Position numbers and translations under genes: made by a program. The notes beneath the pieces are model-generated. The model had not been told where the DNA came from and did not search any database. It worked only from the letters and a program-made list of their open reading frames with translations. This document shows, piece after piece, positions 1-64,000 of a stretch of 64,000 nt of DNA. This DNA is from Pseudanabaena galeata CCNP1313 (GTDB lineage: Bacteria > Cyanobacteriota > Cyanobacteriia > Pseudanabaenales > Pseudanabaenaceae), in assembly GCF_029910235.1 (NCBI RefSeq), contig NZ_CP112874.1, positions 992,001 to 1,056,000 of the forward strand. Reading direction: 5' to 3'. Positions within the stretch are counted from its first letter, which is position 1. The number at the start of each line of letters is the position of its first letter.

Positions 1-27
1 TTTTGCGTCACAATAGCGCTAAAAAGG

Positions 28-623
<596 letters not shown>

Positions 624-684
624 ACCATACAGATGAGAAGCAGCATCACTTATCTGCTATACCAAAGAACAAAATGCCTTAGCA

Positions 685-794
685 ATGTGAGTTGATATAG
701 CCATTTGCGTCGTGCGAAACACAACGCAAATGGCGGAAAATGGCTAGAATCGCTTAGCGATTCTAGCCATTTTCCGCTCTCGTCGCACAGACGT
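685..794. mobile_element. 110-bp IS982-type MITE, copy 1 (degenerate left end)
   Basis: It has two nested hairpins (one around CGTCGTGCG, one around AGAATCGCTTAGCGATTCT). The right end ACGT is preserved and the left end is changed to ATGT. It is the same family as copies at 802, 20106, 34833 and 35048. No target duplication is visible on the left. Confidence 0.7.
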
Positions 795-801
795 TAATCT
801 A

Positions 802-912
802 ACGTGAGTTCGATATAGCCATTTGCGGCGTGCTTCGCACGACGCAAATGGCGAAAAATGGTAAGAATCGCTTAGCGATTCTTACCATTTTTCGCTGTCG
901 TCGAACTGACGT
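802..912. mobile_element. 111-bp IS982-type MITE, copy 2, with 7-bp target duplication
   Basis: It begins ACGTGAGTTCGA and ends TCGAACTGACGT. The 7-mer TAATCTA occurs directly before (795-801) and after (913-919), as expected for a target-site duplication. The interior is two GC-rich palindromes with no coding capacity. The ends match those of the IS982-type element at 55953-56955. Together with copy 1 it fills the gap between the HIT and CsbD genes. Confidence 0.85.
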
Positions 913-977
913 TAATCTAGACGCATTCTTGGTTACTGAAAATAAGCGATCGCCCTGCGGCAGGCTAGGGCGAACAC

Positions 978-1073
978 CTACTAAGTCACCACCTAAAACC
1001 TAGAAACCTTTCCTGCCCGCGTATCGGGCGGGAAAGGTTTCTAGGTTTTTAGATTACTTATGTCTAGTTACTT
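978..1073. repeat. Palindromic repeat at the 3' end of csbD
   Basis: A long hairpin whose arms include AGAAACCTTTC and CCTGCCCG lies around GCGTATCGG. It ends in CTAGTTACTTA, which reaches the stop of the minus-strand CsbD gene. It belongs to the AAGTAGCTA-ended group and is a plausible terminator. Confidence 0.55.
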
Positions 1074-1254
1074 AGTCGATAACTTTTTTGACTTCATCTT
1101 TGACATCTTCAGCGGTGTGGCGTAATTTTGCTTCAGCTTGTTTTGCCTGACCTTCCGATTGGTTTTTAGTGTCACCCGTCAGATCTCCCACGGTTTCTTG
1201 CACTTTGCCTTCAACATTTTTAGCAGTTGCCTTAGCTCTATTTTCTAAACTCAT
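1072..1254 (-). CDS. CsbD-like stress protein
   Basis: A 60-residue, highly charged protein rich in Lys, Glu and Ala with no cysteine, typical of the CsbD family (PF05532). These are small general-stress proteins of unknown molecular function. The repeated pattern of GKxQExxGDLTGD and QAKQAEAK is family-like. AAGGAG stands upstream of the ATG on the minus strand (about 1259-1264). The stop lies at the edge of a palindromic repeat. A 22-nt element found about 270 bases upstream also occurs upstream of the YggT-like gene. Confidence 0.88.
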   Translation of the reverse strand: MSLENRAKATAKNVEGKVQETVGDLTGDTKNQSEGQAKQAEAKLRHTAEDVKDEVKKVID

Positions 1255-1520
1255 AATGGACTCCTTCTATAATTTGAGAATTATTTATTGATGTTACGTC
1301 GAGATTCCACTTCCTATATCCTCTTCCATCGAGAGAAGAGAAGCAAACCCATATTATTCTCTTGTGCATCTATTCAGAAACAGAGATGCTAGGGGTTTGG
1401 GCTTAGAATGGTTGAAATTTCTACATAACAAGATGTGTCTATAAGAGTCGAATTAACAACCCTTACTTCTAGAATTACTATGACAGACCAATATTTGATT
1501 TCTTGAATGAATTGATTAAG

Positions 1521-1542
1521 TTGATTGAATAAGATACAAATC
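1521..1542 (-). promoter_or_regulatory. 22-nt element shared with the YggT upstream region
   Basis: This 22-nt stretch ends in GATACAAATC and matches 3385-3406 at 20 of 22 positions. Both lie upstream of minus-strand genes (csbD and the YggT-like gene). A shared control site is possible, but a small repeat is equally possible. Confidence 0.3.
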
Positions 1543-1674
1543 GCAATTAAAATCACAACACTTTAACCTAATCCTCAATAGAAAATAACGACGATTCGCT
1601 CTGCCATAATTTTTTGGAGTGAGTTGATATCGCCATTTGTCGAACTGACGTTAAGTTTGAGTTAATTCTAATGT

Positions 1675-1790
1675 TATAGCAACGTAAGTATTGCTTAGGA
1701 CATAAAACCAAAAAGATGAGAGGCGGCGCTTCGCGCCGCCTCTCATCTTTTTGGTTTTGATTTGTCCTAGCTATCTCTTGCGTTACTATA
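1675..1790. repeat. Variable-stem palindromic repeat, copy 1
   Basis: Fixed ends TATAGCAACG and CGTTACTATA, then TTGCTTAGGACATAAAACC on the left and GGTTTTGATTTGTCCTAG on the right, enclose a hairpin with arms CAAAAAGATGAGAGGCGGCG. Other copies (5917, 6069, 55833, 56961, 62087) keep the flanks but have different, still self-complementary arms. Confidence 0.8.
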
Positions 1791-2099
1791 CGTAGAACAA
1801 AGATCGTCATCATGTTTCCATGTCATCCTAAAAGAGGATTTGGAGACCAAATCCCTACCATATTTGAAAAGTAGGGGCTTGGTCTCCAAGCCTCAATGAG
1901 CTAGCTCCCAGAGAGAGTTTGCGGTGCGAACCATCTCTAGGAGCCAAAACAGTAAAAACCTCGCTTTGCGAGGCTTTTACTGTTTTGATTTTTAAAATTT
2001 CGTAGCTTATTCGGAACTCTCCACAATTAGAACCTAAAACCAGAAGCTGGCCAGTTTGCTACGCGGGCGGGACAGCTTCTGGTTTTGTCTAGCTACTTA

Positions 2100-2876
2100 C
2101 TAGTTTATAGACTCATTTTCACTCGTTAGACGCTTATCAAAGTTTTCTTCATATCTAAGATCTTGAGTATGGAATAGCTTGTCCCAGAAGGTGAAATAGA
2201 GACCATAATGCAAGGTGTACTTGAAATGATGGATAGAATGATGAGCTGGACCAATAAACCATTTGCCTAGCCAATGATGGGGAAAAGATACAGGTAACCG
2301 ATCAATGCCTAGATGGTTTAACACAGCCCAAACCGTCATTGTGGTCAGGACAGCTATTAAAGTGATGAAATGTAGTGGAATCACAAAAACAATACCCACT
2401 AAAAAAAGAGAACTAACGATCGCTTCTAAAGGGTCAAAAGCAAATGAAGTCCAAGGTGTGGTGTAGCGCGATCGGTGATGTCCTTGATGTAACCAACGAA
2501 AAAGGGAAGGGTGATGAAACAATCGATGGGTGAAATAGAAATATGCGTCCTGTAGAATCAACACGAGGCTATAACTTATACCTAAATACCACAATCCATA
2601 CTGATGAGGATTGCTGTAAATGCGGGTAAGGTTCCATCCATATCCCGATACGATGAATGCAGAGGCGATCGCAAAGACGGCTGCTGAAAGCACAGATAGT
2701 TTAATATCTCGTCGTATTGAATCCCAAGATGGAACTTGTGGTGGATTTTGCCCACCTAGTGACTGACGGAATGGTGAATAAAAAAACAGATACATCCCCC
2801 CTGCCACAAGAAAATATCGGGCAAGAATAATCCCGAAGAATGCAATACCGTAAAATCCAAATGAGTGATCTAGCAA
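2100..2876 (-). CDS. Sterol desaturase / fatty acid hydroxylase family membrane protein
   Basis: A 258-residue membrane protein with the di-iron histidine boxes of the fatty acid hydroxylase superfamily (PF04116): HxxxH at 117-121, HxxHH at 130-134, a His near 188 and HHxxHH at 212-217. Hydrophobic segments near residues 8-33, 60-80, 95-112 and 155-185 would anchor it in the membrane with the histidines on the cytoplasmic face. The family oxidises lipids or carotenoids; the substrate is unknown. The start lies one base after the stop of the YggT-like gene, so the two are almost certainly co-transcribed. The stop overlaps a palindromic repeat. Confidence 0.88.
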   Translation of the reverse strand: MLDHSFGFYGIAFFGIILARYFLVAGGMYLFFYSPFRQSLGGQNPPQVPSWDSIRRDIKLSVLSAAVFAIASAFIVSGYGWNLTRIYSNPHQYGLWYLGISYSLVLILQDAYFYFTHRLFHHPSLFRWLHQGHHRSRYTTPWTSFAFDPLEAIVSSLFLVGIVFVIPLHFITLIAVLTTMTVWAVLNHLGIDRLPVSFPHHWLGKWFIGPAHHSIHHFKYTLHYGLYFTFWDKLFHTQDLRYEENFDKRLTSENESIN

Positions 2877-2877
2877 T

Positions 2878-3294
2878 TTAGACTCTATTAAAAAAGATGA
2901 ATCTGACTAAAGAAATTAAAAGATAGCTCAAAATTGCATAGGCAATAATTGCAATCACAATATTTACATCAAATATATTTGTACCACCATCAGATGTAGG
3001 GCTGATGAATAAGGTCGAAAATGGAGCAATAAATGGTGCGGATAAATTATTGATTAAACGAGCAAACTCATTTTGAGTATTAGCACCAAATAAACGTAAT
3101 ACAAATCTTAGCATCAGTAATATTTCGATGATTCCCCCTAGCCAGTAAATACTGTTAACTACCCAATAGTAGATATTACTGCGTTGAGCTTTTCCTAGAC
3201 GTTGTTCTTCTTGTTGAAGGCGAAAAGTCTCTTCATCCTGTCTTAGGTCTTGCTGTCTTTCTTGATTGCTTTCATTTCGCTGATTATCGTTCAT
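2878..3294 (-). CDS. YggT family integral membrane protein
   Basis: A 138-residue protein. The first 40 residues are polar and rich in Gln, Glu and Arg. Two hydrophobic segments (about 42-72 and 108-134) follow. The stretch MLRFVLRLFGAN followed by SAPFIAPF is characteristic of YggT (PF02325). YggT proteins are small membrane proteins linked to cell envelope or osmotic functions; in cyanobacteria and plastids the family includes Ycf19-type proteins. It is the first gene of a two-gene unit with the hydroxylase. The charged N-terminal extension is longer than usual. Confidence 0.8.
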   Translation of the reverse strand: MNDNQRNESNQERQQDLRQDEETFRLQQEEQRLGKAQRSNIYYWVVNSIYWLGGIIEILLMLRFVLRLFGANTQNEFARLINNLSAPFIAPFSTLFISPTSDGGTNIFDVNIVIAIIAYAILSYLLISLVRFIFFNRV

Positions 3295-3384
3295 GTTTAG
3301 ACTACTGAGTTTTGTGATGGGGCTAAATAACTATTTAGCTTTTAGCCCTAAGATGACAGATAGCTGCATTATTTATTGATTGAA

Positions 3385-3406
3385 TTGATTGACTACGATA
3401 CAAATC
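3385..3406 (-). promoter_or_regulatory. 22-nt element upstream of the YggT-like gene
   Basis: It is the second copy of the element at 1521-1542, with two mismatches, about 91 bases before the start codon of the gene at 3294. Confidence 0.3.
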
Positions 3407-3500
3407 TTTAAGTAGCTAGACATTAAGTGCGTATTTGAGAATTGAAAGCGTTACAAAGCAACGCTTTCAATTTTTTCTTGAGGCTCGTTTGAGCGCAAAG
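3407..3500. repeat. Palindromic repeat with TTGAAAGCG hairpin
   Basis: A TTAAGTAGCTAGAC end leads to a hairpin with arms ATTGAAAGCGTT and AACGCTTTCAAT and a tail TTTTTTCTTG followed by GCTCGTTTGA. A closely similar unit is at 34725-34827. It fills most of the gap between the YggT gene and znuB. Confidence 0.6.
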
Positions 3501-3559
3501 CGCTATAGGATAAACTGCAAATCTAGAATCTTGTGACGATTGAATTTGAAACTGCTGTT

Positions 3560-4435
3560 CTAAAATTGTGAGAGTTTATGCAATAAATGTTTCGTTCTTC
3601 TGACGATCGCCTTTTTAGTTAAAATTCCTTGCGAAGGGCTAAATAATAGAGCTAAAAGGAAAAGTCCTGAAATAATCAAGACGATCGCACTACCAGAAGG
3701 AACATTTTGATAATAGCTAATGTACATGCCACTAACACTGGCGATAACACCGAACAATGCTCCTAGTGCCATCATTAAGTGTAATTCCTTCACTAATAGA
3801 TAGGCGGTGGCGGCGGGGCCAGTGAGGAGTGAAACCACTAACACCACACCGACCGATTGCATACTGGCGATAATCGTGAGGGTGATGCCTGCCATCAGTC
3901 CAAAGTGAATGAAATGGACAGGTAAGCCCATAGCTTTAGAAGCTAGCGGATCAAAGCAATAGAAAATTAATTCACGGTAGAAGATGACTACACAAGCTAA
4001 GACGGCGATCGCAATAATCAAAGTTCGCCATAGGTCAGCAGTGGTCACTCCCAAAATATCGCCAAATAGAAAACTATGCAGATCTAATTTGCTTTTGAGG
4101 GTGGTAATTAACATGACACCCAAGGCTAAAAATCCTGAAAATACCAGAGCCATTGCCGTATCAACTTTAATTTTGGAATGGGTCTGAATCCAAGCCACGA
4201 CAAAGGTGCTAATCGTACCTGCGATGAATGCACCCAGAAAAATATCCATGCCAATATAAAAGGCGATCGCCAGCCCTGGCAAGACCGCATGGGCAACCAC
4301 ATCGCCTAAAAGTCCCATATGCTGCACGATCAGATAACTACCAACCACCGCCGATAGAATCCCAATGAGAATGCCGATCGCGATCGCATTTCGCATAAAC
4401 TCAAAGCCCAAAGGCTCTATTAACCAATTCAACAT
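3560..4435 (-). CDS. znuB: Zinc/manganese ABC transporter permease (ZnuB-like)
   Basis: A 291-residue permease of the ABC-3 family (PF00950) with about eight hydrophobic segments. The family motif GDVVAHAVLPGLA lies near residues 44-56, and the C-terminal half carries the coupling region before the last helices. It would form the membrane channel for Zn2+ or Mn2+ import with the ATPase encoded just upstream. Zinc is preferred because the ATPase promoter carries a Zur-like box. The two genes are separated by 316 bp of nested repeats rather than the short gap usual for this operon. No substrate-binding protein gene is in the window. Confidence 0.88.
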   Translation of the reverse strand: MLNWLIEPLGFEFMRNAIAIGILIGILSAVVGSYLIVQHMGLLGDVVAHAVLPGLAIAFYIGMDIFLGAFIAGTISTFVVAWIQTHSKIKVDTAMALVFSGFLALGVMLITTLKSKLDLHSFLFGDILGVTTADLWRTLIIAIAVLACVVIFYRELIFYCFDPLASKAMGLPVHFIHFGLMAGITLTIIASMQSVGVVLVVSLLTGPAATAYLLVKELHLMMALGALFGVIASVSGMYISYYQNVPSGSAIVLIISGLFLLALLFSPSQGILTKKAIVRRTKHLLHKLSQF

Positions 4436-4545
4436 AAATTTTGTTCCTTAACTTATTTCGTCCAAAGTGAAGATCTGCCCTCACCCCCCAGCCCCCTCTC
4501 CCATTAAGGGCGAGGGGGAGAAAGATTAATTTCTTGTTCCCCTCT

Positions 4546-4730
4546 CCCTTTTTGGGCTGCTGTGTACACACAAGTTATCAGCTATATAGTGAGTTACTAA
4601 AGATCCCCCTCAATCCCCCTTGTAAAGGGGGAAGAAGAAAATTCTCCCCCCTTTACAAGGGGGGCTGGGGGGATCTAAACCCCGAAACGAAGACAGAGAA
4701 ACTTGTGTGTACAAGGTAGCCCTTTTTGGG
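4546..4730. mobile_element. 163-bp element with 11-bp target duplication between znuC and znuB
   Basis: The 11-mer CCCTTTTTGGG occurs at 4546-4556 and 4720-4730. The enclosed 163 bp (4557-4719) have imperfect inverted ends containing TGTACACACAAGTT and enclose a C/G-rich palindrome (GATCCCCCTCAATCCCCC...GGGGGATC). It has itself landed in a C/G-rich repeat beginning CCCTCACCCC. No ORF of note is present. Confidence 0.75.
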
Positions 4731-4751
4731 AGAGGGGCTAGGGGTGAGGGT

Positions 4752-5486
4752 CTATAATTCTTTCTGCATCAAAATCACACTGTCGCCGTAGGCGCGTTTA
4801 ATATTCTGGGAAGTAATCACAGTATCGCGATCACCATCGGCAATTAGTTCTTTATTCATTAGCAATAGGCGATCGTAATTATCTAAATTAGATCCAAGAT
4901 CGTGAGTGATTACTAACAGGATTTTGCTTTGCGATTTCAATTCCGCAAACACCTCAAAGATTACTTCCTCCGTTTTTTTATCGACACCCACAAACGGCTC
5001 ATCGAAAAATAGTAATTCTGCTTCTTGGGCGATCGCCCTTGCTAGAAATACTCTCTGTTGTTGACCGCCCGATAGTTCGCCAATTTGGCGATCGCGTAGT
5101 TCCCATATGCCGACACGCTGAAGCGCCGATTTGACAATGCTCTCGCAGTGACAGCCTGACTTTTTGATCCAGCCTAGCCAATTACGATGACGGGTACGCG
5201 CCATCATTACCGCACCCCAAACCGTCACAGGAAAATCCCAATCCACCTGCGATCGCTGCGGCACATAGGCAACGGTGCGAAGCTGTCGATGCAAAGCCCG
5301 CGATCGATAACGCACATGACCATTACTAGCAGGCACTAATCCCAGAATTGCCTTAAAAATCGTACTTTTGCCAGCGCCATTGGGACCAATCACCGCCACC
5401 ATTTGCCCAGAATCGATCGCAAAGCTGACATCTTCCACGGCATTGACATCGTGATAGCTGACTGCCAAATGCTCAACTTCTAGCAT
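4752..5486 (-). CDS. znuC: Zinc/manganese ABC transporter ATP-binding protein (ZnuC-like)
   Basis: A 244-residue ABC ATPase: Walker A GPNGAGKST at 34-42, signature LSGGQQQR at 138-145, Walker B LLFFDEP at 158-164 and the switch His in VITHD near 196. It would energise the permease encoded downstream. A Zur-like palindrome lies in the 94-bp divergent promoter shared with the small gene on the plus strand. Family sequence alone cannot separate Zn from Mn importers; the Zur-like site argues for zinc. Confidence 0.9.
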   Translation of the reverse strand: MLEVEHLAVSYHDVNAVEDVSFAIDSGQMVAVIGPNGAGKSTIFKAILGLVPASNGHVRYRSRALHRQLRTVAYVPQRSQVDWDFPVTVWGAVMMARTRHRNWLGWIKKSGCHCESIVKSALQRVGIWELRDRQIGELSGGQQQRVFLARAIAQEAELLFFDEPFVGVDKKTEEVIFEVFAELKSQSKILLVITHDLGSNLDNYDRLLLMNKELIADGDRDTVITSQNIKRAYGDSVILMQKEL

Positions 5487-5517
5487 ATTTTTTTGTTTGC
5501 GGTTAAGTTTGCGATTA

Positions 5518-5537
5518 AACTGATAATGATTATCGTT
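5518..5537. promoter_or_regulatory. Zur-box-like palindrome between znuC and the 89-residue gene
   Basis: AACTGATAATGATTATCGTT is a near-palindrome matching the AT-rich TGATAATNATTATCA type of site used by Zur and other Fur-family repressors. It is 31 bases from the znuC start and 43 bases from the plus-strand start, so one site could control both directions. Confidence 0.75.
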
Positions 5538-5580
5538 CTTAGTATATAATCAATTCACCTTAGCGCAATATTTTTGTTCC

Positions 5581-5850
5581 ATGCCCATCGATCTGTTCCC
5601 CAAAAAACCTGCCGTTAGTGCCGAACAATCGCAGCAGGTCAAGGATTGGTTATATGAAATCTTGCAAATTAATCATCAAACAGTTATTTCTCTTAGCCAA
5701 TTACAATGCCAAGATCCCGATTGTCCCCCTATTCAGACGGCGATCGCGATTATGACCAGCCCACATCGGATCATTCGCATTCATAAGGCAATTTCCGATA
5801 TTACCTATGTTGATGTAGTACAGGCGATCGCTGTTAATCTTAAAGATTAG
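5581..5850 (+). CDS. Small conserved protein, putative Zur-regulon member
   Basis: An 89-residue soluble protein with a CQDPDCPP motif near residues 41-48 that could hold a metal, followed by a region ending RIHKAISDITYVDV. I recognise it only as a conserved hypothetical seen near zinc and CobW genes; its function is unknown. Its promoter is shared with znuC and contains the Zur-like box. A perfect hairpin immediately after the stop is a likely terminator. Confidence 0.7.
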   Translation: MPIDLFPKKPAVSAEQSQQVKDWLYEILQINHQTVISLSQLQCQDPDCPPIQTAIAIMTSPHRIIRIHKAISDITYVDVVQAIAVNLKD

Positions 5851-5899
5851 GGATTTTAAAAGCACAAAATAGCCACGCCATTTTGTGCTTTTAAAATCC
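5851..5899. terminator. Perfect 20-bp-arm hairpin after the small zinc-linked gene
   Basis: The arm at 5851-5870 starts GGATTTTAAAAGCAC and pairs fully with 5880-5899 across a 9-nt loop. It begins at the stop codon of the preceding gene. It resembles the left hairpin of the 101-bp TACCAA repeats and may be a derivative of it. Confidence 0.55.
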
Positions 5900-5916
5900 T
5901 TATAGGGTTTGATTTT

Positions 5917-6032
5917 TATAGCAATGAAAGTTTTGCTTAGGACATAAAACCCAAATAAATGAAGGCGGCGCAAAGCGCCGCCTTCATTTATTTGGGTTTT
6001 GATTTGTCCTAGCTATCTCTTGCGTTGCTATA
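5917..6032. repeat. Variable-stem palindromic repeat, copy 2
   Basis: It has the same TATAGCAATG and GTTGCTATA ends and GGACATAAAACC / GGTTTTGATTTGTCC flanks as the copy at 1675, but different arms (CCAAATAAATGAAGGCGGCG and complement). A third, end-truncated copy follows at about 6069-6160 and reaches the stop of the FAD enzyme gene. Confidence 0.8.
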
Positions 6033-6068
6033 ACTTCCAAAAGTGTAGCAACACTTTTGGAAATTGGT

Positions 6069-6160
6069 ACAAGTTTTGCTTAGGACATAAAGCCGAAAAG
6101 ATGAGTGGCGGCGCTTTGCGCCGCCACTCATCTTTTCGGCTTTGATTTTCTCTTGCTCTA
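6069..6160. repeat. Variable-stem palindromic repeat, truncated copy 3
   Basis: TTGCTTAGGACATAAAGCC leads to a hairpin with arms GAAAAGATGAGTGGCGGCGC, then GGCTTTGATTTTC. The outer TATAGCA ends are missing. It may terminate the minus-strand gene at 6158. Confidence 0.65.
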
Positions 6161-7468
6161 ATAATCACTGAAGGGTCTAATCGTAGATTTTGCCAGTGCA
6201 GGAACTATGCGATCGCTTGCCATTCTTGCGCCCGAAATATTTCTTGCTGTGGGTCCCACACGCAGAGCGGCTAGACCTCCCATGATAAATAAATCGCAGC
6301 CATGCCATCGCAAATGTTCATTGAGAATAGGAAATCCGTTAACGAGGGGTTGCGGATATTGCTGCATTACTTGACGTAGCAACGGTTCCGCTTTTGCATC
6401 AAACCTTGTACCTGTGGCTAACCAAAGGCGATCGCATGATAATTCTATTCCATCTATACAAATAATTTGCCATTTTGTTCCATTCCAACTGGCTTGAGCA
6501 ACTTCGCATTCTGGATGAAATTCTAATCTGCCTTGATGATGCTCTCTTCGTAATTGTGTCATCACCGAGGGAGTCATCGAACCACCATCTCTCGCTGTGA
6601 GAACTATTTCCCGCCGTTTTTGCCAATCGGTTTCGGCATGAAAACCCTTGAGATATTTGGGACCAAGCCATCCCGCATCGGCATCAAAGAGCTTTTCTTT
6701 AAATTGCCGACGGGAAAGCAATAATACCTTTGCGCCACGGGCGATCGCCCCTAAAGCCAAATGTCCACTAGTTAAGCCACCACCAACGATCAAGATAGTT
6801 TCTCCCGCTAAGTGTGGCGATGCTAGATTGAGGTCACTAGAATGCACAAGGCGATCGCAAGGAAAGTTAGGGGTAATCCGCTCAACCCAATTGGGAATTT
6901 GTTTAATGCTGTTATTGGTGGCTAAGACAACGCGCTTAGCGGTGATGCTTTTGCCATGATTTAGCCAAAGCCGAAAGCCTCGACGAGGGGATAGAATTGG
7001 CTCTAGATCAACAACTTTAGAGGCAATTAGGCGTTCTGATAATTGCTGTGAGGCGATCGCATTTTGGCAAAAGTCACGAAATAGCTTCGTGGATGGCAAA
7101 TCATAGGGAGGAAATAATTCTTCGGGACGTTTTTCGGCGAAGCGCCGCAATGCGAAGGGATCGGGGGCGGGATGATGAACGGCAGGCGATCGCAGATGAG
7201 GAATTTCTTGAGCGGCAAATTGGCGATGCCATTGGGTGAGCCAATCACCACTAGGATCGAAAATTAGAATTTTCTCGCGCAAATCTTGACGTTTTTGCAG
7301 GAGATGCAGGGTTAAGGTGAGAGCGTGAACTCCTGCGCCAATGATGGCTATGTCAATATCAAAGTTACCTTTAGCCTGAATCTTGGCTTTGCTGGGGTAA
7401 TTCAGGGATTGGGCTGAAGAATTATGTGTAGATTCTGCTAAGCGATCGCCCAAATTAACAATAGACAT
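6158..7468 (-). CDS. FAD/NAD(P)-binding oxidoreductase, putative Zur regulon
   Basis: A 436-residue flavoprotein. An FAD-binding Rossmann motif IIGAGVHALTL lies near residues 42-52 and a second dinucleotide motif ILIVGGGLTSGH near 225-236, as in the NAD_binding_9 and lysine/ornithine N-hydroxylase-like group. It lacks a recognisable substrate signature, so the reaction is unknown. A 19-bp perfect Zur-like palindrome 19 bases before the start suggests repression by zinc. A siderophore-like or metallophore-related hydroxylase is one possibility, but no other such genes are seen here. Confidence 0.75.
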   Translation of the reverse strand: MSIVNLGDRLAESTHNSSAQSLNYPSKAKIQAKGNFDIDIAIIGAGVHALTLTLHLLQKRQDLREKILIFDPSGDWLTQWHRQFAAQEIPHLRSPAVHHPAPDPFALRRFAEKRPEELFPPYDLPSTKLFRDFCQNAIASQQLSERLIASKVVDLEPILSPRRGFRLWLNHGKSITAKRVVLATNNSIKQIPNWVERITPNFPCDRLVHSSDLNLASPHLAGETILIVGGGLTSGHLALGAIARGAKVLLLSRRQFKEKLFDADAGWLGPKYLKGFHAETDWQKRREIVLTARDGGSMTPSVMTQLRREHHQGRLEFHPECEVAQASWNGTKWQIICIDGIELSCDRLWLATGTRFDAKAEPLLRQVMQQYPQPLVNGFPILNEHLRWHGCDLFIMGGLAALRVGPTARNISGARMASDRIVPALAKSTIRPFSDY

Positions 7469-7486
7469 AGCAAACTAAATAACAAC

Positions 7487-7505
7487 AATGATAATCATTA
7501 TCATT
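7487..7505. promoter_or_regulatory. Zur-box-like perfect palindrome
   Basis: AATGATAATCATTATCATT is perfectly palindromic about its central C and sits just upstream of the FAD enzyme gene. It matches the sites at 5518 and 20264. Confidence 0.8.
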
Positions 7506-7539
7506 TTATACTGCCTTAACTGCTAAATGTCTATAGCAA

Positions 7540-7585
7540 TCCTAAATAGGTTGTGAGAGTGCGACCCTTTGGGGCGCACTCTCAC
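7540..7585. other. Hairpin in gene-free stretch
   Basis: Arms TTGTGAGAGTGCG(A) and CGCACTCTCACAA surround ACCCTTTGGGG. It lies between the zinc block and the island and has no gene nearby on the plus strand until 7976. Confidence 0.5.
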
Positions 7586-7647
7586 AACATTCAAAATCTT
7601 ACAACTCATTTAGAAGCGCTATATGTCTAGTGAAAGTTAAGTTTGTG

Positions 7648-7924
7648 AGTGACTTAATCGATTCCTATCAGCAATTAATTGAACATGGATAAGAATGGAG
7701 TTAATGTGATTCAAGCGAAGTTGGCAAATTTTGAGAGGATGACTTGGGGGGATATTGCTGGATGCGAAGAAACAAAATCACAATGTTTCGACGGAATAGA
7801 TACTGAGTGATAGTCCTTTGGCTCAAGTTAATCTAGTGCTGTTGACTATCTATTCAAAGAGCGATCGCGATGACATTAGCTCTGCTGAGATTTTGAATAT
7901 TTTATCTGATGTTCTCAAGCCATG
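7648..7924 (+). pseudogene. Patchwork of gene fossils (yhcG 5' end, unknown gene, relN 3' end, relE 3' end)
   Basis: Four fragments are joined. 7648-7690 matches the first codons of the YhcG gene at 9918. 7697-7786 matches the middle of the unknown gene also found at 10989 and 12795. 7787-7815 matches the 3' end of the RelN-like gene at 8543. 7806-7924 reads as a RelE-like C-terminus containing LLTIYSKSDRDDIS and a stop. The order suggests repeated recombination between the modules of this island. None is likely to make a functional product. Confidence 0.65.
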
Positions 7925-7975
7925 AACTCAGATAAGCCGTATGGTATAGTAGATACGTTAGGAATGGAGGCAAAA

Positions 7976-8431
7976 ATGACAGAGTTACTTACACCTCAAT
8001 CTCTTTATGATCAAGATATTTTGCTTTGGGTCGAAGATACGATCGCTAAGCTGAAAGCCCATGATTTTGCAAATTTGGATTTAGAAAATTTAATTGAGGA
8101 GATAGATACTTTGGGGAAAAGTCAGCGTAATGCGATGAGAAGTCTATTGAGAAGACTAATCGAGCATTTGCTAAAACGGTGTTATGTTCCATTACCTGAG
8201 TGTTATGTTGGTTGGCAAAGAGAAATTAGAGCTTTTCGTAACGATATCAAGGATATTTTGGAAGATGCTCCAAGCTTAAAAAATCAAATTGCAGAGATTT
8301 TGCCTAAAGCATTTGAGACTGCCCTTACGTCAATGAGGGAAGAATATCCCCAAGTAAATTTTCCTAATTCTTGGCTTGGCAATTGCGATGTCAATGACAT
8401 TCTAAATCGTAACTTTTGGGAAGATAGTTAA
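7976..8431 (+). CDS. DUF29 family protein, copy 1
   Basis: A 151-residue DUF29 protein (PF01724), a family common in cyanobacteria and without a known function. The start MTELLTPQSLYDQD at 7976 is preferred over the open frame at 7922 because GGAGG stands 8 bases upstream and the second copy at 12336 starts in the same way. The first roughly 42 codons are almost identical in DNA between the two copies, after which they diverge strongly. This suggests recombination or gene conversion at the 5' end. Neighbours are toxin-antitoxin and nuclease genes. Confidence 0.85.
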   Translation: MTELLTPQSLYDQDILLWVEDTIAKLKAHDFANLDLENLIEEIDTLGKSQRNAMRSLLRRLIEHLLKRCYVPLPECYVGWQREIRAFRNDIKDILEDAPSLKNQIAEILPKAFETALTSMREEYPQVNFPNSWLGNCDVNDILNRNFWEDS

Positions 8432-8542
8432 CTGCGATCGCCAGTCACATCACTTTTCAGGCAAATAGGCGATCGCATAATGACTAGGCTATATTAGATT
8501 TACAGTATATTTTTATTTCTCATTATTAGTGAGGTTATCTAA

Positions 8543-8797
8543 ATGAGAGCAGTGGAAGCTACGGGGACAATTGATCGCGAAGGGCATTTATTGTTAGATC
8601 ATCCTTTTGATGTGGATATAGCTGGGCGTGTTCGTGTGATTGTGTTGTTTTCTGAACCAGATCAGGAATTGGAAGATGATCCTGATGATACGCCTATTGA
8701 GGAGGTGAAGGCGAGTTTGAAAAGGGCTTTTCAGCAAGCTAAGGCAGGGCAGCGTATTCCATTTGAAAAAATGTGGGACGGAATCGATGCCGAGTGA
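8543..8797 (+). CDS. RelN-like antitoxin, apparently without its toxin
   Basis: An 84-residue acidic protein starting MRAVEATGTIDREGHLLLDHP, a form typical of the cyanobacterial RelN-type antitoxin. The C-terminal half is charged, as expected for the toxin-binding part. In such pairs relE overlaps the antitoxin end. Here a start ATGCCGAGTGATAGTCC is visible overlapping the stop, but that frame ends after nine codons and a YhcG nuclease gene follows. A relE C-terminal fossil preceded by a matching relN end is at 7787-7924. The antitoxin therefore seems to have lost its partner. Confidence 0.65.
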   Translation: MRAVEATGTIDREGHLLLDHPFDVDIAGRVRVIVLFSEPDQELEDDPDDTPIEEVKASLKRAFQQAKAGQRIPFEKMWDGIDAE

Positions 8798-8828
8798 TAG
8801 TCCTTTGGTGTGGTAGCAATCTAAAGAT

Positions 8829-9845
8829 ATGGCAATTGAAGTTACAGAAGATTATCGAAGTTTGTTAGTGGCGGTGAAGCATCGGATTCGTGCTGCTCAG
8901 TATGAGGCTTTAAAGGCGGTTAATCGTGAGTTAATGGCGCTTTATTGGGATATTGGTGAGTTAATCGTTACTCGTCAAGAAAGCGCTGGTTGGGGTAAGT
9001 CAGTGGTGGAACAATTAGCTCATGATTTGCAGGTTGAGTTTCATGGGATGGCTGGGTTTTCGGCGCGGAATATTTGGAATATGCGAAGTTTTTATGTTAC
9101 CTACCGCACTAACGAAAAACTGCAACCATTGGTTGCAGAAATTGGCTGGACTCATAATCTGGTGATCTTAGAGAAGTGTAAAGACGATTTGCAGAGAGAG
9201 TTTTACATTCGCATGACCCAAAAATTTGGCTGGACAAAAAATGTGTTAATTCACCAAATCGAGAACAAAACTTACGAAAAGACTTTGCTAAATCAAACAA
9301 ATTTCGATCGCACTTTGTCAGAGGAGATGCGCGATCGCGCCAAGCTTGCGGTTAAGGATGCATATACATTTGATTTTCTGGAGTTAGCGGATGAACATAG
9401 CGAACGCGAACTTGAGAAGGCGATTTTGACGAGGGTGGAACCATTTTTGCAAGAGATGGGTGGGATGTTTACTTTTGTGGGTAGTCAATATCGTTTAGAG
9501 ATTAGTGATGAGGAGTATTTTATTGATTTGTTGCTGTATCACCGTGGGCTGAAGTGTTTGGTGGCGGTTGAGTTAAAGATTGGGAAGTTTTTGCCTGAAT
9601 ATGTGGGGAAGATGCAGTTCTATTTGGCGGCTTTGGACGATCGCGTGAGGTTGGAGGGTGAGAATGCGGCGATTGGAATTATTCTTTGTAAGTCAAAGGA
9701 TCGGACGATTGTGGAGTATGCGCTGCGGCAGTCGAATCAGGCGATCGGAGTTGCCACTTATCAAATTGTGTCGTCTTTGCCGTTGGAGTTGCAGGGACAG
9801 TTGCCTGCTCCAGAGCAGGTGGCTAGGTTGTTGGGGGGGATTTAG
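8829..9845 (+). CDS. YhcG-family PD-(D/E)XK nuclease, paralogue 1
   Basis: A 338-residue protein of the DUF1016/YhcG family (PF06250 with the N-terminal domain). The N-terminal 150 residues are helical, with YWDIGELI near 37-44 and the SARNIWNMRSFY motif near 79-90. The C-terminal nuclease core shows YFIDLLLYHRGLKCLVAVELKIGKF near 226-250, including the D and ExK residues. The family is found in mobile and defence-like loci; its target is not established. It lies 31 bases after the RelN-like gene and 72 bases before a second paralogue. Confidence 0.88.
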   Translation: MAIEVTEDYRSLLVAVKHRIRAAQYEALKAVNRELMALYWDIGELIVTRQESAGWGKSVVEQLAHDLQVEFHGMAGFSARNIWNMRSFYVTYRTNEKLQPLVAEIGWTHNLVILEKCKDDLQREFYIRMTQKFGWTKNVLIHQIENKTYEKTLLNQTNFDRTLSEEMRDRAKLAVKDAYTFDFLELADEHSERELEKAILTRVEPFLQEMGGMFTFVGSQYRLEISDEEYFIDLLLYHRGLKCLVAVELKIGKFLPEYVGKMQFYLAALDDRVRLEGENAAIGIILCKSKDRTIVEYALRQSNQAIGVATYQIVSSLPLELQGQLPAPEQVARLLGGI

Positions 9846-9917
9846 GCGATTTTATAATGAGATTTGATACAGAAGGTGCGAACAATCTAAAATGCTGAGA
9901 AAGTGAGAATTTAATTT

Positions 9918-10925
9918 ATGAGCGATTTAATCGATTCCTATCAGCAATTAATCGATCACATTGGCGAATGCTTGGCACAGGGGCAGCAACGCGCTTTTGA
10001 GCAGGTTAATACGCTTTTGGTAGAAACTTATTGGCAAATTGGGCAGTACATTGTGGAGTTTGAGCAGAAGGGGAATGAGAGGGCAGAATATGGTTCAAGG
10101 TTGTTAACTCAATTATCACGGGATTTGAAATCTGCTTATGGCAAAGGATTTAGTCGCCGTAATGTCTTGGATATGCGCCGCTTTTATGTTGGTTATCCAA
10201 AATGGCAGATGGTGTCTGCCAAATTAGGTTGGTCGCATTACACGGAGCTTTTGGCGATTTCGGATGATTTAGCGAGATCGTTTTATGAACAGCAATGCAT
10301 ACGCGATCGCTGGAGTGTGAGGGAACTAAAGCGTCAGAAGGATTCGGCTTTGTTTGAGCGAGTTGCCATGAGTAAGGATCGAGCAGAGATTTTGGCTTTG
10401 GCTCAGAAAGGACAAAAAATTGAGTCAGCAAAGGATGTGGTGAAAGATCCCTATGTGTTTGAGTTTTTGGATTTGCCCGATCGCAATTACTTTGAGAGTG
10501 AATTAGAAAATCGGTTGATTGTGCAGTTAGAGAAGTTTTTATTAGAACTGGGAAAGGGATTTGCATTTATCGGGCAACAGTACCGAATTACGTTAAATAA
10601 TACGCATTTTTATGTAGATTTAGTGTTTTATCATCGTATTTTGAAATGTTTTGTCTTAATTGATTTGAAAACAAGGGCGGTGCGTCATGAAGATATAGGA
10701 CAGATGAATATGTATCTAAACTATTTTCGTGCCGAAGAGAATATGGAAGATGATAATGAGCCGATTGGCATTGTGTTGGCGAGAGATAAGGATGAGATTT
10801 TGGTTGAGTATGCGACTGGGGGGATTTCTAATCAGCTTTTTGTGTCGAGGTATCAGCTTTATTTGCCCGATGTTGAGGTTTTGAAGCAGGAGTTAAGGAG
10901 GCTTTTGGATGAGAGCGATCGCTGA
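9918..10925 (+). CDS. YhcG-family PD-(D/E)XK nuclease, paralogue 2
   Basis: A 335-residue member of the same family as the gene at 8829 but clearly divergent. It has YWQIGQYIVEFEQKG near residues 36-50, FSRRNVLDMRRFY near 77-89, and a nuclease core FYVDLVFYHRILKCFVLIDLKTRA near 230-253. Here the usual ELK is DLK, which still leaves an acidic residue and the lysine. The tandem arrangement may mean a two-subunit nuclease or redundant copies. A fossil of this gene's 5' end is at 7648. Confidence 0.88.
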   Translation: MSDLIDSYQQLIDHIGECLAQGQQRAFEQVNTLLVETYWQIGQYIVEFEQKGNERAEYGSRLLTQLSRDLKSAYGKGFSRRNVLDMRRFYVGYPKWQMVSAKLGWSHYTELLAISDDLARSFYEQQCIRDRWSVRELKRQKDSALFERVAMSKDRAEILALAQKGQKIESAKDVVKDPYVFEFLDLPDRNYFESELENRLIVQLEKFLLELGKGFAFIGQQYRITLNNTHFYVDLVFYHRILKCFVLIDLKTRAVRHEDIGQMNMYLNYFRAEENMEDDNEPIGIVLARDKDEILVEYATGGISNQLFVSRYQLYLPDVEVLKQELRRLLDESDR

Positions 10926-10988
10926 CACTATGATGATGTCTGTTGATAGTTTGGGTAAAAATTATGTTGCAGTTAAGGTCAGTATATT

Positions 10989-11246
10989 GTGCTGACGACT
11001 CACTCGAAGGGCGATCGCGTGATTTCGTTGGCGGCGATCGCTTTTGGCAAGAAGTCGAGTAGTAAGGTGTATGGAGTTGATGCGATTCGGGAGAAGCTGG
11101 CAAGTTTTGAGACGATGACTTGGGGGGAGATATTGCTGGATGCGAAGATACAAAATCACAATATTTCGGTGGATAAGTTAATCAAGGAGGCTCAGGATCG
11201 CCTTTTTGAGATTTTCTCTGAGCAGTGGGATGCTAAAGTATTATGA
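10989..11246 (+). pseudogene. C-terminal fragment of an unknown island gene
   Basis: An 85-codon open frame. The first part (to about 11056) contains a piece nearly identical to the 3' end of the DUF29 gene at 12768-12794 read in another frame. The rest reads IREKLASFETMTWGEILLD and SVDKLIKEAQDRLFEIF, which also occurs at 7697-7786 and 12795-12918. The N-terminal part of the same family seems to be at 12135-12291. I regard it as a shuffled remnant rather than a gene, although the tail is intact. Confidence 0.5.
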
Positions 11247-11279
11247 AAGCTTGTAGTAGTAATAGATGAGGAAATAACT

Positions 11280-11564
11280 ATGACTCTCACTCTTGACCTT
11301 CCACCAAATTTAGAAAGCTCGTTATTTCAAGCAGCTAATCAGCAAAGTCTTACTGTTGAAGAGTTTGTGATTCAAATGTTGATATCGGCTTTTATGCAGA
11401 AAGAGAAGCAAAAGAAAGCTGTAAGTTTATTAGAGTCTTGGTTAAGTGATGCTGATATTGAAGAACAAAAAACAACGGGTGCGTACTTGATTGAGGCGTT
11501 AGATCGAGATAGGTTATCCGATCGCTTGTTATTTCCTGATGAAATGAAAGGTAAGTCTTGGTGA
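11280..11564 (+). CDS. Putative antitoxin of a PIN-domain toxin
   Basis: A 94-residue protein beginning with TLTLDLPPNLESSLFQAANQ, a helical N-terminus common in cyanobacterial antitoxin-like proteins next to PIN toxins, and ending in a charged tail. GAGGAAATA precedes the start. The stop TGA overlaps the GTG start of the PIN gene, which indicates translational coupling. The DNA-binding fold cannot be assigned with confidence; it may be ribbon-helix-helix. Confidence 0.7.
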   Translation: MTLTLDLPPNLESSLFQAANQQSLTVEEFVIQMLISAFMQKEKQKKAVSLLESWLSDADIEEQKTTGAYLIEALDRDRLSDRLLFPDEMKGKSW

Positions 11565-12007
11565 AAAGGTCTATTTTTCTCGATTCTGGAGTCATCGGGC
11601 TGATTACCAATCCCAATCTGTCAGCAGAAGGTATAAGTTGTGCTAAGTGGCTTTTATCGCATATCAATAAAGGAATTCAAATTATTATTCCAGAAATTGT
11701 TGACTACGAAGTTCGGCGAGAGTTGTTGAGAGCGAATAAGGTTAAGGGGCTTGCAAGGTTAGATGAGTTGATTGATTCTTTGGAATATCTGCCAATTAAT
11801 ACGGAAGCGATGCGTCAAGCGGCAGTTTTTTGGGCGGAAGCGCGTCAAAAGGGACAACCAACGGCTTCGGATAAGACTATTGATGCGGATATGATTTTAG
11901 TTGCTCAGGTGGTTGTGATGGATGTTCAAAATAAGGTTATTGCGACAACTAATGTTGGTCATTTATCTCGTTTCGTGGCTGCTGATTTGTGGCAAAACAT
12001 CTTGTAG
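11561..12007 (+). CDS. PIN-domain toxin (VapC-like ribonuclease)
   Basis: A 148-residue PIN-domain protein. Acidic residues expected for the metal site are visible: LDSG near residue 8, EIVDYEVRREL near 44-54, and DADM near 108-111, followed by ATTNVGHLSRF. The usual role is a toxic endoribonuclease neutralised by the upstream antitoxin. The GTG start overlapping the antitoxin stop is preferred over the TTG one codon earlier. Confidence 0.82.
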   Translation: MKRSIFLDSGVIGLITNPNLSAEGISCAKWLLSHINKGIQIIIPEIVDYEVRRELLRANKVKGLARLDELIDSLEYLPINTEAMRQAAVFWAEARQKGQPTASDKTIDADMILVAQVVVMDVQNKVIATTNVGHLSRFVAADLWQNIL

Positions 12008-12335
12008 CTTCGTGTTTTTGGGGAGCGTAGAGATCGCTAATCACAGCACTTTTTAGGCAAATATTAGATTGCAACTTATTAAATTGCGTGATTTCGTTGG
12101 CAGCGATCGCTGAGTATTATGGAAGTTTGTAGTAATGGTTAAGAAGGTCAAGCAGCCCAAACAGGCTAGAGAGGTTCTATCTCCTAGTAAGCAACCTCGA
12201 ATAGCAGTAGATTCTAATAGTTATTAGCAGAAAAGACCTAGTTGGCGAGTTGCGAAGATGGAGTTTGTCGATCCTTTTGGCATATTCTAGATAAAAATTG
12301 TAGTATAGTATTTAGGTTAGTATGTAGAGGCGAAA
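12008..12335. other. Gene-free stretch with fossils
   Basis: It holds a short HIP1-containing segment related to the 3' flanks of DUF29 and the unknown island gene (12085-12125) and the N-terminal fossil at 12135-12291. A weak AT-rich promoter-like region precedes the second DUF29 gene. Confidence 0.5.
12135..12291 (+). pseudogene. N-terminal fossil of the unknown island gene
   Basis: The frame reads MVKKVKQPKQAREVLSPSKQ, continues to a TAG at about 12225, and resumes in the same frame with KRPSWRVAKMEFVDPFG. An in-frame stop and the missing rest mark it as decayed. The family's C-terminal parts are nearby at 10989 and 12795. Confidence 0.5.
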
Positions 12336-12794
12336 ATGACAGAGTTACTTACACCTCAATCTCTTTATGACCAAGATATTTTGCTTTGGGTCGAAGATAC
12401 GGTCGCTAAGCTGAAAGCCCATGATTTTGCAAATTTAGATCTAGAAAATTTAATTGAAGAGGTTGAGTCTTTGGGAGTTTCGCAAAAAAAAGAGTTGCTG
12501 AATCGCTTAATCACTTTGTTGGAGCATTTACTGAAGCGGATTTATGTGCCTTTACCCAATGATTACAACGGATGGGAAAGAACAATTCGGAACCAACGCA
12601 AAAAGTTAGAGGCGTTATTAGTGGAAGTACCCAGTCTAAAGACAAGATGGAACATCAGTTTTAGTTCTGCTTGGAATATTGCGCTTAAAACTGTCAGGGC
12701 TGAATATTCAAAAGTAGAGTTCCCTGATTCGTGGCAATTTTCTTCGGATTTAGAACCAATGTTGGGCGATCGCTTTTGGCAAGAAGTCGAGTAA
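12336..12794 (+). CDS. DUF29 family protein, copy 2
   Basis: A 152-residue DUF29 protein. The start ATG is preceded by AGAGGCGAAA. The N-terminal third is almost the same as copy 1 at 7976, while the rest (LLEHLLKRIYVPLPNDYNGW and onward) is only related. The last codons (GDRFWQEVE) overlap a stretch that has been copied to 11030-11056. Function unknown. Confidence 0.85.
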   Translation: MTELLTPQSLYDQDILLWVEDTVAKLKAHDFANLDLENLIEEVESLGVSQKKELLNRLITLLEHLLKRIYVPLPNDYNGWERTIRNQRKKLEALLVEVPSLKTRWNISFSSAWNIALKTVRAEYSKVEFPDSWQFSSDLEPMLGDRFWQEVE

Positions 12795-12918
12795 TGAGGA
12801 GTATGGAGTTGATGCGATTCGGGAGAAGCTGGCAAATTTTGAGACGATGACTTGGCGGGAGATATTGCTGGATGCGAAGAAACAAAATCACAATGTTTCG
12901 GTGGATAAGTTAATCAAA
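12795..12918 (+). pseudogene. Mid-gene fragment of the unknown island gene
   Basis: Directly after the DUF29 stop, sequence reading VDAIREKLANFETMTWREIL and then KKQNHNVSVDKLIK breaks off at the 3' end of the convergent PtuB gene. It is a copy of part of 11060-11190. Confidence 0.6.
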
Positions 12919-13740
12919 CTATCCAATTACATACTGAAATTTTGAATCAATCGCACAACGGGTTGCCGCCGTGAATTCTGCATTATCCAGTATAGCTTCA
13001 TCTAGTCTATCTTTTGCTTGTCTAGCTAAATCTTGTAATTTTATATGTTTAGGTTGTGACGCAGCCAAGTCCACTAGATCGGCTAGTATTTTCAAGCCTG
13101 CTAAATGTTCAAATCTTTTTTCAACAATCGCTCTTTCTTTAGAATTTAGTCCAAGAGATTTAATTGCAATTTTTCCTCTTTGATTTCCATTAATTTCATA
13201 GGCAAACTCACCACGGAAGCCAATAAAATCACTAGGCTCCTCTTTTCCCATATCTATGAATAGAGGTTGTTCGTCATCAATACTGTGCGTATGATTAGTT
13301 GCTCGCTTAGTTGGATCTTGTAATGGAAATAAGTTTTGCTTATACCTTTGGTTGCAACCTGTACAGCAAAGGTAGAGATTGTCCCATTCGTAGGCAAGCC
13401 AATAGTAACCAGGGTACTGTAACGATTGTCGAGATCCTTGTTTGTATGCTCCTTTAGGACGAAAATGTTCAACATCTCCATCACTACCAATTTTGCTTTC
13501 ACAAAAACAACACTTTTTATGCTGAGCTTTGATTAGTTCTTGTTTGACTGTTGGATGTCCATAGATGGAGGAGGCAAAATTAAACTTTTGAATTATCTTC
13601 TTTTCAGCTTGTGTCCTTTTTGTCCCTGTTTCATAGAGAGATGGATTTTGAGAATATAAGTTACAAAGCTCTTGTTGCTTTAGTTTGCCCTCTATTGCGA
13701 GTTTTTCTGGTGGCGTTTTGGGTTTATGAATCCGAATCAT
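12919..13740 (-). CDS. ptuB: Septu PtuB-like HNH endonuclease
   Basis: A 273-residue HNH nuclease of the TIGR02646 type. CCFC at 77-80 and a CTGC near 127 form the zinc knuckles, and DVEHFRP at 89-95 holds the catalytic histidine. The start ATGA overlaps the last codon and stop of the ATPase gene, so the two are translated together. HNH of this kind next to an ABC-like ATPase is the two-gene Septu anti-phage system, in which PtuA controls PtuB cleavage of nucleic acid. No retron reverse transcriptase is nearby, so it is a stand-alone pair. Confidence 0.85.
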   Translation of the reverse strand: MIRIHKPKTPPEKLAIEGKLKQQELCNLYSQNPSLYETGTKRTQAEKKIIQKFNFASSIYGHPTVKQELIKAQHKKCCFCESKIGSDGDVEHFRPKGAYKQGSRQSLQYPGYYWLAYEWDNLYLCCTGCNQRYKQNLFPLQDPTKRATNHTHSIDDEQPLFIDMGKEEPSDFIGFRGEFAYEINGNQRGKIAIKSLGLNSKERAIVEKRFEHLAGLKILADLVDLAASQPKHIKLQDLARQAKDRLDEAILDNAEFTAATRCAIDSKFQYVIG

Positions 13741-15131
13741 TCGACTGCCTCCGTCATAGGCTTTTCTAATAATTTGGCAGCACGGCGAATGATGTCCATT
13801 GCTTTGATATCTTCAGAAGTTTCTGCGGTAGGTAAAGTACCGATTTTCTCTTCTAATTCTTTCAATTCCTCTTTATCAGCTTTTGTAAGCTTTGATTTGG
13901 TGAGAATCTCTTGTCTACGATCTAGCAAAGGTTCAATTTTGGCAGGTCGTGCCGATGGCATTTCAAAAACACTGGTCAGAACTTGATCGACTCGCCAATT
14001 TTCAATAATTTCTAGATTGTTATCAATTACTACGCGATCGCCTTCTCGCCTTAACAAGACAATATTGGCATCCTGTGCAGCTTGCACTACTAGCGGACTA
14101 TGGGCGGTAACAATAAATTGTGTATTCGGAAATCTCTCTGTCAGAAATTCCATAATTGTTCTTTGCCATTGTGGATGCATATGCAAGTCAATTTCATCAA
14201 CTAACACAATTGCTGGTTCAGCAAGTGGATCTTCGCTATCAGGATAACGTTTAAATAGTCTCACTGCTAGATCAACCATCCAAGCGATTGTTGTCCGATA
14301 TCCCAAACCTAAACTAGATAATTGCACCCATCCATAAGGTGTTAAAAATTTTGCTATTGGACGTTCTGTATCTTCATCTAGTTCAATACGAACATCCTCT
14401 ACATCTGGCAAGATGCTTTTTAGTACCCCGATAATCTGGTTGTATTGTTTCTTTCGGCGAGCATGAGATTCAGCAGAAGTACGAATATCTTGTTCAGATC
14501 GCATAGATTTAATAGCATAATCAGTTTGTAGCAGCCATTCTTCTGCATTGATCAGTGTGGCATTATCCGAGAAAAGACTTACCGAATTATCATGAGATAG
14601 ACTATCACTTAGAGATGTTTTTCCCATCCTACGAGTTGCTCCATAGCCGTAGCAAATTAAACCACATAGGTCTTTACGTTGTCCTTCGAGGGCATATCCC
14701 ACAGTAGATTTATATGAATGTTCGATTGATTTTTCGCGATGATTTGATTTGATCTCTGAAAGAGTATTACCATTAACGATTTTCGTATAAATTATTGCTC
14801 CATTTGACTTTAATGATTCTAATTCCTGTAATGTATCAGCATCTTGATTTGCACTTAATCGGAAAGGAAAAGCAACATTTACGGACTTATCTAATATTAA
14901 TTCCATACGATTCAGGCAACGTAGAAGCGTTGTCTTTCCGACTCCGTTATTACCTAAAATAACTGTCCACTGTGCAGGATTGCCATTACTATCACAAAGC
15001 TTAAGCTCTTGCTTCTCTTTAAAGCAAAGGACATTTTCTACTTCCAATGAGAGAAAGTATGCAGGAGGAGTCTCGCTGTTTGCTGCCGCAGATTTGCTGC
15101 CGCGTATATATTTCTTTGGCTGGTTGGTCAT
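13737..15131 (-). CDS. ptuA: Septu PtuA-like ATPase
   Basis: A 464-residue ABC-like AAA ATPase. Walker A GNNGVGKTT is at 60-68, the signature region SSLGLGYRT near 272-280, Walker B IVLVDEIDLHMHP near 308-320, and the switch His in VTAHSP near 345. Such OLD/RecF-like ATPases assemble with PtuB in Septu. The tail (residues 390-460) is charged and coiled. It is the first gene of the pair, with a 219-bp AT-rich upstream gap that ends at the TerY-linked kinase gene. Confidence 0.87.
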   Translation of the reverse strand: MTNQPKKYIRGSKSAAANSETPPAYFLSLEVENVLCFKEKQELKLCDSNGNPAQWTVILGNNGVGKTTLLRCLNRMELILDKSVNVAFPFRLSANQDADTLQELESLKSNGAIIYTKIVNGNTLSEIKSNHREKSIEHSYKSTVGYALEGQRKDLCGLICYGYGATRRMGKTSLSDSLSHDNSVSLFSDNATLINAEEWLLQTDYAIKSMRSEQDIRTSAESHARRKKQYNQIIGVLKSILPDVEDVRIELDEDTERPIAKFLTPYGWVQLSSLGLGYRTTIAWMVDLAVRLFKRYPDSEDPLAEPAIVLVDEIDLHMHPQWQRTIMEFLTERFPNTQFIVTAHSPLVVQAAQDANIVLLRREGDRVVIDNNLEIIENWRVDQVLTSVFEMPSARPAKIEPLLDRRQEILTKSKLTKADKEELKELEEKIGTLPTAETSEDIKAMDIIRRAAKLLEKPMTEAVE

Positions 15132-15350
15132 GACTTTTGAGTGAGAAAATCTGTGCGCGAACTAACTATTTAGTATTGGTATATTAACAGATTCGCGATC
15201 TGGAAGGAAATTAATGACTAAAAAGTTCGTGTTTTATTTAAATTGTTAGGCTTTAACAGTACTAAAGTGATACAAATTTGAGTTAATAACCAAAAAAACA
15301 GTATGAACATCTAAGAAGCGTATTATAACCCTCAAAAAAATACTTTTACT

Positions 15351-17153
15351 TTACGGATAACCATTTTTTTTAATGAATAATCCATACATGATTGTCCACA
15401 AACCTATGCCTCCCATAATAATGGCAAATGCATTCATACCTTGAATACCAATAACAATTACGTATATAGAAAGCAAAGGTGCCATAACGAAAAAGTAAAC
15501 CCCATAGCAGATCAAGAAAAGTCGAGTAATCAAGGATAGATTTGGACTATGAATAGTATGAAAAAAATTTTCCCATAGAGACCTTTTTATTGATGGTTGA
15601 TTGTTATTAGTAGGTATTGATGATTGGGAAGTAGCTATTGGTAGTTGAGCAGAAGGAACTATTATTGGGGCTGTATTTACAACAGATTTAGAAGGACGGA
15701 ATTTTAAAATAGCATATATCATTCCGCGAATAGATAAGAAACACATAGCAATCATAAAAATAAAACTCATAAAAATACTCTTATACAAGAAAATGTTTAC
15801 AACAAAAAAACCTATTATTGTTGGAAGAATAATGACTGACATGACAAATAAAACTTGAACAGGTGTTAATTTATAATTCCTAGCACTTTGCGATATTGAA
15901 GGAGAGATCGTGATTTGAGGGCTTGCTGTTGGCTGGATAGGAGAATTAGCTGTTAATAATTGAGAAATAGTTTGTGAGTTAGGTAAAGTCGGAACTTGTG
16001 AATTAGTAACTGTACTACTCTGGAGAGAAGCTATTTGAGATTGTTGCGTACCAGACATATTAGAAGGAAAAAATGGTTTTAATACTGGCTTCCCAACAGC
16101 ATTACCGATCGCCGTAGGTTTCAGATGTTGCCCCGAACTAATCCCACCCAACGCAGGAAACGGATCGCGTCCCCCTAACTTCGCAGCCCTCTCACACCAA
16201 GGACAAACACCCAAATGTCCACTGTAATAATGCTGACCATTTACCCCACACCTCACCAAACCATCCTCAGCCACACCCAACGCCTTACTCCAAACATCCG
16301 CCGTAGGACGAGCCGCAGGATTGCTATGCCCCTGCTCAAAACAAAGCAGAAAAAGCTCCTGCAAAGCCACAGGTAACATCTGAAAAGAAGGAGCCAAAGG
16401 CATCGGATTATAAGGAATCCCGCGCCGACCATGAGGGAAATGTCCCGCCTTAATCCGTTCCTTTAACTCAGGCGGCTCACCCTGCCCCCTAAACACCCCA
16501 CCAAAAGGATGCGTTCCCTCCATCAACAACTGATAAATCAACACCCCCAACCCAAACAGATCATGCTCCACCGAGCGATCGACATCCCGAAAGCTCACAC
16601 CCTGTAACTCAGGCGGCGTATACTCAGGCTTACCCACCGTACAGCGATAAACCGTAGTTCCATCATTTACCTGAAACGAATCCGTATCCACCAAAGTCAC
16701 GATCGCATCTTCGGCAACCAACACATTCGACTCATTCACATCCCCAATCACATATCCCCGCGAATGCACCGATCGCACCGCCCGCGCCAAATTTCTCGCA
16801 GTCCGCAACAATGAGACATAGCTAAATGTAGGACTTTCTTTACGGCGCTCAGAAGGATTGTAATATTGGAAAATTGGCTTTGCCTTGCTCGTATCCAGCT
16901 TTGGCATCAAAAAGCCCACCACCAGACCCAAATCCGTCACCAACTCAGTCGCCCAAGCGATGGATACCCGTCCCTCTTTTGCCAAAGGATCGACAGGCGG
17001 ATTCGCAACCATAAACGCCAACTTTCGCGCATAGTCCCCATGCGGCTGATGATAAACCTTCGCCACCAGTTCAGAATTAATCTGCACCGTATAGATATTC
17101 GCCTCGCCACCCGATCCAATCGGTGACTTTAAGAAAATGTAACTTTTATCCAT
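15351..17153 (-). CDS. TerY-P-type protein kinase with zinc ribbon and membrane segments
   Basis: A 600-residue protein. Residues 1-300 form a divergent protein kinase: glycine loop GSGGEANIY near 13-21, catalytic loop IGDVNESN near 137-144, and DTDSF in place of DFG near 155-159. A zinc-ribbon-like CGVNGQHYY...CPWC lies near 302-324. A Ser/Thr/Pro/Gln-rich linker follows, then about four hydrophobic segments in the last 170 residues. Kinases of this type accompany a TerY-like vWA protein and a PP2C phosphatase in the TerY-P triad, whose members lie just upstream. The target is unknown; the membrane tail suggests signalling at the membrane. Confidence 0.82.
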   Translation of the reverse strand: MDKSYIFLKSPIGSGGEANIYTVQINSELVAKVYHQPHGDYARKLAFMVANPPVDPLAKEGRVSIAWATELVTDLGLVVGFLMPKLDTSKAKPIFQYYNPSERRKESPTFSYVSLLRTARNLARAVRSVHSRGYVIGDVNESNVLVAEDAIVTLVDTDSFQVNDGTTVYRCTVGKPEYTPPELQGVSFRDVDRSVEHDLFGLGVLIYQLLMEGTHPFGGVFRGQGEPPELKERIKAGHFPHGRRGIPYNPMPLAPSFQMLPVALQELFLLCFEQGHSNPAARPTADVWSKALGVAEDGLVRCGVNGQHYYSGHLGVCPWCERAAKLGGRDPFPALGGISSGQHLKPTAIGNAVGKPVLKPFFPSNMSGTQQSQIASLQSSTVTNSQVPTLPNSQTISQLLTANSPIQPTASPQITISPSISQSARNYKLTPVQVLFVMSVIILPTIIGFFVVNIFLYKSIFMSFIFMIAMCFLSIRGMIYAILKFRPSKSVVNTAPIIVPSAQLPIATSQSSIPTNNNQPSIKRSLWENFFHTIHSPNLSLITRLFLICYGVYFFVMAPLLSIYVIVIGIQGMNAFAIIMGGIGLWTIMYGLFIKKNGYP

Positions 17154-17182
17154 GTTGTTTTTACCAAATACTCTCAGGTAAT

Positions 17183-17319
17183 TAGGTCAGCAAAAGAAAC
17201 CTGTAAATGCCCAGATCCCCGACTTTTTCTAGGCAAGCAAAGACAATTTGCAAATTTACAAAAAAAGTCGGGGATCTTATATCTTTGCTTTTTAAGTTTT
17301 CTTATGCCTAGCTACTTAA
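17183..17319. repeat. 137-bp repeat with AGTCGGGGATC hairpin, copy 1
   Basis: It runs from TAGGTCAGCAAAAGAAACC to TAGCTACTTA and contains GATCCCCGACTTTTT paired with AAAAAGTCGGGGATC. A near-identical copy in the other orientation is at 38600-38738, and a degenerate one at about 21645-21770. It supplies the stop codon and last residues of the antitoxin-like gene at 17308. Confidence 0.8.
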
Positions 17320-17604
17320 CGCTAACGCAACTATATCTCCCAGAATTTCGCCACTTCCTTTCATGAGACCAAAAGCAGAACGTTGATTTTGAATTGGCTC
17401 AACCTCATCAACATTGGGAAAATCTTCATCAATATCTTCCAGAGTTGCTAATAATTGCAGTAAAGCCCCTTTCTTGAATGGCTCAATAATTAGCCGATCG
17501 CCATCTTTACGAATCACCACATCATTACTAGGCATTTCAAAGGCATGAGGGATATTCAGAGTTTGATTGCGACCATTATGAAACAGCCGAACTTGATATT
17601 GCAT
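17308..17604 (-). CDS. AbrB/MazE-fold antitoxin-like protein
   Basis: A 98-residue protein (two codons more if the first ATG is used). Residues 1-45 (QYQVRLFHNGRNQTLNIPHAF and VVIRKDGDRLIIEP) look like the SpoVT-AbrB swapped-hairpin DNA-binding fold of VapB and MazE antitoxins. No toxin gene is adjacent; a Uma2-type nuclease gene lies 70 bases upstream. The last codons and stop lie inside the repeat at 17183-17319. The gene may therefore be shortened or re-ended by repeat insertion. Confidence 0.65.
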   Translation of the reverse strand: MQYQVRLFHNGRNQTLNIPHAFEMPSNDVVIRKDGDRLIIEPFKKGALLQLLATLEDIDEDFPNVDEVEPIQNQRSAFGLMKGSGEILGDIVALALSS

Positions 17605-17673
17605 AACCATATCTACTTACAGTAAAAACTCATTTTTAAGTATAGCTCTATTAACTTGGTAATGCAGTCAGCA

Positions 17674-18249
17674 TCAAATATTAAAAATTTGTGCTGGTGT
17701 TAACTTCAATTCAGGAAACAGAAACGACTTAATCACCTCATCACCTCGATAAACTATTTCTTCATACAGCCCATCTACGAGCAGTAAAACCGTTACTTTG
17801 CGATCGCTAAAATCAATAATCCAATATTCAGGAATCTCGATCGCATTGTATTCTGCGCGTTTCTTGCGATAGTCAATATTGCGCGTACTATCACTAACGA
17901 TCTCCACAACTAATAAAGGAACCGAATCCGTTAATACCGCTTCCCGAAATCGCATATCTTGCCATTGATCCGATGTAATCACCACCACATCAGGAACTCG
18001 ACAAGTGATTTTCCCTCTAACTTGTCCCGTTTGTACCGCTATCAAATCCTGCTTAGAAATCAATGGCAACTGCAAACGTTGAATCTCAAAACGGAAAGAA
18101 TCATTGACAAATTCACTCATGCCACCATGAAGTCCCGTTGGTTGTGCCATTGCCACTAACTCTCCATTAACTAACTCATAGCGCGTATCAGTTCCATCAT
18201 CGTAAGCAAGATATTCCGCAAGTGACAGCAAAGGACTGGCAACAATCAT
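17674..18249 (-). CDS. Uma2 family (DUF820) putative endonuclease
   Basis: A 191-residue Uma2 protein (PF05685), a PD-(D/E)XK fold family greatly expanded in cyanobacteria. [12 protein letters not shown] is near 22-33, RVPDVVVIT near 82-90, [11 protein letters not shown] near 110-120 and [20 protein letters not shown] near 125-145. Its cellular role is unknown. It stands between the kinase and the phosphatase genes of the TerY triad, as an apparent insertion with the antitoxin-like gene. Confidence 0.88.
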
Positions 18250-18297
18250 GACTGAATCCTCCTAAAACGATAAGTTAACAGCGCATATTCACTCATT

Positions 18298-19116
18298 TTA
18301 TAACAACTCGCTTGGTAATGCAGCCAGCAGCAAAGTCAAATCATCATCAGTGCGATCGCAAACTCTAGGCGATCGCAAAAATCCTGTTAACTCCTGATGC
18401 GCCACATCTAAGTCTTTCGCCTCAGCAATGAACTTAAATAGCGGTGCAAAAAATGGCGCATGAGCCACACCTTCAGGCATTTGCAAAGCCAACATTTGCA
18501 ACCCATCCGAAAACATCGCTAACTGGGCAGGTTTCCCTTCCCATAAACAAATCTGAGCAGAATCAATGCCATTGGGTGAAGTCAAAAATGTGGCTAAATC
18601 TAGGGATTCCTCAATGGGAGGACTAGTTAAAGCGATCGCCGTTCCCTTCTGATTAGCAACCACAATCGCTCCATCGCCCACCTGAATCGCTGCCACAATC
18701 TCAGGAGTTGCTACTACGATTAACAAAGTCGTTGATAGCTCACGCACATTCACCTGACGCGATTCTGCTTCAGTTTGAATAGCCACTAAAGCATCTTCTA
18801 AACCACTGTTAAGCAGCACTTTCCATCCTTCATCATTATCAGGAATTGATGACTCCGCTATTTTAGAAGCAATTTCCTTCACCGCCGTTTGCACCGCCAG
18901 CAAAGATCCCACCTCCGAGAGCGAGACAGATCCCGCCCCATCCGCAACACCCGCAACTAAAATGCGATCGCCTACCACTTGCCAAAAATGAGCATCCTGA
19001 CAGGGCAAATCCCGCTTTTGATGACTAGTTCCTTCAAGAGAAACCGCTACCACTGACCATTGATCAGGATTTTCTGAATTACAGGAATTATCAAGATTCA
19101 TCAAACTGACATCCAA
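18298..19116 (-). CDS. PP2C-type protein phosphatase of the TerY-P triad
   Basis: A 272-residue PPM/PP2C phosphatase. GVADGAGSVSLSEVGS near 56-71 holds the metal-binding Asp-Gly, QVGDGAIVV lies near 142-150, and DRTDDDLTLLLAAL near the C-terminus carries the last metal-binding aspartates. It would dephosphorylate the targets of the linked kinase. The start overlaps the end of the TerY gene by 16 bases, indicating co-expression. Confidence 0.85.
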   Translation of the reverse strand: MDVSLMNLDNSCNSENPDQWSVVAVSLEGTSHQKRDLPCQDAHFWQVVGDRILVAGVADGAGSVSLSEVGSLLAVQTAVKEIASKIAESSIPDNDEGWKVLLNSGLEDALVAIQTEAESRQVNVRELSTTLLIVVATPEIVAAIQVGDGAIVVANQKGTAIALTSPPIEESLDLATFLTSPNGIDSAQICLWEGKPAQLAMFSDGLQMLALQMPEGVAHAPFFAPLFKFIAEAKDLDVAHQELTGFLRSPRVCDRTDDDLTLLLAALPSELL

Positions 19117-19763
19117 TCTGTAGGAGGTGCTAAAGGAACTTGCTCATCGGGCTTAGAATGAGAAACGCGCTGCATACTTGCCGATAGCCACACAAACATC
19201 TCGCGGAAACTTAATCCCTTGAGCTTAATCGGCGATCGCACAGACATCGTTTGCAACTGATTCATATCCGCACCTTCCACACCCACCGCAAAAAAGGCAA
19301 CCCGTTTGTTTGTCTCTTCTTCCTTCACCCGTTGCGCCGCCTGAGTCAAAAGATAGGCATCCTCGCCATAGGGCGCACCATCGGTAATCAAAAACACCCA
19401 AGGACGATAGTAAGTAATGCCATTATCCTTATACTCGCGCTTACGGGATTGCAACAAATCAAGAGCTTTGTTAATACCCGCAGCCGTATAGGTCAAACCC
19501 TGCGCTGTCAAAGTTGGAGCTTGAAAATGCTCAGCCGTAGCAAAATCATGCTCCACGCGCACCGTCGAATCAAAAGCAACGATCGCCACTTCCACCCGTT
19601 TACTCGCCAAATTGTCCTGCAACAGATCATCCCGAAAAGTTTGCAACCCTGCATTCAAAGCTGCAATTTTTTCCCCACCCATCGATCCAGAAGTGTCTAA
19701 AAGCAACACACAAGGGCAGCGTGGCTCTGGATTTTCCGCAAATTCGATTGCATCAAGAGTCAT
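19101..19763 (-). CDS. TerY-like von Willebrand factor A protein
   Basis: A 220-residue vWA domain. The metal ion-dependent adhesion motif DTSGSMGG is near residues 23-30, a supporting Thr follows TAQGLTYT near 88-95, and the acidic ITDGAP near 127-132. TerY-like proteins form stress and defence signalling units with a kinase and PP2C, as found here. It is probably the first gene of the unit; the upstream 300 bases hold no gene in the same direction. Confidence 0.85.
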   Translation of the reverse strand: MTLDAIEFAENPEPRCPCVLLLDTSGSMGGEKIAALNAGLQTFRDDLLQDNLASKRVEVAIVAFDSTVRVEHDFATAEHFQAPTLTAQGLTYTAAGINKALDLLQSRKREYKDNGITYYRPWVFLITDGAPYGEDAYLLTQAAQRVKEEETNKRVAFFAVGVEGADMNQLQTMSVRSPIKLKGLSFREMFVWLSASMQRVSHSKPDEQVPLAPPTDWMSV

Positions 19764-20105
19764 AGCACCGAAATAAAGCTAAAGTATCTATAATTAAACC
19801 ATATTTAGTTGCTGATGACTGTCGGATGGACTAGGAATGCGAGCGTTTAGTATAAATCTATTCACTAGATCTATTAATTTTTAATGGAAGTAACCCTTAA
19901 TCAACATGTGGAATATGACTATCAAAAAACCTGTGTTGCCATTATTGAGAGAGGTTTGCTGCCAGTGAGAAAGTCGTGGAGAGGCTTCGCAATCCCCGCA
20001 TTGGTGAGCTAGTACCGCAGGTCTGCAAAGGCTGGTGGGAAGAACAAGTGCTGATCCTGTCCTGCATGGATTCGTTCCTGATCTCGAACCCAATCCTTTA
20101 ATCGA

Positions 20106-20216
20106 ACGTCAGTTCGACGAAAGCAAAAAATGGTAAGAATCGCTAAGCGATTCTTACCATTTTTTGCCATTTGCGGCGTGCGAAGCACGCCGCAAATGGC
20201 TATATCGAACTCACGT
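20106..20216. mobile_element. 111-bp IS982-type MITE, copy 3 (inverted)
   Basis: ACGTCAGTTCGACG to CGAACTCACGT, in the opposite orientation to the copy at 802. Internal arms AAAATGGTAAGAATCGC and GCCATTTGCGGCG pair with their complements. No clean target duplication is seen. Confidence 0.8.
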
Positions 20217-20263
20217 TGAATTAGTGCAAGTAAGTAGGATATTTTTATTTGAAAAGCTATAAT

Positions 20264-20276
20264 AATGATAATCATT
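20264..20276. promoter_or_regulatory. Zur-box-like site upstream of cobW
   Basis: AATGATAATCATT is palindromic except for its central base and matches the core of the sites at 5518 and 7487. It is 170 bases from the cobW start because a 139-bp repeat lies between. Confidence 0.7.
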
Positions 20277-20281
20277 CTTGA

Positions 20282-20420
20282 AAACCATTTAAGAATTGCC
20301 TAGATCCCCCCAGCCCCCCTTAAAAAGAGGGGGGAGAATTAAATTCTTCCCCCTTTTTAAGGAGGATTGAGGGGGATCTCTTAGAGCTTTTGACTGTAGA
20401 AAGTAATTCTTAAATGGTTT
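20282..20420. mobile_element. C/G-rich palindromic element with 16-bp inverted ends
   Basis: Ends AAACCATTTAAGAATT are perfectly inverted. The interior is GATCCCCC...GGGGGATC, with two further arms around CTTCCCCC. It is the cleanest copy of a family that recurs at 34953, 46180 and, without these ends, 4593 and 33507. It separates a Zur-like box from cobW. Confidence 0.8.
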
Positions 20421-20445
20421 CTTATATATTAAAAACCAAAAGTCT

Positions 20446-21411
20446 ATGACCACAAACTTCTCTCCAATTCCTGTCACAGTTTTAACAGGCTATCTCGGTG
20501 CAGGTAAAACTACTCTGCTTAATCGCATTCTCACCCATGAGCATGGCAAGAAAGTTGCGGTGATTGTCAATGAGTTTGGTGAGGTGGGTATTGATCACAA
20601 ATTAGTGGTCAATGCCGATGAAGAAATCTTCGAGATGAATAATGGTTGTATTTGCTGCACTGTACGCGGTGATTTGATTCGGATTATTACCAACCTAATG
20701 CGCCGCCGCGATAAGTTTGATCATCTAGTCATTGAAACTACTGGACTCGCTGACCCTGCCCCCGTAATTCAGACCTTCTTTGTTGATGAGGATGTGAGCG
20801 CCAAGACCAAATTGGATGCTGTAGTGACAGTGGTTGATGCTAAGCATATTGCCCAACATTGGGATGCGGAAGAAGCTCAGGAACAAATTGCTTTTGCCGA
20901 TATCATTTTACTAAACAAAACTGATTTAGTAAGTGAATCAGAACTATTAGCACTAGAACAACGCATTAAGTCAATGAACTTAATGTGTAAAATCTACCGT
21001 ACTCAAAACTCAGAAATTGAGATGGATGCAGTTTTAGGCGTTGGTGCATTTCAGCTAGATCGAGCCTTGCAAATCGATCCTGAATTTCTTGGCGAAGATG
21101 CCCACGAACATGACGACACGGTAAAATCTGTGGCGATCGTGGAAGCAGGGGAACTCTATTTGCCTAAAGTCAATGCTTGGATTAGTGAACTATTGCGTGA
21201 ACAGGGAGTAGATATCTTCAGGATGAAAGGTATTCTCAATATCAAAGGAATTGATGAACGATTTGTGTTTCAGGGTGTGCATATGCTGTTTGATGGTACT
21301 CGCGATCGCCTATGGCAACCTAACGAACCTCGCCAAAATGAACTTGTATTTATCGGGCGGAACCTTGATCAAGCCAAGCTAAAATCAGATTTTCTTGCCT
21401 GTATGCATTGA
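20446..21411 (+). CDS. CobW/COG0523 family GTPase (zinc metallochaperone-like)
   Basis: A 321-residue G3E GTPase. Walker [10 protein letters not shown] is at 15-23, the metal-binding CxCC motif CICC at 68-71, the guanine motif NKTD near 158-161, and a CobW C-terminal domain over residues 225-320. A short histidine-containing stretch DAHEHDD near 217-223 may bind metal. COG0523 proteins with an upstream Zur site are thought to deliver zinc under scarcity, and such a site is present at 20264. The N-terminus fits a start at 20446. Confidence 0.88.
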
Positions 21412-21793
21412 GCTAGTTATACAAAAACACAAAATGGCATAACCATTTTGTGTTTTTAACGTGAGTTCGATATAGCCATTTGCGGCGTGCGAAGCACGCC
21501 GCAAATGGCAAAAAGCCTTAAAAGCTTTGATTTACAAAGCTTTTAAGGCTTTTCTTATGGATCGTAAGTATCGAAAGTGTTAATTCGCGATCGCTAAAGT
21601 TTTCTTTAACTCCGTATATGACAATATAAGTATTAACAACAATTAAGTAGCTAGGTCTGGGAAAACGTAAAAAGTACAGGTTAAAATTACCGACTTTTTT
21701 GTGAACTTACAAATTGCCTTTGCTTGCTTAAAAAATCTGTGCAATTACAGGTTTTTAATGTCTACTTAATATGCAATCTCAAGAATCTAACTC
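21412..21793. other. Repeat-filled gap between cobW and recG
   Basis: A hairpin ACACAAAATGG/CCATTTTGTGT follows the cobW stop, then a truncated IS982-type MITE at about 21459-21510. Next is a hairpin of AAAGCCTTAAAAGCTTTG arms, and then a degenerate AGTCGGGGATC-type repeat (about 21645-21770). Confidence 0.65.
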
Positions 21794-24247
21794 GTGCCTC
21801 TTGATATCAACCGTTTACAACAAGCCTTAAGTATCGAGGCTGAAAAAGGCTTTTCCAATTTACAGGGAAAGCAATTTTTGTTTGCAGATTTTTTGAATGT
21901 GAGCTTAAAAGAAATCCCTGAAGACTGGGAAATGAGCGATCGCCTCCAAGCCCAAACCCTTGCCAAACAATATGCTCAATATAGTGATTTGCCCTTATCG
22001 CGAAGACAACACCTAGTAGCTGAAACCCGTCGCTTGCTCTACGAAGTGCGTCGCCGTGAAATAGCAGAAACCAACGCCGCACCCAAGATTAAGAAACCCA
22101 AGACTGAGGCAATCGCTGCGACCGAACCCAAAGCCACTAAAAAAATATTGCCTGATACCGAGTTGAAAAGCCTTGAAGGTATTGGCTCATTTATGGCGAC
22201 AAAGTTTAAGCTTCTCGATTTGCATACGGTACGTGATGTTCTTAGTTATTATCCTCGCGATCACATTGACTATGCTCGCCAGATTCCCATTCGCGAACTG
22301 AAAGATGGTGATACAGTCACCGTAATCGGCACAATTAAAAAATTCGGATGTTTTACTAGTCCCAAAAATCCCAATCTCACGATTGTGGAAATTATTTTAC
22401 GTGACCATACGGGGCAGATAAAACTTAGCCGCTTCTGGACTGGCAAACGCTACTCCAATCGTGGTTGGCAAGAATCACAGAAAAAACTTTATCCTCAAGG
22501 CTGTACAGTTGCGGCTTCAGGGGTGGTCAAACAGAGCAAATATGGTTTGACGTTAGAGAATTATGAAGTGGAAGTTCTCGAACATACTCAAGATACAATC
22601 CAGTCCAAAACTGTCGGGCGCGTCGTACCAGTTTATCCACTTACAGAGGGCATCACACCCGAAGCCATTCGTCGCCTTGTGGCGCAATGTTTACCCGCAG
22701 TATCACAGATTTCCGATCCGATGCCCGATCGCTTTCTTAATGATTACAAAATGATGCCTTTAGCACAGGCGATCGCCCAAGTGCATTATCCAGATACCAG
22801 CGAAACATTAGAACAAGCTGTAATTCGACTCACCTTTGATAAATATTTCTACCGTCGCCTTGTTTCTCTCTATCGTCGTCATCAGCAAAAAGCAATTCAT
22901 TTTGTACCCCAAAGCCAAGCGATCGCTCAACTGGAAAAGATTCTGCCCTTTGAGTTAACTAATGCTCAAAAGCGAGTTGTTGCTGAAATTCGGGCTGATT
23001 TGCAAGGTCAAACACCGATGAACCGTTTAGTGCAAGGCGATGTCGGTTCAGGTAAAACGATTGTGGCGGTGTATGCATTGTTAACGGCGATCGAGGCTGG
23101 CTACCAAACTGCACTGATGGCTCCAACGGAAGTTCTCACCGAGCAGCATTACCGCAAGATTGTGGAATGGTTTATGCAGCTAAATCTACCTGTAGAAATT
23201 TTGACTGGTTCCACAAAGACGGCAAAACGTCGTGAAACTTTACGACAATTAGAAACAGGTGAATTACCTTTAGTCATTGGAACCCACGCTCTAATTCAGG
23301 ATGGCGTAAACTTTGCGCGATTAGGACTAGCGGTCATCGATGAGCAACATCGTTTTGGTAGAGATCAGCGATCGCGGCTTTTGCAAAAAGGCAATGATCC
23401 CCATGTATTGATCATGACTGCTACGCCAATTCCCCGCACTTTATATCTTACTAATTCTGAAATTGAAGTTAGTATCATCGATGAGCTTCCCCCTGGACGT
23501 AAACCGATTCAAACTGTCTTACTGAAACCCTCACAACGCAAAGACGCTTATGATTTAATCCGTCGTGAAATAGCTCAAGATCGTCAAGCTTATATTGTCT
23601 TTCCTCTGGTGGAAGAGTCCGAGAAAATGGAAGATATTAAAGCTGCAACCCAAGAACGTGAGCATCTCCAAAATGTAGTTTTTCCCAACTTCCAAATTGG
23701 CTTACTTCATGGTCAAATGTCTTCGGCAGAAAAAGATGAAGCGATTAATACTTTCCGTAGAGGTGAAACTCAAATTCTGGTTGCGACAACGGTGATTGAA
23801 GTCGGTGTGGATATTCCGAACGCTTCAGTCATGCTCATCGAACATGCCGATCGCTTTGGGCTTGCTCAACTTCATCAATTACGAGGTCGAGTCGGACGTG
23901 GCGCGGCTCAGTCCTATTGTCTATTACTAAGCGGCTCTAAATCTCAGACATCACAAGAGCGTTTACAAGTTCTTGAGCAGTCGCAGGATGGATTTTTTAT
24001 TGCTGAGCGTGATTTCCAGATGCGCGGTAAAGGTAAAGATGAGGGAACAGAACAATCTGGACATGCAGGTTTCTCGATTGAGGATCGGTTGCCTGATGAG
24101 GCTGCGCGTCAAGAGATTTTCCAAATAGCCCGTGAAGCGGCGGAAAGGATTATCAAAAAAGATGCCACGTTGGAGCATTTTCCTGCGTTGAAAGCAGAAT
24201 TTGAGATGCATTATCAACGATTACAAGGCGGCGCAATTTTCACATAA
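21794..24247 (+). CDS. recG: ATP-dependent DNA helicase RecG
   Basis: An 817-residue RecG with a GTG start. An N-terminal cyanobacterial extension of about 120 residues precedes the wedge/OB domain, which begins near DTELKSLEGIG and includes RQIPIRELKDGDTVTVIG. Helicase motifs follow: GDVGSGKT near 415-422, DEQHRFG near 516-522, TATPIPRTL, LLHGQMSSAEKDE, and QLRGRVGRG. The enzyme reverses stalled replication forks and branch-migrates Holliday junctions. The gene stands alone, with repeats upstream and a convergent secreted-protein gene downstream. Confidence 0.96.
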   Translation: MPLDINRLQQALSIEAEKGFSNLQGKQFLFADFLNVSLKEIPEDWEMSDRLQAQTLAKQYAQYSDLPLSRRQHLVAETRRLLYEVRRREIAETNAAPKIKKPKTEAIAATEPKATKKILPDTELKSLEGIGSFMATKFKLLDLHTVRDVLSYYPRDHIDYARQIPIRELKDGDTVTVIGTIKKFGCFTSPKNPNLTIVEIILRDHTGQIKLSRFWTGKRYSNRGWQESQKKLYPQGCTVAASGVVKQSKYGLTLENYEVEVLEHTQDTIQSKTVGRVVPVYPLTEGITPEAIRRLVAQCLPAVSQISDPMPDRFLNDYKMMPLAQAIAQVHYPDTSETLEQAVIRLTFDKYFYRRLVSLYRRHQQKAIHFVPQSQAIAQLEKILPFELTNAQKRVVAEIRADLQGQTPMNRLVQGDVGSGKTIVAVYALLTAIEAGYQTALMAPTEVLTEQHYRKIVEWFMQLNLPVEILTGSTKTAKRRETLRQLETGELPLVIGTHALIQDGVNFARLGLAVIDEQHRFGRDQRSRLLQKGNDPHVLIMTATPIPRTLYLTNSEIEVSIIDELPPGRKPIQTVLLKPSQRKDAYDLIRREIAQDRQAYIVFPLVEESEKMEDIKAATQEREHLQNVVFPNFQIGLLHGQMSSAEKDEAINTFRRGETQILVATTVIEVGVDIPNASVMLIEHADRFGLAQLHQLRGRVGRGAAQSYCLLLSGSKSQTSQERLQVLEQSQDGFFIAERDFQMRGKGKDEGTEQSGHAGFSIEDRLPDEAARQEIFQIAREAAERIIKKDATLEHFPALKAEFEMHYQRLQGGAIFT

Positions 24248-24355
24248 AAGTGGGATTCGTGAACAGGCAAAGTAAAGCTTATGAAGCGATCACTTGCATA
24301 AAAGGTTAAAAATTTACTAGCTCTATTGTAAAGATGATCATTGGAATGTCATGCT

Positions 24356-26077
24356 TTACTTGGGTAATGTCGTAACGCACTTTTGACGTTCCATATCGCC
24401 GATCATGCTTTCTGATAATTCTGGCATTCCAAAAGTTGCATAGATGGGATAGAGACTTCCTGAGCCTGAGTCTCTAGCGGCAATTATGTTGGGACGATCA
24501 CGCCAGAAAAATCCTTTCCCGCCGTCATATCGCAATTCTTGATTGAGAACGACTCCAATTTTCATGTCGAGGTTTCCATTAGCATCTTGGGTGACGACAC
24601 AGGTTCCACCTTTGGCTGTGGATGGAAATACATAGAAGTATCTGCCTCCTGTATACCAAGCTCCTAAGAATTTGGCGGCATTAGGGTTACGGGCTTTCCA
24701 TTCATTCTGAAATTTGCGGCGTTGATCGGCTTGGTTGCCGCGCAGTTTGACTAGGCTTTCTGGGTTGCCACGCAATTTGTTTTCAAATGATTTGAATTCA
24801 TTGTTGGTGGGATATTTGGCGATCGTGTCTGTTGGAATAGAAGGAATGGCTCTATCATTATTTCTAGATGAATTTTGAGGTGGAAGTGTAGTACATCCAA
24901 ACTGTCGTAATTTTTCAGGTCTGAAAGGCTCTAATAGCCGAGGGAATGCAAAAGCAAAAAAACTATTCTCTTCAGAAACTTTAGCAAGTGCAGCTAGGAT
25001 ATTGATCCTACCGTTTTTAGTATTTGCAACTTGTTGTAAGACTACAAACTTTTCACCATTTTCAGTTTCGACAAGTAACTTGTTTCCTGAGATTTTCCCA
25101 ATACCAAATGTGTGTGTGTATACAGTTCTAATCCCAGAAGAATCTCTTACATCGTCACCAAAACTAGTAATAACGCAGGATTTACCTTTAGTACTAGATG
25201 GATAAATACTTACCATACTTCTTTCATAGCCTTGCCACTGTCCCAAAAAAGGCGCAAGACTGGGATCGAGAGTACTCCAATCATTTCTAAATTGTGTAAT
25301 TTGCTCTATTTTATATCTACTTCTGTTGTCTATATAGTAATGTAATTGCCTCAAAATATATTTTGAAGGTTGTATGGATTCAATTTCTTGATCGGATAAA
25401 TATCCATTGGAGTGCGAATTGCTAACTTGAGAAGGCAAAGATGCAGTACAGCCTGCGTCAGAAAACTGCTGAAGAACTTGCTTGTTTTGAACTGTATTAG
25501 CAAGTGGTAAAGATGTAATAGGTCTTAGTGGATCTGAGAAAGCACTTTGAAGGCGAATATTTTGCTTGCCTTGCTCAACACTAGCGATGCCCAAATAGTT
25601 GCCATTTCTAATTAAAGTTCCTCCTGAACTCAGAAAATTATTATTCCAACCATTTGGTTTTAACTGCAAATAGCCATTAGAGATAGATGCAATAGCAAAG
25701 AAAGCGTCAAGTTTGCCTGATGGTCTACTTGGCAAAGTAAAAACAACACACGCACGACCTTTAGAAGAAGAAGGATAAATCATAAAATCTGATACCGTCT
25801 TGTTCCAACTACCAAGAAAAGGTGCTACTTCTGGATCAACTTTTGACCAATCTCTAACAAAAGCATCAAGCTGTCGGCTTCGTTCACCTAGACCAAATTG
25901 TCTAGAACGCTGCACAGATGGAATAACATTTCGTTCAAATTCTTGAGCAAGTCTTCTAACTTCCTCCGTAGTGGGATATCTGTCAGTATTACTAGCGATC
26001 GCCCCCGACCAATTCCCCACACCAAACGATACAGAAGCAGCGACTAAGCCAACTAGCAGATTTCTTGAATTAAACAT
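24356..26077 (-). CDS. Secreted protein with three copies of an unknown domain
   Basis: A 573-residue exported protein. Residues 1-29 form a signal peptide ending GNWSGAIAS. Three related units follow, anchored by FLGxW (88-92, 277-281, 471-475), YPSSxKG followed by CV (101-111, 292-302, 483-494) and a closing C-[TV]-x-LP (210-215, 395-399, 567-572). Two cysteines per unit suggest one disulfide each. I do not recognise the domain. A relative with the same leader, broken by insertion sequences, lies just upstream. Confidence 0.75.
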   Translation of the reverse strand: MFNSRNLLVGLVAASVSFGVGNWSGAIASNTDRYPTTEEVRRLAQEFERNVIPSVQRSRQFGLGERSRQLDAFVRDWSKVDPEVAPFLGSWNKTVSDFMIYPSSSKGRACVVFTLPSRPSGKLDAFFAIASISNGYLQLKPNGWNNNFLSSGGTLIRNGNYLGIASVEQGKQNIRLQSAFSDPLRPITSLPLANTVQNKQVLQQFSDAGCTASLPSQVSNSHSNGYLSDQEIESIQPSKYILRQLHYYIDNRSRYKIEQITQFRNDWSTLDPSLAPFLGQWQGYERSMVSIYPSSTKGKSCVITSFGDDVRDSSGIRTVYTHTFGIGKISGNKLLVETENGEKFVVLQQVANTKNGRINILAALAKVSEENSFFAFAFPRLLEPFRPEKLRQFGCTTLPPQNSSRNNDRAIPSIPTDTIAKYPTNNEFKSFENKLRGNPESLVKLRGNQADQRRKFQNEWKARNPNAAKFLGAWYTGGRYFYVFPSTAKGGTCVVTQDANGNLDMKIGVVLNQELRYDGGKGFFWRDRPNIIAARDSGSGSLYPIYATFGMPELSESMIGDMERQKCVTTLPK

Positions 26078-26431
26078 AATGTGAACTTCTTTGAGATTTG
26101 TGATGATGTGTTAGCGGTTGAACCGAACTTGAGAAGGTAGAGAGGCGGTACAACCAAATTTAGCAAGTCTACTGCTCCTAACTTCCCGTAATAGTTTCCG
26201 ATTTACAACTTCACTAGATATAGTTTTGCTATCGTAAACACCAAAAATGGCAAGGAAATCAATGCTTTTTCCTGATTTTATAGTCCCTCTTTCTTTGAGT
26301 ATAACTTGTTTGCCCCGTTCCCCATCCATTAATAGTTTATTGCCTGAAACTTTACCTAAACTAAATTCATTTATAGTTCGGACTCCAACCCTATCGCTAA
26401 TATAATAAGTTGATACCAAACACACCTGACC

Positions 26432-27730
26432 CTTAGTGGTGCAGAAAACTCAGGAGAGTCTCAAGATGAGACAATGGTAATACGAGCAAATTCGATACGA
26501 AAATCTAACTTTTCGCGTTTGGCAATAGAAGCACAGGCAGGTGGAGGATTAGTTCTAGGGAAAATCTGCAAAAGAGGAAGAGGTTTTTGTTGGTAAAGAA
26601 GGGTGTGAAGCTGACGGAGACCGAGTTGCAGAAAACTCAAGCCGCGATGATCGTGCCAATCAATAGCCGCCCTTTGCCCCAAACGCACCAACATTATGCC
26701 AAGAATTACAGCAATCAGGTTAGCAGTGGCAAGGAGCATAAACAAACAGGTAAGAGATTGAGCATCACGGAGATGCGAGCTAACCACATTAAAAGCCGCC
26801 GACTTGTAATCCTTAAAATGAGGTTCAATACCGCCAAAGCGTTTGCCATAGAGAGCAAAAGTCTGTAATGAAGGGGGAATATCGGTAAGGACAGCCCATG
26901 AACCGTTAGCCATGTCTAGGTTAGCCGTCGCTAAGTGACAATTAACATCACCGAGTACGGTGACATTGGGAACTAGATAAGCTTGCTCTGTGGGAGGTAT
27001 CAGTTGTTCGACGCGCTTGGTTGTACCTGTCGGCAAAGTCACTAGCAGATCGGACTTTGCGCGAAATGCCCAAGACCATTGATTTTGCTGTAACCATCGG
27101 ATTAATTCCCCATGTTCAAAGCCTCGGTCGGCAAGTAAGGTCACTTTGCTTTCTGGCGGCAATAGGGTGAGTACTTGTTCTAATACGGGACGGTAATGCT
27201 CAAAGCCAACAGTAGCGCTTCCATGCTCTAATACCACTTGCGCTAAAGTAATCGACCTTCCACCCCAAATCAAGCATATTTCGATCAGACAGAATTTATC
27301 CCACAGCATACTCGTATCGAGAGCTAGTTCCAACGATGCTCCTGCAAATGCTTGGAGAAAGTGCTTCACCAATGGGTTATAGAATGTCTCGGCGATGATA
27401 TGTGGATTATGCACAAAGTAGCTTAGTCTTTCCATCTGACTTCTGGCTTGGCACTCTCGATGGCTTAAATAGGGCAACCAATGACTCAGACTCGCACTTC
27501 CTGATTGCAATATCGCAGCTACAGACTCCGCAAATCCTTGGAGATGTCGCTTATCTTTTGGCTTGATCCATTGACGCAATTGTTGTTGTAGCTGAAGATA
27601 TAGGTGGGGCATGGATAAGATCTTTTGTTGAGGAACTTGAGTATCTCATCTCTTGTCCCTTTTATCCCTCTTGTCTCATTTTGAGACTCTATGCCTAGCA
27701 ACCTTTCTCAGACTTTTCTGCACCACTAAG
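26432..27730 (-). mobile_element. 1299-bp IS4-like insertion sequence
   Basis: It has inverted ends CTTAGTGGTGCAGAAAA (17 matching bases) and the direct repeat CACCTGACC at 26423-26431 and 27731-27739. It carries one transposase gene on the minus strand and disrupts the secreted-protein gene. Confidence 0.93.
26461..27612 (-). CDS. IS4-like transposase
   Basis: A 383-residue DDE transposase. LALDTSMLWDKF near 94-105 and LLADRGFEHGEL near 158-169 supply the two aspartates, and YGKRFGGIEPHFKDYKS near 253-270 is a Y-R-E-K-type region with the catalytic glutamate. The C-terminus is basic. Length and end structure suit an intact and possibly active element. The exact IS family would need a database check. 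Confidence 0.85.
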   Translation of the reverse strand: MPHLYLQLQQQLRQWIKPKDKRHLQGFAESVAAILQSGSASLSHWLPYLSHRECQARSQMERLSYFVHNPHIIAETFYNPLVKHFLQAFAGASLELALDTSMLWDKFCLIEICLIWGGRSITLAQVVLEHGSATVGFEHYRPVLEQVLTLLPPESKVTLLADRGFEHGELIRWLQQNQWSWAFRAKSDLLVTLPTGTTKRVEQLIPPTEQAYLVPNVTVLGDVNCHLATANLDMANGSWAVLTDIPPSLQTFALYGKRFGGIEPHFKDYKSAAFNVVSSHLRDAQSLTCLFMLLATANLIAVILGIMLVRLGQRAAIDWHDHRGLSFLQLGLRQLHTLLYQQKPLPLLQIFPRTNPPPACASIAKREKLDFRIEFARITIVSS

Positions 27731-28066
27731 CACCTGACCTTTAGTTTGTGATGGGTAAATAGCTAAAGATGATTCCCATCCTCCCCAATCGCCTAAAAAA
27801 GGAGAGATAGAAGGATCGACTTTCTGCCATGCATTTACAAAATCATTGATTTTACTTATTTCTGATGGCGATCTTCGCTCTTGGAAAAATCTACTTCCTC
27901 CTGCTACTCTTGCTAGTGAATCCGCCACGAGAACTTGGATTTCTTGATCAGATACATATCGAGTAGATTTTGGAGCATTTTGCGCGATCGCCCCTGACCA
28001 ATTCCCCACTATCAAAACCGTTGCAAAACTCAACGAACCCAGAAAAGCTTTTTTTATAAACATCAT

Positions 28067-29207
28067 CTTAGTACAGGACAAAAAGTTGCAAAAGTAGACA
28101 GGAAGGGGTTTTATAAAAGATAACCACATCACAAATAAAACCCCTATGAAAGAGATTAGCGTATTTTGCGAAAAGTTACATGAACATCTGCAATGGAATG
28201 GAGCAAGACTCTTATTTGTGTCGATGTTCCTGATCGCACTAATGCGAGTAAAGACAGTAAACCTAGCGGAAATCGCGACAGGATTTAGTGGAGAAGCCAA
28301 AGTCGAATCACACTATAAGCGGTTACAGAGATTTTTTCGAGAGTTTGAAGTGGACTATGAAAGCATCGCTTTAATGGTCGTCAAAGTGATGAAAATACCT
28401 GAACCATGGGTAATCAGTATCGACCGCACCGATTGGAGATTTGGTAAGACGGTATTTAATGTGCTGACATTGGGAGTAGTGCATCACGGTATCGCATTCC
28501 CGTTGGTCTGGATGATGCTGGACAAAAAAGGTAACTCGAACACCCGTGAACGTTGTGAATTGTGTAATCGATTTCTGGAAATATTTGGAGATCGCAAAAT
28601 CGACTTTTTGACCGCAGACCGAGAATTTGTGGGGGAAGAATGGTTTGATTACTTGCTGTGTGACCCATGTACCCACTTTCGTATCCGTATTCGCAAAAAC
28701 ACCTTGCTTGACGATGGGCAGAAGCAACTACGGGCTGACGTTTGTTTCCAAGATCTCCAAGTTGGTCAATCGAAAGTATTGTCTAAGCCGAGGCTTGTTT
28801 GGCAACATTGGCTCTATATTGCGGCAATGCGTCTGGAGGATGGCGATTTGTTAATTGTAGCAACCGCTCATGACCCTAATACCGCTATTGCTGACTATGC
28901 CAAACGTTGGGCGATTGAGACTTTGTTTGGCTGTTTTAAATCCCGTGGCTTTTGTTTGGAGGCTACTCACCTTCAAGCCCCTGAACGCCTTTCTAAACTT
29001 ATTGCTTTACTCACCCTCGCTTTATGTTGGGCTTTTTCTTCGGGGCTTTGGCTTGCTCAGCTCAATCCCCTCAAACCTAAAAAGCACGGTCGCTTACCTA
29101 AAAGCATTTTTCGTCTTGGTTTTGATTTTCTGCGTCATATCATCTTTGACATCCATCTCAATTCCGAGGCTTTCTTCAACTCCATTAAATTTTTGTCCTG
29201 TACTTAG
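28067..29207 (+). mobile_element. 1141-bp IS4-family insertion sequence
   Basis: It has inverted ends CTTAGTACAGGAC / GTCCTGTACTTAG with one mismatch, and the direct repeat AAACATCAT at 28058-28066 and 29208-29216. The duplicated 9-mer contains the start codon of the disrupted gene (CAT on this strand). The insertion separates that gene from any upstream promoter and from the gene at 29231. Confidence 0.92.
28146..29207 (+). CDS. IS4-family transposase
   Basis: A 353-residue DDE transposase. WVISIDRTDW near 95-104 and FLTADREFVGEEWF near 155-168 carry the aspartates, and YAKRWAIETLFGCFK near 249-263 is a perfect Y-(2)-R-(3)-E-(6)-K motif. The stop codon lies in the right inverted repeat. It appears intact. 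Confidence 0.93.
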   Translation: MKEISVFCEKLHEHLQWNGARLLFVSMFLIALMRVKTVNLAEIATGFSGEAKVESHYKRLQRFFREFEVDYESIALMVVKVMKIPEPWVISIDRTDWRFGKTVFNVLTLGVVHHGIAFPLVWMMLDKKGNSNTRERCELCNRFLEIFGDRKIDFLTADREFVGEEWFDYLLCDPCTHFRIRIRKNTLLDDGQKQLRADVCFQDLQVGQSKVLSKPRLVWQHWLYIAAMRLEDGDLLIVATAHDPNTAIADYAKRWAIETLFGCFKSRGFCLEATHLQAPERLSKLIALLTLALCWAFSSGLWLAQLNPLKPKKHGRLPKSIFRLGFDFLRHIIFDIHLNSEAFFNSIKFLSCT

Positions 29208-29230
29208 AAACATCATATTTAAACTAATCC

Positions 29231-29812
29231 TTATCTTTTATTCCGATTACCTTCTCTAACTGCCGAGTTTGCAATTGCTAATGCAGCGTCAGGCTGTCTT
29301 CGTTTAGATGCAACTTCATATAGAACCCCATTGGACTTCCATTGCACTGTAGACCAGCACGCTGTACCACCACACCAACTCGTAATCAAAGCATTGGAAT
29401 TATCAGACAATTTTACTTGACTGAAACTGGGAGAATATCTAGGGTCTGAGTCCAGAGATCTTCTCTCAAAATCTTTCCTACGCTTAGCGCTGATTGAAAA
29501 ACGAAAAGCGGCATTGCCAGGAGTTACGGAACGGTGATAAAAGTTATAAAAACCCAAGGTATAGTAACTATCTGAGTCAGTCCCTAAATAAGCATAAATA
29601 GTTTCACTTTTATCAAATTTGTATTGTTCAACTACCTGTTCAGAGGGCAATAGAATTGGAACATTTGTTCTTCTTGCAATTTGTGCAGAAATTGCCTTGA
29701 TTGAAAATGTTCCTGCGATCGCCCCCGACCAATTCCCCACCATCAAAACCGTTGCAAAACTGAGCGTACCCAATAAGAAACTTTTTCTACTGACAAGATT
29801 TTTCCCAATCAT
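29231..29812 (-). CDS. Secreted protein of unknown function with the shared leader
   Basis: A 193-residue exported protein. Its signal peptide ends GNWSGAIAG and closely matches those of the proteins at 24356 and 28066, but the mature part shows no FLGxW or YPSS units. The mature region includes a CGGTAC pair near 143-148. I do not recognise it. The start overlaps the stop of the LprI-like gene upstream by 4 bases, so the two are coupled. It ends 24 bases before the insertion sequence. Confidence 0.75.
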   Translation of the reverse strand: MIGKNLVSRKSFLLGTLSFATVLMVGNWSGAIAGTFSIKAISAQIARRTNVPILLPSEQVVEQYKFDKSETIYAYLGTDSDSYYTLGFYNFYHRSVTPGNAAFRFSISAKRRKDFERRSLDSDPRYSPSFSQVKLSDNSNALITSWCGGTACWSTVQWKSNGVLYEVASKRRQPDAALAIANSAVREGNRNKR

Positions 29813-30204
29813 CTCAAATATCCTCTCAAAACTTCAGTTCTTTCAATCGTCACCCTTCTGAGACAATCGTTTAAAAATATTCGATATCCACTCCCACGCA
29901 TATTATTTTGTGTCTCCCTATCACAAGTAGCATCACGCTCATCAATCCATGCCAATTGACGATCAATTAATCGTTCTTTTTCATTGCCACTCAACTGCGA
30001 GATTACCTCTTTCCAAACTGAGTTTAATTCACGATCCGCTTTTTCGTATGCTAAACGAGCGCATCTTTGCATCTGAACTTGATACCTAGGCTTTACACAG
30101 CTTGTATCATCTTGTGCCGACAAAGGTGATACAAGCTGTGTAAAGCAAGTCAACATAAATCCCAGAGAAATTAGTAAAAATTTATTCTTATTTGTAAAGT
30201 TCAT
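29809..30204 (-). CDS. LprI-like (DUF1311) exported protein
   Basis: A 131-residue protein with a signal peptide to about residue 31. The mature part shows the lysozyme-inhibitor LprI N-terminal type pattern (PF07007): MQRCARLAYEKADRELNSVW near 45-64, LIDRQLAWIDERDATCD near 80-96, and CLRRVTIERTEVLR near the end. It has four cysteines in the mature part. A role in protecting the cell wall from lysozyme is known for one family member, but the family is broad. It is co-transcribed with the gene at 29231. Confidence 0.75.
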   Translation of the reverse strand: MNFTNKNKFLLISLGFMLTCFTQLVSPLSAQDDTSCVKPRYQVQMQRCARLAYEKADRELNSVWKEVISQLSGNEKERLIDRQLAWIDERDATCDRETQNNMRGSGYRIFLNDCLRRVTIERTEVLRGYLR

Positions 30205-30265
30205 AAAGTTTAACCTTATTTAATTACATCAAAACATCAATATAAATCTATGGCCGTCGTCGTGA

Positions 30266-30838
30266 TTATCTTCTATATAAAACTTGACTCCGATGAATTA
30301 CACCGCCTCTACCACAAAAATTTGTGCGAAGCCAACCATCACCAACCACACCTCCGCTAAGCTCGATCGCAGTCAACTCGCGAATAGTACAGACGATACT
30401 ACCATTGGGAGAACTTCTTACATTTGAAGGTGGATCAAATACAACTCCAATCGCTATTCCTTCATTAAAACTAGGAGCAGTACAAACAATTTGCATCATA
30501 TCCCTCGTTGCTTGAGATTGCGGTCTATTAACCGCTTGCTCTGGGAAAGTGAGCCACGTTCTCGACTGGCAATTAGCTTGAGCTTGAATACGTTCATTGC
30601 CAAGATTATAATCAAAATTTACCTTTCGAGAACTTATTCTAGAGATAGAACACAGATCAACACTAATGTTCTGCCCACCAACAGCAGTACCCGTAGAATA
30701 ATCACAGTTCCCAGCTTGTGCCGACAGCCCATGAGAATCGACAAGCGCATACACCAAAATTGCTACATTCAAGCAGTAGACAAATGGAAATATAGGCTTC
30801 ACTAAAGATAAGGCTCTCTTGTAATTTATAAAACCCAT
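30266..30838 (-). CDS. Exported protein with C-terminal SH3-like domain
   Basis: About 190 residues from the start at 30838 (MGFINYKRALS). A hydrophobic leader spans about residues 10-40. The C-terminal region PPSNVRSSPNGSIVCTI and WLRTNFCGRGGVIHRSQV is a bacterial SH3-like repeat, often involved in wall or ligand binding. Several cysteines are present. It belongs to the run of secreted proteins on this strand but lacks the GNWSGAIA leader. The longer frame from 30889 has no clear support. Confidence 0.72.
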   Translation of the reverse strand: MGFINYKRALSLVKPIFPFVYCLNVAILVYALVDSHGLSAQAGNCDYSTGTAVGGQNISVDLCSISRISSRKVNFDYNLGNERIQAQANCQSRTWLTFPEQAVNRPQSQATRDMMQIVCTAPSFNEGIAIGVVFDPPSNVRSSPNGSIVCTIRELTAIELSGGVVGDGWLRTNFCGRGGVIHRSQVLYRR

Positions 30839-31094
30839 GTAATTTAGCCTTAACTGAATAGACTTATAAAATACTGGCGCGATCGCCACTCAATCCCGAA
30901 TATATCACTATTCGATCAATTTGATCACTAATAATCTTAAATTTTTGTAAATACATTGATGTTATCCCTGCGGATGGAGGGATTTGGAGACCAAAACTCA
31001 TCAAACAACCATGAGCAGAATGTTATCCTGAATCCTATCTGTTAACTCACAAAGTTATGTTATCCTCCAATCTTTCATTAATATAATTGAATAT
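30839..31094. other. Divergent intergenic region
   Basis: It is AT-rich, with promoters expected in both directions. It contains the phrase GGATTTGGAGACCAAA also found near 1837. No gene was seen. Confidence 0.4.
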
Positions 31095-31343
31095 ATGAAA
31101 ACCATACCCGTAGATAGACTCACCACCAACTTTATCAACCTACTAGAAGAAATCGCCACCACAGGCGACCCCATCGAACTTGATTGGCAAGGCAAACGCT
31201 TCCAAATATCACCAGTAACACCCAAAAATATAGCCACAAATAGGCTAGACAATTTAGTAAGACGACCAAATGTTATCATTGGCGATCCAGAAGACCTAGT
31301 AAGCATTTCTTGGGAACATGAACTCAACCTCGATCTACCTTGA
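31095..31343 (+). CDS. Phd/YefM-like antitoxin
   Basis: An 82-residue protein: the N-terminal part IPVDRLTTNFINLLEEIATTGDPIELDWQGK resembles the Phd/YefM DNA-binding fold, and an acidic C-terminal tail would bind the toxin. The toxin gene overlaps its end by 26 bases. Confidence 0.8.
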   Translation: MKTIPVDRLTTNFINLLEEIATTGDPIELDWQGKRFQISPVTPKNIATNRLDNLVRRPNVIIGDPEDLVSISWEHELNLDLP

Positions 31344-31707
31344 TACCCATGTCATTATTTGGCTCTATGTTGACGAGCGAAACAAACTGAGCAACTTTGC
31401 CCAGTCCATTATTTCCCAAAACTACGATCTCATCTGTTCCCCATTAGTGAAACTAGAGCTACAGTACCTATACGAAATAGGCAGAATTACAGATTCGCCA
31501 AACCTAATTTTGACAGATCTTGCTAATCGTATTGGCTTGCGCCTATGCGATAAAAGTTTTATTGAAATTATTAACTGCGCCCTATCGATTACATGGACTC
31601 GTGATGTTTTCGATCGCCTCATCGTTGCAAACGCAATGGTCAGCGAAAATATCTTACTAAGCAAAGACCACAAAATCCTTGAAAACTACACCCATGCGAA
31701 ATGGTAG
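31318..31707 (+). CDS. PIN-domain toxin (VapC-like)
   Basis: A 129-residue PIN protein: YLDTHVIIWLY near residues 7-17 holds the first aspartate, KLELQYLYEIG near 42-52 the Glu, and WTRDVFDRLIVANA near 92-105 the further acidic residues. LLSKDHKIL closes the domain. It is typical of VapC ribonucleases paired with a Phd-type antitoxin. Confidence 0.87.
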   Translation: MNSTSIYLDTHVIIWLYVDERNKLSNFAQSIISQNYDLICSPLVKLELQYLYEIGRITDSPNLILTDLANRIGLRLCDKSFIEIINCALSITWTRDVFDRLIVANAMVSENILLSKDHKILENYTHAKW

Positions 31708-32324
31708 GAATAGCAGGATGTTCATTTAGCGGCACGAGTATCAAATCCTTCCGCTACATTATTTACCTTACGCTCTAATAAATGAGACGATAGCCACCAC
31801 TTTTCCCCTTTTGAATATCGCTATTCTTGACCCGCACTTTAAAAACAACAATATCCAATCCCGACAGGCGATCGCCTAATACTTCTCCAGACTATAATTT
31901 CTCGATTACAGGTTGTACATCTGAGCGAATTTTACGATAGCGCTTAAACAGAATCCGAAACTGCCTCTCAAAGTTACCAGAAGTCTCGACTTGAACAATT
32001 AGGTAGAATTGAACTAGATGATATTCTGATTTGCTAGTTGTAAGGTGCGAGCAAAACTCTAATGACTTTGGCAAAATAATAATTGCTCTTGCAATTGATC
32101 ATCGAGCAGACTGATACTATTTGCCGTACTTATTGGCAGAGTTTCTACAAAAACTTGTTAATAGTCAAGGTGAAAAATTTTGGGAAGCGTAGATTTTATA
32201 CCTAAATATTCAGCAGCAAACCAATTAAGATCCACTCTTGTGACCTAGATAACGTTTAGAATGATCGCTAGTGTCCAAAATAAGTAACTGAATAGTGGAC
32301 AGCAACGAACGAGTATTTGAAGAT
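31708..32324. other. 617-bp stretch before carA
   Basis: It holds a relE fossil on the minus strand (31775-32000). The remainder is AT-rich sequence with no convincing gene. Confidence 0.5.
31775..32000 (-). pseudogene. relE toxin fossil with in-frame stop
   Basis: On the minus strand the frame reads ETSGNFERQFRILFKRYRKI, then IRSDVQPVIEKL, a TAG, and in the same frame SGEVLGDRLSGLDIVVFKVR and NSDIQKGKSGGYRLIY before a second stop. This is the RelE-type layout of the partner of RelN antitoxins. The N-terminus and the usual C-terminal LLLTIYSK part are absent. No antitoxin gene is next to it. Confidence 0.7.
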
Positions 32325-33497
32325 ATGGCAACAAAGCAAGCAGCGATTTTGGTCTTGGCGGATGGTACTTGTTACCGTGGCTATGCCTTTGGCGCATCGG
32401 GAACCGCGATCGGCGAAGTGGTATTTAATACGGGTATGACTGGCTACCAAGAGGTAATGACCGATCCCAGCTACCGAGGTCAAATTGTGACTTTCACCTG
32501 CCCCGAACTTGGCAATACAGGCGTAACCCCCGAAGATGATGAATCCGATCGCCCACAGGTGCGTGGCGTAATAGCCCGTAACATTACCGCCCTACCAAGC
32601 AACTGGCGATCGCGTCAGTCCTTGCCCGACTACCTCAAGGCGCATAATGTCGTCGGTATTGCAGGGATTGATACTCGTGCGCTTACCCGTAAACTGCGAT
32701 CGCTTGGCGCAATGAATGGCGGCATCTCCACCGAAATTCTCGATCCTGAAGTGTTACTGGCTAAGGTGAAAGCTGCGCCATCAATGCAGGGTCAAAACCT
32801 CGCTCAAGCAGCTTCCACCGATCGCATTTATGAATGGGCAGACAAAACCTTACCTGAATGGGAATTTACCGAACCATCTCAGTTAACAGGTGAAGCGATG
32901 ACTGTTGTAGCGATCGACTTTGGTGTAAAACGGAATATTTTGCGTCGTCTCGCTAGCTACGGCTGCCGCGTGATCGTCGTTCCTGCCGATACCCCCGCCG
33001 AAAAGATTCTCTCTTATAATCCCGATGGCATCTTCCTATCAAACGGCCCTGGAGATCCCGCCGCCGTTACCCAAGGCATTGAAACAGCGAAGGCTTTGCT
33101 AGCTGCGGATAAACCAATGTTTGGGATTTGTCTAGGTCATCAGATTTTGGGCTTATCCATGGGTGGCGATACCTTCAAACTCAAGTTTGGACATCGTGGC
33201 TTAAATCAACCTGCCCAAAACCAAGCGGAAAATGCCGATCGCCGAGTGGAGATCACCAGCCAAAATCATGGTTTTGCGCTCACAGGTGAATCCTTTGAGG
33301 CATCTCCCGCCATGTTGACCCATATCAACCTCAACGATCGCACGGTCGCAGGGCTAGAGCATAAAACTTTGCCAATCTTCTCGGTACAATATCACCCAGA
33401 GGCAAGCCCTGGTCCTCACGATGCTGATTATCTGTTCGAGCGTTTTGTGAAATCCATGCGCGAACATAAAAATAACTCTAAGCAAGTAGCAGCTTAG
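32325..33497 (+). CDS. carA: Carbamoyl phosphate synthase small subunit
   Basis: About 390 residues, the glutaminase subunit that supplies ammonia for carbamoyl phosphate, needed for arginine and pyrimidine synthesis. An N-terminal CPSase domain ([20 protein letters not shown]) is followed by a class I amidotransferase domain with the nucleophile in [12 protein letters not shown] and the His/Glu pair in [10 protein letters not shown]. The start ATGGCAACAAAGC at 32325 is preferred; the frame extends ten codons further. Confidence 0.96.
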
Positions 33498-33506
33498 CCA
33501 TCCTGA

Positions 33507-33600
33507 TCCCCCCCACCCCCCTTAAAAAGGCAGGAGAATTTTCTTCTTCCCCCTTTTTAAGGGGGATTGAGGGGGATCTAAACTCCGAAACATAGACAAA
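33507..33600. repeat. C/G-rich palindromic repeat between carA and raf1
   Basis: CCCCCTTAAAAAGG and CCCCCTTTTTAAGGGGG arms in the layout of the family at 20282, without the AAACCATTTAAG ends. It follows the carA stop and may serve as its terminator. Confidence 0.65.
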
Positions 33601-33618
33601 AGAACTATCAAAACAATC

Positions 33619-34710
33619 ATGCCCACTCCCGTAGCCACACTTCCCACCGACTCTGAAGGACTTTTGAAACTCTTACGCCATAAGGAAGGAACTTGGGTGC
33701 AGTGGGGAATTGCTTGTCAAATGCTCCAAAAAATGGGTGAGAATTCTCTCGCAATTTTTGAGAACACTGGCTTTGAACCAATTCAACAAAACCAGATTGT
33801 GGTTGCTTCACAGGTCTATGCGAGTCTGCAAGCAGGTAATGCGGCGGATATTGTCCTCGCTCATTTTGAACAGAAAGGCAGTGACATTCTTAATGAGTTG
33901 CGCGTACTCAATCAGACAGAGAGAGTAGCGATGGCAACCTTCGCACTCGAAAAAAATCTTGATGTTTTGGAAGCTAAGGATGTTGTTAAAGCAATTAAGG
34001 AAGCTTCTAATGTTGCTAACTTGCCTGAAGGATTTACACGTCATCCTGGGGACACTGTGGTATTGCAAATCTTAAAAGCAACACAAGGCAAAATCGATCC
34101 ACAGGAACGCACTAGACTGATTGCGCGGGGATTGCGGTTTGCCCATAGTGAGAAAGCGCGTGCAGCGATCGAGCGTCTGCTTATGGAAATGTCAGCACCC
34201 GCCAAGAAAAAAGCTCCAAACCTGCCCAACTTCCGTTACGATGCGGAAGATAGTATTCCTCGTATCTTGCCTGTAGTTGGTACATTACCGCTATCAATTG
34301 ATGAGTTTAAGTCCTCTCCAAAAACTGAAGAATTAGCCCCCTTTGGAATTGTCCATTCCGCCGTTGCATCCACTTGGGCAACTCTGCCTGGTTGGTTTGT
34401 CGTCCATGAAGCAGAAGATGGAGTAGTGGTTTGTGGTAATACTGACACCTTACAGGCGGCGATTAATCAAGAAGTTCTTAGCTCTGTCCGCGATCGCGCT
34501 GAGGATATCTTGGTACTAGTCGATCGCGCTCAACGCGAATGGGATGAGAATAGCTATTTTGCGATCGCGGGTGAGGATGGCAATCTCCAGTTTGCATGGT
34601 TTGAGCTACCGCCAGAAGTGGAACTCTTCGGCAAAATCACTTTAACTCTGCGCCCCAAACGCTTCTTTGACGAAGCCGCCTCTCAAGATCGCTGGCAGTT
34701 TGAAGAATAA
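33619..34710 (+). CDS. raf1: Rubisco accumulation factor 1
   Basis: A 363-residue Raf1 protein, a cyanobacterial and plant chaperone that holds RbcL dimers during Rubisco assembly. An N-terminal helical domain (LLRHKEGTWVQWGIACQMLQ near residues 14-33) is followed by the alpha region, a linker near 190-205 and a C-terminal beta dimerisation domain starting around RILPVVGTLPLS. Length and layout are normal for the family. It stands alone, not with rbcLXS. Confidence 0.93.
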   Translation: MPTPVATLPTDSEGLLKLLRHKEGTWVQWGIACQMLQKMGENSLAIFENTGFEPIQQNQIVVASQVYASLQAGNAADIVLAHFEQKGSDILNELRVLNQTERVAMATFALEKNLDVLEAKDVVKAIKEASNVANLPEGFTRHPGDTVVLQILKATQGKIDPQERTRLIARGLRFAHSEKARAAIERLLMEMSAPAKKKAPNLPNFRYDAEDSIPRILPVVGTLPLSIDEFKSSPKTEELAPFGIVHSAVASTWATLPGWFVVHEAEDGVVVCGNTDTLQAAINQEVLSSVRDRAEDILVLVDRAQREWDENSYFAIAGEDGNLQFAWFELPPEVELFGKITLTLRPKRFFDEAASQDRWQFEE

Positions 34711-34724
34711 AACTGTACATTTAC

Positions 34725-34827
34725 AGCGCTTTGCGCTCAAATTCAAACCAAGAAAAAAAATTGAAAGCGTTGCAAAGCAACGCTTTCAATTTTTTTCTTG
34801 TGGTTCGTTTGATCGGTAATTGCTGTA
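34725..34827. repeat. Palindromic repeat with TTGAAAGCG hairpin, copy 2
   Basis: A GAAAGCGTTGCAAAGCAACGC hairpin lies between AAGAAAAAAAATT and TTTTTTTCTTG. Its right end GTGGTTCGTTTGATCGGTAA and a few further bases reappear, inverted, at 37131-37157, exactly where hsdM is truncated. Confidence 0.65.
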
Positions 34828-34832
34828 AAACA

Positions 34833-34943
34833 ATGTTAGTTCGACGAAAGCGAAAAATGGTAAGAATCGCTAAGCGATTCTTACCATTTTTCGCCATTTG
34901 CGGCGTGCGAAGCACGACGCAAATGGCTATATCGAACTCACGT
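34833..34943. mobile_element. 111-bp IS982-type MITE, copy 4
   Basis: The left end is degenerate (ATGTTAGTTCGACG) and the right end CGAACTCACGT is intact. The interior palindromes are as in the other copies. Confidence 0.75.
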
Positions 34944-34952
34944 CACGTTAAG

Positions 34953-35205
34953 AACCCATTTAAGAATTACTTTCTGCGGTTAAATCTAAAAGATCCCCCT
35001 CAATCCCCCTTAAAAAGGGGGAAGAATTTAATTCTCCCCCCTTTTTAACGTCAGTTCGACGAAAGCGAAAAATGGTAAGAATCGCTAAGCGATTCTTACC
35101 ATTTTTCGCCATTTGCGTCGTGCTTCGCACGCCGCAAATGGCTATATCGAACTCACGTCTTTTTAAGGGGGGCTGGGGGGGATCTAGACAATTCTTAAAT
35201 GGTTT
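34953..35205. mobile_element. C/G-rich palindromic element carrying a nested MITE
   Basis: Ends AACCCATTTAAGAATT and AATTCTTAAATGGTTT bound the same C/G-rich interior as at 20282. It is interrupted at 35048-35158 by an IS982-type MITE. Confidence 0.82.
35048..35158. mobile_element. 111-bp IS982-type MITE, copy 5, nested, with 7-bp duplication
   Basis: ACGTCAGTTCGACG to CGAACTCACGT, flanked by CTTTTTA at 35041-35047 and 35159-35165. Removing the element and one CTTTTTA restores the palindrome of the host repeat. Confidence 0.9.
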
Positions 35206-35248
35206 CCAAAACATAAAATGGCATAGCCATTTTATGTTTTGGGATAAA

Positions 35249-36787
35249 TTATGTTTTGGGATAAATCAGTTTGCGTGACGATTGCTCTATTTGTCTTACT
35301 ACTGTTAGCGCCGAATAACTCACCCCTGCGGTTCCTTCACCTGGATGGGTAGAGTCGCCAACTAACCAAATATTTTTGAGTGGTGTACGATTAGCGAAAC
35401 CAAAGGGACCAAAAGTGGAAACGCGCATTCCTACACCACCAACGATGCCGCGATCGCGTCCTGTATAGCGTTCAAAAGTTTGCGGAGTGGCAGCTTCAAT
35501 ATGAATGATTGTCTCTTCATTAAGAAGAAAATATCCACTTAACTGCGCGATCGCACGTTCCGTAAATCTCTTTTTGAGTTCCTGATAATCTTCACCGCCA
35601 TACCAAACCTCAGCATCAGTAAATTCAGAAGCAATGATCGTTGCTTTTCCATTAGGAGCGCGACCATCTCCTTCTTTGCTAACGGAAACAAATAGCGAAT
35701 GTGGTTTATTAATTGTGGAATCTTCATAGGCTTCCAGAAATTGCAAATGCGGCGGACAGTCTTCAGGAATCGCAGCCCGATCCACTCCCAAATAAACGAC
35801 AAAAGCTACTGAAGCAGGCTTGAGGTCAGCAACCCGCCTAACATAGCCCTTAGGTGCAGCATCTCCCAAAAGCTGCACAAAATTATTCACCGTCACATTC
35901 GCCACGATGTGATCGGCGCTATCTTCAAAAATCTCTTGCGATCGCAGATTTTTTACTTTTACCTTTTTACTTTTACCCTGATCGGCGATCGCTGTAACTT
36001 GATGCTGCATCAATACCCTACCGCCATCACGTTCAATACTTGAAATTAGGCGATCGCTTAAAACTTGCATACTTCCCTTGAGATGGAATAAACCTAACGG
36101 GAATTGAGAAACTGCTAGAGCTGTTGCTGCATAAAGCAAAGCCGTCTCTTCGGCATTCACCTGAGAATAGAGCTTCAATTGCAAATCGAGGAAGGTGCGG
36201 AGTCTTTGATCGTTTGCTAATCCAAAACCACGCAGAGCATCACCCACCGTCGAAAAGGTATAGGGAATAGTGGCTAAAGTATCAACCCGTAAAGCTTTAA
36301 TTAATTGCCAAGCATCCCAAACATTACGTGGCGGCAAAATTGGATCGCGGGACTGAAATCGCCAACTTCGCCAAAATAAGTCTTCGAGAAAATCCCAAAA
36401 TGGTTCGCTATTGGGGAATTGCCTTTGTCGTTCGATTTTCCACCTATGGCGATCGCGCCAGACATTAATCGGAGTACTCTCATTTGGCAAAAATACTGCA
36501 CAGGCAGGATCGCAATAAGTCGCTTCAGGCATCTCAAGTTCTAATTCTTGAAAAATGCGATCGTGAATCCCTCCAGATTCTAATCCTGCAACCTGTGTCG
36601 CACCCACATCAAAGGTAAAGCCCCTCCGCTTAAATGTCGAAGCACAACCACCAGCAACAAGAGCCAAGTCATAAACAATAACTTCATAGCCACGCTTAGC
36701 TAGCAAAGCCGCCGCCGTTAAGCCCCCAATTCCTGCCCCAATGACAATGATTTTTTGATTTGTTTTTTGTTTAAATGTACTCAACAC
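35249..36787 (-). CDS. crtD: Carotenoid C-3',4' desaturase CrtD-like
   Basis: A 512-residue flavoprotein of the phytoene desaturase/CrtISO superfamily. The FAD motif VIGAGIGGLTAAALLAKRGY is at about 15-34, followed by GGCASTFKRRGFTFDVGATQ near 48-67. The C-terminal FAD region GDSTHPGEGTAGVSYSAL is near 480-497. The FDVGATQVAGL pattern fits cyanobacterial CrtD (used in myxol glycoside synthesis) better than CrtH, but CrtH-type isomerases are close relatives. Confidence 0.82.
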   Translation of the reverse strand: MLSTFKQKTNQKIIVIGAGIGGLTAAALLAKRGYEVIVYDLALVAGGCASTFKRRGFTFDVGATQVAGLESGGIHDRIFQELELEMPEATYCDPACAVFLPNESTPINVWRDRHRWKIERQRQFPNSEPFWDFLEDLFWRSWRFQSRDPILPPRNVWDAWQLIKALRVDTLATIPYTFSTVGDALRGFGLANDQRLRTFLDLQLKLYSQVNAEETALLYAATALAVSQFPLGLFHLKGSMQVLSDRLISSIERDGGRVLMQHQVTAIADQGKSKKVKVKNLRSQEIFEDSADHIVANVTVNNFVQLLGDAAPKGYVRRVADLKPASVAFVVYLGVDRAAIPEDCPPHLQFLEAYEDSTINKPHSLFVSVSKEGDGRAPNGKATIIASEFTDAEVWYGGEDYQELKKRFTERAIAQLSGYFLLNEETIIHIEAATPQTFERYTGRDRGIVGGVGMRVSTFGPFGFANRTPLKNIWLVGDSTHPGEGTAGVSYSALTVVRQIEQSSRKLIYPKT

Positions 36788-36837
36788 TGGCTATAACTAA
36801 TTAACAATTCTTAATCTAGTCTAAGCGATCTACCTAA

Positions 36838-36938
36838 TACCAAAACACAAAAGGCGTAGCTACTTTGTGTTTTAAAAACCCTTACGGGGTTTAGGTTTTA
36901 ATTCACAAAAAGTATTGTTATCCTTTCGTGAATTGGTA
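36838..36938. mobile_element. 101-bp TACCAA element, copy 1, TAA duplication
   Basis: It starts TACCAAAACACAAAA and ends TCGTGAATTGGTA, with TAA on each side (36835-36837, 36939-36941). It contains two hairpins. The copy at 46277 has the same length. Confidence 0.8.
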
Positions 36939-36949
36939 TAACTGCCCAG

Positions 36950-37060
36950 AATGGTAAGGAATGAAAATTAATTAAAACCAAAATTTGTTGTGGCGGGCGA
37001 AGCCCGCCACAACAAATTTTGGTTTTAATTGCACAAGTTAATTAATTTTCATTCCTAATT
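36950..37060. repeat. Long palindrome upstream of the hsdM remnant
   Basis: Outer arms AGGAATGAAAATTAATTAA and complement enclose inner arms AAACCAAAATTTGTTGTGGC and complement around GGCGAAGCC. With the neighbouring TACCAA element it replaces the missing 5' part of hsdM. Confidence 0.7.
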
Positions 37061-37169
37061 ACAAATGATCGGGACATAACAAATCATTGGAGCGGGATAA
37101 AGAGTGATAATTTGGTTATAAGCGAAAGATACAGCAATTACCGATCAAACGAACCACACGACCTATAAC

Positions 37170-37943
37170 TTGGCGCGGATGAATATGTTTTTGCATAACA
37201 TCAATTACGACAAGTTCAATATGCAGTTGGGCAACACGCTGACCGATCCGCATTTTGCTGATGACAAGCCCTTTGATGCGATCGTCTCTAACCCGCCCTA
37301 TTCGGTGAACTGGATTGGTAGTGATGACCCAACGCTGATTAATGACGATCGCTTTGCGCCTGCTGGTGTACTTGCGCCCAAATCTAAGGCTGATTTTGCG
37401 TTTGTGTTGCATTGTTTGAGCTATTTATCGAGTAAGGGTCGTGCGGCGATCGTCTGCTTCCCTGGAATTTTTTACCGTGGCGGTGCGGAAGCCAAAATCA
37501 GAAAGTATCTGGTGGATAACAACTATGTGGAAACGGTGATTGCCCTTGCGCCTAATTTATTTTTTGGCACGACGATCGCGGTGACGATTTTGGTGCTATC
37601 GAAACACAAGCCCGATACTGCCATCCAGTTTATTGATGCCAGTGGATTGTTTAAAAAAGAAACCAACACTAACACCCTGACCGATGACCACATTGCCGAA
37701 ATCATGGGGGTGTTCGATCGCAAGGAAAACGTTGCTCATTTTGCGCGATCGGTGCTTTTTGAAGAGATTGCTGCTAATGATTACAATCTGTCGGTGAGCA
37801 GCTATGTGGAAGCTGAGGATACCCGCGAAATCACGAATATCACGGCGCTGAATGCGGAATTAAAAACCACTGTTGCCAAGATCGATCGCTTGCGTGCTGA
37901 GATTGATGCGATCGTGGCGGAGATTGAGGGAGAAGGATCATGA
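37170..37943 (+). pseudogene. hsdM: Type I restriction methyltransferase HsdM, C-terminal half only
   Basis: The frame gives 257 residues from the first ATG, and recognisable family sequence begins at about 37156 ([20 protein letters not shown]). The catalytic NPPYS motif is present near residue 37 of the remnant, and the C-terminal coil is complete. The N-terminal helical domain and the AdoMet-binding motif I, roughly the first half of the protein, are absent. The break coincides with the end of a palindromic repeat. It is unlikely to methylate DNA. The stop overlaps the fic start (ATGA). Confidence 0.88.
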
Positions 37944-38602
37944 CAATGGAAAATAAATTAAACATCACTAATCAGGTGGATCTGGCTAAGGCTGAGGAAA
38001 AAATCAGCAAACAAAAGGCAAAGCTGTTTTTTGACTCTGGCGATATTGATAAGGTGGAAGTTGGCACGTTCAAAGGGCTTGCCTTCATTCATGCCTATTT
38101 GTTTTTACCCCCCTTAATCCCCCCTTCGCAGGGGGGAAACTCAGATCCTCCCCCTTTGCAAGGGGGAGTTAGAGGGGGTGCTGGTAAAATCCGCGAGGTG
38201 AATATCTCTAAGGGTAATTTCCGTTTTGCGCCAGTGCTTTATCTAAAAGCGGCTCTGGAACAAATCGACGCAATGCCACAAGGGAACTTTGATCAGATTA
38301 TTGAAAAATATGTGGAGATGAATGTTGCTCACCCTTTCCGTGAGGGCAATGGACGCGCTACGCGCATTTGGCTAGACTTGATGCTCAAAAAAGAAATCAA
38401 GCAGGTTATAGATTGGAATCTAGTGGATAAGGATGATTATCTTTCCGCTATGCAGCGTAGTGTGGTGAAGGATGTGGAAATTAAGGTGTTGTTGAAAAAT
38501 GCGCTGACGGATCAAATTGGCGATCGCGCTTTGTTTATGAGGGGTATTGATGTTAGTTATTACTATGAGGGTTATAGCGAATTTAAAACGGAGGATCTGT
38601 AG
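37940..38602 (+). CDS. Fic family protein with an in-frame repeat insertion
   Basis: A 220-residue Fic protein. The active-site motif [14 protein letters not shown] is near residues 133-146, and [16 protein letters not shown] near 88-103 forms part of the flap. Fic enzymes transfer AMP or other groups to proteins; Fic genes are often seen in type I restriction operons. Residues about 54-80 ([23 protein letters not shown]) are encoded by a C/G-rich repeat inserted where relatives have a short FGDIYDFAG-like link. The reading frame is kept. The start overlaps hsdM; an internal ATG at 37946 is also possible. Confidence 0.88.
38104..38181. repeat. C/G-rich palindromic repeat inside fic
   Basis: TTTACCCCCCTTAATCCCC to GAGGGGGTGCTGGTAAA, with inner CCCCCCTTCGCAGGGGGG and CCCCCTTTGCAAGGGGG hairpins. 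It matches the repeat at 46448-46523 in layout. Confidence 0.8.
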
Positions 38603-38738
38603 GTAGCTAGGCATAAGAAAACTTAAAAAGCAAAGATTAAGATCCCCGACTTTTTTTGTGAATTTGCAAATTGTCTTTGCTTGCCTAGAAAAAGTCGGGG
38701 ATCTGGGCATTTACAGGTTTCTTTTGCTGACCTACTTA
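38600..38738. repeat. 139-bp repeat with AGTCGGGGATC hairpin, copy 2
   Basis: It begins TAGGTAGCTAGGCATAAG at the stop of fic and ends CTGACCTACTTA. It is nearly identical, inverted, to 17183-17319. It may act as terminator for the upstream genes. Confidence 0.8.
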
Positions 38739-38918
38739 GCGATGAATAATATTTTTGGGACGACAACCCAAGAATTGATCCGTAAATCGAGTATCCACAA
38801 TTGAAGCGATCTCCCGATAATTGCAGGGATTGGATAAAACAAATGTCGAATTTGTGCAACAGGCTGTTGCACAATTGTTGAGTATTGAGGGCTAAAAAAT
38901 ACAACTTAAATTAAGATC

Positions 38919-39296
38919 ATGCAAAAAGACATCATCAACTCTCTAACTGATAAAGGTGACACTGCTCTATTTGGCAAATCTACCCAAGCCATGAAAGCCC
39001 AATGGAAAGTACCCGATCGCAGATCTCTTGCGGATTTTGCACCAACTATTATTTTAAAGGCTAAAGATTTTGCGGCTGAAATTACGATCTTTAATGCACA
39101 GCAAAATCAAATGAAGACAGAGCCAGAAATTTCTAGTGAACATATCACGAATAACCAAGCGGTTCGCAAGACGTTACTAGAACGGGGCATTCGTCCCGAA
39201 TCTTTGCCCCCTGCTGAAGATGTCAAAAAAGTCGAACGCCGTCTTGCTTCAGACGAGAAAAAATCTCTTAAAAATCCCGATATTCTAGACAATTGA
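38919..39296 (+). CDS. DinD-like / Bro-related protein, C-terminal part
   Basis: A 125-residue protein. APTIILKAKDFAAEITIFN and NNQAVRKTLLERGIRPESLP, then AEDVKKVERRLASDEKKSL resemble the C-terminal half of DNA-damage-inducible protein D-like proteins, which often lie in type I restriction loci. The Bro-N-like N-terminal domain is missing, and a repeat occupies the upstream gap. It is therefore either a fragment or a short variant. It lies 25 bases before hsdS. Confidence 0.55.
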   Translation: MQKDIINSLTDKGDTALFGKSTQAMKAQWKVPDRRSLADFAPTIILKAKDFAAEITIFNAQQNQMKTEPEISSEHITNNQAVRKTLLERGIRPESLPPAEDVKKVERRLASDEKKSLKNPDILDN

Positions 39297-39321
39297 TCAT
39301 GTTTTTTGATGGAGGTGATGT

Positions 39322-40515
39322 ATGAGTGATATGAATTTTCTGGAAAGGTTGTTGGATGGAGTGGCGGTGGAGTGGAAGCCGTTGGGGGAGCTTGCAGAAA
39401 ACCTTGATTTTATGCGTAAACCTGTCGCAAGTGGGTCAAGAGATTCTGGTGAAATCCCATATTATGGTGCATCTGGAATTGTTGACTATGTAAAAGACTA
39501 TATTTTTGACGGTGACTTTTTGCTTGTTTCAGAAGATGGAGCAAATTTGGTAGCAAGAAATACCCCCATAGCATTTAGTATTAGCGGAAAAAGCTGGGTA
39601 AACAATCATGCTCATATACTCAAGTTCGATACTTATGCTGAACGTCGGTATATTGAATATTATCTAAACAGTATTGACTTAACTCCATACATATCAGGAG
39701 CTGCCCAGCCAAAACTAAACCAAAAGAATTTAAATAGTATTAAAATTCCAAATCCATCTCTTGCGATTCAAGCCGAAATCGTGCGGATTTTGGACACTTT
39801 TACAGCGCTGACTGCCGAGTTGACCGCCGAACTTAGCGCTGAGCTAAGCGATCGCCAAAAGCAATATAACTACTACCGCGATCGGCTGTTGACTTTTGAA
39901 GAAGGTGAAGTGGAGTGGAAGACATTGGGAGACGTATCCCTCAAATCATACTCTGGTAGTACTCCCACAGCAGGCAAATCAGAATATTACGATGGTGGCA
40001 CAATTCCTTGGTTAAGAACGCAAGAAGTAAGGTTTTCTGACATAGAAGAAACAGAAATTAAGATAACTCCTTCTGCATTGAAAAATTCATCCGTCAAATG
40101 GATTCCTAGAAATTGCGTTATTATTGCGATCTCAGGCGCAACCGCAGGACGATCTGCAATCAATAAAATTCCATTAACAACTAACCAGCACTGTTGCTGT
40201 TTGGAAATCGATCCAGAAAAAGCCTTGTATCGATATGTTTTTCATTGGGTAAGTCTTAACCATGAAAACCTCAAAGGACTGGGGCAAGGTGCAAGAGGTG
40301 ACATCAACTCAGGAATTATAAAAAGCTTTAAAATCCCAGTTCCACAACTCAAAGAACAAGCCCGCATCGTCACCATCCTCGACAAATTCGACACCCTCAC
40401 CCATTCCATCAGCGAAGGCTTGCCCCGTGAAATCGCCTTGCGGCAACAGCAATACGAATATTACCGCGATTTGTTGTTAAGTTTTCCCAAAGTGGAGGAA
40501 GGGGCAAACAATTAA
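39322..40515 (+). CDS. hsdS: Type I restriction specificity subunit HsdS
   Basis: A 397-residue HsdS with two target recognition domains (about 1-150 and 195-345), each followed by a helical conserved region. The central helix ends in TALTAELTAELSAELSDRQ, three tandem TAEL/SAEL units of 12 bp (39811-39846). A strong GGAGGTGAT site precedes the start. It would direct the HsdM/HsdS complex to a split recognition sequence. Both halves are intact, but the partner hsdM here is truncated. The last codons lie in a 218-bp repeat shared with the end of the YhcG gene. Confidence 0.93.
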   Translation: MSDMNFLERLLDGVAVEWKPLGELAENLDFMRKPVASGSRDSGEIPYYGASGIVDYVKDYIFDGDFLLVSEDGANLVARNTPIAFSISGKSWVNNHAHILKFDTYAERRYIEYYLNSIDLTPYISGAAQPKLNQKNLNSIKIPNPSLAIQAEIVRILDTFTALTAELTAELSAELSDRQKQYNYYRDRLLTFEEGEVEWKTLGDVSLKSYSGSTPTAGKSEYYDGGTIPWLRTQEVRFSDIEETEIKITPSALKNSSVKWIPRNCVIIAISGATAGRSAINKIPLTTNQHCCCLEIDPEKALYRYVFHWVSLNHENLKGLGQGARGDINSGIIKSFKIPVPQLKEQARIVTILDKFDTLTHSISEGLPREIALRQQQYEYYRDLLLSFPKVEEGANN

Positions 40516-40712
40516 TTTCTAGGTAGGGGCAGAGCATTCCTGCAACTATTGATGCTTATCACTAGAATTGGGATACAGGAATGCTCTGCCCTAAACTTAA
40601 CGCGATCGCAAGTTAATCCTCAACTGCGGAGAGGGTAGAGCATTTGCCAATCGAGATTCTAGCGAAAAGTTGAGAAATTGTGACGCAAATGCTCTACCCC
40701 TACATCAAAATT
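40495..40712. repeat. 218-bp direct repeat, copy 1
   Basis: It starts in the last codons of hsdS (GAGGAAGGGGCAAACAATTA), includes inverted arms GGGCAGAGCATTCCTG and GGGTAGAGCATTTG with their complements, and ends near TACATCAAAATT. The second copy at 41861 begins in the last codons of the YhcG gene. Confidence 0.9.
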
Positions 40713-40740
40713 ATTTTCCCTGCTTTAGAGGACAAAAACC

Positions 40741-40834
40741 AATGACCAATTATAAGGCGATCGCAAAAAACAATATAACTACTACCGCAACTTGTTGTTA
40801 AGCTTTCCCCAATCTAAGGAGGATGAGAAATAAG
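40741..40834 (+). pseudogene. Scar joining an hsdR start to an hsdS end
   Basis: ATGACCAATTATAAGGCGAT is a near copy of the first codons of hsdR (MTNYNAIA). It is joined to a second copy of the last hsdS codons (QYNYYRNLLLSFPQ in another frame). It indicates past recombination in this locus. Confidence 0.65.
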
Positions 40835-41881
40835 ATGAGCAACTTACAAAAAAACGAATTAACCGATCTAGGTGCTGATCCACTACTTCTTGAAATAAAG
40901 ACCTTGATTGAAGAAGGTCGTAACAAGGCAATTATGGCGGTAAACAGCGCCCTAACCCTAACCTATTGGCAAGTTGGCAGACGGATCAATCAGGAAGTGC
41001 TTCGTGGAGAGCGAGCGGAATATGGTAAGCAAGTAGTGGAATTACTGGCAAAGGAACTTGTTTTATTTTATGGAAAAAGCTTTGCCGCTAGAAATATCAG
41101 ACGCATGATGCAATTTGCAGAGACCTTTCCTGATTTTGAGATTGTGTCACCACTGGTGTCACAATTAAGCTGGACGCACTTTACCCTTTTGCTGCCCCTG
41201 CCAAATCATGAAGCCAGAATGTTTTATGCTAACCAAGCAATTACAGGCAAATGGAGCAAACGGGAACTGCAAAACCAAATTGAGCGTAAAGCCTTTGAGC
41301 GCAGTGAAATTTCTAATACTAAGCTGTCATTAGTCAAAGCAGATCATTTGCACGGAAACTTCAAAGATCCTTATTTTCTTGATTTTCTGGGTTTAAAAGA
41401 TGGTTACTTGGAAAATGAACTAGAAAACGCTCTAATAAAGGAACTGGAACTATTCATTTTAGAACTAGGCAAAGGCTTTGCATTTGTAGAGCGACAAAAG
41501 CGCATGATCATAGACGGAGAAGATTTTTATCTCGACTTACTTTTCTTTCACCGCAAACTAAAACGACTGATAGCGATCGAATTGAAAATTGGGAAATTTA
41601 AAGCAGCCCATAAAGGGCAGATGGAACTGTATCTAAATTGGCTCGACAAGTATGAACGAACCGAAGATGAACACGCTCCGATTGGTCTTATTCTCTGCGC
41701 CGAAGCAGGATCGGAGAAGGTAGAACTGCTTAATATGCAGAAAGATAACATCATGGTTGCTGAGTATTGGACTAATCTCCCTCCTAAACAACTATTAGAA
41801 GAAAAACTTCATCATGCCCTAATTGAAGTAAAGGAAAGACTAGCGGAGCAAAAGTTTTTAGAGGAAGGGGCAAGCAATTAA
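40835..41881 (+). CDS. YhcG-family PD-(D/E)XK nuclease, paralogue 3
   Basis: A 348-residue protein of the DUF1016/YhcG family. It has YWQVGRRINQEV near 44-55, FAARNIRRMMQFAE near 87-100 and the nuclease core FYLDLLFFHRKLKRLIAIELKIGKF near 230-255 with D and ExK. The start at 40835 is chosen because AAGGAGG directly touches the earlier ATG at 40823 but is 12 bases before this one. The gene is bounded by 218-bp direct repeats and could be lost as a unit. It is closer in core sequence to the paralogue at 8829 than to that at 9918. Confidence 0.87.
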   Translation: MSNLQKNELTDLGADPLLLEIKTLIEEGRNKAIMAVNSALTLTYWQVGRRINQEVLRGERAEYGKQVVELLAKELVLFYGKSFAARNIRRMMQFAETFPDFEIVSPLVSQLSWTHFTLLLPLPNHEARMFYANQAITGKWSKRELQNQIERKAFERSEISNTKLSLVKADHLHGNFKDPYFLDFLGLKDGYLENELENALIKELELFILELGKGFAFVERQKRMIIDGEDFYLDLLFFHRKLKRLIAIELKIGKFKAAHKGQMELYLNWLDKYERTEDEHAPIGLILCAEAGSEKVELLNMQKDNIMVAEYWTNLPPKQLLEEKLHHALIEVKERLAEQKFLEEGASN

Positions 41882-42079
41882 TTTTTAGGTAGGGGCAGAG
41901 CATTCCTGCAACTGTTGATGCTTATCATTAGATTTTGTATACAGGAATGCTCTGCCCTAAACTTAACGCGATCGCAAGTCAATCCTCAACTGCGGAGAGG
42001 GTAGAGCATTTGCCAATCGAGATTCTAGCGAAAAGTTGAGAAATTGTGACGCAAATGCTCTACCCCTACATCAAAATTG
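41861..42079. repeat. 218-bp direct repeat, copy 2
   Basis: A near-identical copy of 40495-40712, starting in the last YhcG codons (EEGASN) and ending before the higBA control region. Confidence 0.9.
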
Positions 42080-42130
42080 TTTGCAGATTTCTGATGTCCT
42101 CAAACAGATTCAGGAACGCCGACAGCAATT

Positions 42131-42168
42131 TGTTTACATATTGACAACTAGTTGTCAATATGTAAACA
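42131..42168. promoter_or_regulatory. Perfect 38-bp palindrome, probable HigBA operator
   Basis: Each arm is 19 bases (TGTTTACATATTGACAACT and complement), with the centre between 42149 and 42150. It lies 82 bases before higB. The AT-rich core, TTGACA-like part and position fit an autoregulatory operator bound by the HigA helix-turn-helix protein. Confidence 0.75.
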
Positions 42169-42249
42169 TGGATACTAATAATAGGAATCTAACAGCAAAA
42201 AGAGATAAATCGTGACTCATGACAAACTTACATTTACAAGGAAGATCCC

Positions 42250-42549
42250 GTGCATCTTATCTCGGTCGGAAAACTGATTAAAGCTGCTGCTCAATACCCT
42301 AATACAGTCGAAATAGTTAAAAACTTCGCCAAAAAAGTTGAAAACTCTAACTGGAAAAATCTGATCGATGTGCAAGCCGACTATCCATCTGCTGAAGCCG
42401 TTGGTAGGTTTACAGTTTTCAATATTAAAGGCAATAGATATCGCCTAATTCTGGCGATCGACTACGAAAGCCAAGTCGCATACTTTAAATACTTTCTCAA
42501 CCACGCTGACTACAGCAAGGATGAATGGAAAAATGACCCTCACTATTAA
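42250..42549 (+). CDS. higB: HigB-type mRNA interferase toxin
   Basis: A 99-residue HigB (PF09907) starting at GTG after AAGGAAGATCCC. WKNLIDVQADYPSAEAVG near 36-53 and FNIKGNRYRLILAIDYESQV near 58-77 are the family signature, and YFKYFLNHADYSKDEW contains the conserved tail. It cleaves mRNA on the ribosome when free. As usual for this group, the toxin gene comes first. Confidence 0.92.
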   Translation: MHLISVGKLIKAAAQYPNTVEIVKNFAKKVENSNWKNLIDVQADYPSAEAVGRFTVFNIKGNRYRLILAIDYESQVAYFKYFLNHADYSKDEWKNDPHY

Positions 42550-42952
42550 CAGAGATAGCTATGTAGAGTTGCTTAATAGATACGAAATCAGTCCAAAGAT
42601 CATCGAAACGCAGCCAGAATACGAGCAATTTCTTACGGTTACAGAAAATCTTCTATCTAAGCGCCATGAACGCACCGAAGCCGAAACTGCACTATTCATG
42701 TTGCTAGTAAAACTGATTCGAGACTACGAAGAAAAAACCTATTCTTTTCAAGAATGGATAAACACCAAGCCCCATGAATTCCTACAGCATTTAATGGAAG
42801 CAAGGGAAATCAAGCAAGTTGAACTAGCTAGAGCAACTGGTTTAAATAAAGGACTAGTATCAGCAATACTTAGTGGCAAAAGAGAGATTAGCAAAACTCA
42901 AGCCAAGAAATTGGGAGAATACTTTAATGTTTCTCCTGCTGCTTTTATTTAA
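42533..42952 (+). CDS. higA: HigA antitoxin with helix-turn-helix
   Basis: About 139 residues from the ATG at 42533 (the frame opens at 42521), overlapping the end of higB. The C-terminal helix-turn-helix QVELARATGLNKGLVSAILS is followed by GKREISKTQAKKLGEYF. It binds HigB and represses the pair, probably at the 38-bp palindrome. Its stop is 12 bases before hsdR. Confidence 0.92.
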   Translation: MTLTINRDSYVELLNRYEISPKIIETQPEYEQFLTVTENLLSKRHERTEAETALFMLLVKLIRDYEEKTYSFQEWINTKPHEFLQHLMEAREIKQVELARATGLNKGLVSAILSGKREISKTQAKKLGEYFNVSPAAFI

Positions 42953-42964
42953 TAAGGTTGAATC

Positions 42965-44755
42965 ATGACCAACTACAACGCGATCGCCGAATCCAATAAC
43001 TTTATCATTCTTGAACAATACAGCAAGCAATCAAGAGTTAAGGAAAGCTACCAAAGCGAATATGACTTAGAGGGCGAGTTTATTCAGGATTTAGTAAATC
43101 AAGGCTATCAATACCTACCCAGCATCACCACCCCCCAAACCATGTTAGCCAACGTCCGCGAGCAATTGCAGACACTAAATAACGTGCAGTTTAGCGATCG
43201 CGAATGGCAGCGTTTTGTCGAAACCTATTTAGATAAACCGAGCGACAGCATTACCGATAAAACCCGCAAAATCCATGACGACTATATCCTTGATTTTACA
43301 TTTGATGATGACCGCATTCAAAACATCTACCTCCTCGACAAAAAGAACCTTGCCCGTAACAAAGTCCAAGTCATCAAGCAATTTGAACAAAAGGGTAAAC
43401 AAGCCAATCGCTACGATGTCACCATCTTGGTAAACGGCTTACCCCTCGTCCAAATAGAACTAAAAAAGCGCGGCGTAGCCATTCGGGAAGCCTTTAACCA
43501 AGTGCATCGCTACAGCAAAGAAAGCTTTAACGCCGAACATTCCCTCTATAAATATCTGCAACTGTTTGTCATTACCAACGGAACCGATACCCGCTACTTT
43601 GCCAACACCACCCAGCGCAATAAAAATAGCTTTGACTTCACCATGAACTGGGCGAAAGCCGATAACAACCTGATCAAAGACCTGAAAGACTTTACCACCA
43701 CATTTTTTCAGAAAAATACTCTGCTCAGTGTCTTATTGCAGTATTCAGTTTTTGATGTGAATGATACTTTGCTGGTGATGCGCCCCTACCAGATTGCCGC
43801 CACCGAGCGCATTTTGTGGAAAATCAACAGCGCTTACCAAGCCAAACAATGGAGCAAAATTGAGAGCGGCGGCTATATCTGGCACACCACAGGCTCAGGC
43901 AAAACCCTAACCAGCTTTAAGGCGGCACGACTGGCGACCGAACTAGATTTTATCGACAAGGTGTTTTTTGTGGTCGATCGCAAAGACCTCGATTACCAAA
44001 CCATGAAGGAATATCAACGCTTTTCGCCCGATAGCGTCAATGGCTCCAACAGCACGGCGGGGCTGAAAAGTAATCTGGATAAAGACGACAACAAAATCAT
44101 CGTCACCACGATCCAGAAACTGAATAACCTGATGAAAACCGAAAGCGACCTAGCCATCTACAACAAGCAGGTCGTATTTATTTTTGATGAATGCCACCGC
44201 AGCCAGTTTGGTGAGGCGCAGAAGAACCTACGGAAAAAATTCAAGAAGTTTTATCAGTTTGGATTCACTGGCACGCCCATTTTTCCGCAAAACGCTCTGG
44301 GTGCAGACACCACCGCCAGCGTGTTTGGTCGTGAGCTACATTCCTATGTGATCACCGACGCGATCCGTGATGAAAAAGTACTGAAGTTCAAGGTGGATTA
44401 CAACGATGTGCGCCCAAAATTCAAAGCCATTGAAACCGAGCAGGACGAGCAGAAGCTAAACGCCGCCGAAAACAAACAAGCCCTGTTACACCCCAATCGC
44501 ATTCGCGAGATTTCCCAATACATCTTGAATAACTTCCGCCAAAAAACGCACCGCTTGCAAGGGGGCGCTTATCAAGCCAGCAAGGGCTTTAATGCCCTGT
44601 TTGCCGTGAGCAGTGTGGACGCTGCCAAGCTGTATTACGAAACATTTAAGCAGTTGCAATCTCAAGAACCCCCTCTAACTCCCCCTTTTGAAGGGGGAGA
44701 ACCGAGCCTCCCCCCTGCTAAGGGGGGACTGAGGGGGGGGTACAAAAAACCCTAA
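42965..44755 (+). CDS. hsdR: Type I restriction HsdR, N-terminal part up to a frameshift
   Basis: 596 residues. The nuclease domain has D151, E165 and K167 (QIELKK). The helicase part has TGSGKT at 309-314, DECH at 408-411 and a GFTGTP motif near 433-438. The frame then enters a C/G-rich repeat (about 44669-44741, encoding [20 protein letters not shown]) and stops. The natural continuation [15 protein letters not shown] is in another frame immediately afterwards. One extra base in the G8 tract at 44733-44740 would restore a single frame of about 1060 codons. Confidence 0.9.
44670..44742. repeat. C/G-rich repeat inside hsdR with a G8 tract
   Basis: CCCCCTCTAACTCCCCCTTT and CCTCCCCCCTGCTAAGGG hairpins end in a run of eight G (44733-44740). 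It has the same layout as the repeats in fic and at 46448. It replaces a short variable link between helicase subdomains. Confidence 0.82.
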
Positions 44756-44802
44756 AAATCGCCACCATTTTTTCCTTTGCCGCCAATGAAGCACAGGATG
44801 CA

Positions 44803-46149
44803 GTGGGAGAGATATCGGATGAAGGCTTTGATGTATCAGCCATGAATAGCAGCGCCAAAGAATTTTTGAGTGTGGCGATCGCTGACTATAACGCCCTGTT
44901 TAAAACCAACTTCAGCGTCGATAACAACGGTTTTCAAAACTACTACCGCGATCTTGCCAAGCAAGTAAAAGCCAAAGAAATCGACCTGCTGATCGTGGTG
45001 GGGATGTTCCTGACGGGATTTGATGCGCCTACCCTCAATACCCTGTTTGTCGATAAAAACCTGCGCTATCACGGTTTGCTGCAAGCCTATTCGCGCACCA
45101 ACCGCATTTATGATGCCACCAAAACCTTTGGCAATATCGTCACCTTCCGCGATTTAGAACAAGCCACCATCGATGCCATTACCCTGTTTGGCGATAAAAA
45201 CACCAAAAACGTGGTGCTGGAAAAAAGCTACAGGGAATACATGGGCGGCTTTACCGATGTGGTGACGGGTGAAGCACGGCGCGGCTTTGTGGAGGTGGTG
45301 ACAGAATTAGAACAGCGTTTTCCCAACCCCGACGAGATTGTTTTAGAAAAAGATAAAAAAGACTTTGCCAAGCTATTTGGTGAATATTTGCGCGTGGAAA
45401 ACGTATTGCAAAATTACGATGAATTTGCCAGCCTGAGAGCCTTGCAATATGTCGATGTGAATGACTCGGCGGCAGTTGAAGTATTTAAAGCCAAGCATTA
45501 TTTAAGTGATGAAGCCCTGACGACACTGCAAACAATCAAGGTTCCGAGCGATCGCACCATTCAAGATTACCGATCCACCTACAACGATATCCGCGACTGG
45601 TTGCGCCGTGAAAAAGCGGGGAGCGAAAAAGAAAAATCCGCGATCGATTGGGATGATGTGGTGTTTGAAGTGGATTTGCTAAAATCCCAAGAAATCAATC
45701 TGGATTACATTCTTGAGCTAATTTTTGAGCAGAATAAAAAGAATAAAAGTAAGGGCGAATTGATCGAAGAAGTGCGCCGCTTGATTCGAGCCAGCCTAGG
45801 TAATCGCGCTAAAGAAAGCCTAATTGTGGATTTTATTAATCAAACCAATCTCGATGAGATGGCAGATAAAGCCAACATCATTGATACATTCTATAAATTT
45901 GCCCAAGCCGAGCAAGCCCGCGAAGCTGATGAGTTGATTCGTTCCGAAGGCTTGAAGGTCGAAGAAGCCAAGCGTTATATCAGGGTCTCCCTGAAACGCG
46001 AGTTCGCCAGCGAGAATGGGACTGAGTTAAATTCAACACTGCCGAAAATGAGTCCGCTTAATGCACAATACAAAACCAAGAAACAAAGCGTTTTCCAAAA
46101 AATTGCAGCGTTTGTTGAGAAGTTTAAAGGCGTAGGCGGTCAGATTTAG
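44803..46149 (+). CDS. hsdR: Type I restriction HsdR, C-terminal part after the frameshift
   Basis: 448 residues from a GTG, but family sequence starts before it at 44755 ([17 protein letters not shown]). It contains the second helicase half, with [20 protein letters not shown] and [11 protein letters not shown] motifs, and the helical C-terminal region that binds the methylase core. By itself it has no nuclease or Walker A. With the 5' part it would form a normal-length HsdR. Confidence 0.88.
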
Positions 46150-46179
46150 GACTGCTTTTCTTGTTCCCCTCGCCCTTAG

Positions 46180-46420
46180 AAACTATTTAAGAATTACTTT
46201 TTAGTATAAAAAAACTAAAAGATCCCCCTCAATCCCCCTTAAAAAGGGGGAAGAAGATAATTCTCCCCCCTTTTTATACCAAAACAAAAAATGGCGTAGC
46301 CATTTTTTGTTTTTAAAACCCTTACTGGGTTTGGTTTTCAATTCACAAAAGTGTTGCTACACTTTCGTGAATTGGTATTAAGGGGGGCTGGGGGGGATCT
46401 AGACAATTCTTAAATGGCTT
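46180..46420. mobile_element. C/G-rich palindromic element carrying a nested 101-bp element
   Basis: Ends AAACTATTTAAGAATT and AATTCTTAAATGGCTT bound the family interior. The 101-bp TACCAA element has inserted at 46277-46377. Confidence 0.82.
46277..46377. mobile_element. 101-bp TACCAA element, copy 2, nested, TTA duplication
   Basis: TACCAAAACAAAAAATGGCG to GTGAATTGGTA, with TTA at 46274-46276 and 46378-46380. Removing it and one TTA restores CCCCCCTTTTTAAGGGGGG of the host repeat. Confidence 0.87.
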
Positions 46421-46429
46421 CTTAGAGAG

Positions 46430-46567
46430 TGTTTGAGAAGTTTTTACCCCCTCTAACTCCCCCTTTACAAGGGGGAGAATCTGAGTTTCCCCCCTTTGCA
46501 AGGGGGGGATTAAGGGGGGTAAAAGCAGAAATTTACGCTAAATAAGAGACTTCTCAAACATGCTCTA
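46430..46567. mobile_element. Second C/G-rich palindromic element with TTTGAGAAGT ends
   Basis: Inverted ends AGAGTGTTTGAGAAGT and ACTTCTCAAACATGCTCT enclose TTTTACCCCCTCTAACTCCC and the complementary half. The core resembles the repeats inside fic and hsdR, so it could be the intact form of those. Confidence 0.75.
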
Positions 46568-46637
46568 ATGGGAGAGGGGCTAGGGGTGAGGGTTTTAGAA
46601 AATTTTGCGTAAGTCCTAATAGAGTTGAGCAATAGGC

Positions 46638-48251
46638 TTATTCTGGCTCTCCTTCCGTTTTTGTGGCAGCAGAAGTTGGCAAACTAGGAAGATAAATGGT
46701 TTCTATAGAATTGGGAGAAAACACATTGTTAGTATTATTTGCGGCTAAATTCTTTCGTTTACCCAGCCAATAGCCCCCATAAACCGCGCCGCCGACTACA
46801 CCTGTGGCAATCAGGAAACTCCACCAAGGCAGAGATAGCGCGTTGTTACTATCTACTTTAGTCTCTTCAACCGCAGCCTTATTGGGATTACCGCGCAGCG
46901 ATTGGGCATAAAGCAAAGGCGCTCCCTCAGTCACGATGCGATCGCCTTCAAACAAACCACTTTTTACTTCCACAAATCCATCGGAGACTTGACCGAGTTC
47001 TACTTCCGTTGGCTCAAAGGATTTACCGTTCTCCACATAGACCAATTTTTTACCTTGTACATCCACCACCGCGATCACAGGAATTGCGATCACAGGACTT
47101 AAGGCTTGACTGGTGAGAAGCTCCAATTCTGCAAACATCCCCGCCTTTAGCTGTCCATTGGCATTATTAATTTCTGCCTTAACAGGGATCACGCGCTGTT
47201 CACCTGCAATTACCGAACCGATGGTGGTAATTGTGCCTTGTAGCTTTGTATTAGTTGGGGAATTGGTTGATATTCCTGCCACAGTGACATTAATCTTTTG
47301 TCCGATCTTGATGCGATTGATATCCTTTTCAAAAATATTTGCGGTGGCAAAGACGCGGCGATCGTTCACAATCGTCATAATCGATTTACCTGCCTCTTCA
47401 AAACCTTCGCCAATCGTGGCTTCGCGATCGCTAACTACACCTGAAATCGGCGCAGCAATTGTCACCCTTCCGTCAGCGTCAGCATTAGAATCTAACTGTC
47501 GTAAACGAGCAGCATATGCCGAACCACTTAACTCAATTCTCGATTGCGCTGCTTCTAGCATTGCTTCAGCTTTGGTGACTTGAGCCGCCGCTTCTAGCAA
47601 TGGTAAACGACCTGATGCTTTGGATAAATTAGATTTAGCAGCCAGAAATCGGCTTTCCGATTCCTGAAATTGTCGCCTTGCGATCGCCCCACTTGCCAGT
47701 AATTCGCGATCGCGATCGTAACGTTCCTGATCAATCTTTAATTCAGTTTCCGCTTGACGCAGTTCCGCTTCCACAATTTGCTGTTGATTGCCATAGTTCT
47801 GTTTCGCAAATTGCAAATTAGCGATCGCCTCCTGCACACTTGCCACAGCGTCAGATTGTTTCTCTAGGGCATTCACCCGCAAATCCGTCAGTTCAGGACT
47901 AGATAGCACTGCGACTACTTGCCCCGCTTCCACCTTATCCCCAGGTTGCACTAACAACGAAATCAAAGTTCCCTTAATCGGTGATGTCACTTTCACTTTG
48001 CCATCGGGTAAAGGTTCAATCTGTCCCGTCGCTTTGATAGCGATCGCCATAGTTTTCTTGCTGACAGATTCAACTTTGATGCCCACTTTTTGAGCCGTAT
48101 TCTGATCAATTTCAATCGCCGATGGATTGGCGATCGCATCACCATGTCCAAATTCATCGCCATGTCCTGCATGGGCAAGGATTGCTACAGGATTAAGCAA
48201 GGGATTGACAAGCAAAACTAAGCTCAGACAAGTGCCATAAATTCTTTTCAT
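46638..48251 (-). CDS. Metal-type RND efflux periplasmic adaptor (CusB/CzcB-like)
   Basis: A 537-residue membrane fusion protein. A signal peptide ends near residue 26 and is followed by the histidine-rich HAGHGDEFGHGD, which could bind metal. A barrel-sandwich hybrid half (VKVTSPIKGTLISLLVQPGD) and a long coiled coil (about 120-235) follow, then the second lipoyl half and a beta-barrel (about 280-440). A hydrophobic segment near the C-terminus (about 480-500) is unusual for the family. It would link an inner-membrane RND pump to an outer-membrane channel, but neither is in the window. The next gene upstream is a DUF305 lipoprotein. Confidence 0.86.
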   Translation of the reverse strand: MKRIYGTCLSLVLLVNPLLNPVAILAHAGHGDEFGHGDAIANPSAIEIDQNTAQKVGIKVESVSKKTMAIAIKATGQIEPLPDGKVKVTSPIKGTLISLLVQPGDKVEAGQVVAVLSSPELTDLRVNALEKQSDAVASVQEAIANLQFAKQNYGNQQQIVEAELRQAETELKIDQERYDRDRELLASGAIARRQFQESESRFLAAKSNLSKASGRLPLLEAAAQVTKAEAMLEAAQSRIELSGSAYAARLRQLDSNADADGRVTIAAPISGVVSDREATIGEGFEEAGKSIMTIVNDRRVFATANIFEKDINRIKIGQKINVTVAGISTNSPTNTKLQGTITTIGSVIAGEQRVIPVKAEINNANGQLKAGMFAELELLTSQALSPVIAIPVIAVVDVQGKKLVYVENGKSFEPTEVELGQVSDGFVEVKSGLFEGDRIVTEGAPLLYAQSLRGNPNKAAVEETKVDSNNALSLPWWSFLIATGVVGGAVYGGYWLGKRKNLAANNTNNVFSPNSIETIYLPSLPTSAATKTEGEPE

Positions 48252-48359
48252 AAATCGCCCCTACTACATCTAGGATTTGCACCGAACCAACTTGAAACCC
48301 TCACCACATGTAAGGGCAATTCATGAATTGCCCTTACATGTGTGTGGTGCTAAACATTT

Positions 48360-49070
48360 CTACTTGCCGTACCAAGCTCTGCGCCATGCTTGCATCTGTT
48401 CAATTTCTGCTTTTTGAGAATCAAGAATCTCTTGAGCGAGTTTCTGAATTTCAGGACGTTTTGACTTGGCGATCGCATCCTTTGCCATCACTAAAGCCCC
48501 TTCGTGGTGAGGAATCATGGCTTCGATAAATCGCAAATCAAATTGAGCATCGGCACTTCCCAAATCCATAGTCATCATCATGTTTTTACGAAATTCTGGA
48601 CTCATTTCCATGGAGTGCTTCATGTCTTCGTGCCACATCACTAACTTGTCTCCAGCCTTGGGATACCATGCTTTGCGCCATTCCCCCATCTGCGCGATCT
48701 CTTTTTCCTGTGCGGCAATAATCTCGTTAGCTAACTTCCGTAATTCAGGACGCTGAGAATTCTTTAAGACATCCTGTGCCATGGCGATCGCGCCTTGATG
48801 ATGGGGTGTCATGCCATCAATAAACCGCAGGTCATATTCGGCATCAGCCACTCCCAAATCCATAGAATCATGGGACATCATGCCACCTGAATGATTCATT
48901 GACGATGGTTTACCTGCTTGCTTTTCGGTCTTTATTGCTTCGGGTTTTGCCGTTGCCGTCTCTGCTGATGTTTGAGTGCTAGCTGTGCAAGCCGCTAAAT
49001 TACTACTTGCCGCCGCTAAAATTAGTAAAGTTGAGGCTAATCGTCGTTTTGCAGTAAATAACATAGTCAT
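48360..49070 (-). CDS. DUF305 lipoprotein with two domain copies
   Basis: About 236 residues from the start at 49070. The signal peptide ends in lipobox LAAC, so it is lipid-anchored outside the cytoplasm. Two DUF305 units follow (RFIDGMTPHHQGAIAMAQ near 88-105 and RFIEAMIPHHEGALVMAKDA near 177-196), each with the HH pair and methionines near MMSHDSM and MMMTM that could bind copper. The family is often near copper or silver resistance genes, consistent with the efflux adaptor next door. The open frame to 49148 adds a stretch without support. Confidence 0.87.
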   Translation of the reverse strand: MTMLFTAKRRLASTLLILAAASSNLAACTASTQTSAETATAKPEAIKTEKQAGKPSSMNHSGGMMSHDSMDLGVADAEYDLRFIDGMTPHHQGAIAMAQDVLKNSQRPELRKLANEIIAAQEKEIAQMGEWRKAWYPKAGDKLVMWHEDMKHSMEMSPEFRKNMMMTMDLGSADAQFDLRFIEAMIPHHEGALVMAKDAIAKSKRPEIQKLAQEILDSQKAEIEQMQAWRRAWYGK

Positions 49071-49306
49071 ATCTTGAACAGTGCATAGGATTCTTATACT
49101 GTAGTGTTTCATAAGAAAATGAAATGAGCATGAAAAGGCAAATCTCAAAAGTAAAGCTTGACTCGAATGGTATCACTAGCCTGCTCTAGTAGCATGTGTG
49201 ATCGCTTGATTGCTTGTTGAAAAGTTTATGAGTATGGTGATCGATGGTTAGGGGGATTGAATAGGTGCTTAATTTGTTAATGTATGTTGAGTAAACATGG
49301 AAAATT

Positions 49307-49723
49307 ATGGCAAAGGATATTTACCATCAGGCTATCAAAAATGCTTTAGTTAAGGATGGTTGGATGATTACGGCTGATCCTTATCCGCTAGAGTATGAAG
49401 ATCTTGAACTTTTTCCTGATTTAGCTGTGGAAAAATTTATTTCAGAAACACAAAGGCAGCGCAAAATTATTATTGAAATTAAAAGCTTCATTAGTCTTTC
49501 ACTGGTTAAAGACTTTGAGTTAGCTTTGGGGCAGTATATAATTTATCGAGATTTAATTCGATTATTGCAAGATGAATATCAAGAGATTTACTTGGCTATT
49601 AAAGATGAAGTATATAACACCTTCTTCCAAAGAAAATCAATCCAAGCAATAGTCAAATTAAATCAACTTGCTTTACTTGTTGTAAATATAGAAAAGGAAG
49701 AGATAGTGCAATGGACAAATTAA
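49307..49723 (+). CDS. XisH family protein
   Basis: A 138-residue XisH protein (fdxN element excision controlling factor family). AKDIYHQAIKNALVKDGW is near residues 2-19, IIIEIKSFIS near 63-72 and ALGQYIIYRDLI near 81-92; the PD-(D/E)XK-like E/K pair lies in EIKSF. In Anabaena XisH works with XisI and XisF in excision of the fdxN element, but most cyanobacterial copies are in pairs with XisI away from any such element, as here. The stop overlaps xisI by 13 bases. Confidence 0.9.
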   Translation: MAKDIYHQAIKNALVKDGWMITADPYPLEYEDLELFPDLAVEKFISETQRQRKIIIEIKSFISLSLVKDFELALGQYIIYRDLIRLLQDEYQEIYLAIKDEVYNTFFQRKSIQAIVKLNQLALLVVNIEKEEIVQWTN

Positions 49724-50052
49724 CTAATTATCGTCAAATCATTAAAAGCATATTGACGGAGCATGATTATCTTGCTAATCGCTCGGCTAGAAAAAAATAT
49801 CAAACTTGCTTGATTTTTGATGAAGTGCATGATCATTATCTATGGATGTCTATAGATTGGGTTAATCAGAAGAGAATCAATAATACTCATGTTCATATTA
49901 GTATTAAAAATGAGAAGGTTTATATCGAGGAGGATTGGACTGAAGAGGGGATTGCTAATGAGTTGTTAACGGAAGGTATTCCTAAGTCTGATATTGTTTT
50001 GGCTTTTCATGATCCTGAGACTCGGAAGTTAACGGAGTTTGCTGTAGCTTAA
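49711..50052 (+). CDS. XisI family protein
   Basis: A 113-residue XisI protein. YRQIIKSILTEHDYLAN is near 7-23, YQTCLIFDEVHDHYLWMSID near 30-49, VHISIKNEKVYIEEDWTEEG near 61-80 and GIPKSDIVLAFHDPETR near 90-106. It is the usual partner of XisH; the gene start lies inside xisH. Confidence 0.92.
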   Translation: MDKLTNYRQIIKSILTEHDYLANRSARKKYQTCLIFDEVHDHYLWMSIDWVNQKRINNTHVHISIKNEKVYIEEDWTEEGIANELLTEGIPKSDIVLAFHDPETRKLTEFAVA

Positions 50053-50105
50053 AAATTCTACTCATCGTCACCAATAGACTTTTAGAAATTGCCAATATTT
50101 TAGAT

Positions 50106-50480
50106 ATGTTTAGAATGTCATTTAGAAATTTCTCTCTACTTACGGCTATTACTTTTAGCTTGTTTCCCGTATTCTCGGCAAATGCTGGCAAACTACTATT
50201 CAATCCTAGAGAAGCAGTTGCTCAAAAATTTATCAGAGGTCAGTCTACAACACTGGTAATCGCAGATGATGTGAATGTACGAAACTTAGCGACTAGACAA
50301 GGTAATGGGGGATTTGTTTTCGCAACTTTAAGCAAAGGAGATCGAATTTATGTTATAAGCTGTGAAGGTGTTTCAGAAGGAGTTTCTTGGGTTCGTATAT
50401 ATATTCCTGATCTCAAAGAATTTGGATATGTTGCAGAACAGTTTCTACAAAACAATTACAATCAGATTTGTCGCCGTTAG
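50106..50480 (+). CDS. Exported SH3-like domain protein
   Basis: A 124-residue protein. A signal peptide ends near AFSANA (about residue 28). The remainder contains a bacterial SH3-like repeat (ADDVNVRNLATRQGNGGFVF, later GDRIYVISC, WVRIYIPD and FGYVAEQFL). It is probably periplasmic. It lies 48 bases before the ParA-like gene in the same direction, but the two functions are not clearly linked. Confidence 0.78.
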   Translation: MFRMSFRNFSLLTAITFSLFPVFSANAGKLLFNPREAVAQKFIRGQSTTLVIADDVNVRNLATRQGNGGFVFATLSKGDRIYVISCEGVSEGVSWVRIYIPDLKEFGYVAEQFLQNNYNQICRR

Positions 50481-50527
50481 ATAATTCCAAATTACGTTGT
50501 TAAAACATCCATAAACTCGACAAATAA

Positions 50528-51460
50528 ATGAAGATCGGAAACGCTACAGTAATTAGCTTTATAAATCTCAAGGGTGGGGTGGGGAAAACAACATCTGCGG
50601 TAAATGTTGCAGCTACTTTAGCAAAAAGAGAACTCGAACCAAAATCTGGTAATAATAAGAAACCAGCATCAGTTTTACTTATCGATCTAGATCCTCAAAG
50701 CAATGCTTCACTGACGCTTTTGAATAAAGATCAGTATACAGAAATAGATAAAAACAACAAAACACTATACCAACTTTTCGATCATGAAATAAAGAGAGAA
50801 GATGATAGTGAAACATTTAATCTCAATAACATTAGGGTAACGCCTATTGAAGGATTAAAGCTTGATTTACTTCCATCTAGTCTTAAACTTATTGATATTC
50901 AGGACAAACTTGTGGGCTATCATCGCTACTACCTTAGTGCAACAGATATCCTCTTTAATGCTTTACACAAACTAAATGATCCATACGGTAGAGCTTATAC
51001 GCATATTATCGTTGATTGTCCACCGAGTCTTGGACTGATCACTCTAAATGCTCTCTCTCTCAGTCGTTATTTTATAGTTCCAACATTTCTAGACGCTTAT
51101 TCCCATTGGGGATTAGACAAAATTGTTGAACGTGTAGATCGGTTAAAGAAATGCAAAGCTTCCTGTGAAGTTGAATTGCTTGGGGTTCTTTATTCAAAAA
51201 TTGATCCCCAAGCAACGCTTGAAAATAAAAAGTGGGATAGAGAGTTTCGCGAATGGGAAGCAAGAAACATTCGCAAAAGCAAAGCTTCTGTAATATTTAA
51301 AAGTTTTATTAAAAATGCAGATATTATTCGTAAAGCCGAAGCAAATAATCGTCCCCTAATTGAATATACTCCTTCTGATAGTAATTTAAAAAAGCAACAA
51401 GAAATTCATCAGATGGAATGGGAAAATCTAGTTACTGAAATACTAGACCGTACTAAGTAA
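50528..51460 (+). CDS. ParA-like P-loop ATPase
   Basis: A 310-residue ParA/MinD-type protein. The deviant Walker A KGGVGKTT is near residues 14-21, LLIDLDPQSNASL near 50-62 and IIVDCPPSLGLITLNAL near 159-175. ParA proteins segregate DNA or position cargo. No parB or centromere-like repeat is next to it, so it may be an orphan partition ATPase left by a mobile element. A group II intron follows directly. Confidence 0.87.
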   Translation: MKIGNATVISFINLKGGVGKTTSAVNVAATLAKRELEPKSGNNKKPASVLLIDLDPQSNASLTLLNKDQYTEIDKNNKTLYQLFDHEIKREDDSETFNLNNIRVTPIEGLKLDLLPSSLKLIDIQDKLVGYHRYYLSATDILFNALHKLNDPYGRAYTHIIVDCPPSLGLITLNALSLSRYFIVPTFLDAYSHWGLDKIVERVDRLKKCKASCEVELLGVLYSKIDPQATLENKKWDREFREWEARNIRKSKASVIFKSFIKNADIIRKAEANNRPLIEYTPSDSNLKKQQEIHQMEWENLVTEILDRTK

Positions 51461-51548
51461 GTTTCATTTAAACAAAATTATTAATTGCATGATGATGTTC
51501 GCTGTTTTTTGGGAATTGGAGAGGGGAGATCACTGATCTTGTAGGGCG

Positions 51549-53691
51549 GTGCGATTCGTTTAGCGCGAAACACGGTAAACAGTCCGTAGATAAACGCTAG
51601 AGCCAAGTCTCCTAAGACTAGCTTAACTGTCCAGACGATGAGAGTGAAAGTCTCTCCGTCTAAACTCAAGACTGACTCCTTACCTGCCCACATTGAGTAA
51701 ACTCGAACTTTACAGGATGAAGCTGGGAACAGGGTGCAAACAGACACTAATTGCAAGTGACACTGGCGCTAACAGGGAGTCCCCAAGATGAAACCGAGCC
51801 TAAAAAAGCAACCTACGAGAAGGCAGCCGCAATATTAAAGACTGACCTCGCCAGAGATAAGTATCCCGCCGCACCATCACCCTAGTAGCGGCAAGAGTAA
51901 GGGGTTCTGGCGGTTGAAGTGGCTACATCTAAAGGGACAATCAATCATCTGGACGGAACGAATAAAAACGAGTCTAAGGTCTGTAAATTGTCGAATTTAT
52001 GGTAGACCACTACGAGAGGAATAATCCCTTAGATTCGGGTAGGATGGGGCGTAATTGCCCCAAGGTATTCAGAACACACAAACTAGAGCAGACTATGGTT
52101 AGACACAGCAGAAATGTTAGTGAACTATGGAAAGCGTTACCTTGGAAGAAATTTCGAGTGAACCTTTTCAAGCTACAAAAGCGAGTGTATAAAGCGGTTC
52201 AAGTTGGAGACAAGCAAAGAGCGAAGTCAATCCAAAAACTAATTCTCAAATCTCAATCGGCTAGATTGTTAGCAATCCGACAAGTAACACAACTAAATGC
52301 AGGTAAGAGAACAGCAGGTATAGATGGTAAAGCATCCCTCTCATTCGAGGAACGTCTAGTACTAGCTGATGTATTAGCTAAAAACTATATCAACTGGGAA
52401 CACCAAGGCTTACGAGAAATTCCTATCCCTAAAAAAGATGGGACAACCCGAATGCTAAAAGTGCCTACCATCGCCGATAGAGCTTGGCAATGCCTAGCAA
52501 AATACGCTCTTGAACCCGCACATGAAGCAACTTTCCATGCAAGGAGCTATGGATTTAGGGCAGGACGTTCAGCACATGATGCTCAGAAAATCCTACAACT
52601 AAACCTAAAAAGTAATGCAAACGGAATCAATAAACGAGTCATTGAACTGGATATTGAAAAATGCTTTGACCGCATCAGCCACGCTGCAATCATGGACAAC
52701 CTAATCGCCCCAAGGGGACTAAAGCTAGGTATTTTCAGATGCCTTAAAGCTGGAGTAAATGTAGGATTTCCAGACCAAGGAACGCCTCAAGGTGGAGTGG
52801 TCAGTCCATTGTTAGCAAATATCGCATTGAATGGGATAGAGGATATTCACTATAGCGTTAGATATGCTGACGACATGGTAATTATTCTTAAACCTCAAGA
52901 CGATGAAGCGAAAATACTTGTTAGAATCAGCAATTTTCTAGCATCAAGAGGAATGAACGTTAGTGCAAGAAAGACTAAGATAACTGCTACGAAAGATGGC
53001 TTTGACTTTCTCGGATGGCATTTCAAGTGTCAGAAAAATGGAAAGTTTCGCAGTACACCCTCAGTGGCAAACTATAAAGCTTTCTGTAAAAAGGTTAAAG
53101 CCATCGTCAATAACCCAAACATTGGTGCAACGGTCAAAGCTCAAAAGCTAGCACCTGTTGTTAGAGGTTGGAGAAACTACCATAAACATTGCAAGATGGA
53201 TGGCGCAAGGAATTCCCTCTGGCACATCAATCATCGCGCATTTAAGGTGTTTAACAAGGAAACTAAGCAGAATTGCCAGAGTTGTGAAGCTCTAATAAGA
53301 AAAGCCTTCCCTGATGTTCCTTACTCCGAAAACAAACATATCAACGTCAAAGGCGCGAAATCTCCTTATGATGGAGATATGGTCTACTGGAGCGAGCGTA
53401 ACAGCAAGCTCTATGACAGTAACACCTCTAAAGCTCTAAAACGGCAAAGCCATTCATGTCAATCCTGCGGATTAAAATTCCTAGGAGATGAAACAATCCA
53501 TCTACACCACGTAGATAGAAATCATCAAAATTGGAAGCAGGGAAACCTTGTAGCAATACATGAATCCTGCCACCATTACATCCACATGAGCAAAAGCGAC
53601 AGCTAAGAATATCGGGAGCCGTGTGCGGCGAAAGTCGCACGCACGGATCTAACTGAGAGGGGCGGGGCGTAATAGCCTCCCTCGACTCAAC
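51549..53691 (+). mobile_element. Group II intron
   Basis: The 5' end GTGCGATTCG at 51549 fits the GUGYG consensus. Domain V, starting GAGCCGTGTGCGGCGAAAGT, is at 53616-53649. Domain VI follows with a probable branch A at 53685 bulged opposite TGAG/CTCA. The 3' end in AC is near 53691 (a few bases uncertain). It encodes a reverse transcriptase. The exon sequence on either side was not recognised as a gene; the right exon contains GAAATGTAACGCACC. Confidence 0.85.
52095..53606 (+). CDS. ltrA: Group II intron reverse transcriptase/maturase with HNH domain
   Basis: About 503 residues from MVRHSRNVSELWKAL; the frame opens 32 codons earlier at 51999. Reverse transcriptase motifs: AGIDGKASLSF, SYGFRAGRSAHDA, IELDIEKCFDRI, GTPQGGVVSPLLANIALNG and the catalytic YADD. 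A maturase X domain follows. The C-terminus has CQSCGLKFLGDETIHLHHVD and a later CHHYIH, an intact HNH endonuclease. It would support splicing and retrohoming. All key residues appear present. Confidence 0.93.
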   Translation: MVRHSRNVSELWKALPWKKFRVNLFKLQKRVYKAVQVGDKQRAKSIQKLILKSQSARLLAIRQVTQLNAGKRTAGIDGKASLSFEERLVLADVLAKNYINWEHQGLREIPIPKKDGTTRMLKVPTIADRAWQCLAKYALEPAHEATFHARSYGFRAGRSAHDAQKILQLNLKSNANGINKRVIELDIEKCFDRISHAAIMDNLIAPRGLKLGIFRCLKAGVNVGFPDQGTPQGGVVSPLLANIALNGIEDIHYSVRYADDMVIILKPQDDEAKILVRISNFLASRGMNVSARKTKITATKDGFDFLGWHFKCQKNGKFRSTPSVANYKAFCKKVKAIVNNPNIGATVKAQKLAPVVRGWRNYHKHCKMDGARNSLWHINHRAFKVFNKETKQNCQSCEALIRKAFPDVPYSENKHINVKGAKSPYDGDMVYWSERNSKLYDSNTSKALKRQSHSCQSCGLKFLGDETIHLHHVDRNHQNWKQGNLVAIHESCHHYIHMSKSDS

Positions 53692-53932
53692 CCATTAATG
53701 AAATGTAACGCACCTTGCTTTGATTCAATTTGAGATCCCTCGTAAGATAATTTTAAATAGTAAGTTTCTAATAAATTTTTTTAATATCAGATTGCAGCTA
53801 CACCGTTAGCCCGTTTGTTCGATGCAAATTGGGAACTTTTTAGAAACACTCTGCCGTCTTTACAGTAGATCAAAATCACTTGCAGAGATTTGCTAGTTTA
53901 GCATCGCTATTTTTACAATTTATTCGATGATT

Positions 53933-54184
53933 ATGCAGAAGAAAAATAAATTGCTCGCTGTCCTATTTGGTATGTTATGCCTATACTTACTCGGCTATGC
54001 TTACGCTAGAATCTTTGTCTTTCATGCTGTGGAAAGTTATGCAGGTGAGGAAAAAGGCGGTCCAAGGCAAGACTACATTGCTAAAAAGGATCAGCCTGCT
54101 GGAGAAGGATGGGAGTACCAGTTATTTTTGCCTGTCATTAAAGCTGAAGAGAGCATAGTCAATTACTTTAACAATCTAAATTAA
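53933..54184 (+). CDS. Small membrane-anchored protein of unknown function
   Basis: 83 residues from the second ATG (MQKKNKLL). One hydrophobic segment (about residues 6-27) is followed by a polar region. I do not recognise it. The stop is followed by a strong hairpin. Confidence 0.55.
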   Translation: MQKKNKLLAVLFGMLCLYLLGYAYARIFVFHAVESYAGEEKGGPRQDYIAKKDQPAGEGWEYQLFLPVIKAEESIVNYFNNLN

Positions 54185-54235
54185 ACAGATAATGATTGGC
54201 GTTGCTTCGCAACGCCAATCATTATCTGTTTAATT
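54185..54235. terminator. Hairpin after the small membrane protein gene
   Basis: AACAGATAATGATTGGCGTT pairs with its complement around GCTTCGC. The lack of a long T run makes it an uncertain terminator; it may be another palindromic repeat. Confidence 0.5.
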
Positions 54236-54314
54236 AGAACTACCTATAATTTGGCTTTGTCTTACCCAAAGCGATAAGTGATTGGCAGCCTTTAAGAATA
54301 TCTAAGGGTTTTGA

Positions 54315-55658
54315 TTAGATTTCTCTGTCATTAAGTCCTAATCGAATCGTGAATATACTGCCTTTGCCGAGTTGACTTTTGACTTGGATATTGCCCTGAT
54401 GCGACTTCGCGATCGCCATAGCAATAGCAAGCCCTAAGCCAGTTCCACCCGTTTGCCGAGAGCGATCGCTATGGGCGCGATAGAAGCGATCAAAAATATG
54501 TGGCAAATCAGCTTCAGCAATACCGATACCATTGTCCTCAATACGGATCGTCGCCATGCGATCGCTCTGTTCCAAAAATATTTGGACTTTGCCACCTTCT
54601 GGAGTGTAATGGATAGCATTGATCAGAATATTAAAAATCAAGCGATAGATTTGTTCTTCATTACCCGCAACATAGATCGGAATCTTGTTAACGAGTTGCA
54701 AATGTAGCGTAATTTGTGATTGCATCGCGATCGCGGCTACTTCTTCGATTAAGTCACTCACAATGTCATTAAGACAACAGGATTGGCTTGGTGATTGCTT
54801 AGAAACCTGCCCTTCCATCCGTGAGAGCATTAGTAAATCCTGCACTAATTGCGAGAGGCGAATCGTTTGGCGATCAATGGTCTGTAGAGTTTCCCGTGCT
54901 TCTTGTTCTGAAACTTTCTCACTCATTAGCACCGATTCTACTGTCGCCCGAATCGAAGCGAGCGGTGTGCGGATTTCATGGGCGGCATCGGCGGTGAATT
55001 GCTGTATTTGTTGATAGGAGGCATAGACTGGACGCATCGCTTTTTCTGATAAGTACCAGCTTGCCATGCTGACCAACAAAAAGGCGATCGGTAACCCTGT
55101 CAATAAGGCAAATTTGGACTCATTTAGATGCTGGTCATAGTCTTGTAGCGATCGCCCAATTTGCAAATAGCCCCAAGGCTGTCCAGCATTATTTTTTAAG
55201 AGTAATGCAACTTGATGGTAGCGATTTCCTTGCAAATCTTCTAACGTATGCCAACTTATTGCTTTTTTGCTAAATGGAACTGCTTCTATTTGTTCTCCCA
55301 CCGTCCCCAAAAGTCGCCCCGAAAGATCTAACAGTCTGACGTAATAGCCTTCTTGTTTGGTAATTCCTAACACATGGCGATCGCGATCGGGTTCGCAAGA
55401 TTCGCCAATAATGCAGAGCTTAGGCAAAATTCTCTGTACATTGGCACTAATTTTTCCAGTCTGTTCCAAATTTGGTTCTAAGGCATCGTGAAGATTGCCA
55501 GAGACTGCCATTAGCTCTTGATCAACGCCTTGCCAATGAGCATGAGCCATCACCTGATAAGCACCAAGTCCAGACAATCCCAAGATTACTCCCATCACTC
55601 CTGCATACCAGAGAGCTAAGGATACTTTTGCTTTGAAAAAAACACTATCGTGATTCAT
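54315..55658 (-). CDS. rppB: Sensor histidine kinase, RppB/NrsS-like
   Basis: A 447-residue kinase. Transmembrane segments lie near 12-34 and 183-203, with a periplasmic part between. The H box DAAHEIRTPL has His227, the N box NILINAIHYTPEGG follows, and then DNGIGIAEADLPHIFDRFYR and GGTGLGLAIAMAIAKSHQG. The layout and the C-I-I-G-E-S-C pair near 82-88 fit the RppB family, which in Synechocystis works with RppA (also called NrsRS, nickel sensing). No response regulator gene lies next to it. Upstream are repeats and an insertion sequence, which may have separated them. Confidence 0.8.
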   Translation of the reverse strand: MNHDSVFFKAKVSLALWYAGVMGVILGLSGLGAYQVMAHAHWQGVDQELMAVSGNLHDALEPNLEQTGKISANVQRILPKLCIIGESCEPDRDRHVLGITKQEGYYVRLLDLSGRLLGTVGEQIEAVPFSKKAISWHTLEDLQGNRYHQVALLLKNNAGQPWGYLQIGRSLQDYDQHLNESKFALLTGLPIAFLLVSMASWYLSEKAMRPVYASYQQIQQFTADAAHEIRTPLASIRATVESVLMSEKVSEQEARETLQTIDRQTIRLSQLVQDLLMLSRMEGQVSKQSPSQSCCLNDIVSDLIEEVAAIAMQSQITLHLQLVNKIPIYVAGNEEQIYRLIFNILINAIHYTPEGGKVQIFLEQSDRMATIRIEDNGIGIAEADLPHIFDRFYRAHSDRSRQTGGTGLGLAIAMAIAKSHQGNIQVKSQLGKGSIFTIRLGLNDREI

Positions 55659-55682
55659 GGATGTTATAGTGCTTTGCGCTTA

Positions 55683-55795
55683 AGTACCTGTGCAGAATAA
55701 ATTACCCAAACCCGTAAAGTTGCGCCCCGCAGGGGCGCAACTTTACGGGTTTGGGTTTGTAATTAATTATGCCCATCTACTTAATTACAGCAAAT
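55683..55795. repeat. Palindromic repeat upstream of the kinase gene
   Basis: A hairpin with arms AAACCCGTAAAGTTGCGCCC and complement, with CATCTACTTAATTA at the right. It is of the AAGTAGCTA-ended group and lies in the probable promoter region of rppB. Confidence 0.6.
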
Positions 55796-55832
55796 TCCGA
55801 ACAAATCCGCTACAAGTCTATGAGTCTAAAAG

Positions 55833-55948
55833 TATAGCAATGTAAGTTTTGCTTAGGACATAAAACCAAAAAGATGAGTGGCGGCGCTTTGCGCCGCCAC
55901 TCATCTTTTTGGTTTTGATTTGTCCTATCTATCTCTTGCGTTGCTATA
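55833..55948. repeat. Variable-stem palindromic repeat, copy 4
   Basis: TATAGCAATGTAAG to GCGTTGCTATA with arms CAAAAAGATGAGTGGCGGCG. The IS982-type element has inserted immediately after its right end. Confidence 0.82.
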
Positions 55949-55952
55949 GTTA

Positions 55953-56955
55953 ACGTGAGTTCGACGCACTAAAAGATGGCAGGAGGAAGAGCAGGCAAGC
56001 CTTTGAAGAGAAGATCTAAAGCAGGTTTAGTCTCTCGATATGTATAAGCAACCAACCCAGCTAAAAGGTTGACAAGAAAATTAAAAAAACTGCGATGTCT
56101 TGAATGCTCAATCTGAGAAATGTTTTTGAGTTGGTCATTGACGGACTCAATAATTGCGCGCTTACGCAGCAAAATCTTGTCAATCAACTTGACCAAACAG
56201 TTTTTCATATTTTTCTTGCGCTTAGTAATCAGTTGTAAACCTTGTTCATAGAGCTTCTCAAACAACTTTTGGGAGATATAACCACGGTCACCAAACAATT
56301 GACCAAAGAGGTCTTGAGCCATCTCAGGCACAGGTTGTCGGTCATCAACATTGGCTGGTGTGAGCTTGAAGGCAAGCAATTCCCCTTTGTCGTTGATAAT
56401 CAAATGTAGCTTGAAGCCAAAGTGCCAACCCACTGAGTTTTTGCCCCAATTGACCATACCTTTGAATACTTTATGGGCATGGGCACGGCATGGTACACAG
56501 ACATTGATCGGTGTGGAGTCGATGAATGATATTCCTGTCACTTCGCCTTTGCGTGTATGCAGAAAGCAACATAACAACATCATTGTCCAAGGCATTAGCT
56601 CCACAAAGCGGGTGTAGCTTACCAAGTGGGGAAAAGCTTTCCGCCAAAACGGTATTACAGTTAGGGTATAGAAGTCTTTGAAGGTCTTGTATCCTGACCC
56701 ATGAAAGGCGATCGCGATGGTCATCACTTCACTCAACCTCATTCTTGAGCGACTTTTCCTTTCTCCCTGCATTGATGGCAACATTGGTTGCTCTTGCCAG
56801 TGTTTTTCAAAGCTTTCGCAGAAATCATCCACTTCACAGAAGATTCGCGTGATATCCAAGTGCGATACGATACTGTTCATATTGCTGAGGCTTTTAGTTT
56901 GTCAAACCTAGTCTCAGCTTTTCTTTTGCTTTTGTCTACTCTGTCGAACTGACGT
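55953..56955 (-). mobile_element. 1003-bp IS982-type insertion sequence
   Basis: Ends ACGTGAGTTCGACG and GTCGAACTGACGT, with target duplication TATAGTTA at 55945-55952 and 56956-56963. It carries one transposase gene. Its asymmetric ends are the same as those of the 111-bp MITEs in this window. Confidence 0.9.
55969..56880 (-). CDS. IS982-family transposase
   Basis: A 303-residue DDE transposase. The N-terminus IFCEVDDFCESFEKHW near 13-28 is typical of IS982. SFIDSTPINVC near 126-136 and FGDRGYISQKLFEKL near 196-210 carry the aspartates, and RAIIESVNDQLKNISQIEHSRH near 243 has the glutamate. It appears intact and could act on the MITEs. Confidence 0.9.
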   Translation of the reverse strand: MNSIVSHLDITRIFCEVDDFCESFEKHWQEQPMLPSMQGERKSRSRMRLSEVMTIAIAFHGSGYKTFKDFYTLTVIPFWRKAFPHLVSYTRFVELMPWTMMLLCCFLHTRKGEVTGISFIDSTPINVCVPCRAHAHKVFKGMVNWGKNSVGWHFGFKLHLIINDKGELLAFKLTPANVDDRQPVPEMAQDLFGQLFGDRGYISQKLFEKLYEQGLQLITKRKKNMKNCLVKLIDKILLRKRAIIESVNDQLKNISQIEHSRHRSFFNFLVNLLAGLVAYTYRETKPALDLLFKGLPALPPAIF

Positions 56956-56960
56956 TATAG

Positions 56961-57047
56961 TTAAAAAACCAAAAGAATAATGGCGGCGCTTTGCGCCGCC
57001 ATTATTCTTTTGGTTTTTATGTTCTAAGCAAAACTTACATTGCTATA
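56961..57047. repeat. Variable-stem palindromic repeat, copy 5 (inverted, truncated)
   Basis: AAAACCAAAAGAATAATGGCGGCG hairpin arms (first 20 bases AAAACCAAAAGAATAATGGC), then TTCTAAGCAAAACTTAC and TGCTATA. The arms differ from those of copy 4, 1 kb away. Confidence 0.72.
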
Positions 57048-57198
57048 GCCGAAATTCTCATTATAAATCTTGACTTACCTAGAGCGTCAAATTATGAACG
57101 AGAGCGTAGGTTGCTCAAAGTCAGCTATTCCGACTATTTTCAATAACTGCTGTCAAATCAAGCCAAAATTTTTATAATGAGAATTGCTAGATCCTAAC

Positions 57199-59316
57199 CT
57201 AAGCAGCAACAGCCACAGGACTATCGAGCTTCTTCAACTGCTGCACTAATAAGCTGAGGAATAGTCCGACATCGGTGACAACGCCGACGGACTCAACAGA
57301 ACCGCGATCGGAGAGTTTGGTCACTACCGCAGGATTGATGTCCACACAAACCATCTTCACGCCTGCGGGAGTCATGTTACCCACACCGATGGAATGCAGC
57401 ATTGATGACAGCATCAAAATCATGTCAGCGTTGCGAATTTGCTCACTGTATAGGCGTTGTGCTTCTAGCAAATCCATTACAGTGTCAGGCAAAGGCCCAT
57501 CATCACGAATGGAACCTGCTAGAACAAAGGGAATATCGTTCTTAACGCATTCGTACATCACACCAGTTTTCACAAAACCAGCCTCAACCGCTTTGTGAAT
57601 GCTGCCATAGCGACGGACGGAGTTAATCACTTTCAGGTGATGGCGATGTCCACCTTTGACGCTGATGCCACGCTTGAGGTCAACGCCGAGGGAAGTTCCC
57701 ATTGAGGATTGCTCCATGTCGTGAACAGCGATCGCATTACCACCGAGCATCGACTGGACATAACCTTCACGAATTAAGTAAGCCAAGTGAGGAGCGCCGC
57801 CAGTATGCACAACTACGGGGCCACAGGACACAACTAACTTGCCGCCGCGATCGCGAATTTGGCGAAGTTCCCATGCGATTTGCTCGACGACGAGTTCGAC
57901 GCGACGTTCGCTAGATACACCTGCACCCATGAAGGAAAATTCTTCTTTCTTGGCGGTATCTCTAGCTTCAGGTTTACGCACAGTCCGCACGCCATCGTAA
58001 CCAACTACCACGCGATCGCCGACAACGAGATCGCGTAAAAGCTTACAGGTAGCAGTTTTACCATCGGGACTAATGGCGATCGCTGCATCCATACGCTGAT
58101 TAGTACAACGAATCCATTCACCATCAACACAGGCATCGGTGGGATAAATTGTGGATACATAGAAGTCATCAGGAGCGACTCCATCTTGCAAGACTGGTTC
58201 AAGATTTGCATCAGATGTATCGCGATCCTGTAGGACTGCGCCAATTTCGATCAGTTCACCCATGATTGTTTCCATGAGGTCATGGGATGGGGCTGAAATA
58301 CGGATTCTGGCTAAAGAAGTGCTTTGTCTTTGTTCTCCAAGATTAAATTCCAAGACTTGGAAACTACCGCCATTATCGGTTACCAAATCAAGGGCGCGAT
58401 TGATGATGCCAGAATCTAGCAAATGTCCTGTTAATTCGACAATTCTTGCTTCTACGCCGCCTTGCTCAATGGCTTGGTCACTGCTTTCTGTGGCAATAGG
58501 AACTTCAATAGTTCTCAAAGTCAAGCATTTTGCTGCGCCACCAGCTTTTAGAAACTCAGTGAGAGGAGTTTCGATCACGGTGAACCCAGCATTGGTAATG
58601 CGTTGTTTTAAGCGATCGCTGATTTTGTTCATCACTACGTTGCGATCGACGTTGACGGCGTTGCAAGCAAAATTAACAGCATCCGCCTCTTCGATCGCAA
58701 TCCGCTTGTCCGCAGGCACGCGCATTTCAATCAAACGATTGGAATAGGAATCAAAGGCAGGTGGATAGTAGAGTAAATATCCGCCTGTTAAAGGACAGAA
58801 GCAGGTATCGAGGTGATAGAAGCGATTGTCAATTAAACGTAGAGACAGAACTTCGACATCAAGCCATTTCGCCAAGTAAGGATGAGCATCTAGCTCAGAA
58901 CGGAAACCATAGCCAGCCCAGAGCCAACCACCACTGCGATCGAACAGGGCATCACCTGCACCTTCAAAGGGCAAATCCTTGGGCAGTTCAAAAACTGTAA
59001 AGCCCTTAGACTCAAACCATGCTTTGAAATAAGGCTCTTCGCCTTGACGCTCTTTATGTAAAAAACGACTCAATACCGCTTTGTCGCCTAATACTAGACC
59101 AGCGTTGGCGGTAAATACCATGTCTGGCCAGCCTTTTTCGGGTGTCACTAGCTCGACATTAACTAAACCCTTGAGGACTCCATACAGTTTTTGCCATTGC
59201 TCTACAGCGCGATCGCGGCTAGATTTGTGAACGTTGCCCTCCATCCAAGGATTGATCACATAGTCTACGTCGTAGTGATCGGGAGCGCACATCAGATAAT
59301 TCAGTTGGGCAGTCAT
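57199..59316 (-). CDS. argZ: Arginine dihydrolase ArgZ/AgrE
   Basis: A 705-residue two-part protein. Residues 1-280 are an amidinotransferase-fold domain, with FYHLDTCFCPL near 166-176 and the probable catalytic Cys in GGAAKCLTLR near 258-267. The C-terminal part (about 285-690) is the LOR/SDH-type region. This family converts arginine to ornithine, CO2 and ammonia in cyanobacteria, and in Anabaena the C-terminal part further makes proline. It releases nitrogen from cyanophycin-derived arginine. Length matches the known proteins. A long AT-rich leader and a structured segment lie upstream. Confidence 0.92.
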   Translation of the reverse strand: MTAQLNYLMCAPDHYDVDYVINPWMEGNVHKSSRDRAVEQWQKLYGVLKGLVNVELVTPEKGWPDMVFTANAGLVLGDKAVLSRFLHKERQGEEPYFKAWFESKGFTVFELPKDLPFEGAGDALFDRSGGWLWAGYGFRSELDAHPYLAKWLDVEVLSLRLIDNRFYHLDTCFCPLTGGYLLYYPPAFDSYSNRLIEMRVPADKRIAIEEADAVNFACNAVNVDRNVVMNKISDRLKQRITNAGFTVIETPLTEFLKAGGAAKCLTLRTIEVPIATESSDQAIEQGGVEARIVELTGHLLDSGIINRALDLVTDNGGSFQVLEFNLGEQRQSTSLARIRISAPSHDLMETIMGELIEIGAVLQDRDTSDANLEPVLQDGVAPDDFYVSTIYPTDACVDGEWIRCTNQRMDAAIAISPDGKTATCKLLRDLVVGDRVVVGYDGVRTVRKPEARDTAKKEEFSFMGAGVSSERRVELVVEQIAWELRQIRDRGGKLVVSCGPVVVHTGGAPHLAYLIREGYVQSMLGGNAIAVHDMEQSSMGTSLGVDLKRGISVKGGHRHHLKVINSVRRYGSIHKAVEAGFVKTGVMYECVKNDIPFVLAGSIRDDGPLPDTVMDLLEAQRLYSEQIRNADMILMLSSMLHSIGVGNMTPAGVKMVCVDINPAVVTKLSDRGSVESVGVVTDVGLFLSLLVQQLKKLDSPVAVAA

Positions 59317-59519
59317 AAATAAAAGTAAATAATTAGAGGAGAATGCAATTTTTGGTCACATCCATACTGGCAGCTACCAAAAATCGCCAAACAATTGCAA
59401 AGCTGCCAATCTTTAATCATACCTAATGCTTCATACCGAAAGCTCTTACAAAAGTTATCGTCTCTTGATAATTGCTGCCAAAAAAATTTTTTTCATAGAC
59501 TATTGCAAATAATGGGGGA
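59317..59519. other. Upstream region of argZ
   Basis: AT-rich sequence with no gene; it contains AAAAAAATTTTTTT near 59480. It probably holds the argZ promoter. Confidence 0.4.
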
Positions 59520-59523
59520 ATAA

Positions 59524-59736
59524 GCTAGATTATTAGCAGACCCATCCTATTCCCCCCCGTGTGGGTCTAGTATCCCCGAAATGGCAATTACTTCCGAAAG
59601 GGGTAAGCGCAAATTGGTAGACCTAAAGCTATCCGCTACACATACGGTATGGTGGCTACTAATGCCGAAGGGATATTTTGTAATCCTACAACTAAATAAA
59701 ATAAAAAGGCTCGCGTTGCGAGCCTTTTTATTTTTA
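59524..59736 (+). ncRNA. Candidate structured small RNA with terminator
   Basis: A possible -10 TAGATTAT lies at 59527-59534. A hairpin AGACCCA/TGGGTCT follows (about 59538-59568), then CCCCGAAATGG...GGGG and AGCTATCCG...CGGTATGG elements, and a strong terminator at 59703-59729. No protein-coding signal is convincing. It could equally be an antisense or leader structure of argZ. I could not match it to a known RNA family. Confidence 0.35.
59703..59729. terminator. Bidirectional Rho-independent terminator
   Basis: AAAAAGGCTCGC, loop GTT, GCGAGCCTTTTT. It can end moaA transcripts from the right and the candidate RNA from the left. A second perfect hairpin, CAAATCTCGC/GCGAGATTTG (59738-59760), stands between it and the moaA stop. 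Confidence 0.88.
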
Positions 59737-59763
59737 GCAAATCTCGCGACGCGAGATTTGTAA

Positions 59764-60747
59764 TTAGCCGCCAATTTGGGACATAGTGCGAAAATAGCTT
59801 TTCTGCTCACCAGTGCCGCGATCGCGTTCTTTAAAATTAATTTCGTCCTTGAGATTTAGTAAATCGCGCACCGCAATTCTTAGCTCCGCAAAATTTTTGC
59901 CCTGACGCAATGCAGTTTTCAGATCGATCTGTCCCGTTTCATTTAATAGACATGGACGCAATAAACCGTCAGCCGATAGCCGCATCCGATTGCAGCGATC
60001 GCAAAAACATTCAGACATTTGACTAATAAAACCCAACGTCCCCTTAGCATTGGGGATTTGAAATACATCGGCGGGCCCATTACCTTTGCAGTTGCCAGCC
60101 TCTAGACCGTAGCGATCGCTGATTTGTTGGCGCAGAGTTGCTGAGTCCACCCAACCCTTGTGCGTAAACAAGCTGTCATTACCAATTGGCATAAACTCAA
60201 TAAACCGAATATGCCAATTGCGATCAATGCTTAAGGCGGCTAAATCTAATATTTCACGATCATTTACATCTGGCACAACCACCGCATTTAGTTTGAGTGG
60301 CTCAAAGCCCACTGCATGGGCTGCTAAGATCCCAGCCCATACTTTTTCCCAGAGATTGCGTCCTGTAATTTGCCGAAACACATCGCGATCGAGAGAATCG
60401 AGACTAATGTTTATTCGCCGTAAACCTGCTTCATATAAAGGTTTTGCTAATTCCCCCAGCAAAAAACCATTAGTAGTCATCGACAAATCTTCTACCCCCT
60501 GTAAATTGGCGATCGCTCCCACCAAACGTACTAAATCTCGCCGCAGTAGAGGCTCACCGCCCGTCAGCCGAAATTTTTTAAAGCCAAGGGGAATAAATAC
60601 CTCTTGAATTAAGCTAATTAACTCATCATTAGTGAGGCTTTCCTGCGCTTGAATATAATCGACTTCTGAGTCTTCAGGCATACAGTAGGTGCAGCGAAAA
60701 TTGCAGCGATCGATCAAACTGATGCGAAGGTAGTCAACATTGTTCAC
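59764..60747 (-). CDS. moaA: GTP 3',8-cyclase MoaA
   Basis: About 327 residues from the GTG at 60747; the frame extends to another GTG at 60804 inside a palindrome. This radical SAM enzyme makes the first intermediate of molybdenum cofactor. The cluster motif CNFRCTYC lies soon after the start, [10 protein letters not shown] follows, and the C-terminal second cluster has [11 protein letters not shown] and a Cys in LLRPC. The end lacks the usual double glycine context but closes in QIGG, which matches the conserved GG tail. The start at 60747 is chosen because LRISLIDRC lies close to it, as in relatives. Confidence 0.93.
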
Positions 60748-60775
60748 AGATTTAATGTCCTCATGGCTGGCGTGG

Positions 60776-60816
60776 CAGAAATTAATTGTGGCGCTAAGCG
60801 CCACAATTAATTTCTG
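60776..60816. other. Palindrome over the alternative moaA start
   Basis: AGAAATTAATTGTGGCGCT pairs with its complement. It contributes the codons MALSATINF of the longer moaA frame, which argues against that start. Confidence 0.6.
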
Positions 60817-60915
60817 ATTTTGTAATTTAGGGTGTGATGTGCTGTAACTAATTTTTAGGTTTTGATTTGTCCTAGCTATATGATAGAAAAATAATTGATC
60901 AAGATGTTTTAAACC

Positions 60916-61836
60916 ATGACCTCACAGTACGCCTATATACGCGGGACATTTGTACCCCTCGAAGATGCCACAATCAGTATCCGCACCCACGCATTTCTAT
61001 ATGGAACGGCTGTCTTTGAAGGAATTAAGGCGTATTGGCTACCAGAAGAAAATCGGATGGCGGCGTTTCGCCTAGAAGAGCATTATCAACGCCTCATCCA
61101 AAGTTGCCGCATTATTGGCTTGCAACATCCCCTTGATGTGGAGACGATGGTTCATCTCACGACCGAGTTAATCCAACGTAATCAGTGTAACTCCGCTACA
61201 TATATCCGCCCAATTATTTACAAGTCTGACCTTCGGATTGGACCAATTCTCAAAGTTCCTCATACCCATGATGATTTTTGTTTGTTCAGTGTGCCGATGG
61301 ATGGATATCTGGATACAAGCAATGGTATCAAAGTCGGTGTTTCTTCATGGCGACGTTTAGATGACAATGCAATTCCTGCTCGCGCAAAAGTGAATGGTGC
61401 ATATGTAAATACTGCTCTTGCGAAGACCGATGGCTATGCCTCTGGTTTTGATGATGTGGTGGTGCTAACGAATGAAGGGCATGTCGCTGAAGGGAGTGCG
61501 ATGAATCTCTTTTTAGTAAGAGATGGAAAACTAATCACTAGTTCGATTACTGATAATATTCTCGAAGGTATTACTCGTAGTTCGGTAATGGAGTTAGCGG
61601 CTAAGGAATTAGGAATCGAAACTGTATCGCGCACAATCGATCGCACAGAGCTATACATTGCCGATGAAGCTTTCTTTGTGGGTACAGCAACTGAACTCGC
61701 TCCAATTACCAGCTTTGATCATCGTCCTGTCGGTGATGGCACAATCGGCGAAATCACCAAGAAGCTTCGCGACTTATACAGTAAAGCTGTTCAAGGGCTT
61801 TTACCTGACTATCATCACTGGCTAACCAAGGTCTAA
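60916..61836 (+). CDS. ilvE: Branched-chain amino acid aminotransferase
   Basis: A 306-residue fold-type IV PLP aminotransferase catalysing the last step of Leu, Ile and Val synthesis. [15 protein letters not shown] is near residues 28-42, [18 protein letters not shown], which holds the PLP lysine, near 156-173, and [10 protein letters not shown] near 193-202. GTATELAPI is near 255-263. Length is normal. The nearby citramalate synthase gene also serves isoleucine synthesis. Confidence 0.95.
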
Positions 61837-61862
61837 GTTATTACCGACGCAACCATTGTTGA

Positions 61863-61907
61863 TATAGGGGTTTTCATTTTGCCGCAGACAAAATGAAAAC
61901 CCCTATA
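61863..61907. terminator. Hairpin after ilvE
   Basis: TATAGGGGTTTTCATTTTG pairs with its complement around CCGCAGA. It is 27 bases after the ilvE stop and lacks a T run. Confidence 0.65.
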
Positions 61908-62086
61908 CTCTCAGACTTTCGGGGGATAGGCTATCGATATATTCATCAATTTGATGGCGAAGTTCTACTGTGGTCATAAGCTTAATGGTTATTCAAAATT
62001 TATAACTGGCTAATAAGGTTATTAGAGGCGATCGCCTAAGAACCCATTTAAGAATGGTCTAGATCCCCCCAGCCCCCCTTAAAAAG

Positions 62087-62190
62087 ATGTCATTTATTTG
62101 GGTTTTATATCCTAAGCAAAAGTTACTAAACTCCAGAAGCGAGTGGCGGCGCGAAGCGCCGCCACTCGCTTCTGGTCTTATTTGCTATAG
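62087..62190. repeat. Variable-stem palindromic repeat, copy 6 (degenerate)
   Basis: GGGTTTTATATCCTAAGCAA then arms CCAGAAGCGAGTGGCGGCGC and TTGCTATAG at the right. It seems joined to the truncated C/G-rich element at AAAAAGATGTCA. Confidence 0.6.
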
Positions 62191-62200
62191 ATATAAAAAC

Positions 62201-62237
62201 GCAATGAAGTGCCGAGCGTCGCTCGGCACTTCATTGC
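62201..62237. terminator. Hairpin after cimA
   Basis: GCAATGAAGTGCCGAGC, loop GTC, and its 17-base complement lie just beyond the minus-strand cimA stop. Confidence 0.7.
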
Positions 62238-62247
62238 CCAAAAGTTT

Positions 62248-63858
62248 TTAAACTTTGGTATAACGCACTGCGGAGAGCAGACCATACTCGATACCTTCGC
62301 CAAGGGCTTTACAAGAAGCATCGATAATATTGTTTGATACTCCCGCCGTTGACCAGCGCCTTTTGCCATTACTGAATTCGATTAAGACTCTAGTGGTTGC
62401 TTGAGTTCCAGAATCACTATTGAGAATCCGTACTTTATAATCGGTGAGATAGAAATTCGCGATTTCAGGATAGAAGCTAATCAGGGCTTTGCGAAGGGCA
62501 ACATCAAGCGCCGCCACGGGGCCATTACCTTCGGCGGCGGTGAGATGCTCTTCATCTTTGACCATTACCTTTACTGTGGCTTGAGAATTCACACCTCCAT
62601 CAATGTGGGTAGCATCGGTGGTGCAGTAAACATGAAAACTACTGATTGTAAAAAATTTGGGGCGATCGCCTAAAGCTTCGCGGACTAATAATTCAAAACT
62701 TGCCTCGGCTGACTCAAACTGATAGCCAATTTGTTCGAGTTCTTTAGTCTTTTGCAAGATTTGCCGACAGGCGGGATCTTCTTTACGTAGACAAATACCA
62801 AAGGTTTCCACTTTGGAGATCACATTGCTGAGTCCCGCTTGCTCAGAGATGACGATACGGCGATGGTTGCCGATACTTTCGGGAGTGATGTGTTCGTAAG
62901 TCAGAGGATTGCGCTGTACGGCACTGACATGAATGCCACCCTTATGGGCAAAGGCAGAAGCACCGACAAAGGGAGCATGGTCATCGGGCGCAAGATTGAC
63001 GATTTCGCTGACTTGACGGGAGACTTCGGTAAGTTGCGATAACTTAGCAGGAGCGATGCATTCATAGCCCATTTTTAGCTGCAAATTGGGGATCACGGTG
63101 CAGAGATTGGCATTGCCGCAGCGCTCACCATAGCCGTTAATCGTGCCTTGTACCATCGTCGCACCATATTGCACAGAGGTGATCGCATTGGCAACAGCTA
63201 AGCCAGCATCGTTATGGGTATGAATGCCAATTTGCGGTGAGTTGCTACCCCATTGACGCAATGAGTCATACACAACTTCTGTAATTTGCGCCACTTCATC
63301 GGGCATCGTGCCACCGTTAGTGTCACAGAGGACAAACCATTCGGCTCCAGCTTTAAAGGCGGCTTTTAAGGTTTGGATGGCATAGTTAGGATTATGTTTA
63401 TAGCCATCAAACCAATGTTCGGCATCGTAGATTAGGCGGCGATCGCAACTTTTGAGATAAGCGATCGTATCCCTGATCATCTCCAGATTTTCCTCAAGGG
63501 TGGTGCGTAAGCCTTCAATCACATGCAGATCCCAAGATTTACCAAAAATAGTGATCCACTTAGTTTCTGCCGCCAGAATTGGCACGAGCATCGGATCGTC
63601 CTGAGCTTTGATTCCTGCGCGTCTGGTCGAGCAGAAAACCACAAGTTCGGCACTACTAAGACGATACTCCTGCATACGTCGAAAAAATTCGCCATCCTTA
63701 GGGTTTGCGCCTGCCCAACCACCTTCGATAAAGGCGACTCCCATGAGATCGAGGCGATCGGCGATGCGTACTTTATCTTCCACAGACAGGGACAACCCTT
63801 CGCGCTGAGTCCCATCGCGAAGGGTTGTGTCGTAGATCAAAATATTTTGATTTTCCAT
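62248..63858 (-). CDS. cimA: Citramalate synthase
   Basis: A 536-residue protein of the LeuA/CimA group. IYDTTLRDGTQREGLSLSV near residues 8-26 starts the TIM barrel with the metal and substrate residues, GTINGYGERCGNANL is near 238-252, and a LeuA allosteric domain ends the protein (about 400-530). It condenses pyruvate and acetyl-CoA to citramalate, a threonine-independent route to isoleucine. Isoleucine feedback through the C-terminal domain is likely from the family. Confidence 0.93.
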   Translation of the reverse strand: MENQNILIYDTTLRDGTQREGLSLSVEDKVRIADRLDLMGVAFIEGGWAGANPKDGEFFRRMQEYRLSSAELVVFCSTRRAGIKAQDDPMLVPILAAETKWITIFGKSWDLHVIEGLRTTLEENLEMIRDTIAYLKSCDRRLIYDAEHWFDGYKHNPNYAIQTLKAAFKAGAEWFVLCDTNGGTMPDEVAQITEVVYDSLRQWGSNSPQIGIHTHNDAGLAVANAITSVQYGATMVQGTINGYGERCGNANLCTVIPNLQLKMGYECIAPAKLSQLTEVSRQVSEIVNLAPDDHAPFVGASAFAHKGGIHVSAVQRNPLTYEHITPESIGNHRRIVISEQAGLSNVISKVETFGICLRKEDPACRQILQKTKELEQIGYQFESAEASFELLVREALGDRPKFFTISSFHVYCTTDATHIDGGVNSQATVKVMVKDEEHLTAAEGNGPVAALDVALRKALISFYPEIANFYLTDYKVRILNSDSGTQATTRVLIEFSNGKRRWSTAGVSNNIIDASCKALGEGIEYGLLSAVRYTKV

Positions 63859-63910
63859 ATTTAAAATTTTCGATTTTTATGAAAGTCTGCTAGCAGAAGA
63901 CTTTCATTGG

Positions 63911-64000
63911 TTATTTACCCATAGCTTTGACTAAGAAAATGCCACCAAAGTACAAAATACCCACAGCACCCGCCAATAAACTTTGAGTCATCGGATCGGT
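63911..64000 (-). CDS. C-terminus of a small single-span membrane protein (cut by window edge)
   Basis: The minus-strand frame reads MTQSLLAGAVGILYFGGIFL followed by VKAMGK and a TAA, with open sequence to the window end. The hydrophobic stretch would form one membrane helix. It may start at the ATG near 63990 (26 residues) or further upstream outside the window. I cannot name it. Confidence 0.45.
   Translation of the reverse strand, partial: TDPMTQSLLAGAVGILYFGGIFLVKAMGK

Follow-up and report, generated by a model that had tools for sequence, protein, structure and literature searches.

A region of a 64,000-nucleotide stretch of Pseudanabaena galeata CCNP1313 DNA (contig NZ_CP112874.1; hereafter, the window) encodes a protein along which one set of residues recurs three times. 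This raises the questions of whether the pattern corresponds to a domain, which fold and function this domain may have, and how the group of genes that carries it was assembled. A sequence-only reading of the stretch had proposed a secreted domain in three tandem copies, with FLGxW and YPSSxKG...CV anchors recurring about every 190 residues. The analysis bears this out, as a single 573-aa ORF encodes a signal peptide followed by three homologous units (Table 1). Local alignment scores between the units (139, 106, and 105) far exceed the maxima of 1000 shuffles each (59, 54, and 47, respectively), and a profile made from the three units and extended over the fetched loci matches all of them. 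FLG is found at residues 87, 277, and 470 (spacing of 190 and 193), and YPSS, YPSS, and FPST at 101, 292, and 484, respectively. Each unit contains one pair of Cys (110/210, 301/395, and 493/567), this residue being absent elsewhere in the protein, and the N-terminal stretch, MFNSRNLLVGLVAASVSFGVGNWSGAIA, is signal-peptide-like. The sequence evidence thus supports a real, exported and repeated domain with no named family in the libraries searched.

Table 1. Features of the triple-unit gene and of the adjoining cluster, in window positions.
Feature	Position	Strand	Remark
Triple-unit secreted protein, 573 aa	24356..26077	minus	exactly one ORF
Signal peptide of triple-unit protein, 28 aa, ends GNWSGAIA	25994..26077	minus	cleavage site placed by eye
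HIP1 (GCGATCGC) inside the signal peptide of the triple-unit gene	25995-26002		
Unit 1, residues 33-215	25433..25981	minus	profile match
Unit 2, residues 226-399	24881..25402	minus	profile match; modelled
Unit 3, residues 421-572	24362..24817	minus	profile match; modelled
Broken single-unit paralogue, C-terminal piece	26111..26431	minus	
Insertion element splitting the single-unit gene, 1,299 bp	26432..27730		
Transposase of first element	26461-27612	minus	DDE_Tnp_1 above cut-off; NCBIfam IS4 model below cut-off
Broken single-unit paralogue, N-terminal piece	27731..28066	minus	start at 28066
HIP1 in single-unit gene	27984-27991		
Second insertion element	28067..29207		abuts start codon of single-unit gene
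Transposase of second element	28146-29207	plus	IS4 family above NCBIfam cut-off
Secreted protein, mature part unrelated to single-unit gene	29231..29812	minus	signal-peptide DNA common to both
HIP1 in gene 29231-29812	29715-29722		
LprI-family secreted protein	29809..30204	minus	PF07007, E 3e-20
Further small secreted protein	30266..30889	minus	no Pfam match; signal peptide without HIP1

Membership of a named family was ruled out by scans against Pfam, NCBIfam, PHROG and the sequences of the PDB. The complete protein gave nothing above cut-off in Pfam (best E 0.12) and no row in NCBIfam. When 31 units were scanned singly, the best E-values were 0.0044 in Pfam (DUF6799, two units) and 0.04 in NCBIfam, from listings that do not display the curated cut-offs. 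A PHROG scan of 30 units produced a row for only one of them (E 0.0068), and a profile search of PDB sequences up to E 10 returned a single row (E 0.76), which is not an avidin. The claim that this signature belongs to no named family therefore stands, since no strong Pfam match was obtained for the protein or for the 31 units. In these Pfam scans neither the protein nor any of the units matched PF07007, the LprI family, which a neighbouring gene does match; LprI-family proteins are small secreted neighbours in the same clusters, but with a different domain. As judged by these searches, the unit domain is a new family, absent from Pfam and NCBIfam. A role in a defence system was discarded, as the triple-unit protein has no PADLOC match.

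Residues W45, G57, P70, C78, and C178 (unit 1 numbering) are invariant in 31/31 aligned units, and in a 30-row alignment (A4) the corresponding residues are kept together with one more invariant Phe. The two invariant Cys in an exported protein point to one disulfide per unit. A strongly hydrophobic stretch precedes the first unit in 50 of the 52 distinct ORFs that hold a full unit, and the other two are just under the cut-off, a count obtained with a hydrophobicity heuristic and not with a signal-peptide predictor.

Relatives of the triple-unit protein were detected in 9/38 genomes at E <= 0.1 and in 13/386 genomes of the phylum at E <= 0.001 (the window's own genome counted in both), and the profile recovered the same 13; the domain is present in 10 of the 142 cyanobacterial genera sampled. 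With unit 1 as query, relatives were found in 4/26 genomes of the genus at E <= 0.01, including the window's own. Narrow patterns of the closer subfamily A3, applied to 84,980 bacterial and archaeal species, gave 18 loci, all labelled as cyanobacterial. Based on these searches, which outside the phylum used only the A3 patterns and within it also the profile, the family may occur only in cyanobacteria, where its distribution is patchy. Viral contigs (pattern-based scan), 72,556 plasmid records and 50,697 phage records contained no relative of the triple-unit protein, and the lack of relatives in those collections ruled out a viral, plasmid or phage origin.

Many of the relatives are secreted proteins with one unit only, about 200-220 aa long, and paralogues lie side by side in several loci, with six unit ORFs (five full) in L055, four (three full) in L064 and three in L060. 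Longer architectures occur within the genus: in a protein of genome G001 some 180 residues of an unnamed insert separate a first unit from a second one of the unit-3 type, and its counterpart in G013 continues after the same arrangement into a lipase-type hydrolase (PF00151, E 2.1e-13). The insert (residues about 236-417 in the G013 protein, also in G001) has no Pfam match. In two genomes of other families (L096, 8541-11938; L097, 5302-8712) unit-3-type proteins adjoin a gene that by eye resembles a Ser/Thr protein kinase.

The sequence-only reading had recommended a profile search and the structure prediction of one unit; the former recovered the 13 genomes mentioned above, and the latter was carried out on units 2 and 3, whose models resemble mostly calycin-like barrels among solved folds. 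The AlphaFold model of unit 2, based on 30 sequences (mean pLDDT 89.6, pTM 0.87), is predicted to contain three helices near the N-terminus (10-16, 18-26, and 35-49), then eight strands between residues 60 and 161, and a last helix (168-173). That of unit 3 (mean pLDDT 80.8, pTM 0.76) is likewise predicted to begin with helices, to continue with eight consecutive strands and to end in a helix; both were built on the same 30 sequences and are not independent of each other. In Foldseek searches of the PDB, the leading rows for unit 2 were mostly lipocalins and avidins (best E 3.1e-3), and for unit 3 YedD and BFA1 came first, ahead of lipocalins (best E 7.9e-3); none reached 0.001 and TM-scores were about 0.3-0.4. 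Viral structures gave none at E <= 0.001, the first row being a lipocalin-domain protein. A second structural aligner, whose own warning is that Z under 8 may reflect a common arrangement, ranked a designed barrel best for unit 2 (Z 8.3), followed by avidins and streptavidins at Z 6.9-7.9 (rmsd 2.3-3.9 A over 86-102 residues), with which an unrelated enzyme (1jmx, Z 7.5) ties. For unit 3, a designed barrel was again best (Z 6.9), the second row was the unrelated aminopeptidase 1ei5 (Z 6.7), and avidins and streptavidins reached 4.9-6.1.

The anchor residues give these matches a sequence counterpart. Gly of the GxW motif is kept in 30/30 rows, and Trp in 26/30, with Tyr in the other four; in unit 2 they are residues 60 and 62, on a first strand spanning 60-64, and in the unit 3 model the motif is also on the first strand (63-67). 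Streptavidin was aligned over 13..134 with residues 54..161 of unit 2 and over 11..134 with 55..140 of unit 3. Several of the streptavidin ranges would, if gapless, place the Trp of the unit at streptavidin residue 21, the Trp of its own GxW; other rows start elsewhere. At column 161, at the end of the last strand, Arg is found in 10/30 rows and Lys in 4/30. According to a study of the Bacillus subtilis protein YxeF, the calycin signature is Gly-x-Trp/Arg, with GxW on the first strand (PMC3367933). Because FLGxW puts Gly and Trp on the strand where calycins carry them, the sequence supports a calycin reading, and because the Arg/Lys that completes the signature is present in only 14/30 rows the unit is called calycin-like and not a proven calycin. 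Confidence is further tempered by the dependence between the two models and by the other folds that tie. Both models display eight successive strands, which may close as the +1 up-and-down barrel of calycins. Altogether, the unit is probably a small calycin-like beta-barrel domain.

Compared with the calycin superfamily (lipocalins, fatty-acid-binding proteins, and avidin/streptavidin), the unit shares eight consecutive strands, Gly-x-Trp on strand 1 and export, and with lipocalins also a C-terminal helix. It differs in having no sequence match to any Pfam family, in the N-terminal helices ahead of the barrel, in the invariant Cys pair, in an Arg partner present in under half of the rows, and in structural scores no higher than 8.3 (designed barrel) and 7.9 (avidin). 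Two bacterial proteins are also close points of reference. AimA of Aeromonas is a secreted protein of tandem calycin domains and, like the triple-unit protein, has no sequence relatives in known families (PMC6219842). It has two domains instead of three, homologues reported in Aeromonas only and a demonstrated host-immune role (PMC6219842). YxeF, also a small calycin exported by a bacterium, was recognised by its topology and its GxW, and differs from the units in being a lipoprotein with a full GxW/Arg and no C-terminal helix (PMC3367933). A survey of the open-access literature (titles and abstract starts) returned nothing recognised as the unit domain or as HIP1 in signal peptides.

Based on these data, a mechanism can be proposed in which the triple-unit protein would be exported by the Sec pathway and each domain of about 150-185 residues would comprise a helical N-terminal cap, an eight-stranded meander closed as a calycin-type barrel and a C-terminal helix, with one disulfide tying the C-terminus of the unit back to the third strand. 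The unit would act as an extracytoplasmic binding protein whose target may be a small ligand or a protein partner, for example an exported hydrolase. Tandem copies would offer several binding sites, and the domain would serve as a single copy, as a tandem array or as part of a fusion with an enzyme.

Two other explanations of these observations were weighed. One is that the likeness to calycins reflects a common arrangement only, the unit being an eight-stranded beta domain of some other unnamed fold with a coincidental GxW. The modest best Z values (8.3 and 6.9), the ties with other folds, the absence of Foldseek matches at E <= 0.001, the incomplete Arg partner, and the additional N-terminal helices and Cys pair would all fit this possibility, which is considered rather doubtful, as avidins and lipocalins account for the majority of the rows listed with unit 2 and are numerous among those of unit 3, and both models, which are 23-25% identical in sequence, carry GxW on strand 1. 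The other concerns function and is the main rival to a binding role: units may be periplasmic inhibitors or immunity proteins that, in the manner of the adjoining LprI-type lysozyme-inhibitor family, counter the hydrolases or toxins of microbial competitors. Some calycin-like proteins are protease inhibitors, and potempin E is among the structural rows of unit 3 (Z 4.9). The window, L058 and L060 each have LprI-family genes next to unit genes or close to them, and the patchy distribution (13/386) and the side-by-side paralogues of L055, L060, and L064 also agree with such a role. Yet 'lysozyme inhibitor' is for LprI a family name only, no toxin gene was seen paired with the units (in an inspection that was not systematic), and one relative bears a lipase-type hydrolase on its own chain, unlike an inhibitor of an outside enzyme; an inhibitory function is thus regarded as unlikely. 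The preferred reading remains that of a tandem, calycin-like binding domain.

The single-unit relative next to the triple-unit gene, cited by the sequence-only reading in favor of a domain, is indeed a homologous unit that keeps the conserved residues, but it is not an intact gene. It runs from 28066 to 26111 on the minus strand and is split by an insertion element with a perfect 9-bp target duplication (CACCTGACC) and 20/22 matching terminal positions; joining the flanks of this element restores one open frame with the conserved residues. A second element, with duplication AAACATCAT and 19/22 matching terminal positions, abuts the start codon. As the gene is split by one element and has another at its start, it is very probably inactive in this genome. 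Unbroken single-unit genes occur in other genomes.

The genes of this cluster seem to have exchanged their export signals. The signal-peptide DNA of the single-unit gene and that of gene 29231-29812 are identical at 64/73 bases (BLAST E 6e-19), and their mature parts show no relationship (score of 24 against a shuffle maximum of 37). Thirteen of 14 cluster genes from three genomes of the genus (30266-30889 was left out) were compared pairwise with cut-offs set against shuffles. Among the 78 pairs, 13 were similar in signal-peptide DNA only, 6 in the mature part only (2 of these just miss the signal-peptide cut-off), 11 in both and 48 in neither. The opposite situation is exemplified by 29231-29812 and its G001 orthologue, with related mature parts (568, shuffle maximum 48) and unrelated signal-peptide DNA (11, shuffle maximum 14). 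When 29231-29812 was searched in the 26 genomes of the genus, a single full orthologue was detected, and the matches to five other cluster genes were confined to its residues 4-46. A 35-base signal-peptide pattern (<= 3 mismatches) has five sites in those 26 genomes, all of which belong to these clusters (G013 has 3 and the window's genome 2). As a base rate, 351 gene starts in 464 kb of this genome plus the single-unit gene gave six pairs with common 5' DNA and different mature parts, two of them in the cluster and four that each include an ORF of at most 152 aa.

Similar pairs were detected in five clusters of other cyanobacterial genomes, in which 27/226 pairs have common signal-peptide DNA and no mature similarity (8/45, 2/55, 2/36, 6/45, and 9/45 per cluster), 20 share the mature part only and 18 share both; these counts come from a slightly looser cut-off and include some cleavage sites misplaced by the script. 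Loci L055, L057, L058, L060, and L064 display same-strand runs of small secreted-protein genes with MKGRSLLSLIVSLAILG-like signal peptides and different mature domains.

That this likeness arose by convergence or selection instead of exchange could be argued from the compositional bias of signal peptides, from the fact that HIP1 codes 361 of 388 Ala-Ile-Ala in 464 kb, so that its presence at an AIA cleavage site is expected, and from the only 50-70% per-base likeness of gene starts in other genera. Within the genus, the similarity lies at the DNA level (64/73 bases; BLAST E 6e-19), only four further such pairs were found among 351 gene starts (all with an ORF no longer than 152 aa), and two orthologues differ in their signal peptides. 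This makes convergence quite improbable, and exchange of signal peptides is favored as the likely cause of the sharing.

HIP1 (GCGATCGC) is found at the edges of these modules. In the frame Ala-Ile-Ala, it forms the last signal-peptide codons in 9/11 cluster genes of the genus tested, and three further cluster genes have no HIP1 in their first 180 bases (9/14 in all). It is placed at the joint between signal peptide and mature part in genes of the window and of loci L090, L091, and L092. Among the three window genes, the aligned DNA stops with the final base of HIP1. The LprI gene and gene G013_237 have a signal-peptide type without HIP1 at the cleavage site, and a relative of the LprI-type signal peptide that in G001 is joined to a 29231-type mature part carries HIP1 at the joint. 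In the five other-genome clusters, HIP1 occurs within the first 240 bases of 14/50 genes (51 occurrences in the five loci in total), in 14/14 of them directly after the start (ATG-AAx-xx-HIP1 or a near form) and coding Arg-Ser. Around this start-side HIP1 (91 pairs), identity rises from 0.26-0.42 ahead of the start codon to 0.68 in the ten bases that precede the motif; it is 0.52-0.58 across the signal peptide and drops to 0.33 past it.

HIP1 was described in 1995 and its role is still considered open, with some evidence for site-specific recombination (PMC4390886). Recombination at HIP1 would produce in-frame exported chimeras, as its AIA frame matches the AxA site of signal peptidase and its other frame codes Arg-Ser. 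It is tentatively suggested, as a rather improbable extension of the exchange reading, that HIP1 marks edges where signal-peptide modules swap between secreted-protein genes in cyanobacteria. Its causal role is only suggested because the motif is common, with 662 copies in 400 kb. A rough base rate of 8/68 genes with HIP1 was given by a heuristic signal-peptide finder that has false positives and missed the triple-unit gene. In addition, the genes within each set are related and may go back to a small number of independent events, and the end of the module that bears HIP1 is not the same in the two sets but the opposite one. HIP1 as a proven cause of exchange was rejected, as 361/388 AIA are HIP1-coded in any case and the signal peptides are related.

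The location of the cluster also varies. Based on gene names assigned by eye, its neighbor is recG in the window and a dnaX-like gene in G001, and in G013 toxin-antitoxin-like genes are close by; in G022 LprI-type and 30266-type genes are found together, with no unit gene detected. A fixed insertion site beside recG was discarded, since 12/12 regions downstream of recG in relatives (6 to 18 kb each) lack the unit cluster, and the only match inside the range of the cluster in these regions is a 156-base piece of the second insertion element in G019. In three relatives (G017, G019, and G020) recG is followed by DNA that matches window 61.8-57.2 kb (57199-61837), at the far end of the stretch and in inverted orientation. 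The boundary of the cluster on the recG side (24250) is therefore taken to be rearranged, so that an inversion or a large insertion would separate recG from 57199-61837 in this genome.

Two further observations concern the surroundings. Type I restriction-modification genes are present 11 kb away (37170-46149), with an hsdM-like piece (257 aa), hsdS and an hsdR-like gene in two ORFs (596 and 448 aa), and appear to be degraded; they are considered separately from the triple-unit gene. A nearly identical gene that by eye is PIN-like occurs near the unit cluster in the window (31318-31707) and in G013 (L092, 4075-4464).

Taken together, the host clusters would change fast through duplication, moves, insertion of IS elements and exchange of signal peptides. 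The complete account, in which a Sec-exported, tandem, disulfide-braced and calycin-like binding domain is carried by clusters that exchange signal peptides, is given a probability of roughly 0.55.

The unit thus represents an uncatalogued domain that ten or more cyanobacterial genera possess, and an N-terminus resembling an export signal precedes it in nearly all cases. If it is calycin-like, it would extend the calycin superfamily in cyanobacteria. The sharing of signal peptides suggests how bacteria may build new secreted proteins from a reusable export module and, if the proposed part of HIP1 in this process is true, an abundant and little-understood cyanobacterial motif would gain a concrete evolutionary effect.

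Follow-up and report, generated by a model that had tools for sequence, protein, structure and literature searches.

The type I restriction-modification operon in the stretch of Pseudanabaena galeata DNA analysed here (64,000 nucleotides, referred to as the window) probably represents a tandem array of defence cassettes, which, to judge from sequence comparison, would have been built between hsdS and hsdR by unequal recombination between alleles. The operon is EcoprrI/PrrC-like, and a cassette would consist of the end of hsdS, one or more cargo genes and the start of hsdR. A long direct repeat, short scars made of gene ends, the presence of the same scars in several genomes and a turnover of cargo can all be observed directly. 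Such a pattern suggests a way in which bacteria may acquire spare defence genes with neither a transposase nor an integrase.

The genes hsdM, hsdS and hsdR are found in this order on the forward strand, with cargo between the last two. The hsdM gene is a remnant (37146-37943; tblastn and Pfam N6_Mtase) that covers residues 252-514 of 516. It lacks the first ~251 residues, and no close match to this N-terminal part was found elsewhere in this genome. The Fic-family gene linked to hsdM (37940-38602, forward; Pfam Fic) contains an in-frame insert that resembles a hairpin repeat and accounts for 24 letters of the protein; the corresponding gene of G040 and G039 encodes 201 amino acids and does not have the insert. 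The small gene 5' of hsdS (38919-39296), which matches the C-terminal part of PADLOC PDC-S13, is possibly a truncated cargo gene of the hsdM-hsdS interval.

The specificity subunit gene hsdS (39322-40515, forward; Pfam Methylase_S and its open reading frame) is followed by yhcG (40823-41881, forward; Pfam, PADLOC and its open reading frame), the start of which, judged by homology, is more likely at 40835 than at 40823. The YhcG protein contains the DUF1016_N and YhcG PD-(D/E)XK domains (Pfam E-values 5e-46 and 3e-47) and matches PDC-S02 (E-value 2e-127), which makes it a member of a candidate anti-phage family according to the PADLOC listing. A search of viral contigs for this YhcG gave no match. 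The genes of a HigB-type toxin (42250-42549, forward; Pfam HigB_toxin) and a HigA-type antitoxin with a helix-turn-helix domain (42521-42952, forward; Pfam HTH_3; 94% protein match in locus L098) come next, and the frames of YhcG, HigB and HigA are all open. The hsdR gene (42965-46149, forward; open reading frames, Pfam and comparison) is split into two open reading frames, 42965-44755 and 44803-46149. Its frame is lost after a hairpin-like insert at ~44660-44746, and this loss may reflect a sequencing error; G019 has a similar insert in an open frame. An active type I system needs intact hsdM and hsdR; both look broken in the window, and the restriction system is probably inactive. Outside the operon region, positions 53614-53691 match an Rfam group II intron with 57 bits, the sole Rfam match of the window.

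The cargo of the hsdS-hsdR interval changes from genome to genome. Among the 390 genomes of the class that were searched, about 16 genomes from several families, including this one, have an hsdR of at least 84% DNA identity. The hsdR genes of these relatives are 84-93% identical in DNA to that of the window, yet the cargo differs and, across about 17 cyanobacterial genomes with a near-identical hsdR, can be YhcG, PrrC, HEC-01, PD-Lambda-2, DUF559, a RelA/SpoT-like protein, VapBC, HigBA or nothing, where the names are based on Pfam and PADLOC matches and sequence similarity and stand for predicted functions. There is no cargo in G213 (locus L104). In G275 (L105), the present type of yhcG, encoding a YhcG that is 97% identical, stands alone, and G059 (L103) has another yhcG. 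This other, G059-type yhcG is combined with HEC-01 in G040 and G039 and with a PD-(D/E)XK protein in G030, and the same PD-(D/E)XK protein is found together with HigBA and VapB in G189 (L098). The remaining combinations are PD-Lambda-2 and VapBC in G084, PrrC and a RelA/SpoT-like protein in G237, DUF559 and VapBC in G178 and G019 (the contig of the latter starts inside the interval), and a RelA/SpoT-like protein alone in G261. Another locus of G189 (L099, reverse strand, 8768-12512) carries a row consisting of a truncated yhcG, a RelA/SpoT-like gene, PD-Lambda-2, a remnant of the G059-type yhcG and HigBA. Both yhcG genes of this locus are now remnants, and its history of insertion and loss is readable. 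When part of the L099 array was searched for in plasmids, single pieces such as HigBA were matched, but not the array. PrrC-like genes occupy the interval in 38 of 71 non-cyanobacterial loci, the HsdR proteins of which are 76-85% identical, and in one cyanobacterial locus (L102).

These comparisons support a proposal of the first-pass annotation that a cassette-like exchange site lies after hsdS: near-identical hsdR genes are accompanied by differing cargo, one genome has an empty interval, and most of the arrays contain scars. A conserved presence of yhcG, which that annotation had named as the finding that would count against its proposal, was looked for across the relatives, and yhcG proved not to be fixed.

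Between their cargo genes, the cyanobacterial loci often contain short duplicates of the start of hsdR and the end of hsdS. A pooled set of hsdR heads and hsdS tails was used to search the hsdS-hsdR interval in 84 loci, including 13 from cyanobacteria (one of which, L112, represents the empty form). Extra copies are present in 8 of the 13 cyanobacterial loci versus 1 of the 71 others (Fisher p = 2.5e-7, which overstates independence because the loci are related). All of the extra copies are on the operon strand, and none were found in control stretches of equal length downstream of hsdR. Three partial contigs (L071, L108 and L193) contain further copies. The search of a sister type I family from the same genus (L194-L198) revealed no comparable array, only one 13-residue hsdS-tail match in L194. 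Among the non-cyanobacterial loci, L161, whose record is deposited as a Rickettsia MAG, has two hsdS-like open reading frames and an extra hsdS tail before hsdR.

The breakpoints at which the hsdR head is joined to the hsdS tail vary: they fall in GCGATCGC in the window and in AGCGAARGCT and CGCGA in L099, and the joint of G040 and G030 has little or no microhomology. The hsdR head is joined to a VapB leader in four genomes (loci L071, L098, L100 and L193) and to a RelA leader in three (L099, L102 and L108). The same joints recur across different cyanobacterial families, and because several of them are shared by descent, only about 5-6 events are independent. Some of the head copies arose within a lineage, since one head copy of L099 is closest to the hsdR of its own locus, as exchange between close alleles predicts, and since the scar head and the true hsdR of G297 (L193, reverse strand, ~117-160 and ~938-980) contain, between GCG and ATCGC, in-frame inserts of 21 bp that resemble each other. 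The mini-ORF formed by the hsdR head has, in the majority of co-directional cases, a stop codon that overlaps the next start codon; the exceptions are the window and G040/G039, and in G030 it is a short leader, not the PD-(D/E)XK gene, that the stop codon overlaps. Translational coupling presumably favours the retention of the hsdR-head pieces.

In the window, yhcG is bracketed by two copies of a direct repeat, R1 (40495-40716) and R2 (41861-42082), both on the forward strand and delimited by sequence comparison. The first-pass annotation was right about the bracketing and about the position of the repeats, which begin within the final codons of hsdS and yhcG, and the length it gave, 218 bp, becomes 222 bp. 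The copies align without gaps, have 9 mismatches (96% identity) and are 1366 bp apart from start to start; a match of this length and identity is far beyond chance. The EEGA(N/S)N tail that the two genes had been said to share is present as well: hsdS ends in ...VEEGANN* inside R1 (stop at 40515), and yhcG ends in ...LEEGASN* inside R2 (at 41881). The common tail is one block copied into both gene ends and does not indicate kinship of the genes. Recombination between R1 and R2 that would delete yhcG, as predicted from the repeats, is possible on paper. Other searched operons of this hsdR family do not have the repeat around their cargo, and the idea that the 222-bp repeats are a general exchange site has to be given up. 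By comparison of the loci, the putative exchange sequences shared by the operon family are the hsdS tail and the hsdR head. A transposon with 222-bp terminal direct repeats was also considered and rejected, for there is only yhcG with the scars between R1 and R2, and no transposase or recombinase.

Most of R1 is a 182-bp double-hairpin core with the ends GTAGGGG...CCCCTAC (40523-40704, no strand assigned), which was recognized by genome searches and folding; its counterpart in R2 is at 41889-42070. The core has a fold z-score of -6.6 and is matched 24-26 times in this genome; each of the 26 genomes of the genus that were searched contains matches as well. It thus resembles the REP/MITE-like dispersed repeats, which are also palindromic and present in many copies, but in the window one copy has been duplicated along with its flanks, so that the two enclose a gene. 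Neither a transposase nor a named family was identified for the dispersed repeat. R1 and R2 have 28 bp on the left and 12 bp on the right in common, and these flanks are absent or only loosely matched at the other copies in the genome. The next best long copy is 81% identical and lacks the shared flanks, and short partial matches reach 83%. Given these flanks and the higher identity of the pair, the sequences suggest that R1 and R2 are most likely a single duplicated block rather than two separate insertions.

The region between R1 and yhcG contains pieces of an earlier arrangement, all on the forward strand. The remnant TTTAGAGGACAAAAACCA (40724-40741), directly 5' of an hsdR start, is the native 3' end of the present yhcG type, and near-identical sequences precede the hsdR starts in L071, L097, L099 and L105. 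It is followed by the hsdR-head scar ATGACCAATTATAAGGCGATCGC (40742-40764), which sequence comparison identifies as the first 23 bases of an hsdR, and by an hsdS-tail scar (40765-40833, stop at 40831-40833), which is the native upstream context of the present yhcG type in L105 and L099. The hsdR-hsdS scar previously placed at 40741 is therefore real, an hsdR start joined to the 3' end of an hsdS, and begins at 40742. The joint lies within GCGATCGC (40757-40764). As this motif is frequent (93 occurrences in the 64 kb), it is a plausible microhomology and not a specific site.

On the far side of R2, positions 42085-42134 (forward) are the 5' remnant of a different, older yhcG, with an 82% nucleotide match to L072/L073 at the yhcG start. 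The older type is the gene that follows hsdS in G040 and G039, and the intact hsdS end of the window is the native context of this type. In G275, the present type of yhcG comes directly after hsdS and runs straight into hsdR, an arrangement that indicates the native context of the present type. The older remnant after R2 and the matching hsdS end imply that the stretch from R1 to R2 can be read as inserted into an older junction of hsdS with yhcG. The insert has the order yhcG end, hsdR head joined to hsdS tail, yhcG, which corresponds to a circular permutation of a normal cassette. None of the searched genomes showed a parental locus in which hsdS is followed by the hairpin block alone.

We infer the following course of events and route of recombination. 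Alleles with different cargo would recombine unequally, and a cassette would be gained. The hsdR start of one allele would join the hsdS end or the cargo leader of the other, usually at a microhomology of a few bases, and the other side would be resolved by ordinary homology in hsdR or hsdS. The product would have the order hsdS, cargo 1, hsdR head joined to hsdS tail, cargo 2, hsdR, and later recombination within the repeated gene ends could swap or remove cargo. Homology-facilitated illegitimate recombination, a single crossover of a circularised fragment, or tandem duplication with later exchange of cargo might each serve as the general route. The hsdS of the window would originally have preceded the older yhcG, of which only the 5' part is left, and the permuted cassette carrying the present yhcG would have entered this site flanked by the 222-bp hairpin-bearing blocks. 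The resulting order might have arisen when a circularised cassette entered by a single crossover at the hairpin block, or through a tandem duplication and subsequent deletions; the single crossover appears to fit the permuted order best. For R1 and R2 of the window, a separate origin outside the general scheme is also conceivable. More tentatively, the cyanobacterial type I operons may possibly act as self-made cassette platforms, which would use their own gene ends as recombination sites and the hsdR-head pieces as translated leader peptides that couple the cargo. Each added defence gene would then be coupled to the operon at once, without an integrase.

The most serious competing explanation, although an unlikely one, is that replication slippage or template switching, aided by the hairpins, doubled within this genome the segment comprising the hsdS tail, yhcG, the repeat and the hsdR head, and that the first of the two yhcG copies was later lost through a deletion running from the GAGGAAG word at the hsdS end to that at the yhcG end, so that R1 and R2 remained. 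The repeats themselves would need no incoming DNA. The native hsdS end of G040 reads GGAGGAAG, and GAGGAAG is found at the junction between yhcG and the repeat. The insert common to the scar head and the true hsdR of G297 and the L099 head copy nearest its own hsdR also agree with a local origin. Furthermore, in G040 and G039 a similar double-hairpin element of the same class is enclosed by two direct copies of the hsdS start (L072, reverse strand, 4581-5058; 115 bp with 96% identity in G040), and hairpin-driven duplication stays a rival for this reason. However, neighbouring cassettes contain unrelated genes, so that cargo exchange would be required anyway, and the sequence after R2 is the older yhcG remnant instead of the expected yhcG tail and hsdR head.

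It is rather improbable that a mobile hairpin element inserted twice independently, at the hsdS end and at the yhcG end, and that the array is otherwise unrelated to the repeats. Two insertions would agree with the dispersal and the fixed GTAGGGG/CCCCTAC ends of the core and with TTTAGAGGA, which is found just left of the R2 flank and just right of the R1 flank, like a 9-bp target duplication, but they leave the shared flanks and the 96% identity of the pair, compared to 81% for the next best long copy, without explanation. A degenerating defence island, in which the head and tail pieces are passive debris, also seems an improbable source of the pattern. Although the hsdM without its N-terminus, the hsdR out of frame and the two L099 yhcG remnants are signs of decay, the same joints are kept in several genomes, the mini-ORF stops overlap start codons in most co-directional cases, and the pieces are nearly confined to cyanobacterial loci. 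An integron-like system with a dedicated recombinase acting at the hsdR-head/hsdS-tail junction, suggested by the modular cargo and the recurrent boundaries, is very improbable and was rejected, as the head and tail breakpoints differ between joints, with no constant recombination site, and family searches matched no recombinase among the cargo genes.

Unequal recombination between alleles would offer a testable route for the stacking of defence genes without the enzyme of a mobile element, and it bears on how embedded defence genes reach restriction operons and change so fast. The joints are still readable: the short copies of the hsdR start and the hsdS end mark the events and make the cargo traceable. 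The head and tail copies also offer a simple signature in the sequence by which new candidate defence genes can be sought.

Variable accessory genes are located between the hsd genes of type I loci in Campylobacter (the rlo and mlo genes), and the AAA+DUF4276 pair of G040/G039 presumably resembles the rlo type. These loci are not known to have tandem head/tail joints. Defence genes embedded in restriction operons are already known. Stacked arrays with duplicated hsdR and hsdS ends, and head/tail joints in general, were not found described in the literature searched, much subscription content being outside the search. In enteropathogenic E. coli (EPEC), DarTG2 lies between hsdS and hsdR, and the site has been called a potential recombination hotspot (PMC12255303). 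The passages considered here describe defence or toxin-antitoxin cargo at the same site as in the window, but mention neither a duplication of gene ends nor tandem cassettes where the cargo borders on the hsd genes. Homology-facilitated illegitimate recombination is known from laboratory transformation and conjugation (PMC3240628). Such a process, homologous at one end and illegitimate at the other, would produce joints like those observed; no report of it at hsd loci was found in the literature searched. The classic case of an embedded gene is EcoprrI/prrC, in which the gene of an anticodon nuclease lies in a type IC restriction-modification operon (PMC3874165). The window has the same order of hsdM, hsdS, cargo and hsdR, and its hsdR belongs to the family that hosts PrrC. 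In contrast to EcoprrI, the cargo of the window is YhcG and HigBA rather than PrrC, and the cyanobacterial loci stack their cargo with scars of the hsdR head and the hsdS tail.
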